From positions 1 through 44,360 of the IMG/VR virus record IMGVR_UViG_3300020215_000020: a stretch of DNA of 44,360 bases, one strand, 5' to 3'. The stretch is from a virus. Every line of letters starts with the position of its first letter. Position 1 is the stretch's first letter. The notes below the pieces were generated by a model. The model had not been told where the DNA came from. It did not search any database and was given only the letters and a program-made list of their open reading frames with translations. Positions 1-44,360 of this stretch are shown here, in pieces. The translations under genes and the position numbers were made by a program.

Positions 1-127
1 CACTTTGTCGACTTGGCGACCGTCCACCACCTTCGCCTTGAGGAGAAGCGTGCGGTACTTCAAGCGGGTGTTCTCCCCAACGAGCTCGTCCACCTCGGCG
101 GTCGAGAGGTTGTTGACCACGATGTCG
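1..127. repeat. Terminal redundancy, left copy
   Basis: Bases 1-127 are identical to 44234-44360. The repeat lies inside one continuous reading frame (portal), so it is best read as the overlap of a closed circular assembly. The exact length of 127 equals a common maximum assembler k-mer, which favours an assembly artefact over a biological terminal repeat. True unit length would be 44,233 bp. Confidence 0.93.
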
Positions 128-1530
128 GCCATGAGGCTGCCGTACTGCACCATGCTCTCGGCAAGGGTCTTGCCAGTGCCAAGGATGTTCTTGCGGGCGT
201 TGTTCTCGGCGACGGCAATCGCCGTGGCCTTCGTGGACGCCGGCGGGAGCTGCCCGGCGGAGGTCTCCGAGAGGGAGCTCTCGTCCATCGACGCTTCCGT
301 CTCGCGCATGGCGCGGAACATGGTCTCTGCGCCCCCCGGCTGAAGGAGCGGGAAGGCTTTCGCCTGGTCGTTCTTGAAGGTGATGGTCGCCGACGGGAAG
401 ATCACCTCGCTATCGATCTTGTCGTCCACGCCGCTGAAGCCCATCGGCATGTTCGCCTCAAGGAAGGCGCGGTTCATCGCGAGCTCGTACTGCGCGTCGA
501 TGAGCCGGTTGTCCCAGTACTGGCTTGCCATGAGGGACTTGTAGAAAAAGAAGTGCTCGGTGATGCGGTGGTAGCCAAAGGGCACGAGGTTGTATTTGGG
601 CGCTCCCCGGTTATCGCGGTGGCGCATCGGATTGTGCTCGATGTCTTGCTCTGACCCGCCGTCGTCCAGCCGGCCCATGTAGATGCCGTTGACGAAGCAC
701 ACCTCGGTATCGTCGCGCCGGTTCTTGTACGTCACCTCCTCCACCAAGGTCGGGTGATCCTCGTCCTTGATGTCGTAGAAGAGGCCGTCGTCGTCGCTGT
801 AGAAGGTCTGCACGCCCGGCTGCACGTGCTCGAAGTAGGGATGCCAGCCATAGCGGGCCTCCGCCTCCCCGTACTCGATGAACTTGCGGGTGATGTTGAA
901 GCGGTGGCGCTGGATGTTCTGATCGTAGGCGTTGGCGATAAGCACCTGGTCGGCCGAATAGACCGGGGCGTTGTAGCCGGAGAGCACCTCGTCAAGGATC
1001 TCGCGCTTGGTGAGGCCCTCGTCGGTGCGCTCCTTCACCGTCTGGTACACCTGGTTCCACTCGGCCCCGAGATAGGTCACGGGGTTCACGAGCATGCCCA
1101 TCGAGACAGCGAGGAAGGAGCTCTTGTAATTGGAGTTGTGGCCGAGCCACTCGACGGAGTTGTCCATCATCTCCGAGAAGTCGCGATCCTCCTCGTCGTC
1201 CTCGTTCTGCGCCAGGAAGGACGGGAAGATGTAGCCGGCGGTCAGCTGGGCATGCAGCGCGGTCGCCTTGTTGCGGGCCTTGCTCCTGGTGCCCCGCCAT
1301 TTCCACGCCTCAGCGGGGTCCTCCTCGCCCTCGTCCACGAACGCGTTGAACGTTCGCTGGCCGCGGTTCATGTCCTCGATCACGCTGCGATTGTTGAGCT
1401 CCTGCCAGGGCCGGTGCAGGATTTCGTTGCCGTAGCCATAGTCCTTCTGCACGCCCGCGGTGAAATCAGCGACAGGCTTCGAGGGAGCGTAGGCGGAGAT
1501 AGCGGAGGAGCTGGTTTTCTCTCCAATCAT
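1..1530 (-). CDS. Portal protein, N-terminal 510 codons (gene crosses the circle join)
   Basis: An ATG at 1530 opens a frame that stays open to base 1 and continues at 44233 down to the stop at 43760, giving about 667 residues in the closed circle. The size fits a podoviral portal, the dodecameric ring through which DNA enters and leaves the head. It lies directly downstream of the large terminase, as portals usually do. Family assignment rests on position, size and the acidic/aromatic character of the translation, not on a recognised motif. There is no Shine-Dalgarno sequence. A TATAAT-like box lies on the minus strand at 1541-1546, about 10 bases before the ATG. Confidence 0.8.
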   Translation of the reverse strand, partial: MIGEKTSSSAISAYAPSKPVADFTAGVQKDYGYGNEILHRPWQELNNRSVIEDMNRGQRTFNAFVDEGEEDPAEAWKWRGTRSKARNKATALHAQLTAGYIFPSFLAQNEDDEEDRDFSEMMDNSVEWLGHNSNYKSSFLAVSMGMLVNPVTYLGAEWNQVYQTVKERTDEGLTKREILDEVLSGYNAPVYSADQVLIANAYDQNIQRHRFNITRKFIEYGEAEARYGWHPYFEHVQPGVQTFYSDDDGLFYDIKDEDHPTLVEEVTYKNRRDDTEVCFVNGIYMGRLDDGGSEQDIEHNPMRHRDNRGAPKYNLVPFGYHRITEHFFFYKSLMASQYWDNRLIDAQYELAMNRAFLEANMPMGFSGVDDKIDSEVIFPSATITFKNDQAKAFPLLQPGGAETMFRAMRETEASMDESSLSETSAGQLPPASTKATAIAVAENNARKNILGTGKTLAESMVQYGSLMADIVVNNLSTAEVDELVGENTRLKYRTLLLKAKVVDGRQVDKV

Positions 1531-1540
1531 GGATACTTAA

Positions 1541-1546
1541 ATTATA
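1541..1546 (-). promoter_or_regulatory. Possible -10 box before portal
   Basis: Minus-strand TATAAT, AT-rich in a GC-rich genome, lies 11 bases before the portal ATG in the 60-bp gap after terL. No convincing -35 hexamer is visible. Similar TATAAT boxes occur on the minus strand at 3990-3995, 7483-7488, 16031-16036 and 36520-36525. Confidence 0.3.
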
Positions 1547-1589
1547 GATTGCGCAACGGCGTAATCCCCAACGCAAGGTGTGTACAACT

Positions 1590-3038
1590 TCATCGGCGAT
1601 TGTAGCTCTTCCACGTTGGCCGATGCACGTTGACGCCCTTCATCTTCACGCTCGATGCGTACTCAAGGCGCATGCGCATCATGGCGGTGTCGCTAAAGTC
1701 GGGTGAGCGACCGAGCGCCTCCTTCACCTCCTCCTTGGACAAGACGCGCAGCCTGGTGTCGGTCGTCGAGGTCTTGGATTTGATGTGCTCAAGCTCCTCA
1801 ATGAACATGTCGCGCCACACCTCCTGGGTCAGGCCCGGCACCTCGGAGACGAACTGCCCCTCGTCGATCCGGATCGCCATTTCGTGGCGGTTGATCTTCT
1901 CGGCGAGCTTGTAGGAGCACTGCGCTTTCACGCTCGCGAAGTTCTCCTGCTCGTCGTTATCCGGGTGCTCAAGCGCAGGTGAGTTGGCGATAAATCCCTG
2001 GATGCCGCGCATCTGATCGATGACGCCGCCGCCGATGCCGTCCTCGTCCGCGATGATCTGGCTGTAGGGAATACCCTCCCTGGCCGCGATCTCCTTGGCC
2101 TTGGTGGCGGTGACGGCCGTGTCCTGGCGCTGGTAGATGCGCACGCCGTACAAGCGCCAGCCCTTCCACAGGTAGATGACCGTCTTGTCGACGCCATGCC
2201 GGGCCACGTCGATCGACATGAACCGGTCCTCGCTCTCTGGCACGGTGTTCGTGAACAGGTCGATGGCCGCATCGCTGTCGATGAGCGTCGCTGGGTCGTC
2301 GTCGTAGTCGAAGGAGCCGAGCTTGAGACGCGCCCGCATGGCCGGGTCTTTGATGCGGTCGAGCTGCTTGCCGTAGATGTCCTTGGTGTGCGGATTGTCG
2401 TCGTAGAACGCCTGGATGAACACGATGTCGGGCGCGAGCGTGCCGTCCCTCCACTGCTTCCAGATGCGGCGAACCCAGCCCTTGTTCGGGTTGTAGGTGT
2501 AGAGCGTATCGGGCTTGGCGATCCGCTCCTCTTCCTGGCCGGTCTCAGGGTTGATGCCCCTAAAATTGTTGTGCCGGCCGATGCGGGACTGAAGGATGTC
2601 CACCGCCATGAAGGGCACCTCGCCGGCCTCGTCGATCCAGCCGTCGGTGTACTCAAGGGAGCCGAGCCGTTCGTACATGGGATCGGAGGGCTTGTGGCTG
2701 AGGTCGAGAAGATCGATGCGGCTGCCGTTCCAAAACTCGATGTAGTTGTACTGGCCGTTCAGGTGCCAGAGCGCCGGGTCCACCTTGTGGAAGGCCACCA
2801 CCTTTGTGAACGTGACGTAGCTCGTCGCCATGAGGCGCTTGAGCTCGTTGCGCCCGATGAAGCTCTTGTAGCCGGGGTAGTGGATCGCACGCGCTAGCCG
2901 GCTCTCAGCGCCTAGCCATGACTTCCCGCCGCCGGCAGCGCCGCCGTAGTGGATCTCCGCGATGTTCGGGTCTTGGAGCGCCTGCCAAGCAAGGTACTGC
3001 TTGGGGTTCGGGTGTATATCAAGGGCGCGGGGCTCCAT
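1590..3038 (-). CDS. terL: Terminase large subunit
   Basis: ATP-driven motor and nuclease that packages phage DNA through the portal. The 482 residues contain a Walker A motif GGAAGGGKS at 32-40 and a Walker B-like WIDEAGE around 134-140. The C-terminal RNase H-like nuclease has acidic residues in SIDVARHGVDKT (D277), IIADEDGIGGG (D331/D333) and SPDFSDTAM near the end. Length and motif order are normal for the family. The start overlaps the preceding small ORF by 20 bases and has no Shine-Dalgarno sequence, suggesting translational coupling. Portal follows 60 bases downstream. Confidence 0.95.
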   Translation of the reverse strand: MEPRALDIHPNPKQYLAWQALQDPNIAEIHYGGAAGGGKSWLGAESRLARAIHYPGYKSFIGRNELKRLMATSYVTFTKVVAFHKVDPALWHLNGQYNYIEFWNGSRIDLLDLSHKPSDPMYERLGSLEYTDGWIDEAGEVPFMAVDILQSRIGRHNNFRGINPETGQEEERIAKPDTLYTYNPNKGWVRRIWKQWRDGTLAPDIVFIQAFYDDNPHTKDIYGKQLDRIKDPAMRARLKLGSFDYDDDPATLIDSDAAIDLFTNTVPESEDRFMSIDVARHGVDKTVIYLWKGWRLYGVRIYQRQDTAVTATKAKEIAAREGIPYSQIIADEDGIGGGVIDQMRGIQGFIANSPALEHPDNDEQENFASVKAQCSYKLAEKINRHEMAIRIDEGQFVSEVPGLTQEVWRDMFIEELEHIKSKTSTTDTRLRVLSKEEVKEALGRSPDFSDTAMMRMRLEYASSVKMKGVNVHRPTWKSYNRR

Positions 3039-3222
3039 CGTGGATGTCGCGCTGGCGGCGAAGAGTGAGAATGGCCGCGTCGAGCTGCTCTGCGGTCAAT
3101 TGCCCTGAAGGGATGCAGCGCAGACACACGTGACCCCAGAGGGCACGTCGAAGCATGCACATGCGGTAGGCGAACGTGATGTGCGGATTGGATAGCGCTA
3201 CCCGCAGGAGGAAGAGGTTCAT
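3019..3222 (-). CDS. Small ORF between terS and terL
   Basis: A 67-residue protein with three cysteines and a basic, arginine-rich character. Its ATG overlaps the terS stop by four bases (ATGA) and its 3' end overlaps the terL start by 20 bases. This arrangement suggests it is translated and may couple terS and terL translation. No family is recognised. It could be a chance ORF bridging the two terminase genes. Confidence 0.5.
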   Translation of the reverse strand: MNLFLLRVALSNPHITFAYRMCMLRRALWGHVCLRCIPSGQLTAEQLDAAILTLRRQRDIHDGAPRP

Positions 3223-3800
3223 GCCTGCTGTGACGGATGAATATTAATCTGCGTGAAGTTCTGCACGAGCGTACCTGGCGGCCCTTTATCGTCACCCGTG
3301 CGCTTGCGCAGTTCGTTATAGACCTGGATCGCCTTCACCTTCGGCGCGAGGTCGTGATCCTGAACAATGACCTTGGCAAGCTCGGCGTCCACGATCTCAT
3401 CGGAAAGAAGGGTGTTTCGGAGCTTCACGATGTAGCTCTGAACCTCAGCATTCGTCAGCAGACGGTGGGCGTTTGAGCTGCACACGCTCGATGCCCGCTC
3501 GTAGCTGCTGTCGCGAATGACCTTGGTTGGTTTCCCTTCGTCGTCGAAGTCCCACACCGCGTCATCCTTAGGATACTTGGTCTCATCGTCTAGGTCGTAG
3601 CCGTAGGCGAAGGCGTACGCGCGCGTGGCATTGTTCCGAAGCTCGTCGTTGAAGACGAAGTACCAACAGAACATCTTCTGAGCTTCGTTCAGCGTCGTGG
3701 TGATCGCCTGAATGTCAGCCAAGCTGTAGGGAACAAGCTCGGTCGAGACCGGCTGCTCCTTCGTTTTACTCTTTGGCTTGGATGCTGTCTTTGCTGGCAT
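3219..3800 (-). CDS. terS: Terminase small subunit
   Basis: DNA-recognition subunit of the packaging motor. The 193 residues have a Lys-rich N-terminus, then a helical region with the pattern seen in small terminases: NNATRAYAFAYG, followed by a serine/alanine segment and LLTNAEVQSYI. The C-terminal region would mediate oligomerisation or contact with TerL. Position immediately before terL supports the call. An insertion rich in Asp (about residues 70-95) separates the two conserved helices. Confidence 0.8.
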   Translation of the reverse strand: MPAKTASKPKSKTKEQPVSTELVPYSLADIQAITTTLNEAQKMFCWYFVFNDELRNNATRAYAFAYGYDLDDETKYPKDDAVWDFDDEGKPTKVIRDSSYERASSVCSSNAHRLLTNAEVQSYIVKLRNTLLSDEIVDAELAKVIVQDHDLAPKVKAIQVYNELRKRTGDDKGPPGTLVQNFTQINIHPSQQA

Positions 3801-3818
3801 ACGCCAGGTGTGGTGAGG

Positions 3819-3962
3819 CTAGTACTGCGGCCCCTTCGTGATGTCCTTGTCGTTCATCGGCTTGAAGGGGGTCTTGCGGAGGGTGTCCCACGAACGCTTG
3901 ACCCTCTTGAAGAAGCTGTCGCCTTTCATGAGCTTCATGCGTGCTGCGGCTGATTGCGGCAT
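3819..3962 (-). CDS. Small basic protein, 47 residues
   Basis: Short ORF from ATG 3962 to TAG 3819-3821, filling the gap between the 89-residue gene and terS. The product is basic with a central FFKRVKRSWDTLRKTPFKP segment. No family is recognised. A TATAAT box on the minus strand at 3990-3995 lies about 28 bases upstream of the ATG, so a promoter may start here. There is no Shine-Dalgarno sequence. Confidence 0.6.
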   Translation of the reverse strand: MPQSAAARMKLMKGDSFFKRVKRSWDTLRKTPFKPMNDKDITKGPQY

Positions 3963-3990
3963 AGCTGTGCTGGTTATGGGTATGTCTGAA

Positions 3991-4260
3991 TTATACCCCT
4001 TTCAGCGCCAGCCAGAGCCTAGCGACGGCTTCTTCCGGGGTGCGACCGTTCGAGACTGCCACGGTGTTGAAGCTGTCCGTTTCGCTAAAGCAACGCCAAT
4101 CGTTATCGGTCGCATACACGAGCGAATAGAAAGGGTCGCCACACGCTTTGATCAGCTCGGAGAGTGAGGGCGGAAAGAAGTCGTCCTCAATGAACATCGG
4201 CACGCCGCCGTTGTCATAGCCCGCTGCCTCAAGCATCTTCGCCAATTCGCGGGAAATCAT
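3991..4260 (-). CDS. Conserved-looking phage protein, 89 residues
   Basis: Starts two bases after the groEL TAG stop, so it is probably translated by reinitiation. The product has a helical N-terminus, a PSLSELIKACGD segment and a C-terminal GRTPEEAVARLWLAL. From memory the C-terminal pattern occurs in small uncharacterised prophage proteins, but no function is known to me. Confidence 0.7.
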   Translation of the reverse strand: MISRELAKMLEAAGYDNGGVPMFIEDDFFPPSLSELIKACGDPFYSLVYATDNDWRCFSETDSFNTVAVSNGRTPEEAVARLWLALKGV

Positions 4261-4262
4261 TG

Positions 4263-5984
4263 CTAGCCCTTGTCGGTGAGCATCGCCTCCTCGAACTGCT
4301 GGTTGCGCATCACCTCTGCGTAGTCCTCGTTCTCCTTGATCATCCCGTGCTGGCGGGCCTGCCAGTACGCGATCTGCTTGATGGCGTCGGCCACGGCCTG
4401 GTAGCCCTCGGCCGGGCTCTTCTCGCGGAGCTCGGGGATGCAGATGTCGGTGGTGATCATGGTCGCGGCGATCGACACGCCGTGCTCCACCGCAAGCCGG
4501 ATGACCTTCGCGGGATCGATCACGTCCTCACCGATGTCGAGCTTGCCGCCTGCGTTCTTCTGTATCTGGTCGTAGGGGGCCTTGAGGCTCTCGGTGAGGA
4601 TGTTCTCGGGTATCTCCTCCGCGATTTCCTTGAGGCAGAGGCCGCCGCCGCGAACGTAGCCCTCCTGAAGAGCGGCCCGGCAGGCGAACACGCCATCCTC
4701 GATCTTGAGCTTGAGGAAGAGCCCCTCCCCCGTGGTCGACTGCCCGACACGGATGATGCCGACAGCCGCAGAGAGGTTCGCGATGCGGCGCTCTAGCTGC
4801 ATCTTGGAGAGGTCGTTCTTGGCCTCGGCCATCTGCTCCTTAAGGATGCGCTGGCGCTCGGAGATGAGGGTGTCGTCGCCCCGCTTCACCTTCTCGCCCT
4901 TCCCGCCGATCAAGATGGCGTCGTCCTTGTTCTCCGTATCCTTGACGACGATCTTCTCCGCGAAACCGAGGTCTTCCTGAACCACGGTGGAGAGCTTCCT
5001 CCCGAGGTCTTTGTTCACGAGCTGCGCGCCCGTGTAGACGGCCAGGTCTTCAAGCTGCTCGGTGCGAAGCGCAGGGCACTTCACGGGGTAGATGGCGCAG
5101 CCCGCATCCTTGTTCGATTTCATGATGCTGGTGAGCACCGTGTTCGAGAAGTCCGGCGCGAAGATCGCAGCCTTGGTGAGCTTCAGCCGATTGAGCACCT
5201 CCACGAACGCGTACACGTCGTCGAGCTTGTGGTTCGTGATCAGAACCGGCACGTCCTCCGCCACCATCTCGAAGCGGCTCGGGTTCGTGAGGAAGGCGCG
5301 GTGCGGAACCTTCGCCGGGTAGCGCATGCCGCGGATGATCTCGGTCTCGATCTCTCCTTTGAAACCGTCGGTCACGTCGATGAAGTTGTCGACGAACTCG
5401 CCGTCAGCGTCCCGTGCGATCTCCCACACCATGCCGGCGACCGTCTTCGCGATGCCCTCGTCCTCGATCCCGATTGAGATGGTGGCGATGCGTTCGAGCT
5501 CCTCGAGTGTCTCGATCTTGGCGGCGCGCTTCCTGATCTGGGCAATCACCACGTCCTTCGCGTCCTTCATCTCCTTGCGAAGGGTACGCACGCCCTTGTG
5601 GCCGGTGCGCTCCTGGCCGGCGACTTCGACCGTCGGGATGTCCTCCTCGGAGAGTTGCCCGAAGATGCGGTTGATGAGGTGCCCCGCGATAACGGCGGTG
5701 CCGGTCGTGCCGTCGCCTGCGAGCTCGTTGGTGCGCTTTGAGGCTTCCACGAAGGCTTCCGCGGCAAGGCGCTCATGCGGGTCCGCCAGAAGGCGGGCGT
5801 TCTCGGCAACGGTGATGCCGTCGTTGGTGATCCTCGGGCCGCGGTTCCAGCCGCGCGGCAGGAGCGCGTTACGCCCCTGCGGGCCAAGGGTAAGGCGCAC
5901 GGCGTCGTACACCTTGTTCACGCCGGCAAGGATCTTGGCGCGCGCCCGTGAGCCAGTGACGACTGCGGTAATCTGATCGGGCAT
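4263..5984 (-). CDS. groEL: Phage-encoded GroEL-like chaperonin
   Basis: A divergent 573-residue group I chaperonin that would fold phage or host proteins in an ATP-driven ring. Visible family motifs are LGPQGRNALLPR, PRITNDGITVAEN, AGDGTTGTAVIAG (D91, equivalent to the ATPase Asp 87), an apical domain from roughly 190 to 380, KIEDGVFACRAALQEG with RGGG after it, and DVIDPAKVIRLAVEHG. Length is slightly above cellular GroEL (about 545). The Gly-Gly-Met tail is absent; it ends in LTDKG. No GroES gene is present, so it would use host GroES or work alone. It sits at the head of the late operon next to the packaging genes. Confidence 0.95.
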   Translation of the reverse strand: MPDQITAVVTGSRARAKILAGVNKVYDAVRLTLGPQGRNALLPRGWNRGPRITNDGITVAENARLLADPHERLAAEAFVEASKRTNELAGDGTTGTAVIAGHLINRIFGQLSEEDIPTVEVAGQERTGHKGVRTLRKEMKDAKDVVIAQIRKRAAKIETLEELERIATISIGIEDEGIAKTVAGMVWEIARDADGEFVDNFIDVTDGFKGEIETEIIRGMRYPAKVPHRAFLTNPSRFEMVAEDVPVLITNHKLDDVYAFVEVLNRLKLTKAAIFAPDFSNTVLTSIMKSNKDAGCAIYPVKCPALRTEQLEDLAVYTGAQLVNKDLGRKLSTVVQEDLGFAEKIVVKDTENKDDAILIGGKGEKVKRGDDTLISERQRILKEQMAEAKNDLSKMQLERRIANLSAAVGIIRVGQSTTGEGLFLKLKIEDGVFACRAALQEGYVRGGGLCLKEIAEEIPENILTESLKAPYDQIQKNAGGKLDIGEDVIDPAKVIRLAVEHGVSIAATMITTDICIPELREKSPAEGYQAVADAIKQIAYWQARQHGMIKENEDYAEVMRNQQFEEAMLTDKG

Positions 5985-5986
5985 AG

Positions 5987-6253
5987 CTAGTTGCGGTTAC
6001 GCTTTTTAAGAGCACCGTTGAGGCCGCTTGGCTGCTCGATGCCGCGGGAAGGCCGCTCGAATACGGGCCGGGCCTCCTGGTCCTCGGCGACGCAGGGGAC
6101 GCCGTAGACCTTCGTTCGCGATGACAGGTTGAGGCGCGCGAGCTCGGCCGTTGTGCCGGCTATCGCGGTCGCCTTTCGCTCATCGTCGGAGAGCTTCCCG
6201 ACAAACTCGTCGAGTGCTGCCCGCGATGCGTACTCACTTGCACGTATTTCCAT
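5987..6253 (-). CDS. First gene of the late operon, 88 residues, unknown
   Basis: An 88-residue, charged protein with an alanine-rich helical first half and a basic C-terminus (LKKRNRN). Its TAG stop is separated from the groEL ATG by two bases, so the two are translationally coupled. It does not resemble GroES: the length is near but the mobile-loop pattern is missing. It could be a chaperonin partner by position only. Confidence 0.65.
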   Translation of the reverse strand: MEIRASEYASRAALDEFVGKLSDDERKATAIAGTTAELARLNLSSRTKVYGVPCVAEDQEARPVFERPSRGIEQPSGLNGALKKRNRN

Positions 6254-6446
6254 AAGTTACTTGTACCCGAACGCTGCGGCCATGTTCCTCACCGGCTCAC
6301 AGTCGCAGCGTTCGAGTGGTGAGGAATAATACCCTCACGCTATCACAGTCAGTGCCGCGCCGGTTTCTTATCCACAGCGGCAAAACAGGCAGAAGAACGC
6401 ACGCCTGGGACAATGAAGAGTAGGTGAAACCCCCGTGGAGGTCTCA
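6254..6446. promoter_or_regulatory. Divergent control region of late operon and small plus-strand operon
   Basis: This 190-bp region separates the minus-strand late operon from plus-strand small ORFs. It has three copies of a CCTCAC/GTGAGG half-site: CCTCACC at 6287-6293, GGTGAGG at 6318-6324 and CCCTCAC at 6332-6338. The last two form an inverted repeat around an AT-rich centre that contains a minus-strand TATTAT box. A consensus DnaA box TTATCCACA lies at 6368-6376. This looks like a late promoter with an overlapping operator; the regulator is unknown. Confidence 0.5.
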
Positions 6447-6623
6447 ATGCTCTTCAAATGCCAGCACTGCACTGCGCCCGTTCTCCCCGGCGTTGAGGTC
6501 TGCAACCGCCCACTCTGCCGGCAACGGGAGCGCGAGCGGCAAACGAACCTGAAGTGCCGCGAGTTCGGGATGCCGCCCTACTACAGGGAGGCGCGCCCGT
6601 TCCCCCGCGCCGGATCGCCGTGA
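6447..6623 (+). CDS. Small zinc-ribbon-like protein, 58 residues
   Basis: The start at 6447 is chosen because GGAGG lies 7 bases upstream. The N-terminus contains CQHC and a second pair of cysteines (CNRPLC), a likely zinc-binding knuckle, followed by a very basic stretch. It is the first of four overlapping plus-strand ORFs, and its TGA overlaps the next GTG. No specific family is recognised. Confidence 0.65.
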   Translation: MLFKCQHCTAPVLPGVEVCNRPLCRQRERERQTNLKCREFGMPPYYREARPFPRAGSP

Positions 6624-6799
6624 ACTGCCCGGCCTGCTCACGCCTCATGGTGAGCGCGCCGCACGAAGAGCGCGACCTGGTGAATGAGAACCTCGTCCTC
6701 ATCACCGTCGTCATGCTCTCCGAGTGCGTCGCCTGCAGCACGTCGGTCAGGGTTCCTGGTCCGACGGTAGCAACCCACCCTGAACAGGTGCCGCCATGA
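6620..6799 (+). CDS. Small cysteine-pair protein, 59 residues
   Basis: GTG start overlapping the previous stop (GTGA). The product has two CxxC pairs, CPAC near the N-terminus and CVAC in the middle, typical of a small treble-clef or zinc-ribbon fold. The hydrophobic LVLITVVML segment lies between them. It overlaps the next ORF by four bases (ATGA). Function unknown. Confidence 0.6.
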   Translation: MNCPACSRLMVSAPHEERDLVNENLVLITVVMLSECVACSTSVRVPGPTVATHPEQVPP

Positions 6800-6900
6800 G
6801 AACGCTCTTCATGATGCTGTTCTACATGGCCCTCGCCTACCTGGCCGCTCGTGTGTGGCGAGACCTGTTCCGCGACGAAGCCCGGTGGATGGCGTGGTGA
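6796..6900 (+). CDS. Single-span membrane peptide, 34 residues
   Basis: ATG at 6796 overlaps the preceding stop. The peptide begins with a hydrophobic MRTLFMMLFYMALAYLAA segment and ends in a charged, tryptophan-containing tail. It is a plausible small membrane protein. The next GTG overlaps its TGA. Confidence 0.5.
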   Translation: MRTLFMMLFYMALAYLAARVWRDLFRDEARWMAW

Positions 6901-6956
6901 AGCTCCTGCTTCCCCTCCTTGCCCTGGCCCTCTCGCTCTACTGCTACTTCAGCTAA
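6897..6956 (+). CDS. Hydrophobic 19-residue peptide
   Basis: GTG start overlapping the previous stop (GTGA), ending just before a terminator hairpin. The product is almost entirely hydrophobic after an N-terminal lysine. Its place as the last of four stop-start overlapped ORFs is the main evidence that it is real; it could be a toxic or regulatory membrane peptide. Confidence 0.4.
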   Translation: MKLLLPLLALALSLYCYFS

Positions 6957-6988
6957 CCCCCGACAATTCGTTTGCCGGGGGTCTTCAT
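6957..6988 (+). terminator. Rho-independent terminator of the small-ORF operon
   Basis: CCCCCG...CGGGGG stem enclosing CAA-TTCG-TTTG, followed by TCTTC. It begins one base after the last tiny ORF. Confidence 0.7.
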
Positions 6989-7038
6989 GCGTCTCTCATA
7001 TGGAACCTGGCATACTCGCCTCAGCCTTGGAGGAGGCT

Positions 7039-7110
7039 ATGTACACGTCTCGAAGAGAGACCCGCTCTGTAGCTCTCGCGGATACGAAGAGCCGGACCCG
7101 ACGTAAGTGA
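7039..7110 (+). CDS. Basic 23-residue peptide with a strong RBS
   Basis: ATG at 7039 is preceded directly by GGAGGAGGCT, one of the best Shine-Dalgarno sequences in the window. The peptide is rich in Arg, Lys, Ser and Thr. A terminator follows. An in-frame ATG at 6999 would give 36 residues but lacks such a signal. Function unknown. Confidence 0.45.
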   Translation: MYTSRRETRSVALADTKSRTRRK

Positions 7111-7120
7111 TTTGATCTCA

Positions 7121-7150
7121 GCCCCGCCTAGTGCGGGGTTCGGCGGTTTT
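7121..7150 (+). terminator. Terminator-like hairpin
   Basis: CCCCGC-CTAGT-GCGGGG followed by a GGTTTT run closes the 23-residue ORF unit on the plus strand. It abuts the convergent DUF2283 gene. Confidence 0.6.
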
Positions 7151-7295
7151 AGTGGAGCACCTCAATCCCGAGCGGAAATCCCTCGCCATCTACGTCCACA
7201 TTGCAACGCTCGGACACCTGAACAGTCCGCGCTACCTTGCCGTGGCGAAGGATGGTGTAGCTGGCGTTCGCTGCATCGTCGTGGGTGGTGACCAT
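7149..7295 (-). CDS. DUF2283-family protein, 48 residues
   Basis: ATG 7295 to TAA 7149-7151. The C-terminal half VDVDGEGFPLGIEVL matches the DUF2283 signature (VDxDxxGxxxGIEIL) as I remember it. The biochemical role of the family is unknown. It sits downstream of a terminator, so it probably has its own promoter. The Shine-Dalgarno sequence is weak. Confidence 0.7.
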   Translation of the reverse strand: MVTTHDDAANASYTILRHGKVARTVQVSERCNVDVDGEGFPLGIEVLH

Positions 7296-7310
7296 GGTGA
7301 GAGGTTAGCA

Positions 7311-7340
7311 CAAGAAAAAGGGGGTCACGTGACCCCCTCC
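7311..7340 (-). terminator. Strong terminator, 18-bp perfect palindrome
   Basis: GGGGGTCACGTGACCCCC (7320-7337) followed on the minus strand by TTTTTCTTG. The stop codon of the upstream 41-residue ORF lies inside the palindrome. Confidence 0.8.
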
Positions 7341-7450
7341 TGTTCTAGTCGCTCCCGTGTTTTCCGGTCGCTGCGCTCTAGCCCTTTCAAGGCTTCGAGC
7401 AGTTGTTCTTCCGCCTCGTCAGGCGCTTCGAATGAACGTTCTTCTTCCAC
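7325..7450 (-). CDS. Small charged helical peptide, 41 residues
   Basis: GTG start at 7450 with GGGAGG 8 bases upstream; the TGA stop is within the terminator palindrome. The product is strongly charged (Glu/Arg/Lys) and predicted helical. A TATAAT box on the minus strand at 7483-7488 is a possible promoter. Function unknown. Confidence 0.5.
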   Translation of the reverse strand: MEEERSFEAPDEAEEQLLEALKGLERSDRKTRERLEQEGVT

Positions 7451-7501
7451 GGCCAGCCTCCCTAGTTCGGGCCGCTCTCAATTATACCGTGGTAGTCAAG
7501 C

Positions 7502-7852
7502 TCAGCCGAAAAGGTCGAGCTGGGTCGGGGTGTTCTGCTTCTTCAAGACCATCTGCCAGAACCGGCCCTTGGCCTCGTGGTCGAGCCACTTGCGGGCGTA
7601 CTCTGCCGGGCCTCCCGCGGCCTCCACCTCGCCCCGCTGGTGGAAGTGCGAGATGTAGCCCGTCGGGGTGACGGGGATGGGGGCTAAGGGCGGCTCGATG
7701 ACGTGGAGCTCGATGTGCGCGCTGCCGAGGTAGTCCGGCTTGTAGCACACGTCGATCTTGATCCCCTGCCACTCAAGGATCTCGACGTACTCCTGCTTGA
7801 TCTTCTTCTTGGGCTTGGGTGGCTCGGGCTGAGCCTTCTTCCGAGTAGCCAT
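7502..7852 (-). CDS. Unknown protein, 116 residues
   Basis: Good Shine-Dalgarno AAGGAG upstream of ATG 7852. A Lys/Pro-rich N-terminus (about 20 residues) precedes a compact domain with YISHFHQRGEV and AEYARKWLDHEA. It lies next to ArdC-like and DUF932 genes, a neighbourhood typical of plasmids and integrative elements. No function recognised. Confidence 0.75.
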   Translation of the reverse strand: MATRKKAQPEPPKPKKKIKQEYVEILEWQGIKIDVCYKPDYLGSAHIELHVIEPPLAPIPVTPTGYISHFHQRGEVEAAGGPAEYARKWLDHEAKGRFWQMVLKKQNTPTQLDLFG

Positions 7853-8031
7853 GAGCGGTTCTCCTTCCGCTCAAAGTATAACCGCCGGTCTTGCGAGCCG
7901 GCGGTTGATTTGAGGATAGTGATGAGGGTGCTTTGATGAGTTTATCGTAGGGACTAGGTCCTCACGGATACTCGCATGAAGAAGCCCCGGCCTTTCGACC
8001 GGGGCTGGGGATAGTCAATCAGGGCTGCGGT
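7853..8031. terminator. Intergenic region with two hairpins
   Basis: AACCGCCGG...CCGGCGGTT at 7877-7903 is a 9-bp stem with no clear T-run. AGCCCCGG...CCGGGGCT followed by TCTTC on the minus strand (about 7980-8006) is a good terminator for the 63-residue gene at 8032-8223. Nothing coding is seen here. Confidence 0.65.
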
Positions 8032-8223
8032 CTAGCAGGCCCACCATGGCTTCGGGCGGAGGGGACGACAGTGCCCATTGCCCTGAGCGATGCACCTGGC
8101 TCGGTGATGGCTGCTGTGGTGCAGGTAGCGCGGGTTCTTCCAAAGACCCTTGCCGGTGCGGTTGCCGTAACCGACTGCACGACGTTGGCGGCGATTGTCG
8201 TAGCGGTAGTCGCTCTTGCCCAT
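8032..8223 (-). CDS. Small basic protein, 63 residues
   Basis: Start at 8223 chosen for the very strong AAGGAGG seven bases upstream; the frame is open further 5' but without such a signal. The product is rich in Arg, His, Tyr and Gly, with two cysteines near the C-terminus and an aromatic end (WWAC). It may bind nucleic acid; no family recognised. Confidence 0.55.
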   Translation of the reverse strand: MGKSDYRYDNRRQRRAVGYGNRTGKGLWKNPRYLHHSSHHRARCIAQGNGHCRPLRPKPWWAC

Positions 8224-8351
8224 GTGCTCCTCCTTGTTTGAGCAAGGCAAGTTGAGCACTACCGAGCCCTTCAGTAACCGGGCAGGATGAGCCGGGATGG
8301 TCGAAATGTTCGCCATGAGCACACTTGAGTACCGATCACAATTTGTAAGGA

Positions 8352-8378
8352 AATCCCCCGCCGCAGCAGGGGAGAGTG
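8352..8378 (-). terminator. Terminator-like hairpin after the ArdC-like gene
   Basis: On the minus strand CCCC-TGC-TGCG-GC-GGGGG followed by ATTTCCTT. It lies about 85 bases downstream of the zincin gene. The surrounding 8224-8460 stretch shows no supported gene. Confidence 0.5.
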
Positions 8379-8460
8379 AAGCTCGTCCGGATGCGCGCCG
8401 GCCGCGTGGTTTTGTCTTGCCGGGATTGCGCGGGCTTGCCGTGATGATCGGAGCACCATT

Positions 8461-9042
8461 CTACCGCTCGAACTTGAGCAGGAAGGCCACAGCCTTGTGG
8501 GCAGCCTGCGATGCCTGGATGAGCGCCGCGGTCTTGTCCTCGAAATGCTGAAGCCAGCTGTTGAGGTAGCTGGTGTGCTCGGGGACCTGGTTGATCTTGA
8601 AGTGCGCGCACAGCATCGCCGCGCCCATCTCCGCAACGAGCTCCTCCATCGCGTAGGTGCGCGTGCCTTTCTCGCCGCCGGCCGGTCGGTCCAGCTGGTG
8701 CCCGGTCCAATGCACGAGCTCGTGGAAGAGGGCTGAGTGATAGGCGTCGAGGCTGCCGATAGACGAAAGCGGCGGTAGCTTAATGACGCTCTGGCGGTCC
8801 GTCGTGCGGAGGTAGCGGGGTACGCCCTCTTCGTGGATGAAGGTGATCTTGAGCTTCCGCGCAAGGCTCAGGACTTCAGGCATGGCCTTGAGGTCGTCGG
8901 TCGGCCTCGTCGGTGGGTTGCGCTGTTCAAAGCGCTTGACCGCAACACTGGCGCGGGCGGCGATGCGCTCCGCCTCCTCCATGTACTCCTGACGGGTGAA
9001 GCCCCGCGGGATACGGACCACTTCAGTCATAAGCGTGACCAT
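8461..9042 (-). CDS. ArdC-like zincin metallopeptidase domain protein
   Basis: About 193 residues. The sequence FHELVHWTGHQLDR contains the HExxH zinc-binding site, and EELVAEMGAAML follows as the third-ligand region. SYLNSWL near the C-terminus completes the pattern of the C-terminal peptidase domain of ArdC/TraC-type antirestriction proteins. The N-terminal single-strand-DNA-binding domain of full ArdC is missing, so an antirestriction role is only possible. The start is uncertain (9042 or 9030, no Shine-Dalgarno), but starts further 5' would fall in the DUF932 terminator. Confidence 0.8.
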   Translation of the reverse strand: MVTLMTEVVRIPRGFTRQEYMEEAERIAARASVAVKRFEQRNPPTRPTDDLKAMPEVLSLARKLKITFIHEEGVPRYLRTTDRQSVIKLPPLSSIGSLDAYHSALFHELVHWTGHQLDRPAGGEKGTRTYAMEELVAEMGAAMLCAHFKINQVPEHTSYLNSWLQHFEDKTAALIQASQAAHKAVAFLLKFER

Positions 9043-9055
9043 AGCCGAAAATGAG

Positions 9056-9082
9056 CACGCCCCCAATAAGCGGGGGCGTGAA
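9056..9082 (-). terminator. Terminator of the DUF932 gene
   Basis: CACGCCCCC-AATAAGC-GGGGGCGTG, a 9-bp perfect stem, followed on the minus strand by TCATTTTC. It starts two bases after the DUF932 stop. Confidence 0.75.
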
Positions 9083-9083
9083 G

Positions 9084-9830
9084 TCACTCGGCCGGAGCCG
9101 GAAGCGCGAGCGGCGTCGCCACCGGTTCGCAGATGCCGTCGATCACCTGGTGCAGGGTCTGCGTCAGCTGGGGAGCTTCGGCCACCTTGCCGCGGAGCGC
9201 GTAGGTCACGGCGTTAAAGGCCCGCCACGCCGTCGGATCGCCCCAGTCGTAGGGAGGCCGTTCATAGGCATCCACCACGTCTGCGATCCTCGTCACGTTG
9301 AGCGCGCCGCGCCGATAGAGCTCGATCACGAGATGATCGAACTCGTCGAGCTCAAGCGGCCGGTTCTTGTAGGCCTCGATCGTACAGGCTTGCGCAATGC
9401 GCCGTTCCTGCAAGGGCTCGATGATGCCGGCGACGATGCCGGGAAGATCCCGCTTGGCGTTGGCGGTGTGCTTGCGCTTCACCACCACGTCGCCAAGGAA
9501 GGCGAGATTATCGCAAACGAACGTGCGCGAACCATGAGCCAGCGCCACGGGAAACGACTTGTCGTGGCTGTTCCGCATCCCGAGGATGTCGGTGTAGTCG
9601 CCGTACGGGGACTTCAGGCTCATGACACCGAAGAAGCGAGCGCCGTCGGGTGTGACGCCGAAGCTCTCCTCCACGATCTCGTGGCCGTAGAAGCCGAGCG
9701 AGTAGCGCACCATCTCGACGAGCTGATGATGCGGCAGCGGAACGTGAGTGCTGGTAGCCGCGGGCGTTTGGACCTGGCGCAGAGCGTCGAAGTCAACGGC
9801 CGCCGCCCCTGCATGAAGCATGAGGGTCAT
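9084..9830 (-). CDS. DUF932 (phage/plasmid-like) protein
   Basis: A 248-residue protein with the features of DUF932/phage-plasmid-like proteins: FFGVMSLKSPYGDYTDILGMRNSHDKS and TFVCDNLAFLG in the middle. The family is frequent on plasmids, integrative elements and phages; its activity is not established. GGAG lies 8 bases before the ATG at 9830. It sits between the ArdC-like gene and an XRE regulator. Confidence 0.85.
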   Translation of the reverse strand: MTLMLHAGAAAVDFDALRQVQTPAATSTHVPLPHHQLVEMVRYSLGFYGHEIVEESFGVTPDGARFFGVMSLKSPYGDYTDILGMRNSHDKSFPVALAHGSRTFVCDNLAFLGDVVVKRKHTANAKRDLPGIVAGIIEPLQERRIAQACTIEAYKNRPLELDEFDHLVIELYRRGALNVTRIADVVDAYERPPYDWGDPTAWRAFNAVTYALRGKVAEAPQLTQTLHQVIDGICEPVATPLALPAPAE

Positions 9831-9880
9831 CGCAGTTCTCCGGATTTGGGGGACAGTCCGGAGCCATTGTACCCCGCCGC

Positions 9881-10120
9881 CTAGTGCAGCTTCGGAGCCT
9901 CTGTGAAGAACTCAGAGACCGGGCAGCCGAACACCTCCGCCATCCTCTCAAGCAGGGCCGACGGTATGGGCTCTTGCGCGGCCTCGTAACGGCGAAGCGC
10001 GGCGACCGTGATCCCGAGCTCCCGCGCAAAGCTGGTGAGGCTCAGTCCCGCAAGCTTGCGGCGGTAGCGCAAGATGATCGCGGTGTATTCAACCGTGGAA
10101 GGCACCGCCACTTGATACAC
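9881..10120 (-). CDS. XRE-family DNA-binding regulator
   Basis: Helix-turn-helix domain: YRRKLAGLSLTSFARELG, then ITVAALRRYEAAQEPIPSALLERMAEVFG and a short tail (SEFFTEAPKLH). The pattern is that of Cro/CI-type regulators. The start is uncertain: 10120 is the first of three clustered GTG codons and gives 79 residues; an ATG at 10252 is in frame but abuts the upstream terminator and has no ribosome-binding site. It is a candidate repressor of the lysogeny switch or of the neighbouring genes. Confidence 0.8.
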   Translation of the reverse strand: MYQVAVPSTVEYTAIILRYRRKLAGLSLTSFARELGITVAALRRYEAAQEPIPSALLERMAEVFGCPVSEFFTEAPKLH

Positions 10121-10263
10121 CGAAATCGTGTGCGGCGTCGATTTTCTGGCCGCTGAGGGCAAGCAAAAGGCCGGGGTCACTGCCCTAGCCGACGGGTGTT
10201 CCGATCGCCCTCCTGGGCCATCTGGAGCGGTTGCCCATGTGGACCGAGCCATATGTGCAGCAT

Positions 10264-10296
10264 GAGCAAACCCCCCGCCGGTTAGGGCGAGGGGTT
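10264..10296 (-). terminator. Terminator of the primase-like gene
   Basis: On the minus strand AACCCCTCGCC-CTAACC-GGCGGGGGGTT, then TGCTC. It lies 5 bases after the stop at 10301. Confidence 0.7.
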
Positions 10297-10300
10297 CTTC

Positions 10301-10954
10301 TCAAGCGCGCCGCTTGAACGGCACGAGGTTGGTCTTCAGCTGCGGCGGTAGGTGGATGTCACCCTCCACGGCAATGAAGCATTCCTCGCCGGTCTGCGGG
10401 TCGTAGGCCCGGATCGCGACCTTGCCCCGATGGATGCCACGCGGTGCGTAGCCGACCCCGAAGGCGCGGAGCCTCTCAGGATCACCACCGGCTCCCGTGA
10501 GGAGCTCGTGCTCGTAGTCGAGGCCAGCGGCGTACCTGGCAGGATCAAACCCACCGGAGGGTTGGGGGGAAGCTTTCGCCTCCCCCCGAGATTGGGAGGC
10601 TTTCGCCCGCCCGCTCTCTGGCTCGCTCACTGGAACAGTACGTCTACGGGTACTGGTACTGTTACTAGTACCGTTCCCCTCAAAGCCGGCGAGACGCGCG
10701 AGCTCGAACGCCGCATCGCGCATGCGCATGTCGAGGACGTGCGCAGTGAGCGCGATCTGATCGCCCCCGGTCTTTGCGCCCTGGCAGTAGAACCCCTGCC
10801 CTGGCGTCACCACGAGCGCCCGGTGATCGCCGCGTCCGCAGGGACACGGGCCGCGGAACACATTGCCCGCGAGCTTCAGCTTGAGGTCGAGAAGATCGAT
10901 AGCATCGGCGAAGGACACGGCGTCCTTCACCGCCTTGAAGTCGATGAAGGGCAT
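10301..10954 (-). CDS. CHC2 zinc-finger primase-like protein without TOPRIM
   Basis: 217 residues; start 10954 is chosen for GGAGG nine bases upstream. Residues about 30-80 resemble the DnaG zinc-binding domain: PCPCGRGDHRALVV then GFYCQGAKTGGDQI. The usual CxxC of the second knuckle reads CQGA, so one expected cysteine is replaced, while the first knuckle has CPC. A low-complexity Thr/Ser/Arg linker follows, then LRAFGVGYAPRGIHRGKVAIRAYD, resembling the start of a DnaG RNA-polymerase domain, but no TOPRIM acidic motif follows. It may recruit or regulate host primase. Whether it can prime is doubtful. Confidence 0.7.
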   Translation of the reverse strand: MPFIDFKAVKDAVSFADAIDLLDLKLKLAGNVFRGPCPCGRGDHRALVVTPGQGFYCQGAKTGGDQIALTAHVLDMRMRDAAFELARLAGFEGNGTSNSTSTRRRTVPVSEPESGRAKASQSRGEAKASPQPSGGFDPARYAAGLDYEHELLTGAGGDPERLRAFGVGYAPRGIHRGKVAIRAYDPQTGEECFIAVEGDIHLPPQLKTNLVPFKRRA

Positions 10955-11043
10955 CGCTGCCTCCTGTTGCTGTCCACACCCATGATACCGCGCCGCCTTG
11001 ACGGGGTGCTTCAATGGAAGGTGGACAACCAAAGGAGCCTGCG

Positions 11044-11223
11044 ATGGCCGGCAAACCCCCGGACTTCCATGTCTTCGTTTCTCGCAAGGGAAGCGACGAC
11101 AAGAACTTCTACACGCGCGTTGGTGCGGCTTGGCAGGTCGGCAACGACGGCATCTCGGTCAAGCTCGATGCCCTGCCCACGAACGGCGAACTGGTTCTGT
11201 TTCCTCCTCGCGAGGAAACCTAA
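11044..11223 (+). CDS. Small conserved-type protein, 59 residues
   Basis: Lone plus-strand gene with AAAGGAG eight bases before ATG 11044. The product has a beta-rich pattern: FHVFVSRKGSDDKNFYTRVG, AAWQVGNDGISVKLDALP and a final GELVLFPPREE. From memory, similar short proteins are common in proteobacterial mobile elements. Function unknown. Confidence 0.75.
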   Translation: MAGKPPDFHVFVSRKGSDDKNFYTRVGAAWQVGNDGISVKLDALPTNGELVLFPPREET

Positions 11224-11235
11224 CCGCACTCGTCC

Positions 11236-11302
11236 GGGGTCTCCCGTGCCCCCCTCGCCCCGGACAAGTCCAAGGCCCCTGCGCAATGCGTAGGGGCCTG
11301 CT
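11236..11302 (+). terminator. Two successive hairpins after the 59-residue gene
   Basis: GTCCGGGG...CCCCGGAC at 11231-11268 and AGGCCCCT...AGGGGCCT at 11273-11299. Both are strong stems. Neither has a long T-run, so termination efficiency is uncertain. Confidence 0.5.
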
Positions 11303-11350
11303 GCTGTGCTACGCTAGAGGGGCAGGTTGCTATAGCCTGCGCACACCCAG

Positions 11351-11378
11351 CCGAAGCCGCCGAAGGGCGGCTTTTGCG
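11351..11378 (+). terminator. Rho-independent terminator facing the replication-relaxation gene
   Basis: AGCCGCC-GAAG-GGCGGCT followed by TTTGCGTTT on the plus strand, ending at the stop of the convergent gene. It probably serves the plus-strand transcript. Confidence 0.7.
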
Positions 11379-11379
11379 T

Positions 11380-12333
11380 TTAGGGCTTGGTGATGTCGAC
11401 GTAGCCGGCGACCGTCTGCCACGGAGTGAAGAGCTCCTTGATAGTCTCGCGAGGAGCCTTCCACGTCTTGCGGTGAAATTGGGGGAGCGCCTTGAAAAGG
11501 ATGCGCTCCGCATAGGGTTTGCCCTCAAGGTACTTGAGGCAGGTATCGATCCGGCCCTGGCTGGTGGTGATGAAGAGCGCGCGAAGGTTCGGCAGCCCCC
11601 ACGCATCCTCATAAAGCCGCAGCCCGCGTACCTTGGTGAAGAGCCACAGGAAGTTGTCGAGCTTCTCCTTGTTCGAGGTGCCCTCCTTCTCTCTTCGTGA
11701 GAAGGGAACGCCCCCGCGGTCATGCTCTCGCACGTAGAAGTCATGGCCCTCGGCGACGTGCAGACCCATGAGCGCGTCCGGCTCGTACTTCCTACCCTCA
11801 TATTCGATCTGTAGCGGGTTCCATGCGGGCCGCGTCACGTGCTTTGGGGTCGTGGGGAAACGATCGTGGAGGAAGATCTCCTCGTGGTGGACTGCTTCAA
11901 AGCCGTGCTCCGGGCCGTCGAGCTCGAAGGTCGCGCCGATCGAGGAACCCATGCCGCGATGGCGCTTGTCGTCCCGCTGAGGGATAGCAGGAGCCTTCGT
12001 CGGCACGAGGCCGCTAGCTACTTCCGAGTTTTCGTACCACGCCGGCTCGGCGCTCGGCGGCGCAGCGGTGAGCTCCCACGGCCGGACTAGCATCGGACCC
12101 TCGACCGGGGTGTTGTCGGGGAGGAAGACCGACTTCTCATGCGTGAGCCACTTGGCCCGGTCCTGAAACGACTGAAGAAGACCGCCGTAGAAGCGGGCAG
12201 CGAGTGCAGTCGGGAGGCAGGGGTACCGGCGCAGCCCTCGAAAGAGGTTGAAGTCCATCTCATGAAGACGCACCTCCTTCCCCGTGGACTGCGGGATGTG
12301 GTGCTTCCTCCTACCATCAGCGTATTTCAGCAT
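11380..12333 (-). CDS. Replication-relaxation (Replic_Relax)-like protein
   Basis: 317 residues. The N-terminus VRLHEMDFNLFRGLRRYPCLPT looks like the winged-helix start of replication-relaxation family proteins, which supports the ATG at 12333 although no Shine-Dalgarno is visible. The second half has the nuclease-like pattern EPDALMGLHV, DFYVREHDRG, SNKEKLDNFLWLF and RALFITTSQGR. Family members are encoded on conjugative and integrative elements beside DNA-translocating ATPases, as here (ATPase gene 100 bases upstream). Their exact activity is unclear to me; a DNA-processing or relaxosome role is inferred. Confidence 0.7.
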   Translation of the reverse strand: MLKYADGRRKHHIPQSTGKEVRLHEMDFNLFRGLRRYPCLPTALAARFYGGLLQSFQDRAKWLTHEKSVFLPDNTPVEGPMLVRPWELTAAPPSAEPAWYENSEVASGLVPTKAPAIPQRDDKRHRGMGSSIGATFELDGPEHGFEAVHHEEIFLHDRFPTTPKHVTRPAWNPLQIEYEGRKYEPDALMGLHVAEGHDFYVREHDRGGVPFSRREKEGTSNKEKLDNFLWLFTKVRGLRLYEDAWGLPNLRALFITTSQGRIDTCLKYLEGKPYAERILFKALPQFHRKTWKAPRETIKELFTPWQTVAGYVDITKP

Positions 12334-12433
12334 AGATGCGTGGATAGCGCCGCACCGCGTGCACGTAACCGTTTCGCATGAGCGTAGATGAGCAAGATGC
12401 GCCGCAGTGCTGGCGTATGATCACGCCATTATT

Positions 12434-14455
12434 TTACCATTTGCGGCTGAACTCTTGGCCGCCCTGGTGTGGATCAAACGGACCTTGGTCTTCAGGCGTT
12501 TCGGCAGCCATCGCCACAAAGGGCTTGCTCTCTGGAAAAGTGAGGGAGACACGAGCGCGGTTGCGCTCGATGATGCCATCGTACGCATGGTGCGCGAGCT
12601 TCGGGATGTGCCGGATTGGGCCAGCTTGCACAGGGATGGAAACGGCCTGGGGCGTCACGCCACGAATGTGTGCAGCGAACTGAAGGCGCGGCTGGTCGAG
12701 AATGTAGTCAGGCGTCGTCCGCATCTCGGCCGCAAAGCTGCGGGCATCTGCCGCCGACACCTGGGAAACGAACTTGATGCCGGTGGCCCCGAGGAGCGAA
12801 GAGCGGAGCGCCACGCTCGCCTGCCCTAGGTACTGGAACGCGAAGACGCACGAGCACCGGAACTTGCGTACCTCCGTAAGGAGGTCGTCCATGTGCTCCG
12901 AGAAGTAGTCGGACGCCTCGTCCACGATGAGCACCGTGTCCTTGCGCTGCCCAGACGGGAGCACCGCCCGCTCCATGAGGTTCTGAAGGATGAGGCTGAT
13001 GAAGAGCCTGCCGAAAATGGCAGAGCCATCCTTCAGGTAGCCCTTGTTCGTATCGACAAGGATGACGTAGCCGTTGTTGAGGGCGTGCCAGAGGTCAACC
13101 TTCGTCTCCGGCGAGCTCAAGAGCCGCGCCATGACCGGGCTCGCTAGGATGCCCTTCAGCCGGTAGCCAACCTCCTCCTTCGTCGAGCGGAACTGCCCGT
13201 TCTTCGGCAGGAAATCTTTGATGAAGAAGGACTTGGGGATGGGTGGCATCACCTCGATCACGTCCATGAACTTCTCCCCGTTCTCAAGGAGGTCGAGGAG
13301 GTCGAGGATGGTGGCATTGTTGCCCCGCACGTCGGGGAACGTGAGCAGGAGGTCGGCGCAGTAGGTGAAGAGGATTTGCTGTTTGGAGGTCAGCTGCGCC
13401 GTGTCGCCGGCGAGCGCCGAGAACAGGAACGTGAAGGTCTGAATGACCGAGGCCCGCACCTGCTCGCGGGTGTGGGCGTCGTACCTCGCGTGCCGTTCGC
13501 GGGGTATGGCGAACAAGTTGAGCGCAGGGGTGTCCTGCGGGTTGATGTAGATGATCCGGTCTTCGATGCCGAGGTCGGCGTGCAAGAGCGCCTGCACGAG
13601 ATCCGAGTGAGGCTCGACAACCACGATTGAGGGGCGCTCGGGCGACTTCAGGTCGTGCATGATGAGGTGCTGAAGGAGCGAGGTCTTGCCCGCCCCCGGC
13701 CCGCCGCAGACCATGACGTGCTGCATCCGGTCTTCAAGGGTGAGCTTCAGCGGCACGGGCGTCATGAACAGGTCATAGAAGGGAGTACCGCCGAGGTAGC
13801 TCTCCACCATCACGTCGAGCGGGAAGTTGCTCTCCCGCGCGTGCTTCCACGGCTTCTTGCTGTCTTCGCTGTCGCGGCCGGATACCTTGCAGAGGTTCTC
13901 ATAGAGCCGCTCGGCGATGGGTCGAAAGAGGCCGCGCGAGAGGTAGCGATCATCGAGAAGCGTGCCGTACATGCTCTCCACCATGAGCGCCGGGTCAGGC
14001 AGCGCGTAGACGAGCGGAATGGTGAAGGGCGACGGGTCCTCGCTCTCGGGAAGCTCGCGGGCGAGGCCGAACAGGCAGCGCACGAGCCCCTCGTGTACGA
14101 GCTCCAGCAAGGCGTCCTGGTTCGCGTAGAAATACTGCTTCGCGTACAGGAGGTTTCGGTACTCCACGAACTCCTGAAGGTTCATCCGGCCGAAGTCCGG
14201 CGGCGGCAGTTCGGCGAGGTACTTCTCGGCCGAGAGGATGTCGAACATGGCGTAGGCGAGCGCATCGCGCAGCGGCTTGCTCATGCCGTCAAAGTGGGCG
14301 TAGACCCTTTGGCCGATGGCAACCTCGGGTTCCTTCAGCCGGTTCTCGCATTGGCTGACGGAGAGGTAGAGCTTGCGCGTTTCCTCAAGCTCCCGCTCCC
14401 GTTCGCTGCCGCCCAAGCGCCGGAAGAGCGGGGTGTAAACGGACGGCTTGTCCAT
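12434..14455 (-). CDS. VirD4/TraG-HerA-type DNA-translocating ATPase
   Basis: 673 residues. An N-terminal region of about 240 residues with no recognised domain precedes a RecA-like motor. It has Walker A GGPGAGKTS at 251-259, VVVEPHSDL after it, Walker B TVLIVDEA at 507-514 and the C-terminal FAFQYLGQASVALRSSLLG with SAADARSFA typical of TraM-recognition/HerA proteins. Such ATPases couple DNA to type IV secretion or pump DNA. No membrane anchor is obvious at the N-terminus. The phage already has TerL, so this is a second DNA motor. Its ATG overlaps the stop of the upstream 220-residue gene. Confidence 0.88.
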   Translation of the reverse strand: MDKPSVYTPLFRRLGGSERERELEETRKLYLSVSQCENRLKEPEVAIGQRVYAHFDGMSKPLRDALAYAMFDILSAEKYLAELPPPDFGRMNLQEFVEYRNLLYAKQYFYANQDALLELVHEGLVRCLFGLARELPESEDPSPFTIPLVYALPDPALMVESMYGTLLDDRYLSRGLFRPIAERLYENLCKVSGRDSEDSKKPWKHARESNFPLDVMVESYLGGTPFYDLFMTPVPLKLTLEDRMQHVMVCGGPGAGKTSLLQHLIMHDLKSPERPSIVVVEPHSDLVQALLHADLGIEDRIIYINPQDTPALNLFAIPRERHARYDAHTREQVRASVIQTFTFLFSALAGDTAQLTSKQQILFTYCADLLLTFPDVRGNNATILDLLDLLENGEKFMDVIEVMPPIPKSFFIKDFLPKNGQFRSTKEEVGYRLKGILASPVMARLLSSPETKVDLWHALNNGYVILVDTNKGYLKDGSAIFGRLFISLILQNLMERAVLPSGQRKDTVLIVDEASDYFSEHMDDLLTEVRKFRCSCVFAFQYLGQASVALRSSLLGATGIKFVSQVSAADARSFAAEMRTTPDYILDQPRLQFAAHIRGVTPQAVSIPVQAGPIRHIPKLAHHAYDGIIERNRARVSLTFPESKPFVAMAAETPEDQGPFDPHQGGQEFSRKW

Positions 14456-15117
14456 CAGTAGGTCGGCTTCTTCTTCCGCATCCCAATCGGTGCAACGACC
14501 ATCCCCTCATCGACAGATTGGGACGACGGTTCAGGGACCATCGCCGCCTGTTCGAGCGCGGTGAGCGGTCGCTCGGGCATAGGCGGCGGCAGGCTGCCGA
14601 TGAGAGGTTCTGGAACCGGCGCAGGCGGAGGCTCGTCAGGGGCAACGAGCATCGGTGCCGGTGTCACCGCCTGGGCAACTACCTCCGGCTTGCCGGTGGC
14701 AAAATCAAAGAGCATTTCCCGCCCATCAAACGTCGCGGCGGTTTCCAGGTAGCCCCGAAGGTTCTGGCAGGCCGTCATGATGGCCTCCTCCGCTCCGAGG
14801 AGCTCGTCCAAGCTCTTGCACTCGATGTGCTGGCCGCGCGCGAGGCTCGCAATCGAGATGTTGAGCCGCATGGCGGCCAAGGCGCTTAGGCCGAGGCTCT
14901 TCAAGCTGCCGACCATCGAGCCGTCGCGCACAGCGTCACCTTTGTCGAGATACCGCTTGGCGGCTTCGCTGTTGTAGATGACCTGGTTCTGAAGCTTGTA
15001 ACGGTTGATGCTATTCGCCTCCTCCGGCGTGAAGCCGACGCGAGCATCGAGGCAGAAGATAACCTGGTCCTTCATGACGCCGCCCTCGCGCTGAGAGCGC
15101 TTTATTTTCAGCTGCAT
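14455..15117 (-). CDS. Unknown partner protein of the ATPase module, 220 residues
   Basis: Strong GGGGAGG before ATG 15117. Residues 1-140 form an ordered domain (IFCLDARVGFTPEEANSI, then YNSEAAKRYLDKG); residues 150-210 are proline-rich and probably disordered, ending in basic MRKKKPTY. The stop overlaps the ATPase start, indicating a shared operon and probably stoichiometric expression. No family recognised. Confidence 0.7.
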   Translation of the reverse strand: MQLKIKRSQREGGVMKDQVIFCLDARVGFTPEEANSINRYKLQNQVIYNSEAAKRYLDKGDAVRDGSMVGSLKSLGLSALAAMRLNISIASLARGQHIECKSLDELLGAEEAIMTACQNLRGYLETAATFDGREMLFDFATGKPEVVAQAVTPAPMLVAPDEPPPAPVPEPLIGSLPPPMPERPLTALEQAAMVPEPSSQSVDEGMVVAPIGMRKKKPTY

Positions 15118-15161
15118 GGTCGCCTCCCCGACATGGAGGGGAAACCCGCGTTACGGGACTG

Positions 15162-15959
15162 TCAAGCTGGCGGAGCCCGCTTGATGGCGAGGTCGATGTA
15201 GGTGGTGTGGCCCTCGCTGCCGCGCGGATGGCCGGCATGGACCGCAAGTTCTGCGGCGTCATCGGGATTGCAGAGGCTCGGGATACGGGTCTCCTTGGTA
15301 GTGCCGGCGAGGAGCGCGTTCTTCATCTCGTCGGTGAGCTCGTCGAAGAAGTTGACGCCTGCCAGAAGCCTGCCCTGCGTGATGAGCTGCCGGTGCGCAG
15401 GGATCGCGTAGCGGCCAAAGTCGGTGATGACCACCTGGCCGGGGTACTGGTTGATCGCCATGTTCGCGAGGACGAAGCACACCCGGTCCCCGAGCAGGGA
15501 AGGGTCCAGCCGCATGACGATGGTGCCCGTAAAGGACAGGCGGGTGCCCCGGTTAAGGACACGCTCAAGGACACGGTACAGGAGGAGCCGCTCGATCTTC
15601 TCGTAGGCGTCCTTTTGGTAGATGTCCTTGTTGTCCTTCGGCGGCTGAATGAGGGCCTCAAGCCGTGGCTTGTTCGCGAGCAGCGCCTTGAAGATGAGGT
15701 GGTTGGAATAGCGGCTGGTGAGGGTGGTCTGTCCTTGAGGGAAGGCGGCATCAAGGACTTCAAGGAAGGCGTCGGCCTTCGTGTCGTACATGTCCGAGAT
15801 GGGGTTGAAGCTATGCTCGGCCGGATCGAAAACGGTCACGTGTGCGTGGCCGGAAAGGTCGAGTGTGTCGATGAAAATTCCGTCGTCGATGATGAGCGCC
15901 GGATCGGAAATGTGGTGCGAAAGGGGCGTTTTATCACGCCCGATGGCGAGTACGCTCAT
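15162..15959 (-). CDS. Probable catalytically dead VirD4/HerA-like ATPase paralogue
   Basis: 265 residues from ATG 15959 (start uncertain; no good Shine-Dalgarno, and the frame is open upstream through a palindrome). The segments VTVFDPAEHSFNPI and VVITDFGRYAIPAHRQL followed by AGVNFFDELTDEMKNALLAG and CNPDDAAELA follow the order of motifs in VirD4/TraG/HerA motors (DP...NPL, Walker B, sensor region, DA..LA). There is no Walker A, and the Walker B acidic pair DE is replaced by DF. It is two genes upstream of the active ATPase and may be a structural subunit of the same ring. The assignment is my own alignment by eye. Confidence 0.6.
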   Translation of the reverse strand: MSVLAIGRDKTPLSHHISDPALIIDDGIFIDTLDLSGHAHVTVFDPAEHSFNPISDMYDTKADAFLEVLDAAFPQGQTTLTSRYSNHLIFKALLANKPRLEALIQPPKDNKDIYQKDAYEKIERLLLYRVLERVLNRGTRLSFTGTIVMRLDPSLLGDRVCFVLANMAINQYPGQVVITDFGRYAIPAHRQLITQGRLLAGVNFFDELTDEMKNALLAGTTKETRIPSLCNPDDAAELAVHAGHPRGSEGHTTYIDLAIKRAPPA

Positions 15960-16082
15960 GGGCTGGGAAGAGTAGAGCCCGCGTCGTCCAGGGGTGCTCT
16001 CGCCAGCCCTGAAACAAGGAGCTCCACCGTAATTATACGGCAGAGGTGTCCTTAAGAACGGTAGGTAAGGTAGTTGTCCCCA

Positions 16083-16096
16083 TGTCCTATAGGACA
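16083..16096. promoter_or_regulatory. Perfect 14-bp palindrome
   Basis: TGTCCTATAGGACA, a self-complementary operator-like site, lies just outside the large nested inverted repeat at 16106-16245 and about 125 bp upstream of the start at 15959. A minus-strand TATAAT box follows at 16031-16036. Confidence 0.55.
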
Positions 16097-16105
16097 GGGA
16101 ATAGA

Positions 16106-16245
16106 CCCACCCGTTTGTCGTTGGACCGTTAGGGCCACGACCCAATGCTTCTAAGACATGTCCGATACGGACTGTCGGGCTCTCGTTTTTAGAGAGCTAT
16201 GAAGCATTGGGTCGTGGCCCCGAGTGGGCCGACAAACGGTGTGGG
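16106..16245. repeat. Large nested inverted repeat (cruciform or structured RNA)
   Basis: Left arm GGGCCACGACCCAATGCTTC (16132-16151) is perfectly complementary to 16201-16220, a 20-bp stem. An outer stem pairs CCGTTTGTCG (16111-16120) with 16230-16239, extended by CCCAC (16106-16110) and GTGGG (16241-16245). The 49-nt loop holds two more hairpins: GACA-T-GTCCG-ATA-CGGACTGTC and GCTCTC-GTTTTTA-GAGAGC. The result is a multi-branched fold with no coding frame. It may be a replication or transfer origin, or a structured RNA upstream of the ATPase module. Confidence 0.75.
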
Positions 16246-16257
16246 AACAGTGGTTTA

Positions 16258-16299
16258 CCGTGGTTAGCCACGGCATGCAGGATATGGTGGCACATGCCG
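16258..16299. repeat. Two further adjacent inverted repeats
   Basis: CCGTGG-TTAG-CCACGG at 16258-16273 and CGGCATG...CATGCCG at 16271-16299 overlap by three bases. They continue the palindrome cluster between the large inverted repeat and the 56-residue gene. Confidence 0.6.
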
Positions 16300-16313
16300 C
16301 GGAGCGTGCCGTG

Positions 16314-16484
16314 CTAGCGCTTGCGGGTAAGAGCCGCGTTCATCGCGGCAATGCCCCGCTCGGCGGAAGCCGTGCTCTGGATTAGTGCAAGGGCTTCAAC
16401 GACGCGTAGGCCCACGTCGGCGATCTTCAGCAAGGCGAGCGCCTCGGTGCGCTTCATGGTGACGGTGATCTCGTTGTCGGCCAT
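16314..16484 (-). CDS. Small helical protein, 56 residues
   Basis: ATG 16484 with GGAGG seven bases upstream. The product starts with MADNEITVTMKRTEAL and is otherwise alanine-rich and helical. No family recognised. It lies between an excisionase terminator and the palindrome cluster. Confidence 0.6.
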   Translation of the reverse strand: MADNEITVTMKRTEALALLKIADVGLRVVEALALIQSTASAERGIAAMNAALTRKR

Positions 16485-16497
16485 CGTGCCTCCAATG

Positions 16498-16541
16498 AAA
16501 AAGCCCCCGGCGCAGTGTTGTGGAAAGCGCCGAGGGCTCAG
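16498..16541 (-). terminator. Terminator after the excisionase gene
   Basis: On the minus strand AGCCC-T-CGGCGC...GCGCCG-GGGGCT followed by TTTTTC, a classic rho-independent terminator just below the stop at 16550. Confidence 0.8.
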
Positions 16542-16549
16542 TGGCTCCG

Positions 16550-16747
16550 TCAGGAGCCGGTAGAGGCGGTTACGTTGAAGCGGGCCTTTTGCCACGCGTC
16601 GACCTTGCTCTCACGCCATGCGATGCGCCCGCTGCCAAGTCGTTCCGGTTGAGGGAACTCCCCTTCGCGAACCAAGCGCATGATGTGAGCGCGAGAATAT
16701 CGAACGTAGGTCGAGACCAACTCCTTCATCGTAATCAACCGTTCCAT
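16550..16747 (-). CDS. AlpA-family excisionase/regulator
   Basis: 65 residues with the MerR-like winged-helix pattern of AlpA/phage Xis proteins: ITMKELVSTYVRYSRAHIMRLVREGEFP followed by GRIAWRESKVDAWQKAR. Such proteins bend DNA at att sites and direct excision, or activate integrase transcription. The start at 16747 has GGGAG upstream. It lies immediately downstream of the integrase on the same strand. Confidence 0.85.
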   Translation of the reverse strand: MERLITMKELVSTYVRYSRAHIMRLVREGEFPQPERLGSGRIAWRESKVDAWQKARFNVTASTGS

Positions 16748-16788
16748 CACGGTACTCCCGTTAAAGGAGCATCGCGATGCACCGGGCG

Positions 16789-17889
16789 TCATGCCCGGAT
16801 GAGCAACCATACCAAAGCCGCTTCGATCCTCAAAAGCGCCGCTCGTTTCTCGTCGATGTACGAGTACTGGTCGTAGATGTCGTCGAGCGCTTTGGGTGCG
16901 TGGTTCATGAGCATCTCCGCCATGTCCCGCGACACGCCGACCCGGCCACATAGGCTGCGGAAGGTTCGCCGTAGATCGTGGGGCGACCATCCGCTCGTGC
17001 CGGAGCGCTTCTGCACGCTCTCGACAACGAGGGAGAGGCCGCGCGGGGTAAGGTGGCCTTGCCCCCACCTGCCGGGAAACACATGGCGATGGTTGTGCTG
17101 GGGTAGGACGTGAGCCGCGAGCGGGCCGATCGGTAGCGAATGCGACCGCCCGTTCTTGGTGTGGGTCCCTGGTATGGTCATGACCCCCTGGAATGCCCAG
17201 GATTGCTCCAGCATGGCCGTCTCGCCCCTGCGGGTGCCCCAGAGGAGCATGAGCCTCACGGCGGCGTCTGAGCGCTCCGTACAGGCGTACCAGACGGCCT
17301 GGATCTCCTCATCCGAGAGTATGCGGGTTTTCCGCTTATCCCTGGCCGGGGCCTCGTAGCCCTCCATAGGCGAGTGCTTGAGGTAGCGACGCGGGGGCCG
17401 CAGGCACCACCGGAAGAAGGTCCGCAGATAGCGGAAGAGGTGGAGCTGCTCGCTTGGCCGATCCGCGAGTTTGTCGAGCACCCGACTGAGGTGCTGATCG
17501 TCGATGTCCGCGAGCTGCATCGCCTCAAGGGTGGTGCAGTGCTTCGTGAGCGCTCGCGTGACCTGGTACTTCGTGTTCGCGCCCTTGCCCTCGTAGTGGC
17601 CGGCAAGGAACTCGTCCCGCGTTTCGCGGAAGGTGCGACGAACGGGCCGGGGCTCGTTGTCGTTGGCGAGGAGCTTCTTCGCCTCCGCCCGCGCCTCAGC
17701 GAGGGAAAGGTCGGGGTACTTTCCGATGGTCACGAGGTCGCGCGTGCGGCCCCGCATGCAGACCCACGTCTTCGTGTGCTTGCCCACGCGAATGCCAAAT
17801 CCGCGCGTGTTCTTGCACATGTAGCGGATGGGACGGTCGCCGCCTTTGAGGCCGCGCACCGACACGTCAGTGAGATGCACGACCGGCAT
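16789..17889 (-). CDS. int: Tyrosine integrase
   Basis: Site-specific recombinase that inserts and, with Xis, excises the phage. Start 17889 is chosen for AAGGAG seven bases upstream, giving 366 residues. The N-terminus (LTDVSVRGLK, IRVGKHTKTWVCMRGR, LVTIGKYPDLSLAEARAEA) is the DUF4102-type arm-binding domain. The C-terminal catalytic domain shows the Arg in LLWGTRRGETAML, HDLRRTFRSLC, NHAPKALDDIYDQYSY with the nucleophilic Tyr. All expected residues are present. The attP site lies 160-200 bp upstream. Confidence 0.95.
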   Translation of the reverse strand: MPVVHLTDVSVRGLKGGDRPIRYMCKNTRGFGIRVGKHTKTWVCMRGRTRDLVTIGKYPDLSLAEARAEAKKLLANDNEPRPVRRTFRETRDEFLAGHYEGKGANTKYQVTRALTKHCTTLEAMQLADIDDQHLSRVLDKLADRPSEQLHLFRYLRTFFRWCLRPPRRYLKHSPMEGYEAPARDKRKTRILSDEEIQAVWYACTERSDAAVRLMLLWGTRRGETAMLEQSWAFQGVMTIPGTHTKNGRSHSLPIGPLAAHVLPQHNHRHVFPGRWGQGHLTPRGLSLVVESVQKRSGTSGWSPHDLRRTFRSLCGRVGVSRDMAEMLMNHAPKALDDIYDQYSYIDEKRAALLRIEAALVWLLIRA

Positions 17890-17893
17890 CGCA

Positions 17894-17988
17894 TGTCTCC
17901 TTTTTGTCTCCAAATCCCAAGGAACTGGGACTGGACACAGTGTACCGCCATGAGCACCCGGCTCGGGCGAGACAATCAACAGAGACAA
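17894..17988. promoter_or_regulatory. Integrase arm-type sites, integrase side
   Basis: Repeated heptamer TTGTCTC and its complement GAGACAA: TGTCTCC at 17894-17900, TTGTCTC at 17904-17910, GAGACAA at 17969-17975 and 17982-17988. The same heptamer occurs twice on the other side of the core. Such pairs flanking a core are typical of tyrosine-integrase arm sites. Confidence 0.6.
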
Positions 17989-18043
17989 TAGGTTAGCGGT
18001 CAGGATGAGCGCGTATGCGCACTATGAGGAGGTATCACTTTTT

Positions 18044-18083
18044 AGCTTGGAAGGCTGCTGCACTACCATTGTGCTATACCCGC
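18044..18083 (-). other. attP: attP core: 5' half of a tRNA-Gly(TCC) gene
   Basis: Read on the minus strand from 18083, the sequence gives a tRNA acceptor 5' strand GCGGGTA, D-arm GCAC-AATGGTA-GTGC, and anticodon stem-loop GCAGC-CTTCCAA-GCT with anticodon TCC at 18051-18049. Identity to tRNA stops there; no T-arm or acceptor 3' strand follows. The 40-nt block is therefore the attachment core. Integration would target a host tRNA-Gly gene at its anticodon region. Confidence 0.85.
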
Positions 18084-18118
18084 CAAATCAGGGACTTAGC
18101 GGCGCTCCGCGCTACTCG

Positions 18119-18137
18119 TTGTCTCGTTTTTGTCTCC
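18119..18137. promoter_or_regulatory. Integrase arm-type sites, distal side
   Basis: Two TTGTCTC copies, 18119-18125 and 18130-18136, 11 bp apart, in the same orientation. They lie about 36 bp beyond the tRNA-like core. Confidence 0.6.
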
Positions 18138-18248
18138 CAAACCACAAGGCTCAGGAAGCGCGGGGTTCTGGCACAAGCGCCCTGCCCTCGCAAGGTCGCC
18201 CCGAAATGTGAGAGGCCCGCCCCCACCGAAGCGGAAGCGGGCCCCTGG

Positions 18249-18362
18249 CTAGAGCAGCCGTACGATCATGGCGTACCACGAGGCCAGCGAGTGGAAAGTC
18301 CACTCAAGGCCAAGGCGGTACACGGTACCGTCCGGCTTGCTGACCGCGATAGCGAGGAACAT
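18249..18362 (-). CDS. Small ORF, 37 residues
   Basis: ATG 18362 to TAG 18249-18251. The translation has a beta-strand-like FLAIAVSKPDGTVYRLGLEW and a hydrophobic end. AGGAG lies about 14 bases upstream, rather far. A GC-rich hairpin (GGCCCGC...GCGGGCC, about 18213-18246) follows and may terminate it. Beyond this ORF the 18084-18548 stretch shows arm sites and nothing else convincing. Confidence 0.4.
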   Translation of the reverse strand: MFLAIAVSKPDGTVYRLGLEWTFHSLASWYAMIVRLL

Positions 18363-18548
18363 GGACAAAGCCAGTTCTCCTCTACCTCCGCACCGGGTCC
18401 CTTACGGTAGCCGACTGGTGCGACTAGGCCAGCGAGTGTGGTTTTTTCTCGGATAGCCTCAGAGGGTGACCACAAACACGCTTCGGCTATTTCGTTAGCG
18501 GGGTGTGGCCCGCTTCGAGAGGCAATGTGGTGAAGGCTGTTGCCGGGT

Positions 18549-19130
18549 TCAAGCCGTCGCGGGCGAAACCTGTGGACGACGACGCAGAGCTGCTCCGGCA
18601 AGCCCGAACCCGCCGATCATCAAGGCCCAGGTGGAGGGCTCAGGGATCGCGGCCGTTTGAGTGTACGTGCGGAAGGTGGCGTCGAACTGTGCAAGCTCGG
18701 TGTCTCCCGCGAAGTAGGTCCCGAACGCGTAGCTGTCAGAGAGGGTGCCCGCCACACCGGCGTAAGTAGCCCCGTCAAGGTCGATGGTCAGCCGATACGT
18801 CACACCGGTCGTGGCCATCACGGGCGTCCAGAACGCCTCGGCCCACTGCGGTTCGTTGTCAGCGAGCGTGACGCCGCCGGAGGCAAGCTGCGTCGAGCCG
18901 TCCCACAGGCCAATGATGAACGAGAGGTCGGTGCCGATGGTGTTGGCGAGGAAGAAGCCGCCGCCCGCGATGTTGCTTGCCGAGGTCTCAAAGGTTTGGC
19001 CGGCCGGAGCGCCGGAGAGCCCGGCTATCCCGGCGTCGTTTTCAAGCTGCGCTTGGTCAACGACAAGCGCGGCGTGCGCGGCGGTTGAAACACTAACCGC
19101 AGCGGCAGCCAGGAGAAGCGTCTTGAGCAT
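18549..19130 (-). CDS. Secreted PEPxxWA-CTERM sorting-domain protein
   Basis: 193 residues from ATG 19130, which follows AGGGGG. The N-terminus MLKTLLLAAAAVSVSTAAHA is a clear Sec signal peptide. The C-terminus has PEPSTWALMIGGFGLAGAA, a transmembrane helix, then RRRP: the PEPxxWA-CTERM variant recognised by exosortase-type enzymes in alphaproteobacteria. The middle is beta-rich (about residues 25-160), resembling a carbohydrate-binding-type lectin fold only in general character. Expected fate: export, processing by a host exosortase, surface or extracellular matrix location. No exosortase is in the window. It looks like a lysogenic-conversion cargo gene, divergent from an XRE regulator. Confidence 0.9.
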   Translation of the reverse strand: MLKTLLLAAAAVSVSTAAHAALVVDQAQLENDAGIAGLSGAPAGQTFETSASNIAGGGFFLANTIGTDLSFIIGLWDGSTQLASGGVTLADNEPQWAEAFWTPVMATTGVTYRLTIDLDGATYAGVAGTLSDSYAFGTYFAGDTELAQFDATFRTYTQTAAIPEPSTWALMIGGFGLAGAALRRRPQVSPATA

Positions 19131-19160
19131 GGTGCCCCCTCGAAATCCGGAGAGCACTGA

Positions 19161-19181
19161 TACCCCATAATGGGGTACCCC
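19161..19181. promoter_or_regulatory. Palindromic operator between cargo gene and regulator
   Basis: TACCCCAT-A-ATGGGGTA (19161-19177) is a perfect 17-bp inverted repeat, overlapped by GGGGTACCCC (19172-19181). It sits in the 89-bp divergent gap and is the likely binding site of the XRE regulator at 19220, which would then control both genes. Confidence 0.6.
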
Positions 19182-19219
19182 GAAAGCGGGTTCGCCTCTA
19201 AGGCGTGTAGCCAGCGTAC

Positions 19220-19462
19220 ATGCCTGGTTCGGTGTTCACAGACGCCTACGCGTCCCTGGTCGAGCGTCTGATTGAACTCAGAAAGGCACGTGGTCTCCTC
19301 CAATCCGAGGTCGCTGCGCGGCTGGGGAAGCCCCAGCAGTTTGTGTCGAAGGTGGAGAACCGGGACCGCCGGCTCGATGCGATTGAGCTCTATCAGTACG
19401 TAAAGGCGCTCGACGCAGACCCTGTGGAGCTCGTCGCCGCGGTGTATCGGGAGCTTGGATAG
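19220..19462 (+). CDS. XRE-family regulator
   Basis: 80 residues, essentially one Cro/CI-type helix-turn-helix domain: LVERLIELRKARGLLQSEVAARLG, then KPQQFVSKVENRDRRLDAIEL. It ends shortly after the fifth helix, so it lacks a separate effector domain. The gene is divergent from the PEPxxWA-CTERM cargo and shares an operator-like palindrome with it. No Shine-Dalgarno sequence is visible. Confidence 0.85.
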   Translation: MPGSVFTDAYASLVERLIELRKARGLLQSEVAARLGKPQQFVSKVENRDRRLDAIELYQYVKALDADPVELVAAVYRELG

Positions 19463-19471
19463 AAGAGCTCT

Positions 19472-19570
19472 GAGCAGGGGTCTCTCTTTTCGTGCAACTG
19501 GACCACCGTACGACTTCGGGCACGACCCCTCGCGTTCGGTGGCAGAGAGACTACCCGTTCTTCCCTGCTC
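19472..19570 (+). ncRNA. Candidate nested-hairpin RNA or terminator region
   Basis: Properly nested pairs: GAGCAGGG (19472-19479) with CCCTGCTC (19563-19570), GTCTCTC (19480-19486) with GAGAGAC (19545-19551), and CCACCG (19503-19508) with CGGTGG (19537-19542). The element begins 10 bases after the XRE stop and has no supported gene. It may be a 3'-UTR structure or a small RNA. The rest of 19463-19691 is featureless. Confidence 0.4.
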
Positions 19571-19691
19571 GGAACTCTCCACCCCGCCAGTTTAGCACCC
19601 CGAACAGACCGGCAACGGAAACGTCTTTCACAAAAGGGGAAAAGTTCGGCGTTGAGAACAAAACGGGCACGCGCTAGTTGGTGTGGTCGCT

Positions 19692-19901
19692 ATGCCCGAC
19701 CGCTTCCCGCCGCCCTACATCGTGAAGGAGCAAGCCGCCTGCTTCTGCGTCTATGACGCCAACGGCTTCCCTATCGTGCGGTTCTATTTCGACGATCGCC
19801 ACCACATCGGGACGGGGTTCGACAACCTGACCCGGAAGCAGGCGTACGCGTTTGCGGCTAACTTTGCGAAGCTCCCGGCGCTCCTACTCGGCAGCAAGTG
19901 A
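19692..19901 (+). CDS. Small alphaproteobacterial-type protein, 69 residues
   Basis: The product has a beta-rich core: FPPPYIVKEQ, CVYDANGFPIVRFYF, then LTRKQAYAFAANFAKLPALL. This pattern (FPxPW/YxV...DAnGxxLaYfY...lt..eAxriAaNiAkLP) is, from memory, abundant in Rhizobiales and related groups, with unknown function. The start is either 19683 or 19692; neither has a good ribosome-binding site. The 3' end overlaps an antisense 37-residue ORF. Confidence 0.75.
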   Translation: MPDRFPPPYIVKEQAACFCVYDANGFPIVRFYFDDRHHIGTGFDNLTRKQAYAFAANFAKLPALLLGSK

Positions 19902-19997
19902 CGCTATTTGGTCGCCGAAATCGCGGGCAAAACGATGCGCGCCTTTTCGCAGGCGCTCTTGCCGTTCTGCGGGGGTGAGGTCAGACCAGGACTTCAT
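19884..19997 (-). CDS. Small helical protein at the end of the rusA operon, 37 residues
   Basis: ATG 19995-19997 overlaps the rusA stop (ATGA). The peptide starts MKSWSDLTPAERQERLRKG and is helical and basic. The same ATGA coupling is used by the three genes upstream, which supports it being translated. No function known. Confidence 0.5.
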   Translation of the reverse strand: MKSWSDLTPAERQERLRKGAHRFARDFGDQIASLAAE

Positions 19998-20335
19998 GCG
20001 TAGCTGACGGTCATCTCCACGCGCGGTCGCTCCTTGTCGAAGCGCTTGTGGAGCTCAAGGTCCACGATCTGCCCGTCATCCTCCCAAACGATGTCCGTCA
20101 TCGCGTCGAGAAGGATCTTGATGTTGTCGATGTCGTGTTTCCGACGGTCGCCCCAATAGAGGGTGACGGCGACGGAGAGAGAGCCTGTCATCGGGGGGCC
20201 TTTGACCTGGCTGCGGGCCTCCCACGCGAGCGCCTCTTTGGCGGTCCTGACATTGGGGAGAAGGTACACGCCGCGCCCGCCCCGGCCGTAGATGTGGTTC
20301 GTGGTTGGCGGGAGCGTCTCGAAGCGGAGCGTCAT
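19994..20335 (-). CDS. rusA: RusA-like Holliday junction resolvase
   Basis: 113 residues, normal for RusA. The active-site pattern is present: HDIDNIKILLDAMTDIVWEDDGQI with D68, D70 and D86/D87, then K97. The dimeric enzyme cuts four-way junctions and debranches replicated phage DNA before packaging. Its ATG overlaps the HNH gene stop. Confidence 0.92.
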   Translation of the reverse strand: MTLRFETLPPTTNHIYGRGGRGVYLLPNVRTAKEALAWEARSQVKGPPMTGSLSVAVTLYWGDRRKHDIDNIKILLDAMTDIVWEDDGQIVDLELHKRFDKERPRVEMTVSYA

Positions 20336-20802
20336 GCCTTCTTGCGCTTGCGGTAGCCCTGCTGCTCGCTCACCTCGTGGAAGTACTCGACGCCAAGGTG
20401 CTCCTCTAAGAGCCGCAGCCTGGTTTTGAGGCCGGCGATGTCGCGCTGCTGGTTGTCGATAAGCTTTGTGGCGGCGCGGAGGGTGTGGTCCCTGGAAGAC
20501 TGTATCTCCCGACGAAGCGTGCCGAAGATGCCGCCCCGCTCGGCCGCGAGCTCGTTGCGCAGGTTGGTGAGGTGCTCATCAATGTGGAGCGCCATGACGA
20601 GGCGTGAGAACCAATCCCACGGGATGTGATTGCCCTTGCGGACGTTGCACTGCTCGCACAGCGTCACGAGGTTCGCGGGGATGCTTGTGCCGCCGCGGGA
20701 TAGCGGGACGATGTGGTCGACGGTGAGGTTCTCGGTACTTCCGCAGTCGGTGCAACTCCCCCCGTCGCGCTCAAGGACCATCCGGCGGATGTGCGCCTTC
20801 AT
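20332..20802 (-). CDS. HNH endonuclease
   Basis: 156 residues from ATG 20802, which overlaps the upstream stop (ATGA). The N-terminal HNH domain has a CxxC zinc pair (CTDCG), VDHIVPLSRGGTS, NLVTLCEQCN and KGN. A long C-terminal helical region (about 85-150) with Arg/Glu heptads follows. It could act in packaging with TerL, as many phage HNH proteins do, or be a homing-type nuclease; position in a recombination operon favours a phage function. Confidence 0.88.
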   Translation of the reverse strand: MKAHIRRMVLERDGGSCTDCGSTENLTVDHIVPLSRGGTSIPANLVTLCEQCNVRKGNHIPWDWFSRLVMALHIDEHLTNLRNELAAERGGIFGTLRREIQSSRDHTLRAATKLIDNQQRDIAGLKTRLRLLEEHLGVEYFHEVSEQQGYRKRKKA

Positions 20803-21062
20803 ACCCTCGGCTTGAGCGCCCAATGGAAGAACCGGCTGAAGGACCGGGCTCCCTCGCACTGCCGGCGGAACGCGTAGAGGTCTTCGGTCGGGACATGGGA
20901 GAGCATGATCGCGATCTCCTTGTCGGTCGCGTCGCGATACCCGCCCTTACGGTCGCGGACCTGGATGCCGCGGTTCATGAAATGGGAAAGACGCTCGGCG
21001 CGGTCGCTTGATGCACCATCGGTCTTATTGAACTTATCGAGGTAGCTAGGGTGTATCTCCAT
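20799..21062 (-). CDS. Unknown 87-residue protein, first gene of the rusA operon
   Basis: Charged, largely helical, with DATDKEIAIMLSHVPTEDLYAFRRQCEGA near the C-terminus. It overlaps the HNH start by four bases. No domain recognised and no Shine-Dalgarno sequence. Confidence 0.65.
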   Translation of the reverse strand: MEIHPSYLDKFNKTDGASSDRAERLSHFMNRGIQVRDRKGGYRDATDKEIAIMLSHVPTEDLYAFRRQCEGARSFSRFFHWALKPRV

Positions 21063-21415
21063 AGGTCTTATCAGGCGTCAGCCTGGGATTAGTTGATTTC
21101 CAGAGGATGCGAAGATGCGCCCCCCCTCCCCCCACGACGTGGAGAAGAAGCGGGACGCAGATTTCCGTCGGACGCTCGTCTGTGTGTCGGCATGACGTAG
21201 CCTGCGCTGGAACGGCCTAGTTTAACGTCCCGCCGTTGTACCCCCAGGACACCAAAAAACCGCCCGCGCCTAAGCGCTAGCGGCTGATTGGATGCTCTGA
21301 CAGGAAGCGAGTTTCCTCGCAGGCATAGTGTAGCACGATACCGTTCCTCTCTGGAGCATGTGGCCCATGATACACGAGGGGCGGCTATCTTCATGGGGAT
21401 AAGACCTGGGGATAA
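21063..21415. other. Intergenic stretch between two minus-strand operons
   Basis: A terminator sits at 21253-21286 for the upstream operon; the promoter of the rusA operon should lie between it and 21062 but no clear hexamers were found. A minus-strand TGCTACACT (extended -10-like, near 21330) is the only other motif. A possible ORF here (21089-21394) has no coding character. Confidence 0.4.
21253..21286 (-). terminator. Rho-independent terminator
   Basis: On the minus strand GCCGC-TA-GCGC-TTAG-GCGC-G-GGCGGT followed by TTTTTTGG. It is 130 bases downstream of the stop at 21416 and ends the RHH operon. Confidence 0.85.
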
Positions 21416-21814
21416 CTAAACACGATTGGCACTTTCTAGGTATTTCTCGTAGTTCCTGCTGAGGATGGCGTAGTTCACCTGCTGCAAGGGGACGTTCATC
21501 TCTGTCGCAATGGCGAGCGGGGTTAGGTCGCCAAGCACGAAAGCCTTCACCCGGCCATACTCTTTCACGGTGAGGAGACGCTCGCCGCGCGCCGCAGAGA
21601 CGGTGACAGCCTCGGGCTTAGGCTCGTCCAGGTACTTGCGGTACTTGGTGTGCTTGCCTTCCGGCCTCACCGGGGGCTTCGCAGGCGGCGGAGCAGGCTT
21701 GGTCGCCCGCCGGGGCACGTCGTTCTCGCCGATTACCTTCGGGAGCTTGAGCCGGTATTCCGCGACGAGCTCGCCGCTCTCGTCCTTGATCGTGAGGTAG
21801 GCGATGTACCTCAT
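21416..21814 (-). CDS. Unknown 132-residue protein with C-terminal helix-turn-helix-like region
   Basis: N-terminal beta-strand segment (MRYIAYLTIKDESGEL), a proline-rich linker at about 35-60, then a C-terminal helical part, LTVKEYGRVKAFVLGDLTPLAIATEMNVPLQQVNYAILSRN, which reads like a sigma-4-type or HTH DNA-binding segment. Its start overlaps the stop of the upstream 47-residue ORF (ATGA). Likely a regulator; not matched to a family. Confidence 0.65.
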   Translation of the reverse strand: MRYIAYLTIKDESGELVAEYRLKLPKVIGENDVPRRATKPAPPPAKPPVRPEGKHTKYRKYLDEPKPEAVTVSAARGERLLTVKEYGRVKAFVLGDLTPLAIATEMNVPLQQVNYAILSRNYEKYLESANRV

Positions 21815-21954
21815 ACGCCAAGTATCACGTCGAGCTGCGCGACGACGGTGCGCCGCTCCTTCATGGCGCGCATCAGGAGCTCACGGTGAGCCTTCTTGCT
21901 GATGCGGATTTGCTTGTAGCCGCTCTCGGCCCTGATCTTGGGTGGCGTGGTCAT
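21811..21954 (-). CDS. Ribbon-helix-helix-like protein, 47 residues
   Basis: ATG 21954 to TGA 21811. The sequence YKQIRISKKAHRELLMRAMKE and TVVAQLDVIL follows the Arc/MetJ/CopG arrangement of a beta strand then two helices. It is divergent from the early plus-strand operon and could repress the intervening promoters. No Shine-Dalgarno sequence; the AT-rich leader has a minus-strand TATTAT about 15 bases upstream, so the message may be nearly leaderless. Confidence 0.6.
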   Translation of the reverse strand: MTTPPKIRAESGYKQIRISKKAHRELLMRAMKERRTVVAQLDVILGV

Positions 21955-21959
21955 ATAGA

Positions 21960-22077
21960 TGAATAATAGGCGATAATGCCGACACCGGTGGGAGGTTATC
22001 CACAGGCATGCCTACACGATGCCTACAAGGTGCTAAGATTAAGGTGTCCCCCACGGGGGACCTAATAACCAAACTAC
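21960..22077. promoter_or_regulatory. Divergent early control region and candidate replication origin
   Basis: Consensus DnaA box TTATCCACA at 21996-22004, followed by two direct repeats ATGCCTACA at 22008-22016 and 22019-22027, one helical turn apart (11 bp). A plus-strand extended -10-like TGCTAAGAT follows (about 22032-22040), then a hairpin GTCCCCC-AC-GGGGGAC (about 22047-22062) just before the first early ATG. ACCGGT-centred symmetry lies near 21985. This could be an origin, an operator array, or both. Confidence 0.5.
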
Positions 22078-22344
22078 ATGACCTACATCGAACCATGTTT
22101 GAGACGAGTGCAGCCGAACTTCATCGACCGCTTGCTGAAGCCTCGGCGCACGACTGACTTTGATCGCATCCTTGGCGTCCTGTTGCTCTGCCTCTCAGCG
22201 TATGCGCTCTCGCTCGTGATTGACCTCTTCGTCCTTCGCGAGCCCGTGCATGCGCAGGAGCTCACGGCGCTTGAGGTGCACGAGGATTGGGCGGGGCAGA
22301 CGGTCGAGTTTTGTAAGAAGAAGCTAGCCGACGCGGGGGTATGA
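22078..22344 (+). CDS. Small membrane protein, first early gene
   Basis: 88 residues. A basic N-terminal 30 residues precede one transmembrane helix (ILGVLLLCLSAYALSLVIDLFV) and an acidic C-terminus with one Cys. No Shine-Dalgarno; the ATG follows an AACCAAACTAC leader. Its TGA overlaps the next ATG (ATGA). Function unknown. Confidence 0.65.
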   Translation: MTYIEPCLRRVQPNFIDRLLKPRRTTDFDRILGVLLLCLSAYALSLVIDLFVLREPVHAQELTALEVHEDWAGQTVEFCKKKLADAGV

Positions 22345-23210
22345 AGAAGGAGATACGCGTAACGGACGAGAAGAAGGGCATCGTCCGCATCACCACCAAT
22401 GACGAGCGCTGGTATGCGCTCATGGGCAAAGACGACGCGACGGGCCTGCCCACCTTCAAGTTCCTGCCGTCCGTCACCTGGATACTCTCGATCTATCCCA
22501 AGCTCGGCCTCATGCGCATGCGCGACGAGGTGGGCGCGGATGAGATGGAGCTCCTCAAGAAGCTCGGCGGCGAGCGGGGCTCGAAGGTCCACGACGCCAT
22601 CTCCGCGATCATCGCGGGCGACGAGGTGCGGATCGACAGCAAGTTCGTGAACCCCTCCACCGGACAGGCGGAGGAGCTCACAGCCGAGGAAATCCGACAC
22701 ATCATGTCGTTCCTCGAATGGCAGGACGCGGTGAAGCCGACCTGGCTCGTTTGGGACGTGAACCTTTACAGCGAGAAGCACGGCTACGCCGGCACGCTCG
22801 ACGCCATTGCCGAGATTGAGGGTGAGCTCTGGCTCATCGACTTCAAGACCTCGAAGGTGATCTCCACGGAGTACGCCATGCAGGTGTCCGCGTACCGCGA
22901 GTGCATCGTGAACGGGGAGAACCCGATCCTCGGTGAGCGCGACGTGTCGGGCATGAAGCTCGCCATCCTTCAGACGGGACAGGCGGCCTTGAAGACCGTG
23001 CCGCACACCTACCGCTGGAAGCCGGTCGACGACTGCTTCCCGCTCTTCCTGGCTACCCGCCAGATTTGGGCAGAGGTGTACGAGACGCAGATACGCGACA
23101 GCCGCGGGTGCTCACAGAAGGACTATCCGATCGTGCTCTCGCCGAAGCGGGCGGAGCCGGAGGTGGCGGCGGTCGCTGAGGAGAAGCGGATCAAGAAGCT
23201 AGCAGCATAA
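22341..23210 (+). CDS. PD-(D/E)XK (RecB/Cas4-type) nuclease
   Basis: 289 residues with the conserved order of the family: a histidine in GSKVHDAI (H84), GYAGTLDAI (D154), LIDFKTSK (D167-x-K169) and a Q-x3-Y pair (QVSAY, Q181/Y185). This is a complete RecB-type active site, suggesting an exonuclease for recombination or end processing. It is paired with an SSB-like gene. The last 40 residues are charged and probably flexible. Confidence 0.88.
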   Translation: MKKEIRVTDEKKGIVRITTNDERWYALMGKDDATGLPTFKFLPSVTWILSIYPKLGLMRMRDEVGADEMELLKKLGGERGSKVHDAISAIIAGDEVRIDSKFVNPSTGQAEELTAEEIRHIMSFLEWQDAVKPTWLVWDVNLYSEKHGYAGTLDAIAEIEGELWLIDFKTSKVISTEYAMQVSAYRECIVNGENPILGERDVSGMKLAILQTGQAALKTVPHTYRWKPVDDCFPLFLATRQIWAEVYETQIRDSRGCSQKDYPIVLSPKRAEPEVAAVAEEKRIKKLAA

Positions 23211-23213
23211 CCT

Positions 23214-23399
23214 ATGGAAGAATTCAAAATCGAGATTGAGAGCACTGGCGACTACACGAGGAAAAAGGAATTTAGCCTGATCGTCTCCATGACGCCGAGA
23301 GACTTTATCGCCTTACAAACGGCGATAATGGACTTCCTCGAAGACATGGGAAACAGCGCCGATATCATTCCAGCAGCCATCAAGGACGAGAAAAACTAA
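23214..23399 (+). CDS. Small acidic protein, 61 residues
   Basis: Beta-strand-rich N-terminal half (FKIEIESTGDYTRKKEFSL) and a helical C-terminal half ending in AAIKDEKN. It lies four bases after the nuclease stop and before the SSB-like gene. No family recognised. Confidence 0.6.
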   Translation: MEEFKIEIESTGDYTRKKEFSLIVSMTPRDFIALQTAIMDFLEDMGNSADIIPAAIKDEKN

Positions 23400-23411
23400 C
23401 CAACCAAATAC

Positions 23412-24272
23412 ATGAACCACGACGAACTGAAGTCACTCACTGGACAGGAGAATTATCAGGGCGGCGAACGCCTGGTGCTAAACGAGGTGCTTCTCAACGG
23501 CGACGGCGACATTGAGACCGACGAGGCAGGCCAGCCGATCACCACTCCCACGGGGGCGGTGAAGCGCAAGGGCGGGTACTTCCGCAAGCGCATCTGGATC
23601 GGACGGACGGATGAGAACGCGAAGCCGGAGGAAGTGAACCTCGGCCCCGAAATCCGGATCATCATGCTCAAGATCCGACGCAAGCTCGTCGAGCGCACCG
23701 CCAAGGGCGAAATCCTGCGCTCCACGAACGAGCACAACACCGTCGAGGACACCGTGTCGGTCTTCGAGGGCCGGACGAAGGTGTTCACGGGGTCGGCCCG
23801 CGAGGCACGCGAGACCTATCCGGGGCTGCGCACCGTCCAGTACGTCTACGCGCTGCTCTCGCAGGGATCAGGCACGGCGGAGCCGGAGCTCGTGCGCGTG
23901 ACGGTCAAGGGCGCGTCGCTTGGCTCTGAGGTGCGGCCGGAGAATGAGCCGGCGTTCTACCGGTACATTTCGAGCCTCAAGGAGCCGATCTGCACCTACG
24001 TCACCAAGCTCGGCGTGCTGCTCGAACACGGCATGAAGACCTACTTCTCGATGTCGTTTGCGCAGGCCGGCGCGGTGCCGGAGAGCCTCATGCCGCTCGT
24101 GCTTGAGAAGCTTCAGTACGTGCATGAGCACACGGAGCGTTCCGACAGCCGGACACAGGCGAGGCGGGTCGAGGGTGAGCCGGTCGAGGACATTCAGGCG
24201 GAGCCGGAGCTTGGGTCGGAGAGCGCGGACTACCCGGATGAGGAGATTAACCCGGAGGACATCCCCTTCTAG
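23412..24272 (+). CDS. Probable single-stranded DNA-binding protein with SSB-Ct tail
   Basis: 286 residues. The C-terminus is acidic and ends EEINPEDIPF, closely matching the DDIPF tip by which bacterial SSB recruits repair and replication partners. The body has a beta-rich segment (GYFRKRIWIGR, VFEGRTKVFTG, AEPELVRVTVKG) consistent with an OB-like fold, but it is much longer than E. coli SSB (178) and I do not recognise its family. Its place after a RecB-type nuclease supports a recombination/replication role. Start has no Shine-Dalgarno (AACCAAATAC before ATG). Confidence 0.7.
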   Translation: MNHDELKSLTGQENYQGGERLVLNEVLLNGDGDIETDEAGQPITTPTGAVKRKGGYFRKRIWIGRTDENAKPEEVNLGPEIRIIMLKIRRKLVERTAKGEILRSTNEHNTVEDTVSVFEGRTKVFTGSAREARETYPGLRTVQYVYALLSQGSGTAEPELVRVTVKGASLGSEVRPENEPAFYRYISSLKEPICTYVTKLGVLLEHGMKTYFSMSFAQAGAVPESLMPLVLEKLQYVHEHTERSDSRTQARRVEGEPVEDIQAEPELGSESADYPDEEINPEDIPF

Positions 24273-24275
24273 CGT

Positions 24276-24500
24276 ATGAGCCCCGCACTATTTCTCTACC
24301 TCCTGGGGAGCTTCCTCATCGGCTACGCCGTGGGCCACCACGAAGGCGGCCGGGAAGCTCGGAAGCTGATCGACGAGATGGAATATCTCCCGCCGCGCAC
24401 GCTCGATCTGCGTGACGCACACGCCGCGAATGAAGCGGAAGACCTGGCACGGCGTGAGGACCCGCGCGACGTGGCGGACCGTAGTTACCCACGCGTATGA
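24276..24500 (+). CDS. Small membrane-anchored protein, 74 residues
   Basis: An N-terminal hydrophobic helix (PALFLYLLGSFLIGYAVG) is followed by a highly charged soluble part. Starts three bases after the TAG stop of the SSB-like gene, with no Shine-Dalgarno. Overlaps the next ATG. Confidence 0.6.
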   Translation: MSPALFLYLLGSFLIGYAVGHHEGGREARKLIDEMEYLPPRTLDLRDAHAANEAEDLARREDPRDVADRSYPRV

Positions 24501-24790
24501 ACAAGTACGAAGTCTTCATCATCTCAGTGCTTGCGTCCGTGTTCTTCCTAATCGTGCTGCCGATCTGTGTCTGGGTCATGCTCAGTACCTACGCGGGCAT
24601 CAAGAACACGTGGGGGGAGGAGTTCGCCAGCGAACCTACCGCTGATAAACAGCTGGTAGACGGTGTGGAGGCGTACTGTCGTTCACACGGTTTCCCTGCC
24701 TGGAAGTACATCGAACGGGTTGATGGGTGGCCGGGCGCACTCGCGGTCGAGTGTGAAGCGGTAGGGACGACCACCATCCAAGGCTTATGA
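24497..24790 (+). CDS. Single-span membrane protein, 97 residues
   Basis: N-terminal transmembrane helix (VFIISVLASVFFLIVLPICVW) and an extramembrane domain with two cysteines (EAYCRSHGFPAWKYI; ALAVECEAVG). Overlaps neighbours on both sides by four bases. Function unknown. Confidence 0.6.
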   Translation: MNKYEVFIISVLASVFFLIVLPICVWVMLSTYAGIKNTWGEEFASEPTADKQLVDGVEAYCRSHGFPAWKYIERVDGWPGALAVECEAVGTTTIQGL

Positions 24791-25137
24791 AGCGCATCAC
24801 TCAGCACCAAGCGATCTTCTACCAGCTGTATCGGAACCGGAAGGATGGCGAGAACGCCTTCATCCCGATCTGGAAGCTCATCGGCGAGGTGTACGTTGCG
24901 GAGCTCGGGCAGCACGCGTTCGTGTCATACGAAGTGTCTGCCCGCATGAGTGAGCTGTGGGGAGCGAACCCTGGCCTGTTCGCACGGGAGCAGACCCGAG
25001 GCGTGAGCGGCGCGAAGTACTACCAGTACCGCATCCACAATCAGGCGACGAAAGATACGATCGCAGACCCCGACCTTCGGGCCTTCTACGACCGCCTGGA
25101 ACGTGCGCGCTTCGCAAAGCAGGGCTTGTACGTCTAG
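24787..25137 (+). CDS. Unknown 116-residue protein, last gene of the early operon
   Basis: Soluble, basic. KRITQHQAIFYQLYRNRKDGENAFIPIWKLIGEV and ARMSELWGANPGLFAREQTRG resemble a winged-helix DNA-binding arrangement found in small phage proteins, but I cannot name a family. The TAG stop is followed by a hairpin. Confidence 0.65.
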   Translation: MKRITQHQAIFYQLYRNRKDGENAFIPIWKLIGEVYVAELGQHAFVSYEVSARMSELWGANPGLFAREQTRGVSGAKYYQYRIHNQATKDTIADPDLRAFYDRLERARFAKQGLYV

Positions 25138-25154
25138 CCGTTGTGCACAGGTTG

Positions 25155-25188
25155 ACAAAGAAAGCACCCTTGCGGTGCTATTCTTTGT
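25155..25188 (+). terminator. Long hairpin after the early operon
   Basis: ACAAAGAA-AGCACC-CTTGC-GGTGCT-A-TTCTTTGT: a 14-bp stem with one bulged A. The downstream arm ends in TTCTTTGT, giving a bidirectional terminator look. A TTGACA at 25152-25157 overlaps the left arm, so part of it may be a promoter instead. Confidence 0.55.
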
Positions 25189-25302
25189 GCAGAGGCGCAA
25201 TCTCTTGGTTGTACACCATACGAAGGGATTACAGGTACGGGTAAACACTAGCTCAATCCTTCATAGCCCTCCCATTTTCGCGCAAAGTCCCCGCGCAACC
25301 TC

Positions 25303-25336
25303 CAAGCCCCCCGGCTCAATCCCGGGGGTGCGCCTT
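25303..25336. terminator. Hairpin between convergent operons
   Basis: CCCCCCGG-CTCAAT-CCCGGGGG lies between the early plus operon and the end of the late minus operon at 25349. No T-run is present; it may act in either direction. Confidence 0.45.
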
Positions 25337-25348
25337 TGGTGGTGTCGG

Positions 25349-25543
25349 CTAGCTCTTGCGAAGGCCGGTCCAGCTGATGTCGCCAACGGACACGCGGCGA
25401 TAGATGGCCCAGAGGGCAGCCGCGACGGTGACGACGTTGAGGATGTTGTTCGTGAGCACCTCGCTGTTGGCTACCTCGAACCCAAAGAGAGGAGCGAGCG
25501 CCGAGACGAGGATCACGAGACCGGAAGCGTATTGATGTGACAT
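25349..25543 (-). CDS. Holin-like small membrane protein, 64 residues
   Basis: From ATG 25543. Two hydrophobic helices (SGLVILVSALAPLFGFEV and NILNVVTVAAALWAIYRRV) with a basic end, fitting a class II holin or phage-holin-like membrane protein. It follows the lysin gene. A role in release is inferred from size, topology and position. Confidence 0.7.
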   Translation of the reverse strand: MSHQYASGLVILVSALAPLFGFEVANSEVLTNNILNVVTVAAALWAIYRRVSVGDISWTGLRKS

Positions 25544-25560
25544 AGCATTATTGTAAGCGA

Positions 25561-26928
25561 CTAAGAGCGCACGCCCTTCCTTCTGAAGTAGAAGGTGGGG
25601 AAACCGAGTTTCTTCCCGTAATAAGCCGCCCACTGACCGGGCGTATGCGTCGCGTCCCACTTATAGGTGAGCGAATTGTTGCTCATGATGTGGGTCTTGC
25701 CGACGATGCCGGTGTGGCCGTTTGGAGCACCCTTTGAGCTCGTGCCGGTCGGGCTGATGATGATGTCGCCCGGCAAGGGCTCCGTCACCGCCATGAAGTC
25801 GGGGTGGGCCTTCAGAGCCTTGTAGAGAAGCGCGGTCGAGGCCCCGCCCCCGATCTGCCGGCCGAAGGCGAGCTTGTGGACCGCATTCACGGCCTCAGCG
25901 CAGCCGAGCTCGTTCTGCGTCTTCGCCATGTCGCGGCCAAGGCAGCCCTTGGCGACCTGGTAGAGATGCTCCCGGTTCGTGAGCCGCGGCGGCTCGGGAA
26001 CTGGTACTGGTACTGTACTAGGTACTGTTACTGGTTCCGGCGCAGGCAAGGGCTCCATCGGCACGTCGAACCGGGCTTCACGCGGCGTCGTGAAGAAGGG
26101 CACGAGCGCCTTGAGCGCCCGGAGCGCCTTCTGAAGCATGAGCACGAGATAGTTCTGCTCGAAGGGCGCAACGCCGGTCGGGTTCGGTCGCATGAAAAAG
26201 AGGATGGCGGCGTTGTAGTCGTACTCAGGGTCGAGCTTCTTCTTGAAGGGCTCGTACTGGTCGCTGATCTCCTCATCCGCCGCGATCATCACGAGGTGCG
26301 TGTCCCGCGCGCCGACAGGCTTCGTGTAGCGGGTGCCCGTCTTCTGCCACGCAAGAACGGAAGCGACGACGGTGCCGCGCTTCAGGGCGGCCTTGATCCG
26401 GCGGTTCTTCTCCTTGGGGCTGAAGTTGTTGATCGGCGGGATGACCCACTCGGGCTCGATCTCGTATTCCCGTAGGAACTGCTGGCCCTCGGCGACCACG
26501 TTCTCGTCAACGGGCGTGTAGTACTCCTCGCATCGATCGATCTCCGGGGACCACGGCATCCGCTCTTCGGCCACGACGCCGAACTGTGTCGCGATGAGCT
26601 CAGCGACCCGCCACGGCTCGTTGCCGACGCCGCAAACGGTCCCGCAGACGCAGCCGGCGTAGCGCTCCGAGAGGTTGTCGGGGATCTTGTAGCCCTTGAA
26701 TTTAGCGAGGGCGCGGATGGCCTTCAGGATGGCGTGGCAGACGCAGTTGAACGTGTCGAAGTCGCCGCGCTTTTGGTGCTCCGGGGCTCCAAGCCACTTC
26801 CACCAATCGCCCTTGGGATTGATGATCCCCGCGTCCGCCCCGAGCTTGGCGGTCGCCTTGCCGCTGCCCATGATCCAAGCATGGCGCTTCTGCGGTCGAA
26901 GGATGAGGCCGTAGTTTTTGCGTTCCAT
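25561..26928 (-). CDS. Two-domain cysteine-peptidase lysin
   Basis: 455 residues. An N-terminal papain-like domain has Cys62 in FDTFNCVCHAILKAI and a His at 211 in DTHLVMIAADEE. A Val/Pro linker of about 40 residues (290-325) follows. The C-terminal domain resembles CHAP/NlpC-type amidases: LGCAEAVNAV (C343), PGDIIISPTG, NGHTGIVG (H405). The C-terminal domain is the likely peptidoglycan hydrolase for lysis; the N-terminal domain may process proteins or also cut peptides. It sits between two holin-like genes. No signal peptide, so it needs a holin. Confidence 0.8.
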   Translation of the reverse strand: MERKNYGLILRPQKRHAWIMGSGKATAKLGADAGIINPKGDWWKWLGAPEHQKRGDFDTFNCVCHAILKAIRALAKFKGYKIPDNLSERYAGCVCGTVCGVGNEPWRVAELIATQFGVVAEERMPWSPEIDRCEEYYTPVDENVVAEGQQFLREYEIEPEWVIPPINNFSPKEKNRRIKAALKRGTVVASVLAWQKTGTRYTKPVGARDTHLVMIAADEEISDQYEPFKKKLDPEYDYNAAILFFMRPNPTGVAPFEQNYLVLMLQKALRALKALVPFFTTPREARFDVPMEPLPAPEPVTVPSTVPVPVPEPPRLTNREHLYQVAKGCLGRDMAKTQNELGCAEAVNAVHKLAFGRQIGGGASTALLYKALKAHPDFMAVTEPLPGDIIISPTGTSSKGAPNGHTGIVGKTHIMSNNSLTYKWDATHTPGQWAAYYGKKLGFPTFYFRRKGVRS

Positions 26929-26931
26929 ACG

Positions 26932-27183
26932 CTAGAGGGCAGCGACGATCAGCTGGATAAGCTCGGGCCTGCCGAGGACGATACCGAGCACGAGGATGCC
27001 GAGCGCGAGGAGCCCCTTCCAAATGCGTCCGGTCTCCTTCTCAAGCGCATCAACCCGACCGTTCGTCTTGGTCGTCTGGACCAAGATCGGCCCCGTGGCG
27101 TCGTCGATGTGTTTCTTAAGATCGGTGCTCTGCTGGTCGAGCATCCGTTCGATCTGTCTATTCGAGTAGCGTGGCTCGTCCAT
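26932..27183 (-). CDS. Membrane protein with coiled coil, 83 residues (holin/XhlA-like)
   Basis: An N-terminal soluble helix (about 1-50, with RVDALEKETGRI heptads) and a C-terminal transmembrane helix (LLALGILVLGIVLG). This layout matches small phage haemolysin/XhlA-type proteins that assist lysis. TAG stop, then three bases to the lysin ATG. Confidence 0.65.
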   Translation of the reverse strand: MDEPRYSNRQIERMLDQQSTDLKKHIDDATGPILVQTTKTNGRVDALEKETGRIWKGLLALGILVLGIVLGRPELIQLIVAAL

Positions 27184-27185
27184 AC

Positions 27186-28217
27186 TCAGTCGATGAGCCA
27201 GGTACCCCCCTGTTGAAAGAGCGTGCCTGCGGTCTGCTTGAAGTTGCCCTGGAACGAGAAGTAGGTGATGGCGATGACGCCTTGGCCGCCGCGCCCGCCG
27301 GTGCTGTTAGTGGGGTCGGCAGAGACGTAGCCCCCACCGCCCCCTCCCCCGCCGTAAAGACCGCCCGTACCCCCGTTACCGGGGCCGGGGTTCCCGCTGC
27401 CGCCACCTCCTCCTCCACAGGCTCCCACGCCGTCGGCAAAGGTGGTGTCACAGCCGCCGGTTCCTCCCGTTCCTGTGCCGGAGCTGCCGCCGCCCCCGCC
27501 CCCGCTCGTGCCGTTGCCGCCGTTGGTGTTGCCGGAGGTTCGCCCCACTCCCCCGCCGTTACTGAAATACCCGTGGCCGCCGTCACCGGGGACGCCTGCC
27601 GTTGTGACGGAGCGCCCCGGTGTAGACCCACCTCCTCCTCCCCCGCCGCCACCTGGCCCCGTGCGGTTTGAGACGCCGCTGTTGCCGTTCTTACCGGTAC
27701 CAAAGCGACCAGCTGATCCCCCTCCTCCCCCGCCGCCCTGGTTGGCGCTCGTGCCGCCGATGCCACCGTTGCCGCCGTCAAACTCGATAGTGCCGGTTGA
27801 CTGCGCGGTCTTGCCGCCCTGACCCGCTGTAGATAGAGACGCCGCCCGGCCGAACGCACAGGACAAGGAAGCGGAGGTAGACGCGGTGCCGTTGAAGTAG
27901 GTCTCGTTGGCTATTGTCCCCGAGGTGGTCGTTGAGGTCGAACCGATGGCGTAGGTGACAGACGCACCGGGGGTGAGCGCGAGGTTGAAGATCGCAGCAT
28001 ACGCCCCGCCCCCTCCCCCGGCTCCGCTACGGACTTCACCAAAGCCTGGCGCACCGATGCCTCCCGCGCCGATGCACTCGATCATGGCGGTTGTGGCGTC
28101 GTAGTCGTCAGGGACTGTCCAGGTCTGGTTCCCCTCACCCGGAGCGGCAGAGAGGATGATCGTCTTCGCCTCGGCAAGCGCCGGGAACAGGAGGAGGAAG
28201 AGGAGCAGGTAGCGCAT
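27186..28217 (-). CDS. Glycine-rich fibre protein with signal peptide
   Basis: 343 residues. MRYLLLFLLLFPALAEA is a typical Sec signal peptide with an AEA cleavage site. The domain around 25-100 (WTVPDDYDATTAMIECIGAGG) is the beta-rich start of phage glycine-rich tail-tip proteins, followed by long poly-Gly stretches that probably form a polyglycine-helix bundle, as in receptor-binding tips. A short C-terminal strand segment ends GGTWLID. It shares its central region type with 34940-36508. The signal peptide is odd for a virion protein. Confidence 0.75.
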   Translation of the reverse strand: MRYLLLFLLLFPALAEAKTIILSAAPGEGNQTWTVPDDYDATTAMIECIGAGGIGAPGFGEVRSGAGGGGGAYAAIFNLALTPGASVTYAIGSTSTTTSGTIANETYFNGTASTSASLSCAFGRAASLSTAGQGGKTAQSTGTIEFDGGNGGIGGTSANQGGGGGGGSAGRFGTGKNGNSGVSNRTGPGGGGGGGGGSTPGRSVTTAGVPGDGGHGYFSNGGGVGRTSGNTNGGNGTSGGGGGGSSGTGTGGTGGCDTTFADGVGACGGGGGGSGNPGPGNGGTGGLYGGGGGGGGYVSADPTNSTGGRGGQGVIAITYFSFQGNFKQTAGTLFQQGGTWLID

Positions 28218-28219
28218 AC

Positions 28220-30457
28220 CTAGCGACAGCGGTTGTTCTCAACCACCATTGTTGTGCCGACGAAGTAGAAGCTAATCGACCCGCCGGTAGTGTTCTTGGT
28301 GTTGTGGCAGACCTTTGAGTTCGAGGTGTACTGATCCCCCCACTCGACGGTCGTTGTTCCGGTTGAGTTGTCGCTCACCGCCCCTGTGATCGTGGTGGTT
28401 CCCCCGAGGTAAGTGGCGGCATTATGAACGTAGAGGCCGAAGTGCCCGCCCGTGGCTACGGTCGTACTCGCTTGGCCGTCAATGTAGAGCGTTGAAGTAG
28501 TGGAGACTGAACCCGCCCCGTTGGTCACAAGAAGTCCACGCACACCGAGGTTGACCATCAAGGGATGGGTTCCCGATCCTGCCTCAGAGACCGGGGCGTG
28601 GCCCATGAAGACCGCGGTGTAGTTGGTGTTCGCTGCTGGGGCTGCCCCCGTGGCTCCGTGGAAGAAGGTGCGGATGTTGTTCGTGCTTGAGCTCGGGAAG
28701 AGAAGCGCTCCGGAGGTCTGTGCGGTTGAGCCTGACCCCGACACGACGGCGAAGTTCGCGCTCGCGGCCGTCGCGTTTGTTTGCAGGCCGCTCGAATTCA
28801 CCGTCAGGCGGTTGAGGGTGATCGTACCGCTTGAGACGGTGCCGATCTGAATAGTGCCCGATCCCTTCGCGTCGATGGTGAGGTTGTCGGAGATGTTGCC
28901 GGACTGGACGGAGAGGGCGAGGCCGCTCCCGGCGGTGTTGGTGGTGATCCCGAGCCCGTTCCCGAAGTTGAGGTTGTTCACGAGAAGGGCGCGGGTGGTG
29001 GTGCCCGATGCTCCCACGGCAAACGCCTCGGAGAGCGTGCTCTCGATCAGGGTGTTGCCCTGGATCATGGCGGTGTGGCTGGAGGAGGTTGAGCCGACGC
29101 CAAACTTGATTGCAGCTGAGGGGCTGACGGAGAGCACCTGCCCTGACGAAGATCCGATCGCGAAGTAGTCGGCGGTGCCCGTCGGGGCGTCTACCGAGAG
29201 TTCCGCGTAGGGCGAGGTCGAGCCGATACCGACCTGGCTCTGGGTGTCTATGGTGATGGTCGAGGTACCCACCGCATCGTTCGCCCCTTGGAAGTAGGCG
29301 ACCTGACCGGTTGAGCCTGTGAGCGACCCGCCCCCCGTAGGCCAGGTGGTTCGGCAGGTGTCTCCTGTGAGACAGACCGTGGTTGCGGAGAAGGCGGTCG
29401 TCGAGGCGTTCGTGACGGTGAGGCGGGCATCGGTGTTGTTGAACGTAAAGCCTGCGTTGCCGCCGGAGAGGAGGGCTGGGGTAGCGTTGGTCGAGGTCCA
29501 GAACGGAACGCGGGTAGACGTTTCAGCCGATGACGTTCCGACGTTGCCCGTACCCCCGCCCCCGCCTGACGCGTCCGCGCCGTCACAGAGGTCTGCGGAG
29601 CCGGTGATGGTCGTACAGAAGTCCGTCCACTCGTTCCCCGTCACGCCGTTGAACGTGAGGAGGCCGGTGATGTCCTGGTTGGTCGAGGTCGCGTGGGTGG
29701 TGCTTGCTCGCGTGACCTGGAAAGAGCTCGGGAAGATCACGTGGGAGGGAAGCGAGAGCGTCCACGTCCGATCTGCGGACAAGTCCTGTGATCCGGCTGA
29801 GGAGCTGATCTGATTGGCCGTGCCGGCGACAGTGAGGGCGCGTGTGGCTGCAACCTTGTTGTTGAAGGTCGTCCAGTCTGCTGCCGCAAGACACCCGGCC
29901 TGTGAACCGGAAGCCGTCTGACAGCCGAGGGAACCGCCCGATCCAACCTGCGTGAAACTGCCGGTAAGAGGCGAGGAGGCGGTGAGCGTTGAGGTCGCTG
30001 CCCCGTACACCCCTGACCCGCCGTTCGACACGAGGAGGTTGGAGGAGGAAGGCTGCGAGGTGGTCGCGAGGCCCGTGTAGGTGATCGCGCCACTTGAGCC
30101 GAGAATACGGATGGTTGGAAGGGTGAACGGGCCTGAAACCGTCAGGGTCGAGGTAGCAGCGCCAAACGCGGTCCCGCCGTTTGCTGAGGAGTAGACGAGT
30201 ACGTTTCCAGCTGAGACCGGACTTGAGGTAGCAAGGCCGGTGCCTCCCCCGCCTGAGCCGCAGGTCCCAAACTCGTATGTGAATGGGTCGTCGTCGAGCA
30301 CCTTGAGGCAGAGGCCAACGTCGTCCCCCGTAGCAGAACCTTTGCCGGTGCCGCCGGAATGAGGCTGGGTAACGCGAAGCTGCGCCTCCGCGGTGGCCGC
30401 GAAGAAGAGGCTAGCGATGACAACGAGGATGAAGATGAGGGGGAGGAGACGCTTCAT
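28220..30457 (-). CDS. Long Ser/Thr-rich fibre-like protein with signal peptide
   Basis: 745 residues. MKRLLPLIFILVVIASLFFAATAEA is a Sec signal peptide. The rest is repetitive Ser/Thr/Gly-rich beta sequence (for example ATSTLTVSGPF, LTVTNASTTAFSATT), with a few Cys pairs, ending in a small C-terminal domain (FYFVGTTMVVENNRC). It resembles beta-solenoid or trimeric fibre proteins; no enzyme motif is seen. It lies in the tail-fibre region, TAG then two bases to the next gene. Confidence 0.7.
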   Translation of the reverse strand: MKRLLPLIFILVVIASLFFAATAEAQLRVTQPHSGGTGKGSATGDDVGLCLKVLDDDPFTYEFGTCGSGGGGTGLATSSPVSAGNVLVYSSANGGTAFGAATSTLTVSGPFTLPTIRILGSSGAITYTGLATTSQPSSSNLLVSNGGSGVYGAATSTLTASSPLTGSFTQVGSGGSLGCQTASGSQAGCLAAADWTTFNNKVAATRALTVAGTANQISSSAGSQDLSADRTWTLSLPSHVIFPSSFQVTRASTTHATSTNQDITGLLTFNGVTGNEWTDFCTTITGSADLCDGADASGGGGGTGNVGTSSAETSTRVPFWTSTNATPALLSGGNAGFTFNNTDARLTVTNASTTAFSATTVCLTGDTCRTTWPTGGGSLTGSTGQVAYFQGANDAVGTSTITIDTQSQVGIGSTSPYAELSVDAPTGTADYFAIGSSSGQVLSVSPSAAIKFGVGSTSSSHTAMIQGNTLIESTLSEAFAVGASGTTTRALLVNNLNFGNGLGITTNTAGSGLALSVQSGNISDNLTIDAKGSGTIQIGTVSSGTITLNRLTVNSSGLQTNATAASANFAVVSGSGSTAQTSGALLFPSSSTNNIRTFFHGATGAAPAANTNYTAVFMGHAPVSEAGSGTHPLMVNLGVRGLLVTNGAGSVSTTSTLYIDGQASTTVATGGHFGLYVHNAATYLGGTTTITGAVSDNSTGTTTVEWGDQYTSNSKVCHNTKNTTGGSISFYFVGTTMVVENNRCR

Positions 30458-30460
30458 AGG

Positions 30461-31315
30461 TCAGGAGCGGATGTACGTTATGTCGATCTTGGTGCTGTCG
30501 TTCGGCGTGAAGAGCAGCGTGATCGTCTTCTGGTCACTGCCGACCGTGTAGGCGGTGCCGTAGGCGAGCGCGGAGCCCTCGTAGTAGAGCCACGCTGCCC
30601 GGCCGCCGGCCGCGATCTTGTAAGTCGTGCTGATCGTCGTCGTGGCGCTACCGACGCTCTTCGCCTCGTGCTGCGGCATGCCCATCCCACCGCCACGCTT
30701 GGTGCGCGTGCTGCCGCCGGAGAGCTGCTCCACGAGCTCGCGGAGCCCGTTGATGTCTGAAACCTTGAGCCCCGCCTCTCCAAGGGCGCGGAGCTTCGCG
30801 AGGATCTCGGTGCCGGTGTCTGGGCTGCCGTTCTTGCCCGGCTTACCTGGCTTTCCGGGCTTGCCGGGCTCCACCTTCGGGATCAGCGGGCGGATAAGCG
30901 CGATCAGCTTCGCATCGGAGGGCGTTTTGCCGTCTTTGACCTTGGGAATGAGCGGCTTGATGAGGTTGAGGAGCTTCTCGTCGCTCGGTGCCGGGCCTTC
31001 GTCGCCCTTTTCGCCTGGCTCGCCGGTAATCTCGGCTACCCGAGCCTCAATTTCCTCGCGGAGGATGCCCTCAAAGCGCTCCTTGATGCCTGGAAGCTCG
31101 TCCATGAGCTCGGTGAGGCGAGCTTCGAGTGCGGCGTCGAGGACCGCCTTGCCCTCGGCGACCTGGGCACGCACCTCCGCGAGCACCACCTCCGCAATTC
31201 GACCGGCGACGCCCTGAAGTTCCCCCAACGCCTGCGCCTGCGCGAGGGCAGGATCGCGTTTTGAGAGTTCGTAGAGCTTACGCTTGGAGACTTTGCGAAG
31301 GATCGGCTGCGTCAT
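30461..31315 (-). CDS. Collagen-like fibre protein
   Basis: 284 residues from ATG 31315. A helical N-terminus (about 1-85) likely attaches to the virion. Two collagen-like G-x-y stretches follow (GEPGEKGDEG and PGKPGKPGKPGKNG), separated by two copies of a KLLNLIKPLIPKV / KLIALIRPLIPKV helix. The C-terminal part is a beta-rich, trimerisation-like head (residues about 190-284). Typical of phage side or tail fibres. Confidence 0.78.
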   Translation of the reverse strand: MTQPILRKVSKRKLYELSKRDPALAQAQALGELQGVAGRIAEVVLAEVRAQVAEGKAVLDAALEARLTELMDELPGIKERFEGILREEIEARVAEITGEPGEKGDEGPAPSDEKLLNLIKPLIPKVKDGKTPSDAKLIALIRPLIPKVEPGKPGKPGKPGKNGSPDTGTEILAKLRALGEAGLKVSDINGLRELVEQLSGGSTRTKRGGGMGMPQHEAKSVGSATTTISTTYKIAAGGRAAWLYYEGSALAYGTAYTVGSDQKTITLLFTPNDSTKIDITYIRS

Positions 31316-31462
31316 ATAGAAAGTATGCAATAAGCCACACGTCGATTGGCGCAATTTCCCCTATTCACCCCTCGCTCTTTGACGCTCATGTCTCCGTGTG
31401 GTTAGCTTTTAGTATGGTAACAATCTTGCTGGTTCTCCTTGGGCTTTGGATTGCCGGCGTCA

Positions 31463-32932
31463 CTATTGGTTGGATGCGCTCGTAAGATCGGGGATCACAT
31501 CTCCGACCACGGCCGCACCGTTCTGGCCGATGAGCTCAACGCCCCTCCCCGCCGTGTAGACGGTGAGCCCGCCCACCGTGGCGATCGGCGTCACCACCAT
31601 GTCTTTCACGGCATTCAGCCAGCCGCCCGCGCCGCCCTTGAACTTCGCCCCCGTCATCGCCTTCTGGCCGAGCTCGGCGATGCCCTTGAGGTTGCCGTAG
31701 TCGATGTAGGCGAGGCGGACGTCGTCTCCGAGTGCGGAGGTGATGTCCTGCCGCGCAAGATCGGAGAGGACTTTGCTGACCTGGCGCACCGCGCCGGCAA
31801 TCGGCTGGCCCTTATATGCCTTCTCGGGGACAAACTGCGCCCAACCCTCTTTGAGCTTCTGAAGCTGCACCATGTCCACGTCGCCCATGCCGGCGTAGTC
31901 GTCCTTGATAGCTTCAAGGCCCTCCAAGAGCGCCTTCTGGCGAGTGAGGTCAGGGTTGCGCTGGCGAATAACCTCCTCAGCTTCACTGAAGAGCGCCGGC
32001 ACGCTCGTCTTCACGCCTGACGCCTGGAGGCGCGGGCCGATCAGATCCTTCCAGAGCTTCTGCGACGCCTGCTTCGCCTGGACGCCAAGCATGCCCTCGG
32101 TACCCACGAGCTTCTTCGCGAATGCGGTCTCTTCGGTCGTGCGCGGGGTCTTCGGGTTGCCAGCGAGCACCGCGCCGACACGCTTCCAGAACGGCGTATT
32201 TGCTCGGTAATTCTGCATGATCTGAGCCTCCCGTGCTGAGAGCGGGACGGCCATCTTGTGAATGGTCTTGCCTGCCTCCTTGGTGACGTTGCCAAGCGGG
32301 GCGGTGACGGCCGTAAGCACGCCGCCCGCCGCGGCACCGATGCCGGCATCCTGCACCACCTGGTCGGTCGGCTTGCCTTCCGCAACGGCTCGGGTTCCCG
32401 CGGCTGCACCACCGATGCCCGAAGCTGCGGCGACCTTCGGTATGATCTTGGCAGGAAGGGATGCCCCCATGCTTGCGGCGGTGATGGCTGCGTTGGCCCC
32501 ATCCGCGGCGACCTTCACAGCCTCCTGGCCCGATCCTGGCCCCCTCTGCGCGTCCTCCTGGTACTGCGGGAAGATGTCCGGCCCATCGGTTACGGCGTCG
32601 CGTGCGAGCGCGCCCAAGCCGCCCACGGCCGTTCCGACCGCTTCTCCGATTTTGCCGCCCGGTAGCTTCTCAATGAAATCCGAAACGGGGTTGTCGACGA
32701 TGGCATCGACCACCTTGCGGCCGATGGACCGCTCGTCCGGCCCGCTCTCTGGAACCGTAGGCCCTGCCGCGCTGCGCCCCGGATTGCGGAACTCGCCGGC
32801 CTTTAAGCGGTCCGTCAGTTTGCCTGTGCTCGGGGTCCCGGTGGCGCTCGGGCGAGACGCTCCTGAAGCGCCCCTCGGGGTGATGTTGTAGCGCTGGCGG
32901 TACTCTTCGATCTGCTGGGGTGTAAGCGGCAT
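31463..32932 (-). CDS. Ejection/internal virion protein-like
   Basis: 489 residues. A disordered Ser/Gly/Pro N-terminus, then several Gly/Ala-rich amphipathic or membrane-inserting helices (for example AAAGGVLTAVTAPLG), a long soluble helical region, and a Gly-rich C-terminal helix. These features fit P22/T7-type ejection proteins that cross the envelope. It is adjacent to the transglycosylase virion protein. No enzymatic motif. Confidence 0.6.
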   Translation of the reverse strand: MPLTPQQIEEYRQRYNITPRGASGASRPSATGTPSTGKLTDRLKAGEFRNPGRSAAGPTVPESGPDERSIGRKVVDAIVDNPVSDFIEKLPGGKIGEAVGTAVGGLGALARDAVTDGPDIFPQYQEDAQRGPGSGQEAVKVAADGANAAITAASMGASLPAKIIPKVAAASGIGGAAAGTRAVAEGKPTDQVVQDAGIGAAAGGVLTAVTAPLGNVTKEAGKTIHKMAVPLSAREAQIMQNYRANTPFWKRVGAVLAGNPKTPRTTEETAFAKKLVGTEGMLGVQAKQASQKLWKDLIGPRLQASGVKTSVPALFSEAEEVIRQRNPDLTRQKALLEGLEAIKDDYAGMGDVDMVQLQKLKEGWAQFVPEKAYKGQPIAGAVRQVSKVLSDLARQDITSALGDDVRLAYIDYGNLKGIAELGQKAMTGAKFKGGAGGWLNAVKDMVVTPIATVGGLTVYTAGRGVELIGQNGAAVVGDVIPDLTSASNQ

Positions 32933-32933
32933 A

Positions 32934-34934
32934 CTAGGAAGTGCGGAGGTGGCTCATAACCTTCTTGGCGTAGGCAACGCTGTCGTATTTGACGCCCTGC
33001 TTGTTCACGCCCGCGATGCGCCGCGGCTCCTCAGAGCCTCCAAGCGAGGTGTTCCAAATGAGCGCCACCTCCTCGGGCGTGTTGCCCTGGCGAAGGAGCC
33101 GGTCGATCTTCGCGACCGCAACCTTTCGCTCGTTCTCAGGCGTCATCGGAAGAACCTTGCCGGTGACTTCACGTGAAATCGCAGCCCACGTGGGCGGCAG
33201 GAACTGGAACGCTCCGTTCTCTCCGCTCGCGCCCTTAGTGCCTGGCTTGTTGCCGGTCTCGGCCATTGCGATTGCAGTGGCGAGGCTCTCGGCGCTCATA
33301 GACACGGTATCGCCGTCGAGGATATCGAGCATGTCCTGCGGCGTCAGGTTCGGGTTCTCGGCCTCAATCTGGTTGATCTTGGCCGCGGTCTCCGGGTCGC
33401 TGTCGTAGAGCTCCTGAAGCTTCTCCTCGGGGGTGCGCATGTCGTCGAGGTCAAGCGGCTCAATGACGAGGTCTGCCGGGATGCCAAGGCGCTCGGCCCG
33501 GCTCGCATACATGCGATTGCGCTGCTCCTGCTGCGCCTTCTCGGCTTCGTAGATGAGGCGCGCACGTTCCACGAAGTCGGCACGGAGCTTCGCGTTCTCG
33601 TCGCCGGTGGCACCGAGCTTACCGCCGTTCACGATGGCGTTGTATTGATTGATGATCCGGTCAGGGACGCTGCCGGCGTTCTGCGCGGTCGCAAACTCGC
33701 CCTCTCGCACCACCGAAGTTGGGTCGAGCATCTTCATGTAAGCGAAGATGAGGGAGAGGTCGCCAGCGGGTGTAGGGTTGCGAGCGGCTGCGTCGATGCG
33801 GGTCTTTTGCGCCTTCACCGTGAAGAAGTCCTTCGAGCGGGTGTTGTAGTCGTCTCGAAGCGAGTTGGAGGCGTTCAACTGCGACGGGGTGAGGTCTTCA
33901 ATCCCCGACGTTTGCGCCATCGTGCCGTACGCCTCGCCCTTCGTGGTTCCGAACGGCACGCCAAGCTTGCGCGCCTCCTCAACGGAGAGGAGCTCGGTAC
34001 TCTCGTCGCCCTCGGCGGTGAGGTTCTCGATGGTGTCGGCCACCTCCTTTGAGCTGAGGCTGAGACCCTTCGCCTTCAGGCGCTTCATGATGTCGTTCGG
34101 ATTGACGACGCCGGCATCAAGGAGCGCGCCGACGCCTGCATCAATCCGGGTCTGCCGGGAGAGCTTCTGCGCCTCCTCGATGTTCTCGCGGGCCGTCTTC
34201 ATGGCCTCGTCGAGGTACTCGCGGGCCGCCTTGGAGGCGTTGAGGGCGTTCTGAAGGTTGCCGCGGCGTAGCTCAGCGTTCGCCTCCGCGATCTTCGTGG
34301 AGTACTTGCCGTCAAGCTCGGTGAGCTTCTCGATGCCGTAGGTGCGCTGCGCCTCCATCTGCGTAGCTGCAAGCGTGGGCGCATAGCGGGAGATGCCGGT
34401 GCGGATGGCTACCTGGCCGAGCGACGCTTCGGTCGACTTGTTCGTCTCGAGCTGTGCTTTCCGGGCCGTCGCCCATGCACTCTGAAGGGAGCCGATGAGA
34501 GCGCTGGTCTCGTCGGTGTTGGCAAGGGAGAGCTGTCGGTAGCTCTTCTGCTCCTGCTCGAACTGCTTGTCGGCAAGCTTTTCAAGGCGGGCGAGCCTGC
34601 CCTCCTCGCTCGTCTCCTCGTCATCAAAGATGTCGAGGTCATCAAGCGGGTCGCTCTCGGTCGTGCTCTCCATGCGGTTCTGATCGGCAACGGCCGCCGC
34701 CGTCATGCCCTGACTGATCGCGGGGGTGATTGTCGTGTCGACGACGTTCTGCCCCTGCTTTGAGGAGAGGACGGAGACCGGCCGTTGATTGGCTGGTCGA
34801 GCCGTACCCAGGAGCTTTGGGGCAGCAATGCCACCCGCGGAGACTTCCTCCTCGTACCGCTTAGAGCCGATCTTGAAGTTGCGCCCTCCGATCGAGGCGA
34901 CGGTCGGTTTGTAGGTGGGGGTCTTCGTAGGCAT
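32934..34934 (-). CDS. Virion-associated lytic transglycosylase
   Basis: 666 residues. The C-terminal 110 residues form an SLT-type domain: AIAMAETGNKPGTKGASGENGAFQFLPPTW with the catalytic Glu in AETG, then ALIWNTSLGGSEEPRRI. The long N-terminal helical region (about 100-540) with coiled coils would be the internal core or ejection part. This resembles T7 gp16-type proteins that open peptidoglycan during infection. Its TAG stop is one base before the ATG of the ejection-like gene. Confidence 0.85.
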   Translation of the reverse strand: MPTKTPTYKPTVASIGGRNFKIGSKRYEEEVSAGGIAAPKLLGTARPANQRPVSVLSSKQGQNVVDTTITPAISQGMTAAAVADQNRMESTTESDPLDDLDIFDDEETSEEGRLARLEKLADKQFEQEQKSYRQLSLANTDETSALIGSLQSAWATARKAQLETNKSTEASLGQVAIRTGISRYAPTLAATQMEAQRTYGIEKLTELDGKYSTKIAEANAELRRGNLQNALNASKAAREYLDEAMKTARENIEEAQKLSRQTRIDAGVGALLDAGVVNPNDIMKRLKAKGLSLSSKEVADTIENLTAEGDESTELLSVEEARKLGVPFGTTKGEAYGTMAQTSGIEDLTPSQLNASNSLRDDYNTRSKDFFTVKAQKTRIDAAARNPTPAGDLSLIFAYMKMLDPTSVVREGEFATAQNAGSVPDRIINQYNAIVNGGKLGATGDENAKLRADFVERARLIYEAEKAQQEQRNRMYASRAERLGIPADLVIEPLDLDDMRTPEEKLQELYDSDPETAAKINQIEAENPNLTPQDMLDILDGDTVSMSAESLATAIAMAETGNKPGTKGASGENGAFQFLPPTWAAISREVTGKVLPMTPENERKVAVAKIDRLLRQGNTPEEVALIWNTSLGGSEEPRRIAGVNKQGVKYDSVAYAKKVMSHLRTS

Positions 34935-34939
34935 GGTAG

Positions 34940-36508
34940 CTAGTTGAAGATCTCAGTCAGGATGATGAGACCGGGCGCAGCCGCACCGCTCGCGGTCGTG
35001 ACACCGCCACCGCTACCAGCGCCGTAACCGGTAGCTGCTCGGCCGGCCAGGTTGCCTGAAGCACCGTTTGGTGCGGTGACGACACCCTGACCGCCTCTGC
35101 CATAGACGCTATCGCCACCGTCGCCGCCATTGGCGAAGTCGGGGGTCGGGCCGGTGTCGGTTCCGCCTGGTGTTCCGTCGAAGTTTTCGATCTCCACCAT
35201 CCTCGACACCGTGCCGGAACAGTCACCACCAGCGCCTTGAGTACCGCCGCTCGCCGCAGCACCGGCACCGGCGACGACATGCCCGCCTACGGAGGACTGC
35301 GCGCCAGCTGCACCGACGGTCATGGTTACGGTAGAGGCGAGGAGATTGGACGGGATGGCGGCCTTGCAGTACGCGCCGCCGCCCCCTCCGCCTCCGCCCT
35401 GGTTGTCTGCCGCGCCTGCGCCGCCTCCGCCGACAACTTCGACGATGAGCTGCTTGAGGCCGGCCGGCTTTGCCCAGGTGAAGGTTGCAGTGAAGGAGGA
35501 GGTAGAGGCTGTGGCGAACGTCGAGGTGGCGATGCCGTTAGTCGTCACGGTGCCGGTGAACGTCGACGTAGCGAAGCTGTTCGTGCCGCTGAAGGTGTTG
35601 TCGTTGCCGAGACCCACACCGAAGGCGTGCGGATTGAAGTAGAGCTCGGTTGCGCTTTTGACCTTTCCGAGCCCGACGGTCGTGGTGGCGGTTGAGGTCG
35701 CGCCCGCCGTGGAGGAGAGGAAGAGGTTCACGCCCGCGGACATGCCGACCTGGGTGGTGTCGAGGCCAAGCGTGAGGACGCCGTTCGTGATGGAGTTGCC
35801 GGCGGTACCTGGTCCTTGAGCGATGCCGAGGATGGCGTTCGTGGTGCTCTCAGGAACGTCGGTGTCGGCCTTCCACCAACGCGCGTCTGCGCGCTTGAAG
35901 TAGAGGATCGTGCCGGTGGCTATGGTCTCGCCCGCGGTACCGGCGACGATGATCTGATCGTAGGAAAGCGTGCCCCCGTTCTGAAGGCCATCAACGTAGG
36001 TCTTGGTCGCCGCGTTCGCGCCTGCGGTGGGGGTCGGGAAGCTCCACGAGCCGCTGATCGTCTCGTCGTTGTCCTTGAAGGCGGCCTGATTGAAGAGCTG
36101 CGGTGGGTCGCTGAAGATGACGGTCGAGCCGCCTGCGTGGCTGTACTGGAGGGTCGAACTCGCGGTGTAGGGCGTGATGGGCGAGAGGCCGCGGGTGCAG
36201 CCGGAGAGGATCGCGGTCGAGCCGTTGCTCTGCGTGACCGTCGTGCAGGAGACAAACTCCTGCTTGTTCCGGTTGCCCGGCTCAATCGTCAGATAGAACG
36301 TGTCGGAGAAGTCCTCGTCGAGAAGCTCCTGCCCGGTCTGCGGCAGAGTGAGCGAGCTGAGCGTGATCGACGTTGCCGACGATGAGATGCCGGAGCCGGC
36401 GAGGAAGTACGGAAAGCCACCAATGGGCTTCACGGTATCCGCGGCAAAGGCACTGAGCGGCAGAAGAAGTGCGAGCGTAGCTGCGAGTAATCGAGAGCGT
36501 GTCTTCAT
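34940..36508 (-). CDS. Tail fibre with signal peptide and glycine-rich tip
   Basis: 522 residues. MKTRSRLLAATLALLLPLSAFA is a Sec signal peptide (AFA cleavage site). Then a domain with paired Cys (EFVSCTTV, ILSGCTRG), a coiled or beta linker with TKTYVDGLQNGG typical of tail-fibre hinge regions, Thr/Ser-rich repeats, and a C-terminal glycine-rich tip (LIVEVVGGGGAGA). The tip is paralogous in type to that at 27186-28217. A TATAAT box (36520-36525, minus) lies 11 bases before the ATG. Confidence 0.78.
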   Translation of the reverse strand: MKTRSRLLAATLALLLPLSAFAADTVKPIGGFPYFLAGSGISSSATSITLSSLTLPQTGQELLDEDFSDTFYLTIEPGNRNKQEFVSCTTVTQSNGSTAILSGCTRGLSPITPYTASSTLQYSHAGGSTVIFSDPPQLFNQAAFKDNDETISGSWSFPTPTAGANAATKTYVDGLQNGGTLSYDQIIVAGTAGETIATGTILYFKRADARWWKADTDVPESTTNAILGIAQGPGTAGNSITNGVLTLGLDTTQVGMSAGVNLFLSSTAGATSTATTTVGLGKVKSATELYFNPHAFGVGLGNDNTFSGTNSFATSTFTGTVTTNGIATSTFATASTSSFTATFTWAKPAGLKQLIVEVVGGGGAGAADNQGGGGGGGGAYCKAAIPSNLLASTVTMTVGAAGAQSSVGGHVVAGAGAAASGGTQGAGGDCSGTVSRMVEIENFDGTPGGTDTGPTPDFANGGDGGDSVYGRGGQGVVTAPNGASGNLAGRAATGYGAGSGGGVTTASGAAAPGLIILTEIFN

Positions 36509-36527
36509 ACATTCATAATTATACGTC

Positions 36528-38393
36528 CTACTTTCTAATAGCGGTGTCCCGACGTGGGGATGCCTTCATGTTCATGCCGCGTGCGAGCACGGCAAAGTAA
36601 CCGTCCACTTGATCCATCGTGTAGACCTCTTGGATTTCGTGGAAGTCCTCCTTCGGGAGCTCGAAGACGACGCGGTATTTGAGCGTCGTTTCCGGCTCCG
36701 CCGAGGAGCCGCCCAAGGGCTGCGTGCCGAGGCTGCTCTGCCCAAGCGAGGAGAGGCTCTCGTCCTGGTACGTGATGTCCTGGTCGTCCCCGTCGATGGT
36801 GCGGGTGATGGTCTGGCTCTCGCCACCGAAGTCGTAGAGGAGCGAGAGCTCCACGTCCGTGTTCGTCGTGATCTGGCCCTCGGTGTAGTACTCGTCGATG
36901 TTCTTCAGGTTCGCCCGGTCGTCACCCGTGCGGTAGGCGAAGGCGGCGACGGCGTTGATCGGGAGCTTTTCGCTCATCTCCATGCCGTCGAACATGCCGT
37001 CTGAGGTGCCCTCGAACAGGTGGTAAGTCTCGGCGACGCTGTTTGAGTGCGCGTGCAGTCCGCCCGCGATGATCACGAGGGGTCCGCACGGCAGGCTCGT
37101 TTGTGGAGGCTGCCAGAAGCGGCGAACGCCCTTGTCTCCCTCATCCGGATCGTCGGCCGCGTCTTCGAGGATTTCGAGGATGTAGAGGCGGGTGTTGACC
37201 GGGCAGGCATAGTAGAGCGCGTTCTTGAAGAGGAGGCCGGTGACGTCGGTGAAGTCCTCGGCATCAAAGTCGGGCTGGATCGGGCTTGAGTAGGTGCGCG
37301 GGTCGAGCCCTTCAAGCTCGTCCGGGTCGCTGAAGACGCGGAGCGCTGGCTCGTACGAGATGTAGGCGAGGCTGTCCCCTAGATCGACGACGCTCTCATG
37401 GTTGATGCAGCCAAGGTTCTCGCCCGTCTGAAGACGCTTGATCTTCATCGTCTCGGAGAGGGTGCTGCCGACTGTAATCTCGGCGGTCTCCACCTTGTAG
37501 ACGTGGTTCCTGCCGGCGAAGAGCACGAGCTTGCTGCCAACGCTCCCGGCCGCGTTCATGGGCGCATCGAGGGTGAGGAGCGCCCCCTCCCCAGCGAGCC
37601 GCGGCGTCGAGAAGGAGTAGTCCGCAATGTCGTCGTTCTGCGAAACGTAGACCTCCTCGTCGTCATCTGAGCCAAGAACAACCTGGTTCTCGTGGACATA
37701 GATGACGTGGTTGGTGCGCCCTGCAGCTGGTTCCGAGGATCTCGTGACCGGCTTCTGGATGAGGATGTCGCCGGCCTGGAGGCCCGTGGTGTCCGCGATC
37801 CCCGTGAGGGTCGTGGTGCTCTCGCCGCCCGTGTAGGTGTATTCGGTGCCGGTGCGTGCGCATATGAAGGTCTTGTTACGGGTCGTGTAAAAGCGGTTCT
37901 CTGCAAACGTGGTGGTGCCCGACTTCGTGACGGTCGTGCCGCTCGGGACGCTTGAGACGACGGCGATCGCGCCGTTCCACTCGTAGACATTGGCCGAGCC
38001 AATGACCCACAAGAGAAGGTCGAGGTTCTCGGTCGCGTCCCACCACGTGGCGAAGCGCATTTTGATCGTGGTCGACCACGAGGCGAGGATGCGGGTCCAT
38101 GCCTCAATGTCGGTGCCATCAACGGTGCCGAGATAGACCTCAAGCTCGTCGTCGTACTGGCGCACGGGGAGCTCGTCGCCGGTCGAGGTGTTCCACGTGA
38201 CACCCGCGCGAACCGGGGTGGTCGCGCTGTTGGCCGCGCCAAGGCGGGTATATCCCTGGCGGCTCTTCACCTTCCTCTGCCGATCCACGAGGACGTTCTT
38301 CGAGCCAGTGGTGAGGTAGCGCTCGTCGGTGTTCGTCTCGTCAGGGGCGGTGACGTAGCCGAGCGTCTCTTCGATGGTGAAGTACTTCTCCAT
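36528..38393 (-). CDS. Tail nozzle/tubular-type protein
   Basis: 621 residues from ATG 38393, two bases after the preceding TAG. The N-terminus contains DRQRKVKSRQGYTRLG, as in podoviral tail-tube B/P22 gp10-type proteins which begin with a strand that decorates the genome-ejection channel, followed by repeated beta segments consistent with a beta-propeller. It follows an adaptor-like gene, the same order as in podoviruses. The assignment is by pattern, length and position. Confidence 0.65.
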   Translation of the reverse strand: MEKYFTIEETLGYVTAPDETNTDERYLTTGSKNVLVDRQRKVKSRQGYTRLGAANSATTPVRAGVTWNTSTGDELPVRQYDDELEVYLGTVDGTDIEAWTRILASWSTTIKMRFATWWDATENLDLLLWVIGSANVYEWNGAIAVVSSVPSGTTVTKSGTTTFAENRFYTTRNKTFICARTGTEYTYTGGESTTTLTGIADTTGLQAGDILIQKPVTRSSEPAAGRTNHVIYVHENQVVLGSDDDEEVYVSQNDDIADYSFSTPRLAGEGALLTLDAPMNAAGSVGSKLVLFAGRNHVYKVETAEITVGSTLSETMKIKRLQTGENLGCINHESVVDLGDSLAYISYEPALRVFSDPDELEGLDPRTYSSPIQPDFDAEDFTDVTGLLFKNALYYACPVNTRLYILEILEDAADDPDEGDKGVRRFWQPPQTSLPCGPLVIIAGGLHAHSNSVAETYHLFEGTSDGMFDGMEMSEKLPINAVAAFAYRTGDDRANLKNIDEYYTEGQITTNTDVELSLLYDFGGESQTITRTIDGDDQDITYQDESLSSLGQSSLGTQPLGGSSAEPETTLKYRVVFELPKEDFHEIQEVYTMDQVDGYFAVLARGMNMKASPRRDTAIRK

Positions 38394-38395
38394 GC

Positions 38396-39553
38396 CTAGG
38401 TGCGGAAGCGCGGGAGCATTCCGTAGCTGGTGCGGGCCTTCTTCACCTGGGTCGGGTGCATGCCCTGGTAGGCCGGGTAGAGCGTCTTGAGCTCGTTCTT
38501 CGCAAACTCGACGTCGAAGGCGCTGTCCGTGCCCTCCATCTGCTGTGCCATCGCGACGAGGCACTCGTAGAGGAAGAGGTTCACGCCATCGTTGTCGAGA
38601 ACCACGGTGTCGTCGTCGCTCGTGGGGCGCGAGAGCCAGGTCCCCGACGAATTCTTGAAGAGGTACTTGCTGTAGTACTTCAGGTCGAAGGGGTAGCCGA
38701 CCGCGAAGAGGATATTATCGACGCGGATGTCTGAGATGGCAGTCGTGCCCGTGATTGTCAGCCGGAAACTATCGATGGTCGAGGGCGCGACGGTGCCCGT
38801 CTCGGTCGCGCCGGCCCACGCAAAGCGAAGGATGTTCCACCCAACGCGAAATGCCGTGCCGTCGGCCTGCGCCGTGACCGCTGAAGGGGTCCAGTAGTTG
38901 GCGGTGAGGTCGTTTCCGAAGCGAATGCTGAAGGAGGTGAGGCCCGTCGTCGATCCGAGGTAGACCGGGATCACAATCGAGGCGATTTCGTCCTCATCCG
39001 TGAGGTCCACCGCCGTCATGCCCGTGTTTTCGATGCCGCCACCGGTCGCGGTGAGGTCAAAGCGAACAGATCCGCCGCCGGAGTAGCGGTAGATCGTGTC
39101 TGTCTCGACGTTTGAGGCCCCCGTAACGGCGCTCCACGTGCCGTTACTTGTATGGCTGTCCATCGAATGCAGCGTTTTCGGGCTGCGGACCTTCCAGTTG
39201 ATGCGAAGGAGCTTCGAGCCCCCGTCCGCCTCGATCGAGATGATGCGGTCGTCGAGGTTCTTGCGGCGATCAAACGCCTCTGCAAGCGACCGGAAGGCCA
39301 TATCGTGGCTGTCCCGGCCCGCCTGGGGGTAGAGGTCGATCATCTCGCCGAAATCGGACGGGAGCGAGTAGTTGTAGAGCTTGTCGTGAACCGTCTGAGA
39401 GAGCGCGGCGAGGCGCACCGCCTCCACCGGCTTCACCTTCATAAGCAGATTGTTGGCAGCACGCTCAAACAGGGCTTCGATGTTGCGAACCTTGTTGAGC
39501 GTTCCTCCGTGGCCCATCCCCGTGAGGTGCTCTTTGACCTGGGTGATGGTCAT
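38396..39553 (-). CDS. Head-tail adaptor-like protein
   Basis: 385 residues. The N-terminal helical part (TLNKVRNIEALFERAANNLLMKV, LYNYSLPSDFGEMIDLYPQ) and C-terminal helices around ECLVAMAQQMEG resemble podoviral adaptor (gp4/gp11-type) proteins. An inserted beta domain (about 120-290) looks like a carbohydrate-binding-like or Ig-like module, unusual for an adaptor. It precedes the nozzle-like gene. Confidence 0.6.
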   Translation of the reverse strand: MTITQVKEHLTGMGHGGTLNKVRNIEALFERAANNLLMKVKPVEAVRLAALSQTVHDKLYNYSLPSDFGEMIDLYPQAGRDSHDMAFRSLAEAFDRRKNLDDRIISIEADGGSKLLRINWKVRSPKTLHSMDSHTSNGTWSAVTGASNVETDTIYRYSGGGSVRFDLTATGGGIENTGMTAVDLTDEDEIASIVIPVYLGSTTGLTSFSIRFGNDLTANYWTPSAVTAQADGTAFRVGWNILRFAWAGATETGTVAPSTIDSFRLTITGTTAISDIRVDNILFAVGYPFDLKYYSKYLFKNSSGTWLSRPTSDDDTVVLDNDGVNLFLYECLVAMAQQMEGTDSAFDVEFAKNELKTLYPAYQGMHPTQVKKARTSYGMLPRFRT

Positions 39554-39565
39554 GGTGAGTGTGGG

Positions 39566-40003
39566 CTACTGGTAGACGCACTCAGTGACGTAGACGGTCG
39601 TTGAGCCAACGTCGGTGATGCCGGTGATTTCGCCCGTGTAGACGTTCGCGGTCTCCTTGCCGGTCTCAAGGGTCGGGGTCGACGTTGAGAGGTTGAGGCC
39701 AGCATTCAGGACAGCAGCAGCTCCTTCATCGGTCGAGAGGAACACAGTCGAGGTGGCGCTGCCGCCGGCGTCACGGGCCTGCGTGAGGCGCGCCCACGCG
39801 CGATTTGAGTTCGCGGCAAGTAGGGTGCGGGAGACCTGGTTGCCGACGAGTGCGAACGAGCTCGTCGTTGTGATGCACGATGGCTGGCTTCGGCCGCCGC
39901 CTGCGCCCGCGACCGGGTTCGGGGAGAGCAGCACAAGCGCACAGAGCGCCCCAAGCGCGAGCCCGATGGCTGCGTAGAAGGCGAGGTACTTTTTGATAGT
40001 CAT
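39566..40003 (-). CDS. Signal-anchored small protein, 145 residues
   Basis: Start at 40003 removes an N-terminal extension lacking support. KKYLAFYAAIGLALGALCALVLL is a signal peptide or anchor, followed by a beta-rich Ser/Thr domain with two cysteines (CITTTS near the start, CVYQ at the end) that could form a disulfide outside the cytoplasm. It lies in the head-tail region but is predicted to be exported. Confidence 0.65.
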   Translation of the reverse strand: MTIKKYLAFYAAIGLALGALCALVLLSPNPVAGAGGGRSQPSCITTTSSFALVGNQVSRTLLAANSNRAWARLTQARDAGGSATSTVFLSTDEGAAAVLNAGLNLSTSTPTLETGKETANVYTGEITGITDVGSTTVYVTECVYQ

Positions 40004-40077
40004 GGCGATGGTTATGGCGGGCTTGTTAGTGTGCCCATCCCCGCCCCCCATTCAGACAAAGGGGCGGGGTGGGAACG

Positions 40078-40440
40078 CTAGATCGGGCAAGACCCGTAGC
40101 GAGCCGACACGAGGAAGTGCGAGGTGCCTCCCTGCGTGGTCGTGGTGCCGACGTGCGGCGTGAACGTGTAGACGACCGGGGTCGCCGTTGACGTGGCATG
40201 CGACTGAATGCAGCCAACCTCAGCGGAAGACGTGGCCGTATTCGAGGTGTCGAGCTTCAGGTCGTCGCCTCGAAGCTCACCGTTCGCGCGCGGCGAGTTG
40301 GTGCTTGCGCTCACTCCGTTCGGGAAGCGCGTACCTTCTGCGCCGAGCGAGAAGTCAAAGGCTGATGCAAGTTGGACAAGGCCAACGGCTGCGAGAATTA
40401 CCAGCGCAACCACTCCTGCCCACTGCTGAAGAGAGTTCAT
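40078..40440 (-). CDS. Signal-anchored small protein, 120 residues
   Basis: N-terminal hydrophobic helix WAGVVALVILAAVGLVQLASA, then a Ser/Thr-rich domain with FPNGVSASTNSP, a central Cys and a C-terminal Cys (GSCPI). The repeat-free beta-rich body resembles the neighbouring 145-residue protein in layout, so the two may be distant paralogues. Follows the major capsid gene. Confidence 0.65.
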   Translation of the reverse strand: MNSLQQWAGVVALVILAAVGLVQLASAFDFSLGAEGTRFPNGVSASTNSPRANGELRGDDLKLDTSNTATSSAEVGCIQSHATSTATPVVYTFTPHVGTTTTQGGTSHFLVSARYGSCPI

Positions 40441-40465
40441 AGTAGGGTTGCGATAACGCTAGTAA

Positions 40466-41434
40466 TTACGCGGTGCCGTTGCTGCCCACATAGCCGAACC
40501 AACTTCCGATGAAGTGGCTCTCCATGTACTTGGCACGCTCGATGAACGTGTCGTTTGCGGTAGCCTCAGGCGGGATGAGCCGCGTCGAGAGGTCCACGAG
40601 GACACGACGCGATGCCTGCGCATTGCGGGACACGACGTGGTACGACGTGTTCGCGTTGCTGTTGCTGTTGTAGGTCGAGCCGAGGAAGATCGACGACTTG
40701 ATCGAGACCTGTCCGTAGATGGTCTTGAAGACGTTGATCTGGTTCTCACCTGCGAACGGCACGAGGTCGCTATCGAGGGTCTCGTGCGCCGTCTTCAAGA
40801 GAATGAACGGGGTGAGGATGCCCTCGAAGACCTGGCCGCCGGCCTCGCCGTCCTGCGCCTTCTGATTGGCAAGCGACTGCACGACGGTCCAAAGACCATC
40901 GGCTGAGAGCGCTGGGGTCTCAAGGTTGTCGATGTTGACGCCCTTGAGGGTCGTGTGGCTGTTCGATGCCCACGCATCGCCGTCAGGCGTGGTGGAAATC
41001 GCACCGTCAAACGCGTCACCGTAGGTGTCCTGAATGGTGGACTTGTCCTGGGTGAGGCGCGCGCGATCTGCGATCTGCTCGCCGATCATCTGACGCTTGT
41101 TAATGCCGGCCTGTTCCGTCTTGAACGCCTCGAATGAAACAGGGATCTGCTTCACCCACTTGCGCTGACGAACAGACTTCGTGTTGCCGATAAACGTGTC
41201 ATCGGACGGGAGGTCTTCCTGCTCGCCGACCTCATTGAAGGCACCGACGTTGCTGTCTTCATCCCAGATGTAGACCATTTCGTCAGCCTTGGACTGGCGG
41301 AAGAAGAACCCGTCACGAGCCGAGAGGTTGTCGGGCTGGTCGTCGCGCATGAATTTCTCATACACGACACCATTGATCGCCTTCTGGAATGCATCCGGCG
41401 ATAGCCCAGTTGTGTGACCACCTGTAGGGTTCAT
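40466..41434 (-). CDS. Major capsid protein
   Basis: 322 residues, consistent with an HK97-fold shell protein. Visible: SVRQRKWVKQIPVSFEAFK, NKRQMIGEQIADRARLTQDKS, DAWASNSHTTLKG and NQINVFKTIYGQVSIKSS. The last two patterns occur in Mu-type and related head proteins. It lies between a decoration-like gene and the tail genes, after a scaffold-like gene. No Shine-Dalgarno; the ATG follows AGCAATCAGTT. Confidence 0.85.
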   Translation of the reverse strand: MNPTGGHTTGLSPDAFQKAINGVVYEKFMRDDQPDNLSARDGFFFRQSKADEMVYIWDEDSNVGAFNEVGEQEDLPSDDTFIGNTKSVRQRKWVKQIPVSFEAFKTEQAGINKRQMIGEQIADRARLTQDKSTIQDTYGDAFDGAISTTPDGDAWASNSHTTLKGVNIDNLETPALSADGLWTVVQSLANQKAQDGEAGGQVFEGILTPFILLKTAHETLDSDLVPFAGENQINVFKTIYGQVSIKSSIFLGSTYNSNSNANTSYHVVSRNAQASRRVLVDLSTRLIPPEATANDTFIERAKYMESHFIGSWFGYVGSNGTA

Positions 41435-41474
41435 AACTGATTGCTGTTAAGTAGCTAGTAAAAGCTGCTGTTAA

Positions 41475-41999
41475 TTAGGAAACGTCGTGGCGGTATGCGC
41501 GAGCATCAACAACCACATCGAGCAAGCCGAGCGCGGTGTTGCCGCCAACGATTTCGAGGCCCGAGGTGTCTGCGGATGCAGCCTCCTTGATGGTGTAGAG
41601 TTCGCCACCATCTGCGCCGCCCGTCGCGCTGTAGTCGATGAGCGTGTAGTCACCGGTCACGCCGATGAGCTCAGACGAAGTGTCGATAGACGCTGCGGTC
41701 TCAGCCTTGCCGCGAAGGCGGCCGACGTAAGGGACCGGACAAGCGGCCTTCGCCTCGTGAGCAACGACGGTGCCGGTTGCAAGCGGAAGACAACGGGAAA
41801 TAGCCACACCACCGAAGCGATGGGTGCCGATAACCGGAGTGTCTGCTGCTGCGAGCACGTGCACATTTGCGGATGCTGCACCGGAGCTCGACGTGGCGAC
41901 CGAGTGAAGCGGTTCGCCAACCTCGTAGCGGGTGGCAGATGCGCCAATGCGACGGGTGATAACGGCCTGTGGGCCAATAACTGATAGGTCTCCCCTCAT
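41475..41999 (-). CDS. Head decoration-like protein
   Basis: 174 residues, Ala/Val/Thr-rich with beta pattern: YEVGEPLHSVA, RFGGVAISRCLPLATGTVV. It lies directly upstream of the major capsid gene, the normal position for a capsid-stabilising protein. No family recognised with certainty. Confidence 0.6.
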   Translation of the reverse strand: MRGDLSVIGPQAVITRRIGASATRYEVGEPLHSVATSSSGAASANVHVLAAADTPVIGTHRFGGVAISRCLPLATGTVVAHEAKAACPVPYVGRLRGKAETAASIDTSSELIGVTGDYTLIDYSATGGADGGELYTIKEAASADTSGLEIVGGNTALGLLDVVVDARAYRHDVS

Positions 42000-42086
42000 A
42001 GGATTGATTGTTACCGTTGCTAAGCGACAAGCGCTTAGCGCTGCGAGATGTACTCGCGTTAGTAAGTTTCAGAGAGGACTAGGAGG

Positions 42087-42782
42087 CTACTCAATCCACG
42101 TGTCGCTTTTCAGGTCACGCATATAGAGGGTCTTTCCGCCGCCGAGCTTCTTGGCGTAGACCCGTTTCACGGGGTCCCACACGTAGCCGGCGTCCTTGAT
42201 GCCCTTGCGGTCCGCGGCCGACATTTTCGGCTCGGGCGTTGCGGGGGGATCGCGGTGTACGGAGGAGGTGCCAGCCCCCACGGTCTCCTTGGCCTTTGCA
42301 GCGCGCTCAACCTCGGAGGATTTCGCGACGTTGCGCTTGCGGTCCACGATGGCCTTCGCTTCCTCCATCTGCTCGCGAAGCGAAAGGTTGACGGGGAAGC
42401 TACGGTTCTTCCATGTGGCAAGGATGGCCTTGGCGTGTGCGTCGCTCTCGGCAAGGGAACGGGCGGTCTCAGTGAGTGCCGTGTCGTTCTGCTGCCGATC
42501 GCGCTGGGCGAGGAGGTCATTGAGCTCGCGCCTGGTGAGCGGACGATCTTCGTCGTCCTGCTCCTCTTCCTCTCCGTCATCACCCGCGGCCTCGCGGATC
42601 GCTTTGCGCTCCTTGAAGGCGATGGTGGCACGGACAGGATCGGCGCGGCCTGCTTCCTCGGCGGCTATCGCCTCATAGTCCTGATCGTCTTGTGAAGAAC
42701 TTTCTTCTTCGGTAGCTGAGGTTTCCTCAGCTTCAGCAGTCTCTTCGACTGCATCGGCGTCTGCCGTCTGGTGTTCATCCAT
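42087..42782 (-). CDS. Scaffold-like protein
   Basis: 231 residues: a very acidic N-terminus (Glu/Asp/Ser-rich, about 1-45), a charged helical middle (RRELNDLLAQRDRQQ) and a basic C-terminus (LGGGKTLYMRDLKS). Acidic-helical-basic order and position between portal-region genes and the capsid fit a head-assembly scaffold. The remaining 42783-42963 stretch has a CCGACA...TGTCGG hairpin and no gene. Confidence 0.65.
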   Translation of the reverse strand: MDEHQTADADAVEETAEAEETSATEEESSSQDDQDYEAIAAEEAGRADPVRATIAFKERKAIREAAGDDGEEEEQDDEDRPLTRRELNDLLAQRDRQQNDTALTETARSLAESDAHAKAILATWKNRSFPVNLSLREQMEEAKAIVDRKRNVAKSSEVERAAKAKETVGAGTSSVHRDPPATPEPKMSAADRKGIKDAGYVWDPVKRVYAKKLGGGKTLYMRDLKSDTWIE

Positions 42783-42963
42783 AGAATGGCATCGTATTGT
42801 CAGCCCCGTCGGGCATCACTGAGCTAATAGTGTTGGTAGCATCCGGGTATCGCTAGCCGGTGGCGCAGCCTTCCTCGGTAGAGAGGAGCTTGGGCCGACA
42901 CTCACCGTGGCGAATGTCGGTCTAAGCTTCCCTCGGAGCCCCACAGGCGGGCGTTCGAGCGGC

Positions 42964-43347
42964 TTAGATTTTCTTGAGTGCGGTCTTGAGGATGTCCCAG
43001 GTGAATTCAAGCATCTTGGCTGCTTCGAGCTGGGCGAGGGTCGTTGCCTCGCGCATCTTGAGGTTCACGTGATACTTCACCTCGCGGTCAAGGATCTTGA
43101 ACGTCAGAGAGCTGCGGATGAGCCCTACCTCGTGTCTGAGGGTCTCCAGCTGCGCGGTGAGCATCGGCTGGCCCTCGAACATCATCACTCCGTCCTGCAC
43201 TCGGAGAATGTCATCTGCACTTACCGTGTTAAAGAGCTTCTCGGTTGCCTGCGTGAGGATGGCCTGCCGGTCCTGGTCGGTCGCGGAGGCTAGATAATCG
43301 TCTAGGTCCGTGAACCCGCCCAGCCGGCGAATGAGCCACTCGCGCAT
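42964..43347 (-). CDS. Unknown phage protein, 127 residues
   Basis: Helical, soluble. N-terminus MREWLIRRLGGFTDLDDYLAS, with QLETLRHEVGLIRSSLTFKILD near the middle and a basic end. The ATG lies three bases after the preceding TAG stop. Possibly a head-completion or accessory structural protein by position. No function claimed. Confidence 0.65.
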   Translation of the reverse strand: MREWLIRRLGGFTDLDDYLASATDQDRQAILTQATEKLFNTVSADDILRVQDGVMMFEGQPMLTAQLETLRHEVGLIRSSLTFKILDREVKYHVNLKMREATTLAQLEAAKMLEFTWDILKTALKKI

Positions 43348-43350
43348 GGG

Positions 43351-43710
43351 CTACTTCTTCTTCGTCGCCCGCTTCTTCGTGGTCGCAGCCTTCTGCTCAA
43401 GCGTCGGCTCCTGGTCCTCAGGAAGCTCGACGCTCTGCCCGTTCACGCGGAAGACGTAGACGATCTCCGGAGCCTTGCGAGCAGCCTTCCTCTTGAAATC
43501 GAAGAAGGAGCCGGTCTTGACCTTCTGCCCCTCGCGGCCGCGGATGAGCCCGCCCTGGCGGTCGTACTCCGTAAGGATATCGAGCGGGTCGGCGTCCTCG
43601 CCAAGCCCGTTCACGAACGCGCCCTCTGAATTGGTGGTGCCAACCACGACACGCTCAACCTTGTCTTCGTTGACAAGCTCAAACGTGCCGAACTTAGTCT
43701 CTACTATCAT
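43351..43710 (-). CDS. Unknown phage protein, 119 residues
   Basis: Beta-rich body (KFGTFELVNEDKVERVVVG, APEIVYVFRVNGQSVEL) with a Lys-rich C-terminus. It is the first gene after portal in transcription order. A minus-strand ATATAATG lies near 43750. Function unknown. Confidence 0.65.
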   Translation of the reverse strand: MIVETKFGTFELVNEDKVERVVVGTTNSEGAFVNGLGEDADPLDILTEYDRQGGLIRGREGQKVKTGSFFDFKRKAARKAPEIVYVFRVNGQSVELPEDQEPTLEQKAATTKKRATKKK

Positions 43711-43759
43711 GGTGTGCAGTGGTTATTCTCATAAATCCGACCTTAGCTTCATTATATGC

Positions 43760-44360
43760 TCACGAAAGCAAGCCGGTGGCTGCCGGGACTGTGGATTGCG
43801 TGGCCTTGTTCTGAGCCTGTTGACCGAAGGTGGTCTGCGGTGGTGCGCCGGCCGCCATCGGATCGCCCCCGCCAAGGAGGCTGGGGAGCATTGAAAGGCC
43901 CGCCTCCTGCTTCTTCATGAGGTCGTCGGTGTCGCCCTTGTAGAAGGAGTAGAGCGTCTTTCGGGTAAGCGCTTCGAGATCGACGAACGGGTTCGCGGCG
44001 AACTGCGCATAGACCTGGCTGCCGATCGCCTGCATCCACTCCTCGTTCCGGGGGAACATCTCCTCAGGCTCGATGCGGCAGAGGTACTTCATCATCGAGA
44101 AGCGCTGCGGGTTCACGCGGTAGATGTGCTTCTTGTTGTGGGGGTAGCCCGCCTCCTCAAGGAGCTTGAGGTTCTCCTCCTCCATCTCGTCGTCAGAGAG
44201 CTCCATACCAAGGAGCGCCTCGTCAAACCGGATCACTTTGTCGACTTGGCGACCGTCCACCACCTTCGCCTTGAGGAGAAGCGTGCGGTACTTCAAGCGG
44301 GTGTTCTCCCCAACGAGCTCGTCCACCTCGGCGGTCGAGAGGTTGTTGACCACGATGTCG
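43760..44360 (-). CDS. Portal protein, C-terminal part (continues at base 1530..1)
   Basis: This is the 3' end of the portal gene; the internal ATG at 44353 is not the start. The circular unit contributes the last 157 residues, 44233 down to 43760. They include an acidic helical segment and a low-complexity Gly/Ala/Gln/Thr-rich tail, as is common at portal C-termini. The stop is TGA. The next late gene (119 residues) begins at 43710. Confidence 0.8.
   Translation of the reverse strand, partial: DIVVNNLSTAEVDELVGENTRLKYRTLLLKAKVVDGRQVDKVIRFDEALLGMELSDDEMEEENLKLLEEAGYPHNKKHIYRVNPQRFSMMKYLCRIEPEEMFPRNEEWMQAIGSQVYAQFAANPFVDLEALTRKTLYSFYKGDTDDLMKKQEAGLSMLPSLLGGGDPMAAGAPPQTTFGQQAQNKATQSTVPAATGLLS
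44234..44360. repeat. Terminal redundancy, right copy
   Basis: Second copy of the 127-bp sequence at 1-127. Joining 44233 to 1 keeps the portal frame open: codons from 1530 end exactly at base 1 and the next codon begins at 44233. Confidence 0.93.

Follow-up and report, generated by a model that had tools for sequence, protein, structure and literature searches.

A Replic_Relax protein and a TraG/VirD4-type motor beside a forked palindrome in a temperate tailed phage: a possible DNA-processing module related to conjugation

Phages and conjugative elements are usually seen as separate worlds of transfer. In the usual oriT-mob layout, a palindrome, an accessory protein, a coupling ATPase and a relaxase stand side by side, as in oriT-trwA-trwB-trwC of R388. 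Among the relaxases, the Replic_Relax domain (PF13814) is given as the MOBC relaxase domain, Rel_PF13814/MobC (PMC5357655 Table 1). The MOBC relaxases are related to the PD-(D/E)XK proteins, and their prototype TraX carries an N-terminal wHTH and works with no covalent intermediate seen (PMC12857230). In case of CloDF13, the TMD of the coupling protein MobB is essential for mobilisation (PMC7431656).

The window of our study is the whole 44,360 bases of the virus record IMGVR_UViG_3300020215_000020, which can be assigned from its gene content to a tailed temperate phage, since TerL, TerS, a tail fibre assembly match and an integrase are all present. The module has the integrase on one side and the DNA-packaging genes on the other, and the relevant features are as follows.

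1590 to 3038, minus strand: terminase large subunit, TerL (phrog_979, 6e-18)
3219 to 3800, minus strand: terminase small subunit, TerS (phrog_2606, phrog_51)
10301 to 11032, minus strand: CHC2 zinc-ribbon protein with a primase-like N-terminal domain (PF01807, 1.1e-5)
11380 to 12333, minus strand: P0004, 317 aa, Replic_Relax (PF13814)/MOBC-like protein (iterated HMM, Pfam matches of relatives, AF2)
12434 to 14455, minus strand: P0001, 673 aa, TraG/VirD4-HerA-type ATPase (Pfam AAA_22/TrwB_AAD_bind)
14455 to 15117, minus strand: P0003, 220 aa, partner protein, overlapping the start of the ATPase gene (partner HMM)
15162 to 15959, minus strand: P0002, 265 aa, putative Walker-A-less TraG-type relative (hhalign and relatives)
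16111 to 16239, no strand assigned: T/Y-shaped palindrome (folding, inverted-repeat search, conservation in relatives)
16550 to 16750, minus strand: AlpA-like excisionase/regulator (PF05930, 8.9e-10)
16789 to 17988, minus strand: tyrosine integrase (PF00589; phrog_1, 5.5e-48)

The initial annotation had described a TerL-carrying phage with four minus-strand genes of a DNA-transfer-like kind. Both terminase subunits were matched in PHROG and all four genes lie where it had placed them, the partner gene being joined to the ATPase gene by a one-base overlap at 14455. The second DNA motor of VirD4/TraG-HerA type that it had named is found in P0001, which has an intact Walker A (GGPGAGKT, residues 251-258) and a Walker B region (DEASDYF), and so carries the VirD4/TrwB-type nucleotide-binding domain of the type IV coupling proteins. 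P0001 shows 33% identity to two plasmid homologues. As a single query it gave zero matches in the viral contigs, and a three-sequence ATPase alignment used as query did give matches. The partner P0003 is conserved over its N-terminal ~145 aa and has a proline-rich tail; its counterpart on a Bradyrhizobium plasmid shares 48% identity, and its predicted fold has no match in the PDB. The partner HMM found 65 ORFs, nearly all of them directly upstream of the ATPase (about 60 loci). The partner sequences diverge too much for their alignment to serve as a scan query. Direct Pfam and PHROG searches with P0002, P0003 and P0004 gave nothing useful.

P0004 itself has no Pfam match, PF13814 included, in the direct scan, and its family becomes clear through its relatives. 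In the iterated HMM search it groups at 3.1e-33 with a replication-relaxation protein of Sulfitobacter, with which it can be aligned and whose gene comes directly after the Sulfitobacter ATPase gene. Its relatives match PF13814 at 1.8e-16, 1.9e-11 and 3.2e-6, with scores above the cut-off for the proteins of G437 (27.8 bits) and L010 (44.8) and for P0006 (61.2). P0004 is, judged through these homologues, a member of the Replic_Relax PF13814 family, and the replication-relaxation-like protein of the initial annotation corresponds to 11380-12333. All 31 aligned members (A8) share H125, P185-D186 and E203, with R206 near-invariant. The AF2 model (pLDDT 83.5, pTM 0.84) has a helix-helix-helix-wing N-terminus, a predicted wHTH at about residues 25-78, and a mixed alpha/beta C-terminus of predicted PD-(D/E)XK-like type. 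The best PDB neighbours in Foldseek are XisH and the nickase N.BspD6I (E 0.07-0.2), followed by MarR-type wHTH proteins; every structural match lies at E > 0.05 and is supportive only. The predicted fold fits the MOBC signature of an N-terminal wHTH with PD-(D/E)XK, in which the position of the K is not clear.

In P0002 the P-loop region is missing. Its four-member profile aligned with intact second TraG-type ATPases of ~400 aa at E 5.7e-6 over 253 columns (hhalign) and more weakly with the P0001 family, and BLASTP of P0001 against P0002 gave no match. The dead paralogue suspected earlier therefore stands as a Walker-A-less TraG relative but is kin of a second motor and not of P0001, which supports P0002 as a probable degenerate relative (pseudo-ATPase) of this second TraG-type ATPase. 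Two islands, L089 and L037, and the genome G345 have an intact motor at the P0002 position beside the palindrome (Walker A GKSGVGKS, GQTGMGKS and GKTGVGKT, respectively). The degenerate form is found in the viral records, namely the window, G002, G003 and G437, and additionally in L012. Small as the sample is, it suggests that the second motor is retained by phages in a motor-dead form.

The set of partner, ATPase and Replic_Relax protein was found in about 60 loci, plasmids and chromosomal islands among them, with genes in related loci called by a simple longest-ORF rule and TerL near the island copies sought with one PHROG. Five phage records or prophages have Replic_Relax and ATPase next to their packaging genes: the window, G002, G003, G437 and the G017 prophage. 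G003 (39.8 kb) has the order Replic_Relax, ATPase, P0002, palindrome and integrase, and a partner gene was not found in it; its TerL shares 32% identity and the same PHROG with that of the window. G437 (39.1 kb), which was spotted through the palindrome alone, runs from integrase (48%) and palindrome through P0002, partner, ATPase (51%), Replic_Relax and the CHC2 protein to a Terminase_3 TerL and a portal-like gene. In G002 the order is integrase, partner, ATPase with a TMD, Replic_Relax and TerS, P0002 being elsewhere. The chromosomal prophage of G017 has an integrase (42% to that of the window), a TPR gene, ATPase, Replic_Relax, a CHC2-like gene, TerL and a portal-like gene. In G003 and G437, too, Replic_Relax is followed by a CHC2 protein, and a CHC2-like gene is placed there in G002 and the G017 prophage via similarity to the G003 gene. 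The module is therefore a recurring constituent of such phages rather than something inserted by chance. The proposal of the initial annotation depended on the gene families and on the four genes being found together elsewhere, and both were borne out.

The same pair of genes in the Bacillus Tyroviruses and in Novomoskovsk/Bolokhovo is taken for plasmid-like functions (PMC9703825, PMC9658697). On such a reading the phage would be a plasmid prophage that the module partitions or resolves, and the palindrome a centromere-like site. The presence of the module on Methylomagnum and Sulfitobacter plasmids agrees with this. However, an integrase adjoins the module in the window and its relatives, the copy in G017 lies in a chromosome, the relatives are for the most part chromosomal islands, and ParA/ParM was not identified beside the module in the window; we regard such plasmid-type maintenance as quite improbable. 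Defence-like cargo (methyltransferase, multiubiquitin/ThiF) occurs in island relatives, and a motor next to a PD-(D/E)XK-like protein, together with a match of PADLOC mad8 to P0001 at 5e-14, recalls defence or superinfection exclusion of the HerA-nuclease kind. The mad8 similarity, however, is a general motor likeness present in every TraG relative tested, the module proteins match no other component of any known system, and the integrase-palindrome linkage also speaks against a defence role, which we consider very unlikely. Membership in MADS/HerA defence was rejected, as companion genes are missing and the likeness consists of mad8-type and HerA-type motor similarity alone.

The 140-nt palindromic element reported upstream of the module was confirmed as the strongest hairpin of the genome. 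At 16111-16239, with flanking pairs reaching about 16106-16246, it consists of an outer stem of 10 bp, an asymmetric internal loop, a perfect inner stem of 20 bp (16132-16151/16201-16220) and two small terminal hairpins. Its fold has z = -10.1, with 0 of 200 shuffles equally stable. It is the top inverted repeat of the whole 44 kb and the sole one of its size there, and by folding energy no other 150-nt window of the record comes near it (-55.3 kcal/mol, the runner-up having -42.4). Seven loci (the window, G003, L012, L089, L037, G437 and G345) share its architecture of outer stem, CTCAC-like left side of the asymmetric bulge, perfect inner stem and branched top, always on the module strand, in the same orientation and about 100-220 nt 5' of the P0002/second-ATPase gene. 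A scan with the palindrome pattern only gave two new loci, G437 and G345, each with the expected downstream gene; among the viral contigs one of three matches was real (G437), and in 385 genomes both matches were real, one being the already known G005. The descriptor gave one weak match in 1.13 Mb of shuffled sequence. Pattern matches L103 and L105 were discarded as chance, having neither the two-stem architecture nor module genes. Further large palindromes of related layout, possibly kin to this one, lie near Rhodobacterales module copies.

Two-sided compensated differences occur in 22 of the 29 stem columns, a count which shows compensated differences only and is not an independent pairing test, as the arms were hand-taken from folds and pairing was guaranteed. 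MAFFT alignments put the 3' arms in the wrong place, and hence no covariance model was built. G-T pairs number 7 of 553 in the stems, and this near absence points to the palindrome acting as DNA rather than RNA; Rfam gave no family at the gathering score and just miRNA models far below threshold. These figures bear on another explanation, in which the palindrome has nothing to do with the enzymes. It would then serve the P0002/second-ATPase operon as operator, attenuator or 5' leader, or the neighbouring integrase as a folded att site for recombination. Its position would suit this, being shortly upstream of the P0002/second-ATPase gene and, in the loci that show both, downstream of int. Its two stems with an unpaired centre also recall recombination sites of folded ssDNA such as attC and CTX attP. 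On the other side, the RNA version conflicts with the scarcity of G-T pairs and the Rfam result, the arms are unlike dif by eye, and the L012 and L089 copies lie 1-2 kb from int, away from the host flank, within contig reach. We judge this explanation unlikely.

We consider it slightly better than an even chance that a conjugation-derived, MOBC-like relaxosome acts at the palindrome in this temperate tailed phage, whichever its use. The gene families, their synteny and the conservation of the palindrome are direct observations, and from them we infer the nicking, the loading, the direction and the use of the module. P0004, with its predicted wHTH and PD-(D/E)XK-like domains, would bind and nick DNA at or beside the extruded or single-stranded palindrome. 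The motor P0001, assembled with the partner P0003 and the motor-dead P0002, would load there and drive or unwind the nicked strand, and the neighbouring CHC2 protein may help in priming. Some observations count against the relaxosome reading: the structural matches of P0004 all lie above E 0.05, the palindrome is nearest to the P0002/second-ATPase gene and not to Replic_Relax, and no such palindrome was found in G002 or in the prophage of G017, both of which have motor and Replic_Relax. This absence also bears on the initial annotation, which had read the module as one that could mobilise the element between cells or handle its DNA at the palindrome. Its families, the recurring gene set and the recurrence of the palindrome beside the module stood, and constant adjacency of the palindrome did not.

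Membrane anchoring bears on the use of this putative relaxosome. No transmembrane segment was detected by hydropathy at the N-terminus of P0001 or in P0003, so that neither its own TMD nor a membrane partner of a coupling protein is seen. Among the other phage ATPases, the G002 one retains the anchor, and it is absent from those of G003, G437 and the prophage in G017. In the wider family the anchor is on the ATPase in 26 loci (with an anchorless partner), on the partner in 11 loci and, at the threshold used, never on both; the remaining loci are anchorless, and many belong to a longer, Replic_Relax-free class. No VirB4 was seen near the module in 50 genomes of relatives (positions compared by eye), and the T4SS genes expected of an integrative conjugative element were absent among the subset of window ORFs scanned. 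As motor and partner have no membrane anchor and no T4SS accompanies the module, a use inside the cell is favoured, and we tentatively propose that a nick starts the replication or processing of the circular phage DNA ahead of its packaging.

Conjugative mobilisation is a close rival, the internal processing being at least as likely. The palindrome would here be an oriT, and the excised phage circle would move via the type IV secretion channel of a co-resident conjugative element. Gene content and order agree with this, as do the streptococcal IMEs with PF13814 plus VirD4 (PMC5357655, PMC12479173), the relatives anchored via ATPase or partner and the anchor kept in the G002 phage; transfer through another element's channel is shown for CloDF13 and proposed for the streptococcal PF13814 IMEs. 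The four anchorless phage ATPases, in view of the essential TMD of MobB (PMC7431656), and the missing VirB4 argue against it, leaving mobilisation a rather doubtful possibility.

Our study points to DNA processing of a nick-and-pump kind, which the phage would have taken over from conjugation. Since several phages have such a module of putative relaxase and motor between their integrase and terminase, together with a DNA site that can be recognised, phage nicking at a conjugation-type origin becomes directly testable, and the forked palindrome, which alone recovered two unseen elements, gives a sequence handle for finding more. More speculatively, a tailed phage lineage may use a conjugation-type relaxosome at a conserved forked hairpin, with a motor-dead TraG subunit, as its replication or transfer start, the element being both packaged and processed as a single strand (possibly moved).

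Among known systems, we know of no Replic_Relax pairing in the Thermus TdtA/ICETh1 transjugation. It is likened here by description, as a DNA-donation ATPase on a mobile element (PMC5365140). The palindrome resembles an Frpo-like ssDNA promoter, the CTX-type forked attP and attC in the outline of its architecture. On the Sulfitobacter mediterraneus plasmid NZ_CP081110 and on Methylomagnum pRS11DPr5, Replic_Relax stands together with the partner and with an ATPase of about 34-35% identity, whereas their ATPase has a transmembrane stretch and their module regions show no annotated phage genes and no matching palindrome. Tyrovirus (Thrax) gp17-gp18 and Novomoskovsk/Bolokhovo likewise combine, in a phage, a replication-relaxation protein with an ATPase of T4SS type or FtsK type; on the other hand, they are Bacillus phages with plasmid-like neighbours such as ParM, and the consulted portions of their descriptions contain no palindrome, partner or pseudo-ATPase. 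A sequence link of P0004 to CloDF13 MobC was not seen, the Replic_Relax HMM giving no MobC match in the known CloDF13 record, which yielded no long intact mobC frame. Unlike the MOBC systems, the module of the window lies in a terminase-bearing phage and has an ATPase without TMD, an extra partner and a Walker-less second motor. In common with CloDF13 MobB/MobC, pAD1 TraX and the streptococcal Rel_PF13814 IMEs, it has a PF13814 protein with the wHTH and PD-(D/E)XK-like signature and a VirD4-type ATPase beside it, and CloDF13 and the streptococcal IMEs equally have no T4SS of their own. By analogy, its succession of palindrome, accessory protein, coupling-type ATPase and relaxase-type protein is the layout of a putative mob region.

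In L090, the TraG-type ATPase and Replic_Relax are fused in one 906-aa frame (1-2721), and an intact second ATPase lies on the strand opposite to this fusion. A chromosomal class (L014, L020, L021, L022, L026 and L030) carries the second ATPase, the partner and a ~900-aa ATPase with ~200 aa extra at its C-terminus, and no Replic_Relax gene was recognised in these six loci. Multiubiquitin/ThiF-type genes are present close to the module in L020 (around 1-3400) and L002 (26295-28633), which suggests that these elements carry defence-like cargo.

Large branched palindromes lie a few kb 5' of the module in Rhodobacterales-type islands, and several of these five have arms resembling GAAAACGGGTTTTGCC:

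L045, 3144-3265
L064, 191-304
L081, 2703-2855
L073, 2385-2497
L052, 1017-1140

The window itself encodes the following genes:

4263-5984, minus strand, divergent GroEL/Cpn60 (phrog_5725, 1.3e-75)
8461-9087, minus strand, zincin metallopeptidase domain, ArdC anti-restriction type (PF18818, 5e-26)
9084-9830, DUF932 protein, adjoining the zincin gene
18549-19157, minus strand, PEP-CTERM protein, near the integrase

The phage-encoded GroEL-like gene is positioned just upstream of TerS, and its product matches PF00118 best over residues 26-256. A 46% identical copy of the PEP-CTERM protein adjoins the integrase of G437, a related phage. ArdC-type anti-restriction is a function typical of the leading region.

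Follow-up and report, generated by a model that had tools for sequence, protein, structure and literature searches.

Five genes in the structural block of a podovirus-like phage encode proteins that open with Sec-type leaders, and these leaders are kept at the same positions in its relatives. Our results suggest that the five proteins are probably virion fibres and decorations which are exported by Sec, fold outside the cytoplasm and are added to the particle at or after lysis. For tailed phages, assembly is regarded as an entirely cytoplasmic process. What is new here is that ordinary virion domains are placed on an unexpected export route, and that this is kept across a whole clade of uncultured short-tailed phages.

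Sec-type leaders in the structural block

The window, i.e. the whole stretch of DNA analysed, is a 44,360-base IMG/VR phage record and looks complete, since it carries a 127-base terminal direct repeat. Its structural block lies on the minus strand in the order capsid, S1, S2, tail A, tail B and F. Behind F, on the same strand, come a transglycosylase-bearing gene, two more leaderless genes, genes 28220 and 27186, a small holin-like gene and an endolysin-like gene (Table 1). The positions 27186, 28220, 34940 (F), 39566 (S2) and 40078 (S1), by which the leadered genes had been designated, are 3′ ends, all five genes being on the minus strand; translation starts at 28217, 30457, 36508, 40003 or 40051, and 40440, respectively. 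For S2 the start at 40003 (MTIKKYL...) is the better one because the relatives begin with the hydrophobic segment. Whole-protein tblastn of F, the capsid protein (MCP) and tail B against 50,697 phage records gave no match.

Table 1. Features of the window around the leadered genes
Feature	Position	Strand	Basis
Inferred major capsid protein (MCP), leaderless control	40466..41434	-	position and conservation; no family match
S1, 120 aa, first gene after capsid gene: signal anchor, SLGAEGTRFPNG, variable C-terminal part	40078..40440	-	
S1 leader, residues 1-27	40360..40440	-	sequence
S1 [LFV]G[AGS] motif, LGA, residues 32-34	40339..40347	-	
S2, 145 aa: signal anchor and beta-sandwich; Cys near both ends (C43, C142)	39566..40003	-	
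S2 leader, residues 1-28	39920..40003	-	helix 3-25 in model
Tail protein A (TA), leaderless control	38396..39553	-	weak tail PHROG
Tail protein B (TB), leaderless control	36528..38399	-	start set by relatives
F, 522 aa fibre: leader, beta domain 30-140, gpD-like 181-295, Gly-rich tip 327-522	34940..36508	-	
F leader, residues 1-23, AFA cleavage site	36440..36508	-	
F motif IGG, residues 29-31, at place of relatives' LG[AGS]	36416..36424	-	
Leaderless virion-type protein with SLT transglycosylase domain	32934..34934	-	
Leaderless collagen-like fibre candidate	30461..31315	-	weak
Leadered fibre-like protein, 745 aa, 10 Cys	28220..30457	-	
Leader of gene 28220, residues 1-25, AEA-Q	30383..30457	-	
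Leadered Gly-rich fibre-like protein, 343 aa, 4 Cys	27186..28217	-	
Leader of gene 27186, residues 1-17, AEA-K	28167..28217	-	
Small protein, one C-terminal hydrophobic segment, holin-like position	26932..27183	-	
Endolysin-like protein with CHAP-like C-terminal domain	25561..26928	-	

Leaders were called with a rule-based predictor of n-, h- and c-regions. As the original prediction had claimed, all five genes open with Sec-type leaders; three of these are of the classical cleavable kind, and the other two are signal anchors. The cleavable leaders are those of gene 27186 (MRYLLLFLLLFPALAEA, cleaved before K), gene 28220 (MKRLLPLIFILVVIASLFFAATAEA, before Q) and F (MKTRSRLLAATLALLLPLSAFA, before A), each with a clear AxA-type signal peptidase I site. 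This site is weak or absent in the two anchors, S2 and S1, the latter with a possible ASA-F site. A short positive n-region and an uncharged hydrophobic h-region are found throughout, except that the n-region of the window S1 has no K or R. Applied to T7, lambda, P22, LUZ24 and phiKMV, the same rule called only 4 of 70 genes for virion proteins or their assembly, none of them a named fibre, tailspike, spike or decoration gene, while the control, lambda lom, was called as leadered.

Gene 28220 carries behind its leader an N-terminal module, GGTGxGSATAGDVGxCLKV, common to relatives. In those relatives which were read further, leadered long fibre-like genes lie downstream of the block, several with this module.

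A sixth leadered protein is encoded outside the structural block (18549-19130, minus strand). It combines a signal peptide with a PEPxxWA-CTERM sorting signal (NCBIfam E 7.5e-14) and its gene is among the few with a Shine-Dalgarno site, which suggests that it was recently acquired from a diderm host possessing an exosortase.

Conservation in relatives

Scans with the capsid protein gave more than 80 related IMG/VR loci, and the leader counts refer to the 65 non-redundant ones. Their G+C content spans 32-62% (about 32-47% for the loci read in detail, 62% for the window), and almost without exception their genes follow the order capsid-S1-S2-tail A-tail B-F. At the syntenic positions a leader is present in 55/55 S1, 36/40 S2 and 29/30 F, compared with 0/65 MCP, 0/52 TA and 1/39 TB among the neighbours and 87/661 of the other ORFs. 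The homologues do keep their signal peptides, and relatives lacking one, which would have told against the original prediction, are absent for S1 and nearly so for F. In the four loci whose S2 gene is leaderless, the slot is taken by a different small protein, which did not match the leadered S2 when profiles were compared; in view of this lack of detectable homology, the replacement is no proof of a shared role.

Given this conservation relative to neighbouring genes, the five leaders are not there by chance. It could still be argued that they are prediction noise or start-codon errors, the calls coming from a home-made rule and Shine-Dalgarno sites being too rare to confirm the starts, but the near-zero rate in neighbouring genes makes this hardly credible. 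Moreover, the codons at the LG motif described below are mostly not start codons, so that no common internal start could take the place of the leader.

Cysteines and other marks of export

The original prediction also noted Cys pairs suited to the periplasm. The numbers of Cys after the leader are 4, 10, 4, 2 and 2 in genes 27186, 28220, 34940, 39566 and 40078, all even. Of the S1, S2 and F proteins that are complete and contain Cys, 102 have an even count outside the leader and none an odd one, whereas the leaderless MCP, TA and TB of the same genomes show 39 even and 72 odd counts (of 111). The p-value of this contrast, 1.6e-28, overstates independence since the sequences are related. In the F core the Cys pair is all-or-none (23 CC, 6 FV or FA, 0 single). 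These even counts in leadered proteins point to disulfides and to real export.

Positive residues are asymmetrically distributed: K/R density is 0.17-0.28 before the hydrophobic segment and 0.07 after it, i.e. 2-4 times denser before. In three F homologues a Pfam LysM domain stands directly behind the leader, where the others have a transmembrane segment and a linker. Another segment (LWEYG...ER...YDQN), similar between loci and with no LysM, occupies the place behind the leader in the F of L028, L042, L062 and L074; it gave no Pfam match in the three that were scanned (L028, L042 and L074).

On the strength of the conserved leaders, the K/R asymmetry, the even Cys counts and the LysM behind the leader, export of the leadered proteins is very likely. 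Alternatively, the hydrophobic N-termini could be no export signals at all, the proteins assembling in the cytoplasm and the segments entering the membrane of the next cell at infection or acting as hydrophobic assembly plugs. T7 gp14, an internal virion protein, is also hydrophobic at its N-terminus by our rule, and many leaders have no clear signal-peptidase site. However, positive charge on the N-terminal side only, even Cys, AxA sites and LysM are marks of exported proteins and would be unexpected in cytoplasmic assembly, which leaves this alternative improbable.

F is built of virion domains

F was modelled with AlphaFold from an alignment of 24 F sequences, which yielded domains fit for use. 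By VIA-align of the model, residues 327-522 match the cyanophage Pam3 fibre (7ypx_A, Z 14.6, 31% identity); this Gly-rich fibre-tip fold also matches PF21722 just under the cut-off. Residues 181-295 adopt a gpD-like fold (Z 10.4 to HFTV1, 8.9 to the Adjutor and Pam3 decoration proteins), and residues 30-140 weakly match baseplate or tail domains. With domains matching the Pam3 fibre and gpD-like decoration proteins, F at least is thus built of virion parts, a decoration domain and a fibre tip; the gpD-like domain may bind the capsid. These folds are shared with the Pam3 fibre (7ypx) and with gpD-like proteins of HFTV1, Adjutor, T1 and lambda. F has a Sec leader ahead of these domains and Cys pairs ahead of and inside them; of the proteins named, lambda D was checked for a leader and has none.

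S2 is modelled as an N-terminal helix and a beta-sandwich. Its closest predicted viral structures are small tailed-phage proteins, many from uncultured phages, while solved structures match weakly. Among these, the cement protein of Helicobacter phage KHP40 (7dou) and the PM2 spike P1 (2vve) resemble it (Foldseek E 0.012; VIA Z 8.1), a similarity within the chance range for beta-sandwiches and with no sequence relation.

Just before the F start (36509-36530 in the window), TATAAT or TA[AT]AAT is found in 19/30 loci, as would be expected of a separate promoter for F, giving a transcript with a very short leader or none.

A common motif behind the leaders

S1, S2 and F are three unrelated families and yet share a short motif, in which L, or more rarely F or V, is followed by G and then by A, G or S, located between the hydrophobic segment and the body of the protein, 1 to about 60 residues away. 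Within 40 residues after the anchor, [LVIFM]G[AGS] occurs in 51/56 S1, 21/36 S2 and 16/29 F, whereas 18-25% of windows of that size in the rest of these proteins contain it. S2 proteins lacking the motif have an AxA site in 8/10 cases, those with the motif in 7/26 (p=0.007). The F of L043 (15572-17476) is the only one without a hydrophobic segment, and its LGA is kept. This protein starts with MINFFKKIISFFKGEKELGAS, apparently an amphipathic peptide ahead of the conserved LGA.

An internal (dual) start at the motif is rejected on account of the codons there, which, as noted above, mostly cannot serve as starts, and LG[AGS] is unlikely to be an ordinary signal-peptidase site: linkers reach at least 57 residues and the first position is often taken by F. 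From its placement, [LFV]G[AGS] is possibly a release or docking site. In one relative the counterpart of the endolysin-like gene carries Peptidase_C1, which makes papain-like cleavage at LG[AGS] a lead only; in G006 an M23 peptidase stands at the place of that gene.

Proposed route to the virion

Computation shows that the leaders exist and are conserved, that Cys numbers are even, that the motif is present, that F has virion-type folds and that synteny is kept; from these results we infer export, disulfides, location in the virion, time of joining and the role of the motif. The five genes would encode peripheral proteins, fibres and decorations, of a podovirus-like virion. Made with Sec leaders, these proteins would cross the inner membrane and fold there with disulfide bonds. 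Some may be freed by signal peptidase at AxA sites. In others the leader may serve as a lasting membrane tether, or the LysM directly behind it may hold the protein close to the cell wall, as in some relatives. Particles filled with DNA in the cytoplasm would gain these proteins when the cell lyses or later, and those still tethered would perhaps join after cleavage or docking at [LFV]G[AGS]. Transmembrane-anchored forms would need a hypothetical release step, which speaks against this route.

The original prediction had left two alternatives, display on the infected cell or lysogen, or fibres picked up by the virion outside the cytoplasm. We favour pickup, based on the virion domains of F, the synteny of the structural operon and the leadered Cellulophaga proteins annotated by MS/MS; with support from domains, synteny and another phage group, a virion destination seems the best reading. 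Lysogeny finds no support: 84,980 bacterial and archaeal genomes, scanned with one profile for the capsid protein and one for the core of F, contained no match.

Display on the infected cell remains the main rival, though a rather unlikely one. Leadered proteins displayed on the cell or released from it, outside the virion, could mask receptors, block re-adsorption or superinfection, or alter cell contacts. Many S1 and some S2 and F have permanent anchors with no obvious cleavage site, F homologues can be anchored by LysM, and lambda lom is a precedent for phage-exported surface proteins. The virion could also be served by a leaderless fibre candidate (30461-31315), so that the leadered proteins need not be the sole fibres. 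This candidate cytoplasm-assembled fibre combines coiled-coil and collagen-like parts with a small C-terminal domain and has similar genes in relatives. Display would, however, leave unexplained why F is made of decoration and fibre domains, why almost all relatives have these genes placed between those for capsid and tail, and why a conserved motif, suggestive of a partner or a protease, follows a variable linker. It also fits poorly with the virion annotation of leadered fibre-operon proteins in Cellulophaga phages phi10:1 and phi19:1.

A more specific and somewhat doubtful proposal is that a large clade of tailed phages finishes its virions outside the cytoplasm. Fibres, and decorations encoded next to the capsid gene, would be exported by Sec, disulfide-bonded and tethered to the envelope, then released or captured at the common [LFV]G[AGS], a site serving three unrelated families and possibly cut by a papain-like enzyme of the phage. 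If this clade, and separately the Cellulophaga phages, export fibres and decorations first, tailed-phage assembly would include an extracytoplasmic step. Receptor-binding proteins could then profit from disulfides and from folding in the periplasm, and the Sec and oxidative-folding machineries would count among the host factors of such phages.

Host and translation signals

The terminase points to Bacteroidota phages and the PEPxxWA-CTERM gene to a diderm host. A Patescibacteria host was raised only by the S/T-rich style of the fibres, and no test supports it. Shine-Dalgarno sites precede 0-9% of the S1, S2, F, MCP and TA starts, against 21% of random ATGs (tail B, 21%), and regions upstream of the clade's starts are A-rich, which together suggest a host not reliant on Shine-Dalgarno. 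The phage also encodes a divergent GroEL (4263-5984, minus strand), found as well in relatives (L091, L093).

Comparison with known systems

Tracing the window terminase to Bacteroidota phages led us to Cellulophaga phage phi10:1, whose terminase is a distant relative (35%). Its gp091-gp094 open with classical Sec leaders, and their annotation lists them as structural on the basis of experimental MS/MS; the same holds for gp101-gp104 of phi19:1, which makes eight leadered proteins annotated as virion proteins. By this annotation, leadered proteins have already been found in tailed-phage virions, although co-purified periplasmic proteins cannot be excluded among those listed; the leadered and MS-listed phi19:1 gp104 has an odd number of Cys, 11. 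Our literature search found no paper on leadered virion proteins of tailed phages.

The window and these phages share Sec leaders on consecutive genes of the fibre region. In the regions read of phi10:1 and phi19:1, on the other hand, the leaders are cleavable and restricted to distal fibre-region genes, with none beside the capsid gene, and their capsid and tail genes show no relation to those of the window by tblastn. The trait varies between phages, since the homologous fibre of phi17:2 is leaderless and the structural genes of phiST have almost no leaders. With their cultured hosts, Cellulophaga phages make the question testable now.

Lambda lom, like the window proteins, is phage-encoded with a Sec leader. 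Yet lom is a single protein of the host surface, encoded apart from the morphogenesis genes, whereas the leaders of the window are found on virion folds inside the structural operon.
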